From Xanthomonas axonopodis (lineage in GTDB: Bacteria > Pseudomonadota > Gammaproteobacteria > Xanthomonadales > Xanthomonadaceae): DNA of 35,808 bases. Below the pieces are notes generated by a model that saw nothing but the letters and a program-made list of their open reading frames with translations, did not search any database and was not told where the DNA came from. Location: the NCBI RefSeq assembly GCF_001304695.1, contig NZ_JFAQ01000074.1, positions 1-35,808 on the forward strand, written 5' to 3'. Position numbers and translations under genes: made by a program. Shown here in pieces: positions 1 through 35,808 of the stretch (position 1 is the stretch's first letter; each line of letters opens with the position of its first letter).

Positions 1-149
1 CAAAGCATGGGATCAAACATCGGTCCAAGGTCATGCGGCGACCATGCCTGGGCAAGGCGGGCGCGCGGCGCATCGTGCATCTGCTTCGCCAAGCAATCAT
101 CCCTCACGGCGTGTGCGATCACGGCACGCAATCCCACACCACACTCCGC

Positions 150-530
150 TCATTCGATCGACGGGCGATGCGGCGGGCGGGCGTTGCGGTAGATCAGCTG
201 CACCGCCCAGGCACCGGCAAGCCCGACCACACCGGCAGCGAAGTGGCTCCAGTCCAGCACCCGCGGCGCCGCGCCATTGGCTTCATGGCCCCACAGGTTG
301 AACCACAGCAGCACCAATGCGGTGATGCCCATGCCCATCCAGAACCACAGCCGGGTGCCGCCGACCGCATAGATTAAAAACGGCAACGCCGCACCGATCA
401 AAAAATGTACCGGGAAAAAATACGCTGTGCCGTAGGGCCGCATCAGATACCAGACGATCGCTGCGAACGTGCCCAGAAAAACGAACAGGCCAAGGGCCAG
501 CAGGCGGGTTTGGTTGGTGGCAGTGGTCAT
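150..530 (-). CDS. Small four-helix membrane protein, function unknown
   Basis: A 126-residue protein made almost wholly of hydrophobic segments: about four membrane helices (near residues 9-27, 38-56, 62-80 and 95-113) with short polar loops and a basic C-terminal tail. I chose the ATG at 530 because a GAGG ribosome-binding site lies seven bases upstream; an in-frame TTG five codons earlier is possible but has no better signal. The composition and codon use fit a real gene. I do not recognise a named family and see no catalytic motif, so an inner-membrane hypothetical is all that can be said. It stands alone; the next gene in the same orientation is a broken glutathione S-transferase. Confidence 0.7.
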   Translation of the reverse strand: MTTATNQTRLLALGLFVFLGTFAAIVWYLMRPYGTAYFFPVHFLIGAALPFLIYAVGGTRLWFWMGMGITALVLLWFNLWGHEANGAAPRVLDWSHFAAGVVGLAGAWAVQLIYRNARPPHRPSIE

Positions 531-660
531 CGGCAAGCCTCGCAAACGCAGACCCTCACCCTACCCATGCCCAGGTCACGCCCAGGTCAATGCAGTGCGA
601 GCATGCTGCATGCATCGCTTCGGTGGTCTGGTTCGCTTCGCACAAGTGCGACGTGCCGCG

Positions 661-1299
661 TTACGGTGCCGTGCAGCCATGGCGCTGGAATCCGGCGCGT
701 GTCTGCAAGTGTGCGTAATACGCCGCCACCGCAGGCAATGTCGCATGCGCGATGGGGCTGGCGATCCAGCGCCGTGTCGACAACCCCAGCACGATGTCGG
801 CAAGCGTAAAGCGTGCGCCGAGGACGAACGGGCCGCCGCGCTGCAGCTGCGCGTCGAAGATCGCCATGTGCCGGTTCCACTGCTCCACGCTCGCCGCAAT
901 CGCCTGCGCATCGGTATGCGCCGCGTTGCCACGCACGCTGGCCATGAATGCGTAACGCTAGGCCGTATTGAGCTCGGTGGCCTGCCACTCCATCCATTGC
1001 TCGACCAATGCGCGCGCGGCCGGCGCGGCCGGCAGCAGATCGTCGCGTTGGCTGCGCGCGGCCAGGTAGCGGCAGATCGTGATCGATTCCCACAGCACCA
1101 GTTCACCCTCGCGGATGACCGGCACCAGCGCATTGGGGTTGAGTGCGCGAAATTCCGGCGTCTGCACCGACGCAAAGCCGCTGCCATATGCCTGCAGCAG
1201 GTAGTCCAGCCCCAGCTCATCGCATAGCCACAACACTTTGCGCACATCGAACACTTTGCGCACATCGATCGAAGTTGGCTTTCCGTAGATCTCCAGCAT
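661..1299 (-). pseudogene. Glutathione S-transferase, nonsense-mutated
   Basis: The frame opens at ATG 1299 behind a GAGG site and encodes a typical GST thioredoxin-like N-terminal domain (VPVIREGELVLWESITICRYL, the region that binds glutathione, with the ES pair) followed by the helical C-terminal domain. A TAG at 958-960 interrupts it in frame; on both sides the reading frame is the same, and one G-to-A change from TGG (Trp) would explain the stop. A second oddity is an 18-bp perfect tandem duplication (1232-1249 and 1250-1267) that repeats DVRKV exactly where the first helix of the GSH site starts. Without amber suppression only about 113 residues would be made, lacking most of the helical domain. 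Family assignment is firm; inactivation is inferred from the sequence. Confidence 0.85.
1232..1267. repeat. 18-bp perfect tandem duplication inside the GST gene
   Basis: Two adjacent exact copies of AACACTTTGCGCACATCG (1232-1249, 1250-1267). Length is a multiple of three, so the GST frame is kept and six residues are added near its N-terminus. Confidence 0.95.
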
Positions 1300-1464
1300 G
1301 TGTTCCTCGGTGACGCGCGTGATGGCTGTCGGCTGGCGGCGGTGATACGCGCTGCATGCAATGCCGCACGCGCCTGATGCAGCGAGCGCAGCTGTGTGCA
1401 TCAGCGCACGCGGCGGTGAGTAGCAGAGCGCGCAGTGCATTCTCGCCGCTGCACTCTCGCGCCG

Positions 1465-1719
1465 CTACAGCTCGATCTTGCCTGCGTATGCATCGCGCAC
1501 GGTCTGGCTGATGTAGGTGCTCAGGCCGCGCCCGGCCGTGGCGAGCCGTTGCATGGTCGCCACCACCTCGGCCCCCGCGCTGTCGGCGGTATTCACATAG
1601 GTCTCGCCGCTGCGAAAGCGCACGGCGATGGCATCATCGGTCAGCGCGTAGGCCACCACGCCCGAGTGGCCGTTGCGATTGCCATAGCGCTGCATGCGAA
1701 CCGGGCTGGATGCGGTCAT
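1465..1719 (-). CDS. Small KTSC-like protein
   Basis: An 84-residue protein starting at ATG 1719. The order of a short beta-rich stretch (VVAYALTDDAIAVRFRSGETYVN) followed by a helix and the ending YISQTVRDAYAGKIEL resembles the KTSC family of small proteins, whose molecular role is not settled; some are linked to nucleic-acid enzymes. I see no signal peptide and no membrane segment. The ribosome-binding site is weak. The assignment rests on the general pattern (hydrophobic-x-F-x-SG-x-x-Y, then the Ile-Arg-x-x-Tyr-like end), not on a catalytic motif. Confidence 0.6.
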   Translation of the reverse strand: MTASSPVRMQRYGNRNGHSGVVAYALTDDAIAVRFRSGETYVNTADSAGAEVVATMQRLATAGRGLSTYISQTVRDAYAGKIEL

Positions 1720-2034
1720 GCCGGCAGGCTAGAACCGCCGCAGTGACGGACGCTTCAACGAACACGGCAATACGCGCAGCGGCGGCACTGCACGCCCTGC
1801 GACACCGAAACGGGCGTACTGGCCACTTCAGCGCCATGGCGCCGCCGCGCCGCCATCATGTGCATGCCGAAAACGCGAACGCTGCTGTGATGGCACCTGC
1901 TGCGAATGTGGCAGACGGCACACCGGCATGCGAGTGTGGCGTGTCGATGACGCGCCTCTGCGCGCACATCGCATCGACCAACGACCTTGGTCTGGCCAAG
2001 CAATCGTGCCGATCGCCCCACTGCCATCACCGCA
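1720..2034. other. Gene-poor stretch between the KTSC-like gene and the LysR pseudogene
   Basis: About 315 bases with open frames on both strands but none with a protein-like composition, a ribosome-binding site or a recognisable motif. I see no RNA gene, repeat or terminator here. Confidence 0.5.
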
Positions 2035-2953
2035 TTACCCCACACCAATCCCACCGGCCCGCACCGGGTACAACGCCGTCAGCGCCTGGCAGCGCTGTGC
2101 AAACAGCGCGTGCAATTGCCGGATCGCCGGCGAAAACTGCTTGCGGTGCGGGCACACCAGCTGCAGCGGCAGGCGGTCGCCACATTCGGGAAACAGCGCC
2201 TCCAGCCGCCCGGCCTGCACGTCGGCGCACACATCCAGCCACGACTTGTAGGCGATGCCTTCGCCTGCGACCGCCCAGCGCCGCACCACATCTGCATCGT
2301 CCCGCGCACCGGCACGACGTGTCGGCGGCCCTCCAGGTCGAATTGCCAACGGTCGTACGCGCGCCCGGCCAGCACATACAGCAGGCAGGCGTGCTCGCGC
2401 AGCGCATCAGCGTGGCGGGGTGGCCGTGGCGCTGCAGGTAGGCGGGCGCGGCCACCAGCACGCGGTGGTTGTCCGATGCCACCGGCAGTGCCACGTGTTC
2501 TGCATCGTCGATACGGCCGAGCCGAAATGCCACATCCACCGGCGCCCGATACAGGTCGGCCACCTGGTCCGACAGGTGCATGCGCAGGGTCAGCTTCGGA
2601 TGTGCAGCGCGGAATTCGGTCAGCCACGGCAGCAGCACGTTGCGGCCCAGGTCCGACGGCGCCGTCACCTGCAACACGCCCTGCAGCGCACTGTCGTGGC
2701 CCCGCACATGCTCGCGCCCGTCGCGCAGCAACTCCAGTACCTGCCGCGCGTACGGCAGGTACTGCTCGCCTTCGGCGGTCAGCCGCAGGCTGCGCGTGGA
2801 CCGGGCAAACAAGCGCAGGTCCAGCGCGCGCTCCAGCCGGGCCACCGCCGCGCTGGCCTGTCCCGGCAACAGGTCGGCCTCGCGCGCCGCGCTGAAAAAG
2901 CTGCCCAGCGCCGCGGTACGGACGAACAGCGCCAGGTCGTCGAAGCGGACCAT
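2035..2953 (-). pseudogene. LysR-family regulator with two frameshifts
   Basis: The start at ATG 2953 follows a GGAG site and opens a classic LysR helix-turn-helix (FDDLALFVRTAALGSF, then AAVARLERALDLRLFARSTR, residues about 4-50), followed by the substrate-binding domain. Two single-base losses break it: near 2408-2410, where CTGGAT appears to have become CTGAT, and at the C run 2301-2303 on the plus strand, where one base seems missing. Joining the three frames restores a normal LysR of about 300 residues ending VRAGGIGVG. Both shifts go the same way, so they do not compensate. It is divergent from the dehydrogenase at 3050, which is the usual layout for a LysR and its target. A regulator truncated after the first half of the effector domain would probably not respond to its ligand. 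Assembly error is an alternative for the C-run change. Confidence 0.85.
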
Positions 2954-3049
2954 CTTCACTCCAATCATGAAAGTGCTTGTGCAGTTTGCTGGTTTTTCCG
3001 TGAATTCAGGTGACCGACCATGCAGCTCCCTCCCGCACGACGCCCTGCC

Positions 3050-4057
3050 ATGAAAGCCATCGCCTACCCGCAACACGGCCTGCCCATCGACGATGCGCGC
3101 GCGCTGGTCGAACTCGAGCTGCCGTTGCCAGAGCCCGGCCCGCGCGACCTGCGCGTGCGCATCCACGCCGTGTCGGTCAATCCGGTCGACACCAAGGTGC
3201 GCGCCAATGCCGCCGTCGATGCCCCGCGCGTGCTGGGCTGGGACGCCAGCGGCGTGGTCGATGCAGTGGGCAGCGAGGTCAGCCTGTTCCAGCCCGGCGA
3301 TGCGGTGTACTACGCCGGCACCTTGAATCGCCCGGGCACCAATGCCGAGTACCACCTGGTGGACGAGCGTCTGGTCGGGCGCAAGCCGGCCACGCTGGAT
3401 GACGCTGCGGCCGTGGCGCTGCCGCTGACCGCGATCACCGCCTGGGAACTGTTGTTCGACCGGCTCGGCATTGCCGAGGGCGGCGGCGAAGGCCAGGCAC
3501 TGCTGGTGGTCGGCGCCGCCGGTGGCGTCGGCTCGATCCTGGTGCAGCTGGCGCGCACGCTGACCAGGCTGACCGTGATCGGTACCGCCTCGCGTCCGGA
3601 AACCCAGGAGTGGGTGCACGCACTCGGCGCGCATCACGTGATCGACCACAGCCAGCCGCTGAGCGAGGGCCTGCAGCGGCTCGGCATCGCGCAGGTGCAG
3701 CACGTCGCCAGCCTCACCCACACCGACCAGCATTTCGCGCAACTGGTCCAGGTGCTGGCCCCGCAAGGTCAACTGGCGCTGATCGACGACCCGGCCACGC
3801 TGGACGCGTTGCCGCTCAAGCGCAAGAGCGCGTCGCTGCACTGGGAATTCATGTTCACCCGCTCGCTGTTTGACACCGACGACATGATTGCCCAGCACCA
3901 CTTGCTCAACCGCGTCGCCACGCTGGTGGACAGCGGCACGCTGCGCAGCACGCTGGGCGAGCACTACGGCCGCATCACCGCCGACAACCTGCGCCGCGCC
4001 CACGCTGCGCTGGAATCGCACCGCACCCGCGGCAAGCTGGTGCTGGAAGGTTTCTGA
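3050..4057 (+). CDS. Zinc-type alcohol dehydrogenase-like / quinone oxidoreductase (MDR superfamily)
   Basis: A 335-residue medium-chain reductase. The N-terminal GroES-like domain carries VNPVDTKVR and LGWDASGVV (about residues 43-69); the Rossmann domain has the NADPH loop GAAGGVGS at 155-162. The Cys/His cluster of zinc alcohol dehydrogenases is absent, so a zinc-free NADPH-dependent quinone or enone reductase of the adh_fam_1 type is most likely. I chose ATG 3050 because the product then begins MKAIAYPQHG, as such enzymes do; an ATG ten codons upstream has no better signal. It is divergent from the broken LysR gene, probably its former regulator, and is followed by a strong hairpin. Substrate cannot be read from sequence. 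Confidence 0.9.
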   Translation: MKAIAYPQHGLPIDDARALVELELPLPEPGPRDLRVRIHAVSVNPVDTKVRANAAVDAPRVLGWDASGVVDAVGSEVSLFQPGDAVYYAGTLNRPGTNAEYHLVDERLVGRKPATLDDAAAVALPLTAITAWELLFDRLGIAEGGGEGQALLVVGAAGGVGSILVQLARTLTRLTVIGTASRPETQEWVHALGAHHVIDHSQPLSEGLQRLGIAQVQHVASLTHTDQHFAQLVQVLAPQGQLALIDDPATLDALPLKRKSASLHWEFMFTRSLFDTDDMIAQHHLLNRVATLVDSGTLRSTLGEHYGRITADNLRRAHAALESHRTRGKLVLEGF

Positions 4058-4073
4058 GCGCAGACGCCTCAAG

Positions 4074-4106
4074 ACCAGACAGCGGCTTGCATCGCCGCTG
4101 TCTGGT
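4074..4106 (+). terminator. Hairpin after the dehydrogenase
   Basis: A perfect 13-bp stem (ACCAGACAGCGGC, 4074-4086, with 4094-4106) and a 7-base loop begin 17 bases after the dehydrogenase stop. The T run is short (GGTT), so termination is likely but not certain. Confidence 0.7.
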
Positions 4107-4238
4107 TGCCGCATCCCGCAGCGCCGGTGCGCAGTGCCGCAGGCGCAACGTTCCACGCGCTTGCGCCGGTGATCCCCGACCACCCAACCGGCATCGCACT
4201 GACGCAGCCGCTGCGACCGGCCCCGCTACACTGCGCAC

Positions 4239-5819
4239 ATGTCATCCGAATCCCTGATCCTTCTCGGGCTGCTTGTCGCAGTCCTCGTGTTGCAGCTGCT
4301 GGCGCTGCTGCGGCGTCCGTCCACCACCGCGCTGGAGCATGCGCTACGCGCCGAACAGCGCGACGGCCGCGGTGAACTGCGCGAGCAACTCGAAGGCCTG
4401 GCACGGCAGCAGGACGCCCGCCTGGAAACCTTCGCGCGCAACCTCACCGAGCTGTCCACGCGCACCGACCAACGCCTGGACCTGCTGCGCGATGCGCTCG
4501 GCGAAGACGCCCGCAAGGCGCGCGAAGAAAGCGGCCTTGCACAACAACGCACCGGCGAGCTGCTGACCCTGCGGCTCACCGAACTGCGCACCCAGCTCGA
4601 AGGCTTCGGCCAGCAACAGGAAACCCGCATCCACGTGTTCGGCCAGCAACTAACCGAACTGATTGCGCGCACCGACACCCACATGGCCGCGCTACGCGAA
4701 GCGCTGGCCGAAGACGCGCGCAAGGGCCGCGCCGAAGCCGGCCAATCGCAACAGCGTTTCACCGAAGCGCTGGGCCAGCGCTTGAACGAACTCACCCAGC
4801 GCAACGAATTGCGCCTGGGCGAGATGCGCACCACGCTCGAGCAGCAGCTGGCCAATCTGCAACACGACAACGCCAGCAAGCTCGAATTGATGCGCGCCAC
4901 CGTCGACGAAAAGCTGCAGACCACGCTCAACACACGTCTGGATGCCTCGTTCAAGCTGGTCTCCGAACGGCTGGAACAGGTGCAGCGCGGCCTGGGCGAA
5001 ATGCAGCAGTTGGCCACCGGCGTGGGCGACCTCAAGCGCGTGCTGACCAACGTCAAGGACCGCGGCGGCTGGGGCGAAGTGCAGCTGGACAACATCCTCG
5101 AGCAAACGCTGACGATGGAGCAATACGCGCGCGGCGTGCGGGTCAAGCCCGACAGTGCCGAAGCGGTGGATTTCGCCATCCGCCTGCCCGGACGCGGCGA
5201 CGAGAAAGTGGTGTGGCTGCCGGTCGACGCCAAATTCCCGCGCGAAGATTACGAGCGCCTGATCGACGCGCAGGAGAAGGGCGACCTCGACGCGATCAAG
5301 CAGTCGACCGCACAACTGGAACGCGCCATCCGCATCCAGGTCAAATCGATCAGCGACAAGTACGTTTGCCCGCCGCACACCACCGACTTCGCGGTGATGT
5401 TTCTGCCCACCGAAGGGTTGTATGCCGAAGTGATCCGTCGTGCCGGCCTGGTCGATCTGCTGCAGCGCGAGCATCGCGTGGTGCTGGCCGGCCCCACCAC
5501 GTTTACTGCCTTGCTCAACAGCCTGCAGATGGGCTTTCGCACGTTGGCGATCGAAAAGCGCTCCAGCGAGGTCTGGCAGGTGCTGGGCGCGGTGAAGAGC
5601 GAGTTCGGCAAGTTCGCCGGCATTCTCGAAAAGGCCGAGCGGCAGATCAGTACCGTCGGCAAGAGCCTGGGCGAAGCCAGCCGCAAGACCCGCACCATCG
5701 AAAGCCGCCTGCGCGGGGTCGAAACCCTTTCCGGCGAGCAGTCGCAGGCGTTGCTGGACGATGGCAGCGACGACACCGGAACCAGCAGCGAAGACGACAG
5801 CAACGACGAGCAGGCGTGA
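4239..5819 (+). CDS. rmuC: DNA recombination protein RmuC
   Basis: A 526-residue protein. Residues 5-24 form one N-terminal membrane anchor (LILLGLLVAVLVLQLLALL); residues about 30-250 are a long Gln/Glu/Arg-rich coiled coil with repeating units (LTELIARTDTHMAALREAL type); residues about 260-480 are the RmuC domain with GGWGEVQLDNILEQTL and VDAKFPREDYERL (near residue 328), a PD-(D/E)XK-like nuclease fold in this family. The tail is Asp/Ser-rich and acidic. RmuC proteins limit rearrangement at inverted repeats; the exact activity is not well defined. Start ATG 4239 places the membrane anchor at the very N-terminus. It stands alone between the dehydrogenase terminator and a repeat pair. Confidence 0.95.
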   Translation: MSSESLILLGLLVAVLVLQLLALLRRPSTTALEHALRAEQRDGRGELREQLEGLARQQDARLETFARNLTELSTRTDQRLDLLRDALGEDARKAREESGLAQQRTGELLTLRLTELRTQLEGFGQQQETRIHVFGQQLTELIARTDTHMAALREALAEDARKGRAEAGQSQQRFTEALGQRLNELTQRNELRLGEMRTTLEQQLANLQHDNASKLELMRATVDEKLQTTLNTRLDASFKLVSERLEQVQRGLGEMQQLATGVGDLKRVLTNVKDRGGWGEVQLDNILEQTLTMEQYARGVRVKPDSAEAVDFAIRLPGRGDEKVVWLPVDAKFPREDYERLIDAQEKGDLDAIKQSTAQLERAIRIQVKSISDKYVCPPHTTDFAVMFLPTEGLYAEVIRRAGLVDLLQREHRVVLAGPTTFTALLNSLQMGFRTLAIEKRSSEVWQVLGAVKSEFGKFAGILEKAERQISTVGKSLGEASRKTRTIESRLRGVETLSGEQSQALLDDGSDDTGTSSEDDSNDEQA

Positions 5820-5866
5820 TCGGGCTGCAGACGCTGACGCATGCGGTCCGCAGGCGACAGCACAAC

Positions 5867-5934
5867 GTAGGAGCGCGCCCGGGCGCGACCAGCCTTTACC
5901 GATAACGCTTCATCGCGCCCTGGTGCGCTCCTGC
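5867..5934. repeat. GTAG-headed inverted repeat pair (REP-like)
   Basis: Two 22-base arms, 5867-5888 starting GTAGGAGCGCGCCC and 5913-5934 ending GCGCTCCTGC, are inverted copies that match at about 19 of 22 positions around a 24-base spacer. Each arm is itself nearly palindromic (GCGCCCGGGCGC). GTAG-headed palindromes mobilised by RAYT transposases are known in Xanthomonas and Stenotrophomonas; this pair has that form. Confidence 0.75.
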
Positions 5935-6039
5935 AAATGCAGGCCTCTGGCATGTTCCCTTGCGCCGATAGCCAGCACATCGCGCAGACATCGTCACCAC
6001 GATGCTTGCGCCCACCTGATTCAAGAGGAGAGTTTCAAT

Positions 6040-6418
6040 ATGGCGACCCGATGGATCCACGCAGGGCTCTGCGCGCTGCTGCTGACTGCATGCAGCAATG
6101 CGCCAACCGCCTCTCCTGCCTCCCCAGCCGCGCAGGCCCCTGCTGCACAAACGAGCGCCGACGCCGCTGCCTGCACCGCGAAGGGTGGCCAACTGCGCCC
6201 GGTCGGCCGCATGCAGATTCCGCGTTGCATCGTGCCGTATGCCGATGCCGGCAAGACCTGCACCGACAACCGCGATTGCAGCGGCGACTGCCTGGCCACC
6301 AGCATCGTGCCGACCGGTGCGGCGGCCACCGGGACCTGTCAGCGCGACAGCGATCGTTTCGGTTGCCGCCCAGGAGGTTGTCGGCGGCAAGGGCCAGGCG
6401 GCGTTGTGCATCGATTGA
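6040..6418 (+). pseudogene. Cys-rich secreted lipoprotein with a 3' frameshift
   Basis: ATG 6040 follows a strong AGAGGAG site. The product starts with a lipoprotein signal (ALLLTAC, Cys at about residue 19), then an Ala/Pro linker, then a domain with regularly spaced cysteines (CTAKGGQ, RCIVPYADAGKTC, CSGDC, GTC, FGC) that would be disulfide-bonded in the periplasm or outer membrane. After FGC the frame changes: one extra C near 6367-6370 separates it from the ending AQEVVGGKGQAALCID, which finishes at 6418 and supplies the last Cys. Read without correction the protein runs on to 6504 with an unrelated Arg-rich tail. The function is unknown. A read error in the C run would restore an intact gene of 125 residues. 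Confidence 0.65.
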
Positions 6419-6571
6419 TGGCCTCGAAGATAGCCAGGCGCGTGCATGGGCCGGTCAGCCGATCGGCCCATGCGCCTCACCACAGACAACTGCCAGCAGC
6501 GTGAGCCAGCGGCATCGCTCGCTCCACGCTGGCCGTTTATGCTCTGGGCTCTCCCTGTCCAGGACGCATCG

Positions 6572-7117
6572 ATGAGCCAGACGCTTTACGACATCCCCGT
6601 GACCCGCATCGACGGCCAGCCCACCACGTTGGCGGACTATCGCGGCAAGGTCCTGCTGGTGGTCAACGTTGCTTCCAAGTGCGGCCTGACCCCGCAGTAC
6701 GAAGGCCTGGAAGCGCTGTATCGCGACAAGCGCGCGCAAGGTCTGGAAGTGCTGGCATTTCCGGCCAACGACTTCAACGGACAGGAGCCGGGCAGCGAAG
6801 CGGAGATCGCCCAGTTCTGCCAGCTCACCTACGACGTCACCTTCCCAATGTTTGCCAAGATCGCGGTCAGCGGCGACCAGGCGCATCCGCTGTATCAGGC
6901 ACTGACCAGCACGCACCCGCACACCACCGGCGATGGCCCGATGCGCGAAAAACTGACCGGCTACGGCATCGCCCCCAACCCCGCGCCCGGCGTGGTGTGG
7001 AACTTCGAAAAATTCCTGATCGGCCGCGATGGCAAGATCGTCGACCGCTTCGCCCCGGACATCCCCGCCGACGATGCGCGCCTGCGTCAGGCGATCGATG
7101 CGGCATTGGCTGCATAG
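6572..7117 (+). CDS. Glutathione peroxidase family thiol peroxidase
   Basis: A 181-residue protein with all family signatures: NVASKCGLT (catalytic Cys37), LAFPANDFNGQEPGS (Gln71) and WNFEKFLIGRDG (Trp143, Asn144), which make up the catalytic tetrad. It is the non-seleno Cys form. In bacteria these enzymes often reduce peroxides using thioredoxin rather than glutathione; a likely resolving cysteine is C83 in QFCQLTYDVTFPMF. No signal peptide, so it is cytoplasmic. The start at ATG 6572 follows AGGACG and gives the usual N-terminus MSQTLYDIPV. Confidence 0.95.
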   Translation: MSQTLYDIPVTRIDGQPTTLADYRGKVLLVVNVASKCGLTPQYEGLEALYRDKRAQGLEVLAFPANDFNGQEPGSEAEIAQFCQLTYDVTFPMFAKIAVSGDQAHPLYQALTSTHPHTTGDGPMREKLTGYGIAPNPAPGVVWNFEKFLIGRDGKIVDRFAPDIPADDARLRQAIDAALAA

Positions 7118-7199
7118 CGCTTGGCAGAGTCCGCACCGACATCAGCTGCACTGCTGCAGTCGCTGACGCCTGACGAAGTACGCTTCGTTGCCCAGCGCG

Positions 7200-7505
7200 A
7201 TGACGGACGGCCAGGATGCAGAGCGGCATTCACAGGCGCTTGCATCCGTGATTGCGCGCGGTGGCAGGTTCGAGCAGGGCGAAGAGTGGTACCCATACGA
7301 GGTCGTCGAGTTAGGCGCCCACGCCCTTGTGCCGGGCCATGCGCGTGCGTTTGCGATCTGCACGCTATTGGTGATCGCCGCGGTGGTGGACGGGTTTGAT
7401 CTGTCCACCACACTCGCGGACAAGTTCCAGGACCGTGCCGACGACTATGCAAAGCTGCCGCCTCAGCTCCAGCAGGCGATTCTGGCAGCCTACGCCGCCG
7501 CGTAA
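7200..7505 (+). CDS. Hypothetical protein with one hydrophobic segment, possibly 5'-frameshifted
   Basis: From ATG 7200 this encodes 101 residues: a polar N-terminal half (IARGGRFEQGEEWYPYEVVELGAHAL), a hydrophobic stretch (AFAICTLLVIAAVV) and a helical end (YAKLPPQLQQAILAAYAAA). I do not recognise the family. There is no good ribosome-binding site at this ATG. Upstream, another frame starting at TTG 7121 reads LLQSLTPDEVRFVAQRDDG, which looks protein-like, and joins naturally if one base near 7205-7215 is extra. So the true gene may begin near 7121, four bases after the glutathione peroxidase, and be frameshifted here. Confidence 0.5.
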   Translation: MTDGQDAERHSQALASVIARGGRFEQGEEWYPYEVVELGAHALVPGHARAFAICTLLVIAAVVDGFDLSTTLADKFQDRADDYAKLPPQLQQAILAAYAAA

Positions 7506-7581
7506 CGTTGCAGACAGGACGGTAGTTTTCAGCCTCGCTTGCCGCTACCGCCGGCCAGCACGCCTGCAAGAGAGCAGCGAC

Positions 7582-7610
7582 AAAAAAGCCCGGGATTGCT
7601 CCCGGGCTTT
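7582..7610 (-). terminator. Intrinsic terminator of the mla operon
   Basis: A perfect 11-bp stem (7585-7595 with 7600-7610) around a 4-base loop. Read on the minus strand it ends in six Ts (7582-7587 on the plus strand are A), a textbook Rho-independent terminator 32 bases past the mlaA stop. Confidence 0.9.
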
Positions 7611-7641
7611 GACGTTCATCACTTACCCAATACCCGACCGC

Positions 7642-8694
7642 TCAACGCACCCAGTTCGGGATCGGCATCGCGTTACCCGGCACGGTATTGTCCTTGTCGT
7701 CGCGCAGGTATTCTGGCAGCTCGTTGTTCTTTTCGCGATGGCTGCGCAGATCGCGGGTGATCTGGTAATTGCGGCGCTGCATCCACGCATCGCGGGTCAG
7801 CGCGTATTCGTCCGGCGCCTGGTCGCGCAGCGAATCCAGCGACATCAGCTGCGCGCGCGTGTCCACCAGCTGCAAGCCCTGCAGGGCGAAGCGGGTACCG
7901 CCGTCGTCCACCTGGCGAATCCACGACAGCGGAATATCGCCCGCCAGCCCGAAGGTGTCGCGCACGGTGCGCGGCCCGAACAACGGCAGTTCGAAGTAAC
8001 GCGAGTTGCGCCAGCCCCACGCGCCCAGCGTCTGGCCGAAGTCTTCGCTGCGCCGCGGGATGCCGGCCGCCGAGGCGGGGTCGAACAGGCCGGCCACACC
8101 CAGCGTGCTGTTCATCACAAAGCGCCCCAGCGACTGCATTGCATAGACCGGGTGGCCTTGCAGCAGCTGGTTGACCATAGTCAGCGGCGTGCCCAGGTTG
8201 TCGAAGAAGTTGGTCACGCCCAGGCGCGCCGGGCTCGGCACTACCTTGGTGTAGGCCGTCGCCAATGGACGCGCCACGCCGCGGTCCACCGCCATGTTGA
8301 AGCGGTGCATGCCGCGGTTGTAGCGCTCCCACGGGTCGTATGCCGGCGCCGCACCCGGTTGTGCCGGCGCACCATTGGCACCTTGCGGGGTGGTCGTGCC
8401 GTACAATGCGTCGAAGTCGCTTTCGGCATCGGTGGGCGCGACTGCAGCGGCGGTGCCGGTGCCCGCAACGGGCTGCGGATCGGCAGGAGCAGCAGCGCTG
8501 GCCGGCAGCGCGTCCGGGGCGGCCATCCCGGACGCGGCCGGCTGCGCGGTCACTCCGGCATCGTCACGGACCGGGGCATCGGCTGCAGGCGCGATGGCGG
8601 TACCGACCGACGGCGGTGCGGATTTGGGCGCCTGGCTGGCGCAGGCGCCCAGCAACAGGCAGGCCAATAACGGAAGAGAACGGAACTGGGTCAT
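7642..8694 (-). CDS. mlaA: MlaA (VacJ) outer-membrane lipoprotein
   Basis: A 350-residue lipoprotein: signal with lipobox LLGAC (Cys18), a long Ala/Pro-rich linker (about residues 20-115), then the MlaA domain with YDPWERYNRGMHRFN, the VTNFFDNLGTPLTMVNQLLQ block and GAWGWRNSRYFELPLFGP. MlaA sits in the outer membrane with porins and removes phospholipids from the outer leaflet, passing them to MlaC. The linker is longer than in enterobacterial MlaA. It is the last gene of the operon; in E. coli mlaA lies elsewhere, but a joint operon is common in xanthomonads. It starts 14 bases after the mlaB stop. Confidence 0.95.
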   Translation of the reverse strand: MTQFRSLPLLACLLLGACASQAPKSAPPSVGTAIAPAADAPVRDDAGVTAQPAASGMAAPDALPASAAAPADPQPVAGTGTAAAVAPTDAESDFDALYGTTTPQGANGAPAQPGAAPAYDPWERYNRGMHRFNMAVDRGVARPLATAYTKVVPSPARLGVTNFFDNLGTPLTMVNQLLQGHPVYAMQSLGRFVMNSTLGVAGLFDPASAAGIPRRSEDFGQTLGAWGWRNSRYFELPLFGPRTVRDTFGLAGDIPLSWIRQVDDGGTRFALQGLQLVDTRAQLMSLDSLRDQAPDEYALTRDAWMQRRNYQITRDLRSHREKNNELPEYLRDDKDNTVPGNAMPIPNWVR

Positions 8695-8707
8695 GATGGG
8701 CTGGCGC

Positions 8708-8998
8708 TCAGGCCTGAAAATCGAGAGTGGGGGACAACCGATAGGCGGCGCGCAATTCGTCAAGACCGGACGCCTCGCCCACCACCGCGCCGCTGCCGGC
8801 GTGGCGCAGCCGGGCAGCCAGTTCGGCCAGCATCGCCACGCCAGCACTGTCCAGGCGTTGTACACCCGACAGGTCCAGCGTGCGCGCGCCATCCAGCTGG
8901 GCGATCGCCTGCGGCCAGGCCGCGGTGACCGCCGCACGGTCGAGCACGCCGGTGATGACCAGCGTCTCGCCCGTGCGTTGCACGGTATTAGTTGCCAT
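8708..8998 (-). CDS. mlaB: MlaB STAS-domain subunit
   Basis: A 96-residue STAS domain with the family core LDLSGVQRLDSAGVAMLAEL. MlaB binds MlaF on the cytoplasmic side of the inner-membrane MlaFEDB complex and is needed for its assembly and ATPase activity. The start ATG 8998 overlaps the end of mlaC by 11 bases, which suggests translational coupling; an in-frame ATG five codons upstream (9013) is possible. Confidence 0.9.
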   Translation of the reverse strand: MATNTVQRTGETLVITGVLDRAAVTAAWPQAIAQLDGARTLDLSGVQRLDSAGVAMLAELAARLRHAGSGAVVGEASGLDELRAAYRLSPTLDFQA

Positions 8999-9650
8999 TG
9001 GCCGGTGCCGCACCGACCTGCAGGTTGCCGCTACGCAGCTCGGCGGCTACCTTGGCAATGCCCTTCTCGCGCAGCGGCCCGTCGAACTGAGTCTTGAAGG
9101 TCTGCACGTAGGAAATGCCTTCGATCATCACGTCGAAGATCTTCCACTGGCCGCCGGTATTGCGCATGAGGTAATCGACCGGGGTCGGGTCGTTGCCGGC
9201 ACGCAGCAGGTCGGTAGACACCTTGACCCCGCGGTTGCCCGGCAGCGCGCTTTCGGACTTGGCGCGGAAGGTCGGCTTGCCTTCGAAATTCAACAGCGCC
9301 GTGCCATAACGCTGCATCAGGTTGTCGGCCAGCGCATCGGCAAACAGCTTGACGTCGGCATCGGAGGCGCCACGGCCATGCACGCCCAGCACCAGACGGG
9401 CCGAGTAATCGCGGTCGAAGGCCTTGTTCAATTCGCCATTGATGAACTGACGCAGCGCCGCCGGATTGCTGCGGAACTCGGCGCGGCGCTGGTCCAGCGT
9501 GCTCAGGATGCGGGTGCTGCTGTCGATGACGGTCTTGGTCGCCGCGCCCTGCGCAGGCGCGCTGGCAGCGGCCGGCTGCGCCAGCACGGTTGCCGGTGCA
9601 CACACCAGCAGGGTCGAGGCCAGGACGGCAGAAAGCACAGTGGTCTTCAT
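8988..9650 (-). CDS. mlaC: MlaC periplasmic phospholipid shuttle
   Basis: A 220-residue protein with a Sec signal peptide (cleavage near VLA-QPAAA, residue 24) and an MlaC/Ttg2D domain: DQRRAEFRSNPAALRQFIN, FDRDYSARLVLG, and the C-terminal WKIFDVMIEGISYVQTFKTQF. MlaC carries one phospholipid between MlaA and the MlaFEDB complex. Its ATG 9650 overlaps the mlaD stop as ATGA. Confidence 0.95.
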   Translation of the reverse strand: MKTTVLSAVLASTLLVCAPATVLAQPAAASAPAQGAATKTVIDSSTRILSTLDQRRAEFRSNPAALRQFINGELNKAFDRDYSARLVLGVHGRGASDADVKLFADALADNLMQRYGTALLNFEGKPTFRAKSESALPGNRGVKVSTDLLRAGNDPTPVDYLMRNTGGQWKIFDVMIEGISYVQTFKTQFDGPLREKGIAKVAAELRSGNLQVGAAPANGN

Positions 9651-10192
9651 TGATGTGGTTCCGTAGAGGGAGGAGCGGTTTGGGCAGGCGCAGGCGCCTG
9701 GCCGTTGGCGGCGGCCGGGGCATTGCTGCCGCTACCGCCACCACTGAACATGTATTTGCCGACCAGCTGCAGCAGATCCACCGCCGGCTGGGTGAAGCCT
9801 ATTTCGTCGCCCGGCTTGAGGGTGTCCGGGTCGCCGCCCGGCTGCAGCCCGATATAACTCTCACCGAGCAAGCCGCTGGTGAAGATGCCGGCCGAAGTGT
9901 CGGCAGGCAGGTCCTTGTATTTGGTATCCAGCGACAAGGTCACGATCGAATCGAACTTGGTCGGATCCAGGCTGATGTCGGCCACCTTGCCGATGGTCAC
10001 GCCACCGATCTTCACCGGCGCCTGCGCGCGCAGCTGGCCGATCTGGCTGAAGCGGGCGGTCAGCGTGTACTGGCTGGAGCCAAAACCCCAACGCTGGTTG
10101 GTCGAGGCCACCGCCAGCACTAGCAGCGAGGCCAGGGTCAGCAGCAAAAAGGCGCCGACGGCGAATTCGAGTCGTGGTCCACGCATGGCCAT
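9647..10192 (-). CDS. mlaD: MlaD, MCE-domain subunit
   Basis: A 181-residue protein with one N-terminal membrane helix (about residues 9-27, AVGAFLLLTLASLLVLAVAS) and an MCE domain (YTLTARFSQIGQLRAQAPVKIGGVTIGKV, then TSGLLGESYIGLQPGG). MlaD forms the periplasmic hexameric ring on MlaE. The C-terminus is Pro/Ala/Gly-rich. I chose ATG 10192; a TTG at 10207 that overlaps the mlaE stop, and an ATG at 10186, are alternatives. Confidence 0.95.
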   Translation of the reverse strand: MAMRGPRLEFAVGAFLLLTLASLLVLAVASTNQRWGFGSSQYTLTARFSQIGQLRAQAPVKIGGVTIGKVADISLDPTKFDSIVTLSLDTKYKDLPADTSAGIFTSGLLGESYIGLQPGGDPDTLKPGDEIGFTQPAVDLLQLVGKYMFSGGGSGSNAPAAANGQAPAPAQTAPPSTEPHQ

Positions 10193-10203
10193 AGTTATTC
10201 CAC

Positions 10204-10953
10204 TCAACTAAACAACATTGCAGAAAGGACGAAGTTGAACATCAGCACCAGCAACGAGGCATTCACCACCGCGCGGGTGGTGGCGACCGAGGTGCCTTCG
10301 ATGGTCGGTTCGGCATGGAAGCCCACGTAGGCGGCAACCAGTGCGGCGGTGCCGCCGAAGATCGCCGACTTGAGCATCGCCACGCCGAAATCGTCCCAGA
10401 CGTCCACGCTATTGCTCAGCCCGGACCAGAATGTGCCGTTGTCGATCCCCAGCACATGCACCGCTTCGAAATAGCCACCGGTAATGGCCAGCGAGCAGAA
10501 CACGCCGGTGAGCAAAGGCACCGTCAGCACCGCCGCCCAGAAGCGCGGCGCCACGGCCTTGGCCACCGGGTCGATGGCCATCAACTCCAGCGCCTTGATC
10601 TGGTCGGTGGCACGCATCAAGCCGAGCTCGGCCGCGATCGAGCTGCCGGCGCGGCCGATGAACAACAGCGCGGTCAGCACCGGTGCCAGCTCGCGGTACA
10701 GCGACAGGCCCAACAGCGTGGACAACGCATCGGACGCACCGTAGGTGGTGAGCGTGCGATAGCCCTGCAAGGTCAGCACCAGGCCGACGAAGGCGCCGCC
10801 CACCGCGATGATCGGCAGCGAGCGCGCGCCGACCTTGTAGATCTCGCGGACCAGTTCGGCAATGAAGTCGCGCGTGGGCAACGAGCCACGCAGTACCGTC
10901 AGCGAAAACAGGCCGGCGCGGCCGAAGGCGCGAATGGAATCGGCGAAGGCCAT
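10204..10953 (-). CDS. mlaE: MlaE permease subunit
   Basis: A 249-residue membrane protein of the MlaE/Ttg2B family, with ELAPVLTALLFIGRAGSSIAAELG (about 88-110), the coupling region MRATDQIKALELMAIDP, and the five to six helices expected. It is the transmembrane channel of the phospholipid transporter. The ATG at 10953 shares its last base region with the mlaF stop (TGATG), so expression is coupled. Confidence 0.95.
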   Translation of the reverse strand: MAFADSIRAFGRAGLFSLTVLRGSLPTRDFIAELVREIYKVGARSLPIIAVGGAFVGLVLTLQGYRTLTTYGASDALSTLLGLSLYRELAPVLTALLFIGRAGSSIAAELGLMRATDQIKALELMAIDPVAKAVAPRFWAAVLTVPLLTGVFCSLAITGGYFEAVHVLGIDNGTFWSGLSNSVDVWDDFGVAMLKSAIFGGTAALVAAYVGFHAEPTIEGTSVATTRAVVNASLLVLMFNFVLSAMLFS

Positions 10954-11747
10954 CAGGCAGCACTCCGGTCGCGGCGCGGGGCGGCATCGAAGGCGATGGG
11001 GCCATCCGGCTGGCCATGCAGGAACTGCTGCACCAGCGGGTCGGTGCTGTCTTGCAGCTGCACAGGCGTGCCGGCGAACACGATGCCGCCATTGGCGATC
11101 ACCACCGCCTGGTCGCAGATCGGCAGCGTCTCGTGCACATGATGGCTGACGATGATGCTGGTCAGGCCCAGGCTGTCGTTGAGGCGCTGGATCAGGCTCA
11201 TGATCACGCCCGAGGCGATCGGGTCCAGCCCGGTCAGCGGCTCATCGTAGATCATCAGCGGCGGGTCCAGCGCCAGCGCACGTGCCAGTGCCACGCGCCG
11301 CGCCATGCCGCCGGACAACTCGCGCGGCCACGCATCGGCGGCGGCCAGCAGGCCGACTGCATGCAACTTCATCTGGACCAGGCGCTGAAGCACCGCCGCC
11401 GGCAAACGCGTGTGGGTGCGCAGCGGCAGCGCGACGTTTTCGGCCACGCTGAGGTCGGTGAGCAGGCCATTGCCCTGCAACAGCACACCGACGTTGCGCC
11501 GCATCTCCAGCAGCGCGCGGCTGCCGGTGGGAATCGCATTGCCGAACAACGTCACCGTGCCGGCGACCGGGCGCAGCTCGCCGGTCAGTGCGGCGAGCAT
11601 GATGGATTTGCCACTACCAGACGGACCGAGCACGGCCGTGATGCTGCCCTGCGGCACCGTCAGCGACACGTCGCGCAGGATCGTGCGCCCGCCGCGATCG
11701 ATGCGCACACCCGACAACTGCACCAGATTGGGTTCGGAAGACGCCAT
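10953..11747 (-). CDS. mlaF: MlaF ATPase subunit
   Basis: A 264-residue ABC ATPase: Walker A GPSGSGKS at 41-48, the Q-loop region LLQGNGLLTDLS, signature LSGGMARRVALARA from 144, Walker B LMIYDEP ending at 170, and H-loop IIVSHHV. The C-terminal tail ends in a DAAPRRDRSAA stretch; in the family the tail contacts MlaB. First gene of the operon; start ATG 11747 gives the normal N-terminus. Confidence 0.95.
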   Translation of the reverse strand: MASSEPNLVQLSGVRIDRGGRTILRDVSLTVPQGSITAVLGPSGSGKSIMLAALTGELRPVAGTVTLFGNAIPTGSRALLEMRRNVGVLLQGNGLLTDLSVAENVALPLRTHTRLPAAVLQRLVQMKLHAVGLLAAADAWPRELSGGMARRVALARALALDPPLMIYDEPLTGLDPIASGVIMSLIQRLNDSLGLTSIIVSHHVHETLPICDQAVVIANGGIVFAGTPVQLQDSTDPLVQQFLHGQPDGPIAFDAAPRRDRSAA

Positions 11748-11932
11748 CGCAACCTTTAACGAAAACACAACGTAGGATTGATCCGCTCGGCTGAACTTAA
11801 CCGAACTGGCGCGTGCAGTATTGTCGCATCGCTCACTTCGGTGTTTGCCCGGCGCAGTGGGCCTGTACATTTGCCAGCAGGTATTGGATTGGTTGCGGTC
11901 GCGATGCCGCCACGGATCCAGTCGCCCCCGGC

Positions 11933-12036
11933 GTTGCCGCAACATATCCGGCACAATGCCGGTCGCGCGCTTCGGCCTGCACGAAATCCTCTACATGATC
12001 GCAAGCGCACTGATCGCCGAGGCCGCCGGGCTGGAC
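11933..12036 (+). pseudogene. Relic of recC with a large internal deletion
   Basis: Bases 11933-11957 match the region just upstream of the intact recC start (21296-21320) at 23 of 25 positions. The next 80 bases, 11957-12036, match recC 22645-22724 at about 66 of 80 positions with no gap, and encode VARFGLHEILYMIASALIAE where RecC has IARFGLHEILDLLASAPIAE. So the recC leader is joined directly to codon about 438 of recC. Outside these borders I see no recC similarity. The relic is about 18% diverged from the resident recC, so it is not a recent copy. It lies in the same orientation 9.4 kb before recC and marks the left edge of the accessory segment. Confidence 0.8.
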
Positions 12037-12105
12037 GCCATCAGAAGTGGAATCTCCTATTCCTCGCGTGCACGAGAATTGAGATCAAGAAAAGTTGAAT
12101 CGTAG

Positions 12106-12142
12106 AGGCACTCAAGAACTAATTAAAGGCACTCAAGAACTA
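12106..12142. repeat. 16-bp direct repeat, 21-bp period
   Basis: AGGCACTCAAGAACTA occurs at 12106-12121 and again at 12127-12142, separated by AATTA. It lies just beyond the recC relic and before the end of the efflux operon, and may be a footprint of a past insertion. Confidence 0.85.
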
Positions 12143-12185
12143 TCCGCAGCGCAATGAGGGTCCGAATGGCGGATTGAGGGCTACC

Positions 12186-13496
12186 TCATACCTCGCGCAG
12201 CGCGGTGGTGATCGGCAGCCGTGCCGCGCGCAGGGCGGGAAACAGGCCGCCGACCAACCCGATTCCCAGCGCCCACTTCAGCCCGCTCCACAGCAGCTCC
12301 GGCGAGACCTTGAACTGGAACACCACCTGGCTGAAGTTGCTGCTCAGTGTGGACACGCTGTAGCCGTTGAACACCACCCAGGCGATCGCGCCACCCAGCA
12401 CGCCGCCGAGTAGCGCCAACAGCATGGTCTCCAGCATCACCGCCATCACCACCGGCGCACTGCGGAAGCCAAGCGCGCGCATCGTGGCAATCTCCCGTGC
12501 ACGCGTGGCCACTGCCGCGTACATGGTGTTGAGTGCGCCGAACACCGCACCGACCGCCATGATCGCGCCGATCACCGTGCCGAGGATGCCGATCAGCTTG
12601 CTCAGCCCGCCGCCCTGCTTGCCGTAGTAGCTGCGCGTGGTGTCGACGTCGAGCTTGAGCCGTGGGTCGGCGGCCATCGCGGCCTTGAACCGGTCGAAGC
12701 CGGCCTTGCCCTCGGTGCGCGCGCTGATCGACTGCCAGGCGCTGCGCTGGTAGGTGCTGGCCAGGGTTTGCGCATCGGTCCACAGCTCCGAATCGTGTGC
12801 ATCGCCGGAGGCGAACACGCCGACCACGGTCCAGGTCTGGTTGCCCAGGCTCAACGTCCTGCCGACATCCAGCCCGCGGAACTGGTTCTGCGCGCCCTTG
12901 CCGACCACGATCTCGCGCAGGCCGGTGCCGAAGCGCCGACCATCGACGATCTTGACCTTGTCATGCACGGCCCAGCCCTGCTCGCCGACGCCGCGGAACT
13001 GCGCGTTCACGTCGGTGCCGTCGGACTTGGAGACCAGGTTGACCACCTGCGACAGCTCCGGCGAGATCATCGCGCGACCCTGCGCGTCCTTGGCGATGCC
13101 GGGCAGCGCGCCGATCAGCGGCACCAGGTCGCGGGTGATCACAGAGTTGGTCTCCGCCTGCGAACCGCCACGCAGCACGATCGCCGTGGTGTCGTCGCCG
13201 GTGCTGTTGAGCGTGGCCTCAAAACCGCGTCCCATCGCCAACATCGCCACCAGCACGCCGACCACGCCGGCGATGCCGACCACGATCACCGAACTCGCGC
13301 CCCAGCGCTGCGGAAGGCTGGCGATGCCGATACGCGCGGCGGCCAGTGATAGCCGGCCGCTGCGGGTCAGCAGCAGCCACAGCGTCAGCGCCACAGCCGC
13401 CGCCAGCACGCCGATCCATGGCAGCGCGATCCATACGCCCAGGCCCACCGCCAGCAGCAGGATCGACAGCGCGTTGCCCAACCAATGCTTCTTCAT
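12186..13496 (-). CDS. FtsX/MacB-like ABC permease 2
   Basis: A 436-residue permease: an N-terminal pair of membrane helices (about residues 10-45), one helix before a large periplasmic domain (about 100-310), then three C-terminal helices (LIGILGTVIGAIMAVGAVFGALNTMYAAV, VVMAVMLETMLLALLGGVLGG, LKWALGIGLVGGLFPALRAARL). The order and the ending RAARLPITTALREV are typical of MacB/FtsX permeases, which move substrate by mechanotransmission rather than through a pore. It lies 12 bases after the first permease and closes the operon. Confidence 0.9.
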   Translation of the reverse strand: MKKHWLGNALSILLLAVGLGVWIALPWIGVLAAAVALTLWLLLTRSGRLSLAAARIGIASLPQRWGASSVIVVGIAGVVGVLVAMLAMGRGFEATLNSTGDDTTAIVLRGGSQAETNSVITRDLVPLIGALPGIAKDAQGRAMISPELSQVVNLVSKSDGTDVNAQFRGVGEQGWAVHDKVKIVDGRRFGTGLREIVVGKGAQNQFRGLDVGRTLSLGNQTWTVVGVFASGDAHDSELWTDAQTLASTYQRSAWQSISARTEGKAGFDRFKAAMAADPRLKLDVDTTRSYYGKQGGGLSKLIGILGTVIGAIMAVGAVFGALNTMYAAVATRAREIATMRALGFRSAPVVMAVMLETMLLALLGGVLGGAIAWVVFNGYSVSTLSSNFSQVVFQFKVSPELLWSGLKWALGIGLVGGLFPALRAARLPITTALREV

Positions 13497-13508
13497 GTCG
13501 ATCTCCTC

Positions 13509-14666
13509 TCAGCGCCCAGCCAGGGCATCGACGATCTTCAGACGCTTCGCGCGCAGCGCCGGCAGCACGCCGAACACCACGCCGATCACCACGATCAGTC
13601 CGGCACCGACCAGCCAGGTTTGCAGTGGCACGTTCGGAGGCAGCATGCCCCTCGCCTTGGACGCCAGCCCCGGCAGGATCAGCGCCGCAAGACCCAGTCC
13701 GATCGCACCACCGAGCCCGATCAGCAGCACCGATTCGATCATCACCAGGGTCAGCATCGTGCCGTCCTTGAAGCCAAGCGTCTTCAGCGTTGCCAGTTCC
13801 GGGATGCGCTCGCGTACCGCCTGGGCCATGGTGTTGCCGGTCAGCAGCAGCAGTGTGAAAAACACCGCGCCCATGATCGAGGTGACGATCATGCCGATGT
13901 CGGCGAACTGCTTGACGAAGGCCTGCTGGAACGCCGACTCGGTCTGGCTCTTGGTCTCGTGATCGGAGTTGGCCGAGATCGCATCGATCGCTTGCACCAC
14001 GCGCGAGGCATGGTCGGGGTTGTCCAGCGTCACCGTGTACCAACTGACCCGGTTCTTGATGTAGTCGTTGGATTCGTCGAAGTACTTCCAGTTCATGATC
14101 AGCTGGCGTTCCTCGTTGGCGGCCAGCGTGCGGTCCTTGGAGCGAAAGATGCCGACCAGTTGCAGCGGCCAAGCGTTGCTGCCGCCGCGGGGGAAGAGCG
14201 TCGCCTGCAGTGGGATGGTGTCGTCGAGTTTCCAGCCGAACTCTTTGGCCAGCGATTCGCCGACGATCGCGCCGGTGCGCGTAGCATGGAACGCCTTCAG
14301 CTGTTCCGGAGGAATCTGCAGTTCACGGTAAACGTCGAAGTAGTTCGGCGCCACCGAGGAGTTGGCGAAGAAGTTCTTCGGATCCTTATAGATGCCCCCG
14401 AACCACATCGCCGAAGTCACATCGCGTACCCCGGCCACCTCGCGGATCTGCGTGCCCAGGCGGATCGGCAGCGACTGGGTGATCGACAGGCGCGAGGTCA
14501 CCACCAGGCGGTTGACGCCTTCGATGCTGCCGCCGGAATTGAACGCCACGCGCACCGAATCGAGCATGCCGAACAGCAGGAATGCAGCGACCACCGACAG
14601 CAGGGTCAGCATCGTCCGCGTCTTGCTGCGGAACAACTGCGCCCATACGAGCGAGAAGTATTTCAT
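13509..14666 (-). CDS. FtsX/MacB-like ABC permease 1
   Basis: A 385-residue permease with an N-terminal helix (SKTRTMLTLLSVVAAFLLFG, about 14-35), a periplasmic domain (about 45-265), and three C-terminal helices with ERIPELATLKTLGFKDGTML, the cytoplasmic segment typical of FtsX proteins (compare REIATMRALGF in permease 2). The ending LPALRAKRLKIVDALAGR is also typical. Having two separate FtsX-type permeases rather than two copies of one MacB fits the DevBCA/YknWXYZ-like type of exporter. Gap of 12 bases to the ATPase gene. Confidence 0.9.
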   Translation of the reverse strand: MKYFSLVWAQLFRSKTRTMLTLLSVVAAFLLFGMLDSVRVAFNSGGSIEGVNRLVVTSRLSITQSLPIRLGTQIREVAGVRDVTSAMWFGGIYKDPKNFFANSSVAPNYFDVYRELQIPPEQLKAFHATRTGAIVGESLAKEFGWKLDDTIPLQATLFPRGGSNAWPLQLVGIFRSKDRTLAANEERQLIMNWKYFDESNDYIKNRVSWYTVTLDNPDHASRVVQAIDAISANSDHETKSQTESAFQQAFVKQFADIGMIVTSIMGAVFFTLLLLTGNTMAQAVRERIPELATLKTLGFKDGTMLTLVMIESVLLIGLGGAIGLGLAALILPGLASKARGMLPPNVPLQTWLVGAGLIVVIGVVFGVLPALRAKRLKIVDALAGR

Positions 14667-14678
14667 CGTCGTCTCCGG

Positions 14679-15368
14679 TCAGTAGGCGACCAACGCGTCG
14701 GCCAGCTCGCCCTTGTCCAGATGCACGGTATGCGAGGCGTACTCGGCAGCCTTGGGATCGTGGGTGACCATGATGATGGTCTTGCCGTGCTCGCGGTTGA
14801 GCTGCTGCAGCAGCTTGAGGATCTCCTCGGCGTTGTGGCGGTCGAGGTCGCCGGTGGGCTCGTCGCAGATCAGGAACGTGGGGTCGGAGACGATGGCCCG
14901 CGCGATCGCCACGCGCTGCTGCTGGCCGCCGGACAATTCGCTGGGCTTGTGGCTGCGGCGCTCATCGAGGCCGACCAGCGTCAGCGCGATTTCGGCATGG
15001 CGCCTGCGCTGCGCCGCGCCGAGGTTGGTCAGCAGCAATGGCAGCTCGACGTTCTTCTGCGCATTGAGCATCGGCATCAGATTGTAGAACTGGAACACGA
15101 AGCCGACGTGATGGCTGCGCCAGGTGGCCAGCTGACCGCCGCTCATGCGGTCGATGCGCTCGCCTTCGATCTCGATCTCGCCGCCGGACGGCGTGTCGAG
15201 TCCACCGATCAGGTTCAGCAGTGTAGTCTTGCCCGAACCGGATGGGCCCATCAGCGCGACGAAGTCGCCGCGCTCGATCTCCAGATCGATGCCATGCAGT
15301 ACCTGCACCTTCTCGGGGCCGCGCTGGTAGGTCTTGGTGACGTTGCGGAGGGTAACGAGGGCGGTCAT
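14679..15368 (-). CDS. MacB/LolD-type ABC ATPase
   Basis: A 229-residue ATPase: Walker A GPSGSGKTT at 41-49, LSGGQQQRVAIARA signature, Walker B FLICDEPTGDLD, H-loop MVTHDP. It lacks a fused permease. With the two FtsX-like permeases and the adaptor it would form a tripartite efflux system in the inner membrane that joins a TolC-like outer-membrane channel encoded elsewhere. AGAGGA lies nine bases before ATG 15368. Confidence 0.95.
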   Translation of the reverse strand: MTALVTLRNVTKTYQRGPEKVQVLHGIDLEIERGDFVALMGPSGSGKTTLLNLIGGLDTPSGGEIEIEGERIDRMSGGQLATWRSHHVGFVFQFYNLMPMLNAQKNVELPLLLTNLGAAQRRRHAEIALTLVGLDERRSHKPSELSGGQQQRVAIARAIVSDPTFLICDEPTGDLDRHNAEEILKLLQQLNREHGKTIIMVTHDPKAAEYASHTVHLDKGELADALVAY

Positions 15369-15714
15369 TGCGTGGGATCCTCTGCGTTTCGATGCGGGGT
15401 GAACGAGATCAATGATGGGTGGGCTGGTATTGCGATGCGATCGGTGTCGCTATGTCTCCATGTCCTGCATGTCGCCACGCGTGCGGCGATCAACGTCGGC
15501 GACTCCACTGTCTTTGCAGGTTCAAGTGCAGCAGGTGTGGTTGTTGCTGTCACTTTGGATTTCCCCGGCTCCGGTACGAAGCGGCATTCCCCGGTCACCG
15601 CTGCAGACGGGGACTCGGTAGGGCGCTCGACAGCAACAACAGCAATGCCGCTCACGACCTAGAACCAATCCACGCAACATTCAAACGAAGACAACACTTG
15701 CGCGCGCGGCGCAC
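15369..15714. other. Long gap inside the efflux operon
   Basis: The 346 bases between adaptor and ATPase are unusual for an operon whose other gaps are 12 bases. A minus-strand frame from GTG 15655 to 15365 (96 residues, start SGIAVVAVERP) ends in an ATGA overlap with the ATPase start, which is suggestive; but it has no clear ribosome-binding site and its composition (Thr/Ala/Pro/Ser-rich, no motif) is not convincing. A lost small gene or an untranslated spacer are equally possible. Confidence 0.35.
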
Positions 15715-16968
15715 TCACTCCTGTGCGTCGCTGGACAATGTCACCGCATCGCCATCCTTCAACGCCTGCGGTGGCTCGACGACCACCGTGTCGCCTACGG
15801 ATACGCCCGATACCACCTGCTTGTCGCTGCCAATGTCGATGCCGGGCTTCACCTCGCGCAGCGCGACGTGGTTGTCGTTGCCGAGGACGAAGACGCGGCT
15901 GGTGCCGTCACGCTGCAGCAGTGACGCAGCCGGCACCCGCACGCCCTTCTGCTTGTTCTGCTGCTGCGCCGTGGCCTTTTCCAAGAAGCTCACCCGCACG
16001 CCCATGTCCGGCACGATGCGTGCGTCCTTGACGTTAAGCGCCACGCGCACCTTGACCGTGGCCTTGCCGCGGTCGGCAGCCGGGATGATCGCGATCACCT
16101 CGGCCGGGATGCGCCAGTCTGGATAGGCGTCGAGGATCACTTCGGCCGGCATCTTCGGCTGCACGCGGCCGATGTAGGCCTCGCCGACCTCCACTTCCAC
16201 TTCCAGCGAATCCATGTCGACGATGGTGCCGATGCCGGTGCGGGTGAAACCGCCGGTGGCCAGCGGCGAGACGATCTCGCCCGGCTGCGCGGCCTTGGCA
16301 GTGACCACACCGGCGAACGGCGCGCGCACCACGGTGAAGTCGACATGGATGTCTGACAGCGACAACTGGTGCGTGGCGACCGCGATATTGCGCTTGACCA
16401 CCTGCAGCTGCGCGCGCAGCGCATCGCGCTGCGACACCGCCTGATCGTACTGCGAACGCGATACCAACTGCTCGCCGACCAGCGAGTGTAGCCGCGTCGC
16501 ATCGGCTTCGGCCACGACCAGCTGCGCCTGCACGTTCTGCACCTGACTGCGCGCCGCCGCGAGCTGCGCGGCACCGACCTCGCGCTGCGCATTGGTCTCG
16601 ATCGGATCGAGCGTGGCCATCACCTGACCTGCCTCCACGCGCATGCCTTCCTCGATCATCACCTGCAGCACCTTGCCGGTGACCTGCGCCGACACCGTAG
16701 CCATGCGTCGCGCCACCACGTAGCCGCTGGCATCAAGGACCGACGACGACGCGTTGCCGGCGCTGATCGCCACCACCGGTGCGCCGCGCACCTGCAGCGG
16801 CTTCGCCCGGCCCAGCCACCACCACGCGGCGGCGGCGAGCAGCAGCAGCACGATAACGACGACGAGCGTGGCGATGGCGATCCCCCCTGCGCGCCCCGAG
16901 GGCGATTCGCGGGACGGGGCCTTGCGGTCGATGCGCAGTTCCTTCAGCAGATCGGCAGAGTTGTTCAT
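15715..16968 (-). CDS. Periplasmic adaptor subunit of a tripartite ABC efflux system (HlyD/MacA type)
   Basis: A 417-residue membrane-fusion protein: cytoplasmic N-terminus, one membrane helix (about residues 30-53), a biotinyl-lipoyl-like domain split by an alpha-hairpin (AQVTGKVLQVMIEEGMRVEAGQ, then AAQLAAARSQVQNVQAQLVV and QRDALRAQLQVVKRNI, then VRAPFAGVVTAKAAQPGEIV), and beta-barrel and membrane-proximal domains to the end. It would link the FtsX-like permeases to an outer-membrane channel. First gene of the four-gene operon; the promoter must lie in 16969-17100, back to back with the peptide-cluster promoter, which hints at shared or opposed control. Confidence 0.95.
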   Translation of the reverse strand: MNNSADLLKELRIDRKAPSRESPSGRAGGIAIATLVVVIVLLLLAAAAWWWLGRAKPLQVRGAPVVAISAGNASSSVLDASGYVVARRMATVSAQVTGKVLQVMIEEGMRVEAGQVMATLDPIETNAQREVGAAQLAAARSQVQNVQAQLVVAEADATRLHSLVGEQLVSRSQYDQAVSQRDALRAQLQVVKRNIAVATHQLSLSDIHVDFTVVRAPFAGVVTAKAAQPGEIVSPLATGGFTRTGIGTIVDMDSLEVEVEVGEAYIGRVQPKMPAEVILDAYPDWRIPAEVIAIIPAADRGKATVKVRVALNVKDARIVPDMGVRVSFLEKATAQQQNKQKGVRVPAASLLQRDGTSRVFVLGNDNHVALREVKPGIDIGSDKQVVSGVSVGDTVVVEPPQALKDGDAVTLSSDAQE

Positions 16969-17106
16969 TGAGGCCTGTTAACGTGATCGTTTCACGCTCT
17001 AGCAAGTCATTAAGTTGGACGCGAATCCTGGGACGCGACTCTACAGCATCATGATGCGTATCGTAGGGGCGGGGAGGGAGTGCAACGGGGCTAACATGGT
17101 ACGTGC

Positions 17107-17136
17107 TTGCTTTTAAAGGCGATCTATGGTTAGAAT
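17107..17136 (+). promoter_or_regulatory. Sigma-70-type promoter of the cupin/peptide cluster
   Basis: TTGCTT (17107-17112) and TAGAAT (17131-17136) are separated by 18 bases, 26 bases before ATG 17163. It matches the consensus at 4 of 6 and 5 of 6. The DNA becomes visibly AT-richer from here on. Confidence 0.6.
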
Positions 17137-17162
17137 GCAATGATATGCACAGGGAGCGTGAT

Positions 17163-17991
17163 ATGAAAATGCCTTCAGAACTTGTCGAGTTCGCCAAGGA
17201 AGCTGACGAGCAAATGGCTCGTGATTATCACGAGGGCTTCTTTCGCATGAGCGAGAAGCTGAGGTCACTGGTATGTGGCACGGATGTATTGTCACGGGTG
17301 GCTGCTGATGAGTTGCGGAATATAGCCGGAAATCCCGGCTACGAATCCCCTCGGTGGGAACCTGATTATATTGTTATGGCTAACGGTCCGAAGTGGCAAT
17401 TGAGAGTTGGGTTTTACTCTCGCTCTTCGGAGTTCGTCTACACAATGCCTCAGCACATGGTTGTCGTTGTGGCGGGGCAGCAAGCACTTACGGCTGATCA
17501 CTATACCTTGCCGCAAGGGATTTGATATCGGGACATTCGACCCAGCTTTGCGGCTTCAGCCAGCCGTGCGGCGAGTTCATGCGCCGGGCGATCTTATTAC
17601 AATAGATAGTCGACATGATCTGTTTGATGTCATGGTAGACGCGAAAGTATTGGTTGTGAAATTTTTTTCGACCGCACACCACCCATTGCAATGGGCATTT
17701 CATCGCGATACGGGGCAGGCTTTACAGGCAATCGCAGCCGACCCTGTTGATTCAGAGCTTGTATCGATGTCGCGAACACTCGGTGCTATGATGAATCGGG
17801 CTGCTGTTCCAGCATTGTCGCAGCTTTGCGATCATCACCAATATTTTGTTCGCTGGGCTGCAATGCAGGCGCTTGGATATGTAGCGCCTGAATTGCTGGT
17901 GCCAAGATTAAAGGTTGCAGCAGAGGATCCGCATCCGCATGTACGTGCGGCCGCACATAAAGCTTTGAGTCGAATTTTGCCACAGGGATGA
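17163..17991 (+). pseudogene. Cupin-like protein with C-terminal HEAT repeats, frameshifted
   Basis: ATG 17163 has AGGGAG six bases upstream. The first frame ends at a TGA (17523-17525) after TADHYTLPQG; dropping one A at about 17520 continues it as FDIGTFDPALRL and on to 17991, giving about 275 residues. Part one (residues 1-120) is helical then beta-rich; the middle (GDLITIDSRHDLFDVMVDAKVLVVKFF) has a cupin-like strand pattern; the end (AVPALSQLCDHHQYFVRWAA, then LKVAAEDPHPHVRAAAHKAL) is two HEAT-type helix pairs. It resembles the next gene in layout but I see no HxH metal motif, so it may be a partner rather than an enzyme. I recognise no named family. Base composition is well below the flanks. 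The frameshift may be real or a read error. Confidence 0.6.
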
Positions 17992-17994
17992 GTC

Positions 17995-18900
17995 ATGCCA
18001 ATTACGATTGATCCAGTTTCCACAGAAAAGTTGCGAATAGACGAATTCATCGAACATGTGGAGCAACATGTGGATCTTGGTTGTGCGGAAGGTTTGGCGG
18101 AGTCAGCGCCTCATTTCCGTAAGTTAGCGAACGATGCGGACCTGATTCCATCTCATTTCAACGGCGCCATTAAGAAATTTTTAGATCATAGTCCGCTTGC
18201 GGCATATACGCCGCAGTCAGTGTTTTTGGGGGCGGGGCGCGGATTTTTCTTGCGGGCAAATATTTGGACGCCGCTGAAATTGTCTGAGAAATTTCGTTCC
18301 CAGGAGGAGCGGGTTTTTAGCTATCGAAATACGCACGATCATAATTTCCAGTTTATGACGGTCGGCTATCACGGCCCGGGATACGAAACGAATCTTTATC
18401 AGTATGATCCTTCTCGGGTGCGCGGATATATCGGCGAAGTTGTTGAACTAGAGTCGCTGGGGCGCACAATGCTGCCGGTAGGTCGTGTCATGGTCTATCG
18501 CGAGAAAATGGATGTGCATACTCAGTTTCCGCCGGAGCAATTGTCAGTATCGCTTAATCTAATGGTGACGAAGAAACGTGAGTGCGAACCGGATCAGTAT
18601 TTTTTTGATCCATCCGACGGTCGCATCGTTGAAATGCCACAAATAGCATTGGTGCACAAGCGTGCATCTATTGTGGTGCTGGCCGGGCAGCTGGCAAACA
18701 GCGACACTGCTGATGTCATTGAGTCGCTAATTATTGATGCGCCTTGTCGGCGTGTACGTGAGGCTGCATTGGTTGCTGCTTCTACTCTCAGAGAATTGTC
18801 TGCAGGCGAGCGTTTGCGAATGATTGAGCTAGGCGCTGATGATCGCGATGAAGTTGTTCGCTTTCGTGCGCGCTCGATGGTGGCTGAAAGGACGGTATGA
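17995..18900 (+). CDS. Cupin-like putative metal-dependent oxygenase with HEAT-type tail
   Basis: A 301-residue protein whose ATG follows the previous stop by three bases (site AGGGATGA). The central region reads RNTHDHNFQFMTVGYHGPGY and later MDVHTQF: His114 and His116 with Glu131 and His175 match the HxH...E...H metal set of cupins, so an Fe(II)- or other metal-dependent oxygenase is likely. Residues about 235-297 (VIESLIIDAPCRRVREAALV, RMIELGADDRDEVVRFRARS) look like HEAT-type helix pairs. It is intact. Its place between a cupin/HEAT relative and a tiny leader-type peptide suggests it modifies that peptide. Fold call is by motif pattern; substrate and reaction are inference. Confidence 0.65.
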   Translation: MPITIDPVSTEKLRIDEFIEHVEQHVDLGCAEGLAESAPHFRKLANDADLIPSHFNGAIKKFLDHSPLAAYTPQSVFLGAGRGFFLRANIWTPLKLSEKFRSQEERVFSYRNTHDHNFQFMTVGYHGPGYETNLYQYDPSRVRGYIGEVVELESLGRTMLPVGRVMVYREKMDVHTQFPPEQLSVSLNLMVTKKRECEPDQYFFDPSDGRIVEMPQIALVHKRASIVVLAGQLANSDTADVIESLIIDAPCRRVREAALVAASTLRELSAGERLRMIELGADDRDEVVRFRARSMVAERTV

Positions 18901-18966
18901 AGTTCGTGTAGTAACGTCGTGGCAGATGGCACTCGTCTGTTAAGGCGTCCATTGAGGGTGCAATTC

Positions 18967-18973
18967 AAGGAGG
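18967..18973 (+). promoter_or_regulatory. Near-perfect ribosome-binding site of the 39-residue peptide
   Basis: AAGGAGG, the strongest Shine-Dalgarno in this segment, four bases before ATG 18978. It supports translation of an otherwise easily missed gene. Confidence 0.8.
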
Positions 18974-18977
18974 TCTC

Positions 18978-19097
18978 ATGCAAGCCATTGTTCTGGATGA
19001 TCTGGAAGTGAACGTTGCACCGACGGGGGCGTCGGATGCAGTGGGCGGTCCGTTGTGTGTTGGTGTCTTTGTTGTACTGATGCTGGTTCCAATGTAA
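18978..19097 (+). CDS. Putative 39-residue precursor peptide with a double-glycine-type leader
   Basis: ATG 18978 to TAA 19095-19097. The N-terminal part is acidic and polar (MQAIVLDDLEVNVAPTGASD), then AVGG, then a very hydrophobic 15-residue end, PLCVGVFVVLMLVPM, with one Cys. This layout, leader plus GG plus core, is that of bacteriocin and RiPP precursors exported by ABC transporters. It has the best ribosome-binding site around, is followed at once by a hairpin, and sits between a putative oxygenase and ABC transporter genes. Alternatives: a small membrane toxin or a one-helix accessory subunit, since the end could also span part of a membrane. The length, site and context make it a real gene; its precursor role is inference. 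Confidence 0.65.
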   Translation: MQAIVLDDLEVNVAPTGASDAVGGPLCVGVFVVLMLVPM

Positions 19098-19110
19098 TCA
19101 AGTTGCGCTG

Positions 19111-19135
19111 GGCGGGCTCCATGAGCCCGCCTTTA
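19111..19135 (+). terminator. Hairpin between the peptide gene and the transporter genes
   Basis: A perfect 9-bp stem, GGCGGGCTC (19111-19119) with GAGCCCGCC (19123-19131), loop CAT, followed by TTTAT. It starts 13 bases after the peptide stop and just before the next start codon. A leaky terminator here would give more precursor than transporter mRNA, as is usual in peptide clusters. Confidence 0.75.
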
Positions 19136-19149
19136 TGAGAGGCATTTTA

Positions 19150-19672
19150 ATGACTTCGTTCTTGACGCCGCTGGAGCGCAGGCTGGCTACAGTGCTTCCT
19201 TGTACCGCGGCAGGAGTTGTTGTTTGGTATTCGCGATGGTGGCGCGTACGGGAATATCGAATTGAAGCAATCGCCAATGTGGCGATGCTGCTAGGGATCA
19301 TACTGGCGCTTGTTTGGGTCTCGTCGTTGCCGATGCATACAGTGCAGCCTCATGTTCTGTCCGCTGGCGGAAAGCTTGGGCTGGTGGGAGGGATGTTGCT
19401 CAGTGGTGGTGTGTCAGGATGGCGATCGTCGCGCAGGACTTCGTTTTACCTTCATGGGCATTGGCTGGCGTGGTGCATGCAGCATCGACACTACTGTAAC
19501 GAGCGAAAATTACGTTGTCTGTGGGGCGGATTACGTGGTGCTGTGAGCATGGCTTGTATCAGCGTCGTCGCCTCCCATTGGTTTGTCATATCTAGATTAG
19601 CTGTGGCCATAGCGGTTGCCGTATTTTTTATTGGATTCGTATTTGCCTTCTTTGCAAATAGAGGGTGTCTGA
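19150..19672 (+). pseudogene. Membrane component 1 of the peptide-cluster ABC system, damaged
   Basis: ATG 19150 has GAGAGG upstream. The frame starts MTSFLTPLERRLATVLPC, has hydrophobic stretches (NVAMLLGIILALVWV; GLVGGMLLSGG) and then a non-hydrophobic Arg/His/Cys-rich run that looks out of frame; another frame there reads RMAIVAQDFVLPSWALAGVV, which looks like a membrane protein. The original frame becomes hydrophobic again (SRLAVAIAVAVFFIGFVFAF). So at least two shifts occur near 19415 and 19500. No stop in this frame precedes the next gene's start at 19673. I infer an ABC-2-like permease half; the exact 3' end is uncertain. Confidence 0.5.
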
Positions 19673-20288
19673 ATGTTTCGATTTCTACGTCTGCCGCAAG
19701 CAGTCGTGGATTCGTACGTATCATGCCGGCAGCCCCCATGCTGCAGATGCCGCGCCCGAAAACGGTTGGATTTTTCTTTGTCGTCGCAATACTTGCCATC
19801 TCTCTATCGTTGCGGTATGGGCGGTACGTATTGAGCATCCCGGTATGCTGGGTATGGCAGTGGCGATATCGGCTATCGCATTCATCTTTTTTCAGACCTT
19901 GCTGGTCGCGGGGGCCACGGAACTGCACAGGTTGCTGGCTTGGACAGGCGTGGCGCCCTGGCGTGCGGTATCACGTCTGCTGTGGTTTCCTGTAGCGATT
20001 GCTGCAGGCATGGCGGCTCCGATTGCAATTGCTGCGGTTGTCCTACATCAACCGATTTGGATACTGGTTGTTTTAGTGGGGTTAGTGATCGCGTGTTATG
20101 TTGGAGTGATATGGGTGGTGAGCGACCTTGTAGGAATGGGAGGCGGCCGTCGTTCAATTTTTCGTATGGTAAATACGATATTTCCACTCGTAGCTCTAGT
20201 CGCTGGCCCGATCGCCGTGTTGATATTGCCGCTCCATTTGGGCTGGTTGATTCGAAGAGGGCATCATGCCTGGATGGAGAAAGTGTGA
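19673..20288 (+). pseudogene. Membrane component 2 of the peptide-cluster ABC system, frameshifted
   Basis: ATG 19673 follows a GAGGG site and opens MFRFLRLPQAVVDSYV. It needs a shift near 19725 to continue as IMPAAPMLQMPRPKTVGFFF and another near 19820 to continue as WAVRIEHPGMLGMAV. The rest is open: several membrane helices (MAVAISAIAFIFFQTLLVAG, FPVAIAAGMAAPIAIAAVVL, ILVVLVGLVIACYVGVIW, IFPLVALVAGPIAVLILP) to a TGA at 20286-20288. This is the pattern of an ABC-2-type permease of about 205 residues. Its stop overlaps the GTG of the ATPase gene by GTGA, so both were one operon. Either inactivated or misread at two places. Confidence 0.55.
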
Positions 20289-20992
20289 TATCAATTAATA
20301 TAAACGCGGTGTGTGCGGGCTATGCTGTTCACCAAGTTTTGTTTGAATTTACTGCGACAATAGCTGCTGGTGAAGTCGTAGTTATGATCGGCGCCAATGC
20401 TTCGGGAAAATCCACGTTGGTGCGGGTGCTTTCCGGATTGCATGAGGTAAGCGACGGTACCGTGGTTTATACGGATCTGGAGCTTGGAAGCCGTCCACCC
20501 GTCGGGCTCGCGGTGGCACCGAACATGCTGCCGGAGCGCTTGACTGGATTTCATGCGCTTGATCTAGTAGCGGCTGCATTGCGCACGAATGCCATCAAGG
20601 TGGCGATCGATTATGCGACTGTGGTGGATTTATATCCTTACATGCATGCTCCCATCGCATCATACTCGCTTGGGACTCGGCAGAAACTAGCGATCTCATT
20701 GGCGATGGTTGGCACGCCGCGGTTGCTGCTTTTAGACGAATCACTTAACGGGTTGGACTTGCCCAGTGTCGGCCGTACGCTGAAGTTCTTGCGTGAACTG
20801 ACGCAGGTGAGTGGTCAAAGCGTGTTGTTAGTCACGCACAACATCGACCTTGCTCAATCGTATGCGCAGCGAGTCTGGATGCTTGAGAACGGGCGTCTAG
20901 CAAGGGAGTGGAAGCAAGATGAGCTGAGTCGGATGCAGTGCGAAGGTCAGCTTATTTCACGTCAGGTATTGGAGCACTTGAGTGGTGCATAG
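20285..20992 (+). CDS. ABC transporter ATPase of the peptide cluster
   Basis: A 235-residue ATPase from GTG 20285, the only sensible start since no ATG lies near and this GTG overlaps the previous stop. It has Walker A GANASGKST (36-44), a variant signature YSLGTRQKLA (near 127) in place of LSGGQ, Walker B RLLLLDESLNGLD and H-loop LLVTHNI. The SLGTRQ/SxGM-like signature is common in ABC-2 exporters such as those for bacteriocin immunity or export. It is intact, unlike the membrane genes before it. Codon use is AT-richer than the flanks. Confidence 0.85.
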   Translation: MISININAVCAGYAVHQVLFEFTATIAAGEVVVMIGANASGKSTLVRVLSGLHEVSDGTVVYTDLELGSRPPVGLAVAPNMLPERLTGFHALDLVAAALRTNAIKVAIDYATVVDLYPYMHAPIASYSLGTRQKLAISLAMVGTPRLLLLDESLNGLDLPSVGRTLKFLRELTQVSGQSVLLVTHNIDLAQSYAQRVWMLENGRLAREWKQDELSRMQCEGQLISRQVLEHLSGA

Positions 20993-21329
20993 GCGGACTC
21001 GGGGTTTGATCATTCGCAACGCAGTGCCGACATTGCCATTGCATCGCCTAGGATTTCTGTCATCGAAGCCACCAGCATTGAAATTCCAAGAAACCGCTGT
21101 TCACCGTAGCGGAAATCGGCATACACCGCACGCCTGATGGTGCTTACAAACCCTGCTCTGTAAAGGGCCGTGTGGTTTTCAGGGGCGACGCATTACACCA
21201 TCACCCAGCCCGCGCCTTGCGTGCCACTGATGACTTGACGCCGCAGGTGTAACCATCATCGGCGTGGGCGGCTCACCGATGCGGTAGAACGTGCTGTTGC
21301 CGCAACGCATCCGGCACAATAGCGGGAAT
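20993..21329. other. Gap between the peptide cluster and recC
   Basis: About 337 bases. A minus-strand open frame, 21010-21192, without a clear start, reads STIRRAVYADFRYGEQRF and MLVASMTEILGDAMAM, which looks protein-like and could be a gene remnant; I do not recognise it. The last 25-base stretch, 21296-21320, is the recC leader that is repeated at 11933-11957. Confidence 0.4.
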
Positions 21330-24300
21330 ATGCCTGTTACGCCCCCACCCGATTTCCGGCTGTATCCCTCCAACGCGCTGGATACCCTGGCCGCCCTGCT
21401 CGCCGAAGCGCTGCGCCGGCCGATGCCCGGGCAACCGTTGCTGCAGCCGGAGGTGGTGCTGATTCCGCAGGTGGCGATGCGGCGCTGGTTGCAGTCCACG
21501 CTTGCGGCCGAGCACGGTGTTGCGGCGAATCTGGAATTTCTCACGCCCGGCGAATTCGTCGCGCGTGCACTGGAGCGCAACCTCGGTGCGGCCGACGACG
21601 ACCTGGACATGGCCACCACGCAGTGGCGGTTGTACGCGGCCCTGCAGGCGGACTTGGGCCGCGATGCGGCGTTGGCGCCGCTGGCCGGATACCTGGCCGA
21701 TGGCGATGCACTCAAGCCATGGGCGCTGGCCGGCGAGTTGGGCAGCGTGTTCGAAAAATACCAGGCATGGCGCCGCGACTGGCTGCTGCGCTGGGAAGCG
21801 GGCGCCGACCCGGATGACCCGCAGGCCCGGTTGTGGCGCAGCATCGCCACCGGCCGGCAATACCGCGCCCGGCGCATCGGCCAGTATCTGGATCGCCATG
21901 CGCGTGCCGATGGTCCGTTGCCGCAAGGTTTGCCGCCGCGCGTGTTCGCGTTCGCCATCTTGAACATCTCGCCGGACGTCTTGCGCGTGCTGGCCACGCA
22001 GGCGCGCGTGGGCACGCTGCACTTCTATCTGCCCACACCGACGCAAGGGTACTGGGGCGACCTGCAGACCTTGTGGCAGTGTCGGCGCGAAGATGGCGCC
22101 GTGCAATTGTTCGCCGAGCAGGTGAAGGAAAACCCCTTGCTGCAGGCCTGGGGCGCAGCCGGACGCGATTTCATGGCGCTGGTGGGCGACTACGAAGTGG
22201 TGCACCCGCTGGCGGAAATTGCCGCCTACGCTGACCCGCTGGATTCCGGCCGCCGCACGCTGGCCGATGGCGGGCTGGGCGACAGCCTGTTGCGGCGCAT
22301 GCAGAGCGATCTGTTCCATCGCCGCGCGCCTGCAGCGGGCGCGGTATTGCCGGCGGTGAATCTGCACGACCCCAGCCTGCAGGTGCACGCCTGCCACACG
22401 CGGCTGCGCGAGTTGCAGGTGTTGCACGACCAACTGCGTGCGCTGCTCGACGACACACGCTTCGATCCGCCCCTGCAGCCGCGCGAGATCGCGGTGCTGT
22501 CGCCCAATATCGACCCGTACGTGCCGTATCTGGATGCGGTGTTCGGTAGTCATGGCAACGACGACGCGCTGCCCTACGCGCTGGCCGATGCCAGCCCGTT
22601 GGCGAGCGAGCCACTGGCCGAAGTGTTCCTCACCTTGCTCGGTTTGCCGATCGCGCGTTTCGGGCTGCATGAAATCCTCGACCTGCTGGCCAGCGCGCCG
22701 ATCGCCGAAGCGGCCGGCCTGGACGAAGCCGGGTTGGAACGCCTGCGCAATTGGCTGCACGCGGCCGGCGCGCGCTGGGGCCTGGATGCGGCGCACCGGC
22801 GGCAGCACCAGGCACCGGGCGACGATGCCTACACCTGGCGTTTCGCGCTGGACCGACTGCTGCTCGGCCATGCCAGCGGCGCCGACGAGGACATCGACGG
22901 GGTGGCGCCGTGGCCGCAGCTGGAAGGCAGCGCGCTGGCCGCACTCGACACCTTGTTGCGGCTGTTGCGCGTGCTCGAACGGCATCAAGCTACGCTGGCC
23001 GAGGCGATGACGCCGGTCGAGTGGCGCGAGCGTTTGCTGGGTCTGCTCGAAGCCTTGATTCCGGCCACGCCGACGGCGCCGCGCGCGCAACGCGCGTTGG
23101 ATCGCTTGCGCGCGCTGATCGATCAATTCGCCCGCGATGCGGTGCGTGCCGAGTACGCCGGCACCGTGCCGGCCGAGGTGGTGCGTGCGCATTTCGCGGC
23201 GGTGCTGGGCGAATCGGATACGCGCGCGCCGCTGCTCACCGGCGGCATCAGTTTCGGGCGCATGGTGCCGATGCGCTTGCTGCCGTTCCGCGTGATCTGC
23301 CTGCTCGGCATGAACGATGGCGATTTCCCGCGGCGCGACCCGGCTGCCGGGCTCAATCGCCTCACCGCGGAACTGGGTACCGAACGTCGCCGGCACGGCG
23401 ACCGCTCCACGCGCGAGGACGACCGCTTCTTGTTCCTGCAGTTGTTCGCCTCCGCGCAGGAAGTGTTTTACCTCAGCTATCTCGGCGCCGATGCGCGCGA
23501 TGGCAGCGTGCGCGAGCCGTCGGTGCTGGTCAGCGAATTGCTGGCAAGCGCCGCGCAGTACCACATCGCCAGCAACGCGCTCGACATGCTGGTGGTGCGG
23601 CACCCGTTGCAGCCCTTCGCCGCCGCCGCGTTCGGTGCGCCGGGCGACGACGGCGCCGACCCGCGCCGTTTCAGTTATCGCCGGCAATGGCGCCCGGCGG
23701 TGGACAGCCTGGTCGGCCAGCGCCAGCCGCTCGCGCCGTGGGTGGCCGGCGCCTTGCCGGCCGACGACATCGGGTTGCCGGCCAGCGTGTCCATCGACGA
23801 ACTGCGCCGGCTGTTTGCCGACCCGGCCGGACAGTTCTTGCGCCATCGCCTGGGGATGCGCTTGCCCGATCCGGCCGGCGAAGACAGCGACCTGGAACCG
23901 TTGCTCGCCCCCACGCGCGGGCTGGATCAATACGGTTTGCAGCAGCAGGTCTTCGAAGCGGCATTGGCCGGCGACACCGAGCACCTGTACGCGCGTCTGC
24001 GTGCCCGCGCGCTGTTGCCATCCGGCCCGCTGGGGCGCCGCCAGCTCGACGAGCGCGTGGTGCAATTGCGCCCGTATGCCGAGGCATTCCGACAATGGCG
24101 GGGCGAGGCGTCGGCCGAATCGCGCCGGCTGCAGGTGCAGATCGGCGAGATCGAACTGCACGGCCGTGTACCGGGCTGGTATGCAAGCGGCGTCGGGCGC
24201 GTGCAGGTTGGCGCGCTCAGCGGCCGCAGCGCCATTCGTCATGGCCTGGAATGGCTGCTGCTGCGCGCCGCCGGCGAGCACGCGCCGTACGTGCGCTTCT

Positions 24301-24734
24301 TCGAACACGACGATGGCCTGGGCCCGCATCCCATCGATGCGCAGCCGCTGTCGCAAACGCAGGCGCACACCGCATTGGCCGAGCTACTGCAGCTGTATCG
24401 CCACGGCTTGCAGACGCCGCTGGCGTTCGCGCCGTACAGCAGTTGGAAATACCACCAGGCTGCGCGCGGCGATGACTTGGACAAGGCCATCAAGGACGCG
24501 GCCGGGCAGTGGCAATCGGGCTTTGGCTGGAGCGAATCGCGCAGCCCGGAACTGCGCCTGGTCACGCGCGGCCGCGACCCGTTTGCCGACGCGCAACGCT
24601 TTGCCGAGTTCGCCACCACCAGCCATCGTGTGTATGCATTGCTCGAACAGGGAAACACCGGCGCGCCGCTCGAGACCGAGCGCGTGATCGACAGCTGGCA
24701 GCATTGGCGCGGCGCGCAGGAGGAGGCCGAATGA
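21330..24734 (+). CDS. recC: RecC subunit of exodeoxyribonuclease V
   Basis: A 1134-residue protein starting MPVTPPPDFRLYPSNALDTL. RecC is a non-catalytic helicase-like protein that splits the DNA strands and reads the Chi site in the RecBCD complex. Typical blocks are RRWLQSTLAAEHGVAANLEF near the start, the inactive helicase-like core (SFGRMVPMRLLPFRVICLLG, then DRFLFLQLFASAQEVFYLSY) and the C-terminal part ending in SWQHWRGAQEEAE. I chose ATG 21330 because upstream residues in frame come from the leader repeat. The stop overlaps the recB start as ATGA. A diverged, deleted relic of the gene lies at 11933-12036. Confidence 0.95.
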   Translation: MPVTPPPDFRLYPSNALDTLAALLAEALRRPMPGQPLLQPEVVLIPQVAMRRWLQSTLAAEHGVAANLEFLTPGEFVARALERNLGAADDDLDMATTQWRLYAALQADLGRDAALAPLAGYLADGDALKPWALAGELGSVFEKYQAWRRDWLLRWEAGADPDDPQARLWRSIATGRQYRARRIGQYLDRHARADGPLPQGLPPRVFAFAILNISPDVLRVLATQARVGTLHFYLPTPTQGYWGDLQTLWQCRREDGAVQLFAEQVKENPLLQAWGAAGRDFMALVGDYEVVHPLAEIAAYADPLDSGRRTLADGGLGDSLLRRMQSDLFHRRAPAAGAVLPAVNLHDPSLQVHACHTRLRELQVLHDQLRALLDDTRFDPPLQPREIAVLSPNIDPYVPYLDAVFGSHGNDDALPYALADASPLASEPLAEVFLTLLGLPIARFGLHEILDLLASAPIAEAAGLDEAGLERLRNWLHAAGARWGLDAAHRRQHQAPGDDAYTWRFALDRLLLGHASGADEDIDGVAPWPQLEGSALAALDTLLRLLRVLERHQATLAEAMTPVEWRERLLGLLEALIPATPTAPRAQRALDRLRALIDQFARDAVRAEYAGTVPAEVVRAHFAAVLGESDTRAPLLTGGISFGRMVPMRLLPFRVICLLGMNDGDFPRRDPAAGLNRLTAELGTERRRHGDRSTREDDRFLFLQLFASAQEVFYLSYLGADARDGSVREPSVLVSELLASAAQYHIASNALDMLVVRHPLQPFAAAAFGAPGDDGADPRRFSYRRQWRPAVDSLVGQRQPLAPWVAGALPADDIGLPASVSIDELRRLFADPAGQFLRHRLGMRLPDPAGEDSDLEPLLAPTRGLDQYGLQQQVFEAALAGDTEHLYARLRARALLPSGPLGRRQLDERVVQLRPYAEAFRQWRGEASAESRRLQVQIGEIELHGRVPGWYASGVGRVQVGALSGRSAIRHGLEWLLLRAAGEHAPYVRFFEHDDGLGPHPIDAQPLSQTQAHTALAELLQLYRHGLQTPLAFAPYSSWKYHQAARGDDLDKAIKDAAGQWQSGFGWSESRSPELRLVTRGRDPFADAQRFAEFATTSHRVYALLEQGNTGAPLETERVIDSWQHWRGAQEEAE

Positions 24735-27700
24735 GCGTCAGCCCCGTCACCGACCCATATCTGCAGTTGCCGCTGCACGGCGTGCGCCTGATCGAGGCCA
24801 GCGCCGGCACCGGCAAGACCTTTACGCTGGCCACCTTGTTCACCCGGCTGGTGGTCGAGCGCGGCTTGCGCATCGGCCAGATCCTGGCGGTGACCTTCAC
24901 CGAAGCCGCCACCCAGGAACTGCGCCGCCGCATCCGTGAACGCTTGGCGCTGGCCGCAACCTTGGTGCCGGATGGCTCACCAACTGGTGGAGAACAGGAC
25001 AACGCCGCGAGCGCATCATCCGTTGCGCAGGACGCGCCCGACGCGCTGCTCACGCGCGCGATCCTCCTCACGCATCTGGACGCTGGCACCGAAACGCCCG
25101 CTGCCCTGCGCCGCCGCCTGCAGCAGGCGGTGGAAGAAATCGACCTGGCCGCCGTGTTCACCATCCACGGCTTCTGCGCGCGCGTGCTACGCGAACACGC
25201 GCTGGAAAGCGGCCAAGCCTTCGCCGCACCGGAATTGCTGGCCAACGACCGCGAATTGCTGGGGGAAGTGGCCGCCGATCTGTGGCGGCAGCGCGCCGCC
25301 GATGCGGTGATGGCCGAAGATCTCATCGCGCTGTGGCCGGGCGGCCCCGAGGCCTTGGCCAGCGATCTGCGCGCCTTGGTGAGGTATTCGCAGTTGCTGC
25401 CTTCACCCACACCGCCAGCGCCCGACCCGACGCCGATCCGCCACGCGGCCGCGCAAGCCCTGGTCGCCGCGCTGCACGCGCACGGCGACACTGCGTATGA
25501 CGCTATCGCTTCGGCATTCGATAACAAGGTCTTCGATGGCCGCCGCGCGCGCCGCGCCAGTTTCGACAAGGCCTTCGAACAGCTATGGAACGGCAGCGCC
25601 GATGCTCACTGGGTCCTGGACGAAAAGGGACACCTGGACAAACTGCTGCCGGCACGCATGCGCGAGTTCTGCAAAGACGGCGCGCATGATCGCGTACCGT
25701 GTTCGCCATTGTTCGACGCACTTCAACTCTGGCAACAGGCCGACCTGCAGGTGCAGCAGTGGCAGCAGCAGCGTCGCATTCGCTTACTGCACGCGCTGCG
25801 CGAGGACGCCATCGCACGGCTCGCGCTGCTCAAGCGGCAACGCCGCGTGCAGACCTACGACGACCTGGTCGATGGGGTGGTGCATGCATTGCAAGGCGCG
25901 CAGGCCGACGCGTTGGTCAAGCGCCTGCGCACGCAATACGCCATCGCGCTGGTGGACGAATTCCAGGACACCGACGATCGCCAGTGGTCGATCGTTTCCA
26001 ACGTATTCGGCGAAGGGCCACTCGCGCAGGCCGCCGGACTGGAACCGGCGCTGTTTCTGATCGGCGACCCCAAGCAGGCCATCTACGGCTTCCGTGGCGG
26101 CGATGTGCGCACCTATCTGGCCGCGGCAGTCACCGCCGAACTGGCGCCGCCGCTGAGCCACAACTTCCGCTCGCGCCCCGGCGTGCTGGCGGCCATCGAC
26201 GCGCTCTACGCGCAGGCCGGCTACGCCGATGCCTTCCTCACCGACGGCATCGCCTTCCACCCGGTGCGGGCCGGCACCAAGCGCGTGGATGAAGACCTGC
26301 AACGCGATGGCGTCACTGCGCCAGCGTTGACGCTGTGGCGCGCGCCGGAACCGCCGCCGCCTGCGAAAGGCAAACCCAAACCCTGGAGCGCAGGCCGCGC
26401 GCGCGAGCTGGTCACCGCCGCCTGCGTCGCCGCAATCCGCGGCTGGCTGGCCGGTGGCCGCGACGGCGCGGCCACGGTGTGCGGCCGCCCGGTGCAGGCC
26501 GGCGATATCGCCGTGCTGGTGCGCAGCCACGGCGAGGCCACGCGTATCCAGCAGGCGCTCGGCGCGGTGGGCATCCCGGCGGTGGCCGCCGGCAAGCAGA
26601 GCCTGTTCGCCACGGAAGAGGCGCTGGAGTTGCTCGCCTTGCTGCAGGCCTTGCTCGACCCGGGCGACGACAGCCGCCTGCGCGCCGCCTTGGCCACGGT
26701 GCTGATCGGCGAAGACGCCGCCGCCATCGCCGCACTTGACCGCGATGGCGAGCGTCACCGCCGCTGGCAGCAACAGGCGCTGGACTGGCGCGAACGCTGG
26801 CAGCGCGGCGGCCCGCTCGCCCTGATCGGCGAGCTCGGCGCCACGCACGGGCAACGCCTGCTTGCCCTGGTCGATGGCGAACGCCGCCTCACCAACTATC
26901 TGCAACTGGCCGAACTGCTGCAGGAAGCCGACGCCCGCGCACTCGGCCCGCATGGCCTGGTCGACTGGCTGTCGCGGCGCATCGCCAATGCCGACGACAA
27001 CGACGAAGCCCAGCAACTGCGGCTGGAATCGGACGCGCGCCGCGTGCAGATTGTCACCCTGCACAAGAGCAAGGGCCTGGAATATCCGCTGGTGTTCCTG
27101 CCGTATGTCGGCATCGGCCGCAGCGACAAGGGCGCCGGCCGCCATTGCGTGGTGCATGCGCCGGACGTGGGCCGTCAGCTGCACTGGAAGACAGAGCGCG
27201 ACGACCCGAGCTGGAGCGCCGCCGAAGCTGCCTGGAAGCAGGAACAACGCGCCGAGGACGCGCGCCTGCTGTATGTCGGTCTGACCCGCGCCGAGCACGC
27301 GCTGTGGATCGCCAGCGGCCCGTTCCATCAGCACGAACGCATCGCATTGTCGGCCATGCTGCGTGCGCTCGATGCGCTGCAGGGCGCGGCGGGCGAGGGC
27401 ACCGTAGTGGTGGACACCAGCACGCCGCCGGCCCACCTGCCGCGGCTGCCGGCTCCGAGCGAGGCGCAGGTGCCTCCCGCGCGCAGCGCGCAACGGCACA
27501 TCGCCCCGGAATGGTGGGTGTATAGCTTCACCCAACTGGCCAACGCCGATGCCGGCGCGGTCACCGACGCGATGGCCAGCGCCACCGTCGTCGGCAGCGG
27601 CGGCAGCGATGAACCGTCCGGCAGCGAGGCGGTCGCCGCGGCTGTTGCCAGCGACGCCGAACCGTTCGATCCGCGCTTTGCCGGCAACCGCTTCGGCGTG

Positions 27701-28684
27701 GTGATGCACGACGTGTTCGAACGCTGCGACTTCGCCGCCTGGCAGGCCTGGCGGTCGGGCCAACCCGCGCCCGAGGGCCAGGCCGCACCCATCCTGGAGG
27801 CCCTGCAACGCGGCGGCTATGCCCAGGACGACCTCGACGACGGCCTGCGCATGCTCACCGCGCTGATCGGCCACACGCTCACCGTGGCCTTGCCCGAAGG
27901 CACCCGCCTGGCCGACGTGCCCGAACCGCAGCGCCGCAACGAAATGGAATTCCATTTCGCCATGCGGCCCACCCGCGTCGATGCGTTGCTGGCCCTGCTG
28001 CATCGGTTTGGCATGGTCGGCGACCGCCAGGCCTTCGGCGCGCGCCAGCGCCTGGAAGGCCTGATGACCGGCCTGATCGACCTCACCTACAGCGTGGACG
28101 GGCGCTGGTATGTGCTGGACTACAAATCCAATCGCCTGCCCAGCTACGACGCCGACGCCCTGGCGCGGGCCATGGCGCACAGCGAGTACGAACTGCAGGC
28201 GCTGATCTACACCGTGGCCCTGCACCGCTGGCTGCGCTTCCGTCTGGGCGAGGCCTACGACTACGCCCGCGACTTCGGCGGCGTGCGCTATCTGTTCTGT
28301 CGCGGCCTGGATGCCGGGCGTCATGCGGTGGCTGCCGGGTCGGAATCCGCTGGCCAAACCCCTGGCAATTCCATCGCGGGCCAGCGCACGCCCGAAACCG
28401 TCCTCGATTCCACGCGGGACGAACCCGACGCCGCTCCGAACGCCGACCTCACGACCACCGGCCTTGCGCTCGCGCCGCTTGGCGATCCGGCACCGGGCAT
28501 CTATGCCTGGCGCTTCGAACCGGCGCTGGTGCAGGCCCTGGACGCCTTGTTCGCTGGCAAGCCTTCAGATGCGCTGTCCAGCAATGCAGCAGAACCCCAT
28601 GTCGCCGACGGGCAAGAGCCCCTCTCCCCCCGGGAGAGGGGTTGGGGTGAGGGGACGTCCACCCAGGGAATGCCCACCCCATGA
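24731..28684 (+). CDS. recB: RecB subunit of exodeoxyribonuclease V
   Basis: A 1317-residue helicase-nuclease. UvrD/Rep-type motifs are present: Walker A EASAGTGKTFT (22-32), motif Ia VTFTEAATQELRRRI (near 53), motif II LVDEFQDTDDRQW (near 407), GDPKQAIYGFRGGD (near 445) and HKSKGLEYPLVFLP (near 776). The C-terminal nuclease domain has the LIDLTYSVDGRWYVLDYKSN block (near 1116), with the Asp and DYKS residues that bind Mg. It unwinds 3' to 5' and loads RecA after Chi. The last 30 codons contain a repeat that encodes LSPRERGWGEG and is not part of the conserved protein. Overlaps recC by ATGA and its stop overlaps an ATG at 28681. Confidence 0.95.
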   Translation: MSVSPVTDPYLQLPLHGVRLIEASAGTGKTFTLATLFTRLVVERGLRIGQILAVTFTEAATQELRRRIRERLALAATLVPDGSPTGGEQDNAASASSVAQDAPDALLTRAILLTHLDAGTETPAALRRRLQQAVEEIDLAAVFTIHGFCARVLREHALESGQAFAAPELLANDRELLGEVAADLWRQRAADAVMAEDLIALWPGGPEALASDLRALVRYSQLLPSPTPPAPDPTPIRHAAAQALVAALHAHGDTAYDAIASAFDNKVFDGRRARRASFDKAFEQLWNGSADAHWVLDEKGHLDKLLPARMREFCKDGAHDRVPCSPLFDALQLWQQADLQVQQWQQQRRIRLLHALREDAIARLALLKRQRRVQTYDDLVDGVVHALQGAQADALVKRLRTQYAIALVDEFQDTDDRQWSIVSNVFGEGPLAQAAGLEPALFLIGDPKQAIYGFRGGDVRTYLAAAVTAELAPPLSHNFRSRPGVLAAIDALYAQAGYADAFLTDGIAFHPVRAGTKRVDEDLQRDGVTAPALTLWRAPEPPPPAKGKPKPWSAGRARELVTAACVAAIRGWLAGGRDGAATVCGRPVQAGDIAVLVRSHGEATRIQQALGAVGIPAVAAGKQSLFATEEALELLALLQALLDPGDDSRLRAALATVLIGEDAAAIAALDRDGERHRRWQQQALDWRERWQRGGPLALIGELGATHGQRLLALVDGERRLTNYLQLAELLQEADARALGPHGLVDWLSRRIANADDNDEAQQLRLESDARRVQIVTLHKSKGLEYPLVFLPYVGIGRSDKGAGRHCVVHAPDVGRQLHWKTERDDPSWSAAEAAWKQEQRAEDARLLYVGLTRAEHALWIASGPFHQHERIALSAMLRALDALQGAAGEGTVVVDTSTPPAHLPRLPAPSEAQVPPARSAQRHIAPEWWVYSFTQLANADAGAVTDAMASATVVGSGGSDEPSGSEAVAAAVASDAEPFDPRFAGNRFGVVMHDVFERCDFAAWQAWRSGQPAPEGQAAPILEALQRGGYAQDDLDDGLRMLTALIGHTLTVALPEGTRLADVPEPQRRNEMEFHFAMRPTRVDALLALLHRFGMVGDRQAFGARQRLEGLMTGLIDLTYSVDGRWYVLDYKSNRLPSYDADALARAMAHSEYELQALIYTVALHRWLRFRLGEAYDYARDFGGVRYLFCRGLDAGRHAVAAGSESAGQTPGNSIAGQRTPETVLDSTRDEPDAAPNADLTTTGLALAPLGDPAPGIYAWRFEPALVQALDALFAGKPSDALSSNAAEPHVADGQEPLSPRERGWGEGTSTQGMPTP
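28618..28654. repeat. CTCTCCC/GGGAGAG palindromic repeat inside the recB 3' end
   Basis: An inverted repeat (CCCCTCTCCC with GGGAGAGGGG) followed by TTGGGGTGAGGGG. It encodes PLSPRERGWGEG in frame. This is a small dispersed element common in xanthomonad genomes; here it extends or replaces the recB end. Confidence 0.75.
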
Positions 28685-28884
28685 ACCAACGCACCACGCC
28701 AATCGCATGGCCGACCCGCACCGCGTCCAAGTCTCTCAGCGATCGCGCCGAGCAAGCACCGCCCGCGTGCCACTGGCGTCAACGCTGCTGCGCGCCCGCA
28801 CCGCACGCCATCGCACCACACGCCAGCACAGGTGCGCGGAGCATGGCGTGGCGCGCGCGCATCCGCCGATGGAATGCCAACGCC

Positions 28885-31272
28885 ATGACCCACCCGAACC
28901 TCCTCACCGCGCTCCACCAGAGCGGCGCCCTGCGCACCCTGGATCTTGCCTTCGCGCAAAGCCTGCAACGCCTGGAGCCGGAGACCGACCCACAGGTGCT
29001 GGCCGGCGCCGCGCTTGCCTCGCTGGCGGTCACCAGCGGCCACGCCGGGCTGGACCTCGCCCGCGCCGCCATGTTGCTGGACGCGCGCGACGGCCCGTCG
29101 CCTCCCTTCCCGGACCCCGCCGACTGGCAACGCAGCCTGGCCGCCTCGCGCTGGGTCGACCAACCGCAGCCCGAAGCCCCGGCCGCCGCCGGTTGCCCAC
29201 TCGTCCTCGAACGCGGCCTGCTCTACCTGCGCCGCTACCGCGAGTACGAACGCCGCCTGGCCCTGGGCCTGCAACGCATCGCCGCACAACCGCCGCCGCC
29301 CTTCGACGCCGCCACGCTCGCGCCGCTGTTCGCACAGTTGTTCCCGAATGCCACCCCAACCCCTCGCACCGCGGAGTCAGCCCCTCTCCCCGCGGCAGAG
29401 GGTGCCCGCAGGGCGGGTGAGGGTCAGGGCCTGCCCGAGCCATCCCACCAGCAAGAGGGCACAAATCCACCTGCGCCGTCCATCAAGGGGTCGAACCAGA
29501 CAGCGCCAGCCCACGCCCCGGACCGCCAAGCCCAGGCCGCGGCCCTCGCGCTGCGCCGCACGCTGCTGCTGGTCACCGGCGGACCCGGCACCGGCAAGAC
29601 CACCACCATCGCCCGCATGCTGCTGCTGCGCATCGCCCAGGCCCAGGCCCAGGCGGCCGGCACATCGCCGCCGCGCATCGCCCTGGCCGCGCCCACCGGC
29701 CGCGCCGCCGAGCGCATGGCCGAGAGCCTGCGCTTGGCCGTGGCCCGCGCCATGGAGCAAGGGCTGCCACCTCCCTCCGCCGCACCGACTCCAGACGCTT
29801 TCCCTCTCCCTTCTACCGCACCGCAACCAGACGCTTTCCCTCTCCCGCCTGAGGGAGAGGGTGCCCGCAGGGCGGGTGAGGGCAGCGTGCCCACCGACCC
29901 GCAAGGGAACACCGCCCTCCTCCCCACCGGTGCCAGCACCCTGCATCGCCTGCTCGGCGTCATCCCGGATTCCCCGCACTTCCGCCATAGCGCCGACAAT
30001 CCGCTGCCGTTCGACCTGATCGTGGTCGACGAAGCCTCCATGGTCGACCTGCCGCTGATGTGCAAGCTGGTCGAAGCCGTCGCCGACGGTACCCAGCTGA
30101 TCCTGCTTGGCGATGCCGACCAGCTGCCCTCGGTGGAAGCCGGCGACGTGCTGGCCGCCATCCTGCAGGCCGCCGGCCCCGGCGATGCCCTGCAGCCAGA
30201 CGACGCCCACGCCCTGCAACCGCTGCTCGGCAGCCCGCCTACCGCCACGCCCGCGCCTGCCCACACCGGCGGGCTCACCGGCCATCGCGTGCACCTGCTG
30301 CGCGGTTACCGCCAGGCAGACAACTTCGCGCTCGCCCCACTGGCCGACGCCATCCGCGCCGGTGATGCCGACACCGCCCTGGCCCTGCTGCGCAGCGGCG
30401 AACTGCCCGGCGTGCACTTCCACGAAGACGGCGAAGACCCGCTCAGCAACGGCCGCGACGCGCTGCTCGCCCACTGGCGCGCACTGGCCAACGCCCAAGA
30501 CCCCGCCGCCGCACTGCGCGATGCCGGCCGCCTGCGCCTGCTCACCGCCGTGCGTGCCGGCCCGCAAGGCGCGCGCGGCCTCAACGCCCGCATCGAACAA
30601 CTGCTGGCCGACACCGGCTCCGGCGCCCGCCGTCTGGGCGGCGCCTCGCCCTGGTTCCATGGCCGCCTGCTGCTGATCACCGAAAACAGCTACCGCCACG
30701 GCCTGTTCAATGGCGATGTCGGCATCTGCCTGCGCAGCGACGCAGGCCCTTCCCCCGGCCAGGGCGACGCGAATGCCGTGACCGCACGCGATCACGCGCC
30801 ATCGTCGTCAAGGCCGGGCCACGCCGGCGACAGGACACACCGTGACGCCCCCGCCACCGACAGCCGTGCCCAAGGCCCCTTGGTCGCCTGGTTCGAAGGC
30901 GACGGCGATGGACAGGTGCGCGGCTTCCATCCCGCCGCACTGCCCGCGCACGAAAGCGCCTTCGCCATGACCGTGCACAAGGCCCAGGGCAGCGAATTCG
31001 ACGAGGTCTGGCTGCAACTGCCCACCCGCGACGCCCGCGTACTCAGCCGCGAACTGCTCTACACCGGCATCACTCGCGCCCGCCGCGCCCTGCACCTAGC
31101 CGGCAGCGAAGCGGTCATGCGCGACGCACTCGCAAGGCACGCCGCGCGGATCTCCGGGTTGGCGTGGCGGTTGGGTGGGGAGCAGATGCAACCCGCTGCT
31201 GGTGCTGCATCACCTTTGCGGGCAACAACGCCAACCGCGTCGGGCAATCCCATCCAGGGCTCTCTATTTTGA
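28885..31272 (+). CDS. recD: RecD subunit of exodeoxyribonuclease V
   Basis: From ATG 28885 (MTHPNLLTALHQSGAL) a 795-residue 5'-3' helicase of superfamily 1B: Walker A VTGGPGTGKTTT (near 230), LAAPTGRAAERMAESL, Walker B LIVVDEASMVDLPLM (near 379), GDADQLPSVEAGDVL, FAMTVHKAQGSEFDEVW (near 694) and LLYTGITRARRALHL. An ATG at 28681 overlapping the recB stop adds 68 residues that are Arg/Ala-rich and unlike RecD, so I prefer 28885, though 28681 cannot be excluded. It is longer than E. coli RecD (608) because of Pro/Ala-rich inserts that hold repeat elements at 29381-29423 and 29794-29882, and a polar insert near 30740-30885. The helicase motifs are intact. Confidence 0.93.
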   Translation: MTHPNLLTALHQSGALRTLDLAFAQSLQRLEPETDPQVLAGAALASLAVTSGHAGLDLARAAMLLDARDGPSPPFPDPADWQRSLAASRWVDQPQPEAPAAAGCPLVLERGLLYLRRYREYERRLALGLQRIAAQPPPPFDAATLAPLFAQLFPNATPTPRTAESAPLPAAEGARRAGEGQGLPEPSHQQEGTNPPAPSIKGSNQTAPAHAPDRQAQAAALALRRTLLLVTGGPGTGKTTTIARMLLLRIAQAQAQAAGTSPPRIALAAPTGRAAERMAESLRLAVARAMEQGLPPPSAAPTPDAFPLPSTAPQPDAFPLPPEGEGARRAGEGSVPTDPQGNTALLPTGASTLHRLLGVIPDSPHFRHSADNPLPFDLIVVDEASMVDLPLMCKLVEAVADGTQLILLGDADQLPSVEAGDVLAAILQAAGPGDALQPDDAHALQPLLGSPPTATPAPAHTGGLTGHRVHLLRGYRQADNFALAPLADAIRAGDADTALALLRSGELPGVHFHEDGEDPLSNGRDALLAHWRALANAQDPAAALRDAGRLRLLTAVRAGPQGARGLNARIEQLLADTGSGARRLGGASPWFHGRLLLITENSYRHGLFNGDVGICLRSDAGPSPGQGDANAVTARDHAPSSSRPGHAGDRTHRDAPATDSRAQGPLVAWFEGDGDGQVRGFHPAALPAHESAFAMTVHKAQGSEFDEVWLQLPTRDARVLSRELLYTGITRARRALHLAGSEAVMRDALARHAARISGLAWRLGGEQMQPAAGAASPLRATTPTASGNPIQGSLF
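29381..29423. repeat. Dispersed repeat in recD, copy 1
   Basis: CCCCTCTCCCCGCGGCAGAG followed by a GGTGCCCGCAGGGCGGGTGA-type arm and GGG. It is translated in frame as PLPAAEGARRAGEG. Its last 27 bases (29397-29423) are identical to copy 2. Confidence 0.8.
29791..29846. repeat. 36-bp tandem duplication in recD
   Basis: CCAGACGCTTTCCCTCTCCC occurs at 29791-29810 and 29827-29846, with similar bases before each. It encodes PTPDAFPLPSTA then PQPDAFPLPPE, two 12-residue repeats that lead into repeat copy 2. Confidence 0.85.
29838..29882. repeat. Dispersed repeat in recD, copy 2
   Basis: CCCTCTCCCGCCTGAGGGAG, then the same 27 bases as copy 1 (here 29856-29882). It is translated in frame as PLPPEGEGARRAGEG. 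The first part is an inverted repeat (CCCTCTCCC/GGGAGAGGG). Confidence 0.85.
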
Positions 31273-31592
31273 TGTGGAAAACGTATGCACAGATGCCGAG
31301 ATCGCCCAGGAAAAGCGGGCCTCTGCGTCAGCAACAGGTAAAACGTGCTTGTTGCTGGAGGCTCTGTATGAGAAGGCAATCGTGCCCAGCAAAGCCAGCG
31401 CTTCTGAGGACAGTCGGAATGAGCACCGCATCGCGCAGGCGCCGCGCCATGCCATGGCAGTCCCATATCGTTCAGCGCCGGCCTGTGCCGAGCGAAGCGC
31501 GCGAGTACGACGGCGTCGGCGCAGCGTGTGCGCTGCTCGCCAACACCGGCGTCGGGTTGGGTTGATGCGGCGGCGTGCCTGCCGGGTGTCTC

Positions 31593-31654
31593 TTCGTCGC
31601 CGCACACAGGAATTCACCACGCTGCCGTGGCGCTGCGCTGGACGTGGGTAACGT
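31593..31654 (+). promoter_or_regulatory. Imperfect PIP box with -10 element for xopQ (HrpX-type promoter)
   Basis: TTCGT (31593-31597), 15 bases, TTCAC (31613-31617), then exactly 31 bases and TAACGT (31649-31654). The known HrpX site is TTCGB-N15-TTCGB with a YANNNT -10 box 30-32 bases later. Only one position of the second half-site differs. It lies about 190 bases before the xopQ start, in the right orientation. HrpX control is thus likely. Confidence 0.75.
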
Positions 31655-31723
31655 TGCGCGCCTGGTCGTCCGCTCGACCGCGGGATTGCGCCGCACGCAT
31701 TGCCGCTGCCCACTGATGCACGC

Positions 31724-31735
31724 GTGAGCGCTCAC
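31724..31735. promoter_or_regulatory. Perfect 12-bp palindrome of LacI-family operator type
   Basis: GTGAGCGCTCAC, identical to the core of the symmetric lac operator, in the untranslated leader 106 bases before the xopQ start and about 70 bases after the -10 box. Could be chance in this GC-rich DNA. Confidence 0.4.
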
Positions 31736-31841
31736 ACGCGACGGTTGCGTGCAGCGTTGTGCGCGCGTGACCGTGAGCACCGGTCTGTCGTGTTGCCAAC
31801 AAGGGCTGCCAGCACCGCCGTTCACTGACAGAGGTCTTCCC

Positions 31842-33236
31842 ATGCAGCCCACCGGAATCCGTTCCACCGCTGGCTTGCCCAGCGCAGACATGACGGCTGA
31901 CCTGCGCGATGCGCCACCCGTCGCCGTGCCGGCACATGTCGCCGCAGACGCCGCCGCGCCGCCGCCGGGTGCCTTGCAGACCATCATTGGCCGTCCTCCC
32001 CGCCCTGACGCGCCACGGCACCGACGCACGCAGAGCTTGCCCGCGCGATTGACGCCTGCCCAGCTCAGCATGCTGGCCGAGCTCGGCGTCGCCGACACGC
32101 CCGTGCTGACGCCCACCGAGGCAGCCGTCCTGCGGGAGCTGCGTCTGCACCGGCCGCAGTTGCCGCTGGACACGCTGCTGTTCACCGACCCGAACAAGGA
32201 CCCCGACGATGTCGTGACCTACACCATCGCCAAGCAGCTGCAGGTCGAAGGCTTTTTGCGTCTGACCGACGTTGTCGTCACCCTGGGCGATGCCGACATG
32301 CGATCGCAACGGGCGCAGCTGGCAAAAGGTGTCTTCGATCGCCTGGCATTGCCGGATGTTCGCGTCGCGCGTGGTCAGGACTACCCCATGACGTCCACGC
32401 AGGCCCGGGAGCATTCCAAGTTCCTCGCCGAGGGGACCGCGCTGCGTGCGGCGCCGGACGCCGTCCACACCGATGGCGTCCTTGCGATGCGCGAGCGCCT
32501 GGCAACCTCGCCCCACAAGCTCGGCATGGTGGTCATCGCCGGAATGACCGATGCCAGCGCCCTGCTTGCCGAGGCGGGCGATCTGGTGCGGGAAAAGGTC
32601 GCGTCCATCACCATCATGGGAGGCATCGACCCGGCCAGGGACGCCGATGGTTTCGTTCAACCGGATACGCGCGCCTACAACAACGCCACCGACATCCACG
32701 CCGCCCGTGCGCTCTACCGGCGCGCGCAGCAACTCGGCATTCCCCTGCGCATCCTGACCAAGGAGGCTGCCTACAGGGCCGCCGTGCCGCCAGCGTTCTA
32801 CGAAGGCATCGCACGCAATGGCCATCCCGTGGGCGAGTACCTGCGCGATGTCCAGAAAAATGCCTTGAAAGGCCTGTGGGAAGGCATCCAGGCCAACCTG
32901 ATCCCCGGTCTGGATACGGCGTGGTTCTTCCGTACGTTCGTTGCAGCACAACCGCAGGATCCAGCGGCACCGGGTCAGCAAGGTGACATGACCTTCGACG
33001 CCATCTGGCCGCAGGTGACCAAGCTCAATCTCTACGATCCGCTGACCCTGCTGGCGGCGCTGCCCGGCACCGCGCGACTGCTGTTCCAGCCAACGCCCAT
33101 GCACCGTGAGGGAGCCAGCCCGGTGGAACATGTGGGCCACGCCGAGGTTGTGCGTCCGGAAAAAGCCAGGCTGTTGCTGTCGGCGCTGGCCAAGGCCGCG
33201 CTCGCCCGGGAGGACGAGGGGCAACACGCGCGCTGA
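31842..33236 (+). CDS. xopQ: Type III effector XopQ (HopQ1/RipB family)
   Basis: A 464-residue protein from ATG 31842 (GAGG site at 31831). It has an N-terminal secretion region rich in Ser, Thr, Pro and Ala, a 14-3-3-binding motif RRTQSLP with Ser65, and a nucleoside-hydrolase-like domain with LLFTDPNKDPDDVV (Asp116) and DTRAYNNATDIH (Tyr279). Family knowledge: XopQ is injected into plant cells, suppresses immunity, binds 14-3-3 proteins by Ser65, needs Asp116 and Tyr279, and is recognised by the plant receptor Roq1. All three residues are at exactly these positions here, so the effector looks functional. It follows the recBCD operon and has its own promoter. Confidence 0.97.
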   Translation: MQPTGIRSTAGLPSADMTADLRDAPPVAVPAHVAADAAAPPPGALQTIIGRPPRPDAPRHRRTQSLPARLTPAQLSMLAELGVADTPVLTPTEAAVLRELRLHRPQLPLDTLLFTDPNKDPDDVVTYTIAKQLQVEGFLRLTDVVVTLGDADMRSQRAQLAKGVFDRLALPDVRVARGQDYPMTSTQAREHSKFLAEGTALRAAPDAVHTDGVLAMRERLATSPHKLGMVVIAGMTDASALLAEAGDLVREKVASITIMGGIDPARDADGFVQPDTRAYNNATDIHAARALYRRAQQLGIPLRILTKEAAYRAAVPPAFYEGIARNGHPVGEYLRDVQKNALKGLWEGIQANLIPGLDTAWFFRTFVAAQPQDPAAPGQQGDMTFDAIWPQVTKLNLYDPLTLLAALPGTARLLFQPTPMHREGASPVEHVGHAEVVRPEKARLLLSALAKAALAREDEGQHAR

Positions 33237-33249
33237 GCGGTTCGCAGCA

Positions 33250-33284
33250 TTCGCGGAGTGGCGCCGTGTGGCGTCATCCGCGAA
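33250..33284. terminator. Stem-loop between xopQ and the Lys-rich gene
   Basis: TTCGCGGA (33250-33257) pairs with TCCGCGAA (33277-33284), and inside it TGGCGCC pairs with GGCGTCA with one mismatch, loop GTGT. It lies 13 bases after the xopQ stop and between convergent genes, so it may stop transcription from both sides. It has no T run. Confidence 0.5.
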
Positions 33285-33338
33285 GCGCGAGGTTGGGCAT
33301 CCCCTCCAGTTCGTCCGCCTGCGAACAGGCCGGGCGGC

Positions 33339-33437
33339 TTACTTGCCCTTCTTTTCCTGCTTGGCCGCGCGCTTTTCTTTCAGCGTCTTGGTCGGCTCTT
33401 TCTTCTGGTTCTTCTTCTGGTCCATCCCCTTGCTCAT
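33339..33437 (-). CDS. 32-residue Lys-rich protein
   Basis: ATG 33437 has GAGGG nine bases upstream. The product, MSKGMDQKKNQKKEPTKTLK plus a basic tail ending EKKGK, has about 13 lysines in 32 residues and no hydrophobic core. A short Lys/Glu protein of this kind could bind nucleic acid or act as a small stress or disordered protein; no function is known to me. The codon use (AAG, GAG) and strong ribosome-binding site support a real gene. It converges on xopQ. Confidence 0.7.
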   Translation of the reverse strand: MSKGMDQKKNQKKEPTKTLKEKRAAKQEKKGK

Positions 33438-33585
33438 GACACCCTCGTGGTTGCTGGATTGAACGCTCTGGCAGCGCCGGACCCGGCGTGCCAGCGTACT
33501 GTAAGGCTTGTGCGCCATGGAAGGGCAGAGGATCTGGCGAAGTGGAGCAAGTGACACCGGGCGGCGGCCGCCGACGCCCATCGCC

Positions 33586-35493
33586 TCAACGTGGCGCAAG
33601 CAGCCTGGCAAGGGTATCGGGCCGCCCGGCCAGCCGTTCCAGCCGTGGGTAGCGCAGCGGCCCGGTGTATACTGGATCTGCACGTCCGCGCGCTGCTCGT
33701 CCTGCGCAATGCCCAACACGATGAGGCGGCGTGTGGAGCCGCGCACCGCGTCGCGCGCCGCGTCCTGCTTGAACGGCGATCCATTGACGGGTCAACACGC
33801 GCGTGCCCGGCCGCAGCCCAGCGGCGAAGGCGGGGCCGTTCCAGGCCACCGTGCGCACCATGCCGTCGGCGCGTGCCGTCAAGCCGATCGAGTAGGTGAG
33901 ATCGGCAACGCCAGCTTCTTCTTCGCTGGCACGGAACGCCGCCGTTGGCGTGTCCGTGTAGACAAGCGCCCAACCGTGCTGGGTCAGGCCGCGCGTGGTG
34001 TCCAGTTCGTCGTGGGCATCGATCCATCCGCGCTGGAAGCCTGCCCAGTTCGCTGGCGCCGCTGCCTGCAACGTGGCGCAGATGTCCTCGAACGTATAGG
34101 TACGCGCGGGCGCGTCCGGCGTGGCGCCGGCGAAAAAGCGCTGCGCGAAATCGTCGATGCTGCGCTTGCCCCCGCTGCGTGCGCGCAGTTCGGCATCCAC
34201 CGCCAGCCACAGCATCACGCCTTCGGAGTAGTAATTGCGCCGGCGCTGCCAGTCGCGCCACGCCACCGGCTGGCGCAACATGAAAGCCGGGTAGTGCACG
34301 TCGTCGGATAAAGAGCGCCATGCCCGCCCGGGTCGCGTCGCAACTTCCGCCGCTTCGATGGCGATGCGGTCGCGCACGTCATCGGGCGTGAACTGGCCGG
34401 CCCGCGTCGCCAGTACCCGACTCAGAACTCGGTCTGCCCTTCGTACATCCACAACAGGCTTCCGGAGACCGGGACGTTCGGCGTCGGTGCCCATAAATCG
34501 GCAGGCGTCCGGTAAAAGCCGTTCCAGGCATGCACGATTTCATGCGCAATCAGGTCGCGCGAGGAGTTGGCCCGGCCAGTCCTGGAAATGCGACGACGCC
34601 AAACCGTTCTCGCTGGACGCGCGATGCTTGGTGCCGCCGGAAGCGCCCTCGTTGCTCAGCCGCGCCAGGATGGCGTAGCGCGCAAACGGCGGCGGGCCGA
34701 ACACCGCTGCTACCTGCACAAGCAGCGCCTGCAGCTCGGCCACACGTGCGGGCGGCACCTGCAGATCCTCGGGCCGCTGCGCCACGATATCCAGCGACAC
34801 CGCCCCGGTCAGCGACAGCTGCGCGGCATAACGGCCTGCAAGCACCGGCGCGTCCAGCAACGTTTCCAGCGATGTCGTCTTGAAGGCGTAGTGCGTGCCG
34901 CGCACGCGCTCCACGTCCAAGGCACTGATCGGCCGTAATCGATCCGGTAGCGTCAGCATGGCGGCCACAGGAATGTTCCGCGCATACCAGCCGGCTGGAT
35001 ACAGCACCAACTGCTGCCAGGGCACAGACACGATGTCGCGCGTCAGCAACTCGCCGCCCGACAGCATCTGGAACCGCACTTCAATGTGCTGCACACCAGC
35101 CGGCACCTCTACATGGAAGGCATGCGGTTCGTAGGCATCGCGCCGCCATGGCAGGCGGCGGCCCGCTGCGCTGACCTCCAGGCCGGCAAGATCGGTCACG
35201 GTGAGGCTGGGCCCATGGCTGGCAGCCTCCCAACGTGGATACAGCAGCGTCACGGCACCGCTCGCGTCTACCGGTATCTGCTGGTGCACATTGAAGATGC
35301 GGCGCGCTACGTCGGTGGCATCCACGTCCACGCGCATCACCCCGGCAAATGCGTGGTCCACCGGCGGCGCAATGTAGGTCGGGCCGTCACTGGCCTGCGC
35401 AAACCCCTGGCCCGCGAATAGGGCGAGCACCACCGCCAAGACCGACGCACGCGCAAAGCGGAAATGGGGAATGTGTCTTGAATGGATGCGCAT
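33586..35493 (-). pseudogene. M61-family metallopeptidase with PDZ tail, multiply frameshifted
   Basis: ATG 35493 opens a signal peptide (ASVLAVVLALFAGQGFAQA) and an M61 N-terminal beta domain. The zinc site HEIVHAWNG (HExxH at 34530-34544) and MYEGQTEF, with the third-ligand Glu, are both present but in a frame reached only after a shift near 34570-34575. Another near 34421-34426 (TGG to TG before AGTCGG) is needed to continue into RVLATRAGQF. In the C-terminal PDZ part an extra C near 33789-33791 and a duplicated TA near 33666-33672 cancel each other. Restored, it is a periplasmic glycyl-aminopeptidase-like enzyme of about 635 residues. Four lesions make read error alone less likely. Confidence 0.85.
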
Positions 35494-35808
35494 TGCACGG
35501 CCTTGAACAAGGCCGTGATCCTATACGCCTGCAACACCATGCAGCCATCTCGAAAACAGCGCGCGGCTCCAGCTCGCTTTTAGCGCGTTCACCCGCATCG
35601 AAGGACACAAACGTGTCCACAGACCGAATGCACGCGGGCGCCGGTGGCAGCTGCGGCCTTAGGGCAACGCTGATCAAGCCCCGTTCCCGCGTTTCGCGGG
35701 AGGTTGGATGCACATAGACGATGGGGCGCGTAGATCGCTTTGCCCATTCAGGGCAATCCCGGTGATCGAGGCCTCTGTTGGGAGGCCTCTGTGCTTCATG
35801 TGGGCAAC
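35494..35808. other. Right end of the window, no gene seen
   Basis: About 315 bases upstream of the M61 pseudogene. A GAGGCCTC-TGTTGG-GAGGCCTC stem-loop lies at 35768-35789. The block AGGGCAACGCTGATCAAG (from 35660) resembles the end of some insertion sequences but I cannot confirm that; no transposase is visible. Confidence 0.4.

Follow-up and report, generated by a model that had tools for sequence, protein, structure and literature searches.

What does a compact, AT-rich run of genes in Xanthomonas axonopodis produce, and with which enzymes? A sequence-only reading of a 35,808-nucleotide stretch of its genome (the window) had proposed a peptide natural-product cluster in which two cupin/HEAT proteins tailor a small peptide for an ABC exporter. 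Our analysis points to a smaller core, a precursor-like peptide and two paralogous proteins, C1 and C2, in a larger inserted segment of this plant-associated bacterium. The same core turns up in many other bacteria.

A gene cluster within an inserted segment

The features of the locus are as follows.

17163–17525, + strand: C1 (protein 1), first piece; thiol-dioxygenase-fold/HEAT protein without catalytic His, frame broken
17407–17991, + strand: C1, second piece in another frame, carrying the HEAT repeats (HEAT_2, E 2.5e-11)
17995–18900, + strand: C2 (protein 2), 301 aa; proposed oxygenase whose thiol-dioxygenase fold carries H114-D115-H116 and H175, with HEAT-like helices at the C-terminus
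18978–19097, + strand: precursor-like peptide, 39 aa, MQAIVLDDLEVNVAPTGASDAVGGPLCVGVFVVLMLVPM
19110–19132, + strand: GC-rich hairpin between the peptide gene and the membrane gene, found by folding
19150–19995, + strand: membrane protein, first piece, frame-broken; a single 383-aa gene in X. bromi
19665–20288, + strand: membrane protein, second piece in another frame, by comparison with X. bromi
20285–20992, + strand: ATPase of an ABC transporter (Pfam ABC_tran, 7.1e-16), 235 aa from a GTG start
15715–16968, − strand: membrane fusion protein (HlyD type) inside the inserted segment; second copy in the genome
14679–15368, − strand: ABC ATPase in the same operon as the membrane fusion protein
13509–14666, − strand: FtsX/MacB-type permease, same inserted segment
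12186–13496, − strand: second FtsX/MacB-type permease, same inserted segment
11829–21306, no strand: inserted segment, missing beside recC in G016, a relative without the pair

Much of the layout described from sequence alone was borne out. In the open reading frames of the window, the genes between 17163 and 20992 all lie on one strand with short gaps, and GC content is about 50–54% at 17.0–21.0 kb versus about 62–74% outside. The 39-residue peptide, with AVGG before a hydrophobic tail, and the ABC ATPase are present as described, as is the hairpin (−22.4 kcal/mol for 51 nt folded, z −2.45). The hairpin is absent from the terminator scan list and is possibly an attenuator; the scans themselves were uninformative for both promoters (6 found versus 4.7 expected) and terminators (9 versus 5.7).

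Parts of that description had to be revised. The supposed pair of membrane genes is one gene in two frames, whole in X. bromi; the membrane gene again falls in two open reading frames at locus L132. The segment is also larger than had been thought, extending over 11.83–21.31 kb and including the membrane-fusion/ABC operon at 12186–16968. G016 holds other cargo beside recC in its place, and the insertion in Xanthomonas is at a variable site. Both C1 and the membrane gene have broken reading frames in the window, so the copy here probably either is inactive or reflects misassembly; X. bromi carries both genes whole (C1, 283 aa; membrane protein, 383 aa).

C1 and C2 share a predicted thiol-dioxygenase fold

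Sequence alignment showed that C1 and C2 are paralogues. The HEAT half of the cupin/HEAT description of gene 1 was supported by Pfam (E 2.5e-11), although the gene is broken in the window; for gene 2 the HEAT match is weak (E 0.0043) and below the curated cut-off. Pfam searches of the C1 and C2 sets gave little beyond HEAT repeats. Sequence-only searches against solved structures returned nothing meaningful for C2, and for C1 reached significant E values only for HEAT-type repeat proteins. In predicted models, the N-terminal two thirds of each protein adopts a thiol-dioxygenase fold (residues up to 195 in the X. bromi copy of C1 and up to 219 in C2), followed by a HEAT tail. These comparisons with the PDB rest on a second-look structural aligner for C2, with Foldseek in addition for C1. 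Judging by structure titles, small thiols are the substrates of many of the best-matching solved structures.

The iron site of thiol dioxygenases consists of three histidines, an HDH motif and a distal His. C2 carries this pattern: H114, D115 and H116 are present in 55/55 relatives and H175 in 54/55. The histidines of the proposed HxH/E/H metal set are thus kept. We rejected a classical cupin Glu ligand next to HxH, as none is kept 3–5 residues after HxH in the 55 relatives; position 120 is Phe in 54 of them and positions 119–121 have no Glu majority. Another glutamate, Glu148, is kept in 50/55. 'Metal cupin' is better replaced by thiol-dioxygenase-fold protein with a HEAT tail. The C1 alignment contains no invariant or nearly invariant His and lacks the three-His pattern, and when the two proteins are aligned there is a gap opposite the HDH of C2.

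In their predicted fold, C1 and C2 resemble cysteine, mercaptosuccinate and 3-mercaptopropionate dioxygenases, ADO and PCO, and C2 shares with these enzymes the HDH and distal His. Both differ from them in the HEAT tail, the ligand-less paired copy and the linkage to a peptide gene. Many of the linked peptides lack Cys, and identity between C2 and solved thiol dioxygenases is only 7–20% in structural alignments.

A translated peptide family accompanies the pair

The claim that pair and peptide belong together, which a pair found mostly without a small peptide would contradict, held up. Using a profile of peptides chosen by eye, we found a family peptide beside the C1–C2 pair in 58/62 loci, leaving each locus's own listed peptide out of the profile; 17 of the 62 had no listed peptide to leave out, and of these 13 matched and 4 were missed (L073, from an acidobacterium, and L012, L037 and L058, whose contigs are short or truncated). 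The L055 peptide reached only E 0.014 in this search, and the L019 match lies about 2.5 kb beyond C2. Once loci sharing 88% identity across 500 bases had been counted as duplicates and removed, 33/36 independent loci had the peptide; L086, L087 and L088 have a pair without a recognisable one. A profile built without Xanthomonas ranked the window peptide first among 415 open reading frames of the window.

The peptide is rarer in 16 further Lysobacterales loci: only six matched at E < 0.01, including L131 (on the other strand) and L134 (a repeat of L055), and another six had no peptide at E < 0.05. At L010 and L011, two distant copies in Xanthomonas, the profile found no peptide, and at L117–L119 nothing convincing; at L118, a different leader-like small open reading frame adjoins C1. 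One of two Alteromonas peptides was recovered (E 0.027). The profile can also score chance open reading frames, such as one for a membrane protein at L123 (E 0.0028).

Codon constraint across the family indicates purifying selection (dN/dS of single pairs reaches up to 0.61) and shows, on comparative sequence grounds, that the peptides are translated. Their N-terminal consensus is approximately I-D-I-x-[DE]-[IL]-P-[DE]-L-[DE]-T-x-V-[AG]-x-x-G-[SA]. This motif is kept whereas tail types differ strongly by clade. Peptide types co-diverge with the pair, in a comparison of types assigned by eye with a quick tree whose long branches meet. GG is confined to VGG-type peptides. Cys is kept in VGG..C-like peptides and missing from 26 of the 49 listed. 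Some loci carry tandem copies. The window peptide had no match in Pfam or NCBIfam, nor did six other family peptides in NCBIfam.

Exporters accompany only some loci

The exporter half of the earlier proposal fared less well. A motif test that misses some real genes, including the window-type ATPase, placed an ABC-type open reading frame within about 4 kb in 5 of the 53 loci with 4-kb flanks. Because 48/53 loci lacked one in this test, a secreted product is not general. In partial support of the proposal, 9/16 of the further Lysobacterales loci have an ABC, MFP or MacB homologue within about 7 kb of the pair (raw count), and exporter-rich, tandem-peptide clusters occur in gammaproteobacteria.

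A proposed peptide-tailoring pathway

The reading that we favour, and consider probable, is a RiPP-like pathway in which C2 oxidises the peptide tail and C1 is a non-catalytic partner. That C2 tailors the peptide is suggested by their linkage, their co-divergence and the kept metal site. The core would be a three-gene unit of small precursor peptide, C1 and C2, with the N-terminal half of the peptide as a putative recognition leader. Lacking metal ligands, C1 may partner C2 by binding the leader or the enzyme; its paralogy, constant pairing and overlapping genes argue for this role. The three-His site of C2 would bind iron and use O2, and its target would be the C-terminal tail, often hydrophobic. 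In AVGGPLCVGVFVVLMLVPM, the tail of the window type, the leading candidate for the modified residue is the Cys. We rejected Cys oxidation as the general reaction because 26/49 listed peptides lack Cys, and these would need another target. Cys-free peptides are an odd sight beside a thiol-dioxygenase fold. In Xanthomonas and some other gammaproteobacteria, the membrane-fusion and ABC proteins may serve to export the product or to give protection against it.

Two of the features that define a RiPP pathway were found here: a translated, encoded precursor and dedicated gene products (C1–C2) linked to it. The loci also resemble RiPP and bacteriocin clusters in having a small precursor-like gene with a conserved N-terminal motif and adjoining enzyme-like genes, tandem precursors and, in some lineages, exporters. 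They differ in that C1, C2 and the scanned peptides match no known RiPP enzyme family; as the sequence-only reading had noted, the usual RiPP enzymes had no match among the proteins scanned (Pfam/NCBIfam). GG-leader bacteriocins have a double-glycine cleavage site and a C39 peptidase exporter; here only the VGG type has GG, and no peptidase C39 match occurred among the window proteins scanned. Cupin-like and JmjC-related hydroxylases act in RiPP pathways, among them PbsQ, which is described as akin to a JmjC-domain protein and acts beside an MNIO, an arginase and a B12-rSAM enzyme (PMC12257519). Both cases have a cupin-type protein in a RiPP or proposed RiPP-like pathway; they differ in that here no enzyme-like component was seen other than the three-His pair with the thiol-dioxygenase fold.

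Competing explanations

It is unlikely, in our view, that the peptide is an unmodified membrane-active one (class II bacteriocin or internal toxin), with C1–C2 protecting the maker or regulating the peptide. Such an activity would fit the hydrophobic tails of many members (30/49 listed peptides have a 15-residue stretch with mean hydropathy of at least 1.6), the Gly/Val-rich peptides of L129 and L130 and the ABC genes of the window type. However, the best-kept columns lie in the N-terminal half and not in the tail (Leu 42/47, Gly 45/47), the three-His site is kept in C2, and on the same hydropathy measure the Nevskia-type peptides at the bottom of the ranking, seven in number, score no more than 0.67–1.09.

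PCO and ADO oxidise N-terminal Cys as an O2 signal. By analogy, C2 might oxidise the peptide or another target in an oxygen- or redox-sensing unit, the peptide being a relay and not a natural product. We give this a low probability. C2 shares its fold with PCO and ADO, it is widely present (105/298 genomes of one family), mostly without exporters near, and many loci have regulator genes (winged-helix protein cluster, 19; GGDEF/EAL cluster, 10; sigma-factor cluster, 6; each named from one representative). Yet neighbouring genes vary between clades and may be there by chance, the exporter-rich, tandem-peptide gammaproteobacterial clusters better suit a product, and the variable insertion site in Xanthomonas also speaks against sensing.

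Tight linkage and co-divergence would also be expected if C1–C2 formed an enzyme for a small molecule, with the peptide as its subunit or activator and not its substrate. In favour of this, small thiols are the substrates of many of the nearest solved folds. Strongly clade-specific tails behind a kept N-terminal motif, together with tandem copies, make this very unlikely. That the peptide is a functionless chance open reading frame, as a window copy broken in two genes might suggest, is negligibly probable given codon constraint, independent recurrence (33/36 loci) and its first rank under the Xanthomonas-free profile.

Significance

Within the favoured tailoring pathway we raise, as a tentative suggestion short of probable, a new class of peptide pathway, its sole enzyme a thiol-dioxygenase-fold protein with a ligand-less twin, performing an O2-dependent change of Cys-free tails and not thiol oxidation. 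Among open-licence PMC papers, judged by title and start of abstract, we found none on such a peptide/C1/C2 system. If the reading is right, C2 would represent a new enzyme family for peptide natural-product chemistry, one that library-based mining would miss because Pfam gave little beyond HEAT repeats and the peptides were unmatched. It would raise the chemical question of how a thiol-dioxygenase site acts on Cys-free peptides and why a catalytically empty twin is needed. Such chemistry may be common, with C2 present in 105 of 298 sampled genomes of a single family, probably Sphingomonadaceae.

Gene order and the inserted segment

The plus strand of the window carries, in order, C1, C2, a peptide gene, a hairpin, a membrane gene and an ABC ATPase gene:

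17995-18900, plus strand, C2 (gene calling and protein scan)
18978-19097, plus strand, peptide of 39 residues (read from the sequence)
19110-19132, plus strand, hairpin (from folding; absent from the terminator-scan output)
20285-20992, plus strand, ABC ATPase (protein scan)

C1 and the membrane gene each lie in two frames here, which is either genuine or an assembly error. In Xanthomonas bromi, the closest relative at this locus (94.5% identity across window positions 7581-24974), both are whole, at 283 amino acids for C1 and 383 for the membrane gene, and the two membrane genes of the sequence-only reading are a single gene. The X. bromi peptide is identical in amino acids to that of the window, and its DNA is without differences. 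In X. populi (L009/L012), C1 is broken whereas C2 is intact; the contig stops shortly 3' of C2.

The AT-richer DNA noted in that reading is present (GC of ~50-54% at 17.0-21.0 kb versus ~62-74% outside). Comparison with G016, a relative without the pair, shows that the segment spans 11829-21306, more than the cluster proposed at 17107..20992: G016 aligns with the window to 11829 and resumes at 21306 (recC), with ~8.3 kb of different cargo between. Also absent from G016 is a minus-strand operon (12186-16968) for a membrane-fusion protein (MFP), an ABC ATPase and two permeases of the FtsX/MacB type; this operon is a second copy. Its MFP shares 96% identity with its positional counterpart in X. 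bromi, with other copies elsewhere at 70% in X. bromi and 74% (in two pieces) in the genome of the window. Strong MFP matches (E < 1e-160) occur in 33 of 35 genus genomes, mostly at ~70% and away from recC; the sole strong copy of X. populi adjoins C1-C2.

The site next to recC (window 11829-21306; 10200-18506 in locus L122) varies in content among relatives. The G016 cargo there includes three similar ORFs of 178-192 amino acids, which we take to resemble phage tail-collar proteins.

The C1-C2 pair is recurrent

Scanning genome contigs with a C2 alignment yielded 62 loci, chiefly from Sphingomonadales and Nevskia relatives, with some from Lysobacter, Tahibacter, Acetobacter and others. All 62 have a C1 homologue, partly by construction, since the C1 profile was started from ORFs that precede C2. 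The C1-C2 gap is at most 30 nt in 59 of the 62 (the median is a 14-nt overlap), and spacing agrees in 35 of 36 non-duplicate loci from additional genomes, the remaining one being an over-long ORF call. C2 is present in 5/35 genomes of the genus (two with distant copies only), 20/397 of the order, 15/398 across the phylum and 105/298 of the family of genome G317, presumably Sphingomonadaceae.

Elsewhere in the genus, two genomes carry a distant pair (L010, 7617-9472; L011, reverse strand, 9088-10895), beside which the peptide profile found no recognisable peptide; nearby ORFs resemble transposases. On a Vibrio plasmid (L003, 7294-8850), a short C1-C2-like pair and a 59-residue ORF are flanked by genes annotated as recombinase/transposase and restriction-modification. 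Near the pair in loci L014-L071 lie a winged-helix regulator cluster (19 loci), a HAMP-GGDEF-EAL cluster (10 Nevskia-type loci) and a sigma-factor cluster (6 loci), each identified from one representative.

One peptide family usually accompanies the pair

The small ORFs directly precede C1, except in the Xanthomonas type, where they follow C2. They make up a single family of 38-58 residues, and its best-kept positions lie in the N-terminal half (Leu in 42/47, Gly in 45/47). Consistent with the proposed co-occurrence of a small peptide and the pair, the family ORF ranked first in 58 of 62 loci when both strands were scanned: 45/45 in which own and similar peptides had been left out of the profile, and 13/17 without a listed peptide, where nothing was left out. 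With a profile lacking Xanthomonas, 18978-19097 ranked first of 415 ORFs in the window (E 2.5e-4; runner-up 0.21). Among loci outside the profile set, the peptide was found at E <=3.3e-5 in 33 of 36 non-duplicates, after removal of 7 duplicates from the 43 fetched test loci. At 14 bits, 60 family ORFs lay near the pair (training peptides counted) versus 1 among 7,073 far ORFs, itself a family member in L019. Pooled pN/pS was 0.31 over 17 peptide pairs.

Results were weaker in 16 Lysobacterales loci, with E < 0.01 in 6 (L131 on the other strand; L134 repeating L055), E 0.015-0.048 in 4 more and no match by profile scan in 6; a chance ORF can also reach an E of about 0.003 with this profile, as in L123. 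Some pairs have no visible peptide in the scanned loci. Adjoining C1 in L118 (genome G257; 6765-6926) is a different small ORF that ends MANNSLDIEDLTLDEADVVSAGALENPTLIEAAGVFGVIVVAVVIFL; it has no Pfam match and looks like another leader type.

Locus L132, from the same order and coded as a different family and genus, has the window gene order within a low-GC island. Its peptide matches that of the window at 31/39 residues, with 22 synonymous and 8 amino-acid codon changes, and identity is 56% for C2, 50% for the ABC protein, 46% for C1 and ~30% for the membrane gene. The latter, beside the orthologous peptide, is also split in two overlapping ORFs (8190-9349), like that of the window.

Tail types of the family peptides, assigned by eye
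VGG..C-like: Xanthomonas, Lysobacter, Alteromonas, Sphingosinicella and kin
Asp then hydrophobic, often Tyr close to the end: Erythrobacter, Sphingomonas and kin
YRLPE-like: Nevskia group
DISLMDVVIAI-like: Sphingobium

Tail types track the C2 tree, with 5 changes when six unlabelled rows are left out and, with these rows as a fifth group, 8 changes versus 28.4 in shuffles. The window C2 clusters with the Nevskia type (SH-aLRT 97) despite its VGG..C tail. L024, L055, L002 and L127 each have two tandem peptides. Upstream of C1 in L129 and L130 are peptides with long Gly/Val-rich tails, two of them in L129.

Exporters and the proposed mechanism

MFP, MacB-type ABC genes and a second ABC gene surround the peptides, C1 and C2 in Lysobacter (L024), Tahibacter (L028) and Alteromonas (L002). 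The ABC exporter of the originally proposed layout recurs in part: an ABC, MFP or MacB homologue lies within ~7 kb in 9/16 further Lysobacterales loci (a raw count, uncorrected for background), but among the 53 loci that have 4 kb flanks, a motif test that misses some ATPases places an ABC-type ORF within ~4 kb in only 5, two of them sphingomonadal. This difference suggests a core made up of the peptide, C1 and C2, to which the exporter is accessory.

In C1 and C2, domain-library scans recognised few features other than HEAT repeats; for the scanned peptides they gave no match. No paper describing a comparable system turned up in our search of the open-licence literature. The cupin-like hydroxylase PbsQ is an established accessory enzyme of a RiPP pathway (PMC12257519), but the C1-C2 pair is not known as one. 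We file the peptide-C1-C2 locus as a RiPP-like cluster with a putative modification. Cys is missing from 26 of the 49 listed peptides, which excludes thiol oxidation as the general reaction.

A sensing role of the C1-C2-peptide unit is conceivable, given the copies that are poor in exporters and share their loci with regulators. The most likely, still putative, working scheme combines a leader peptide with an empty C1 and an iron enzyme, C2, acting on the tail. The kept N-terminal motif of the peptide would be the leader, C1 would be the empty partner and C2 would oxidise the peptide tail; in gammaproteobacterial clusters, transporters would take over the product after tail oxidation.
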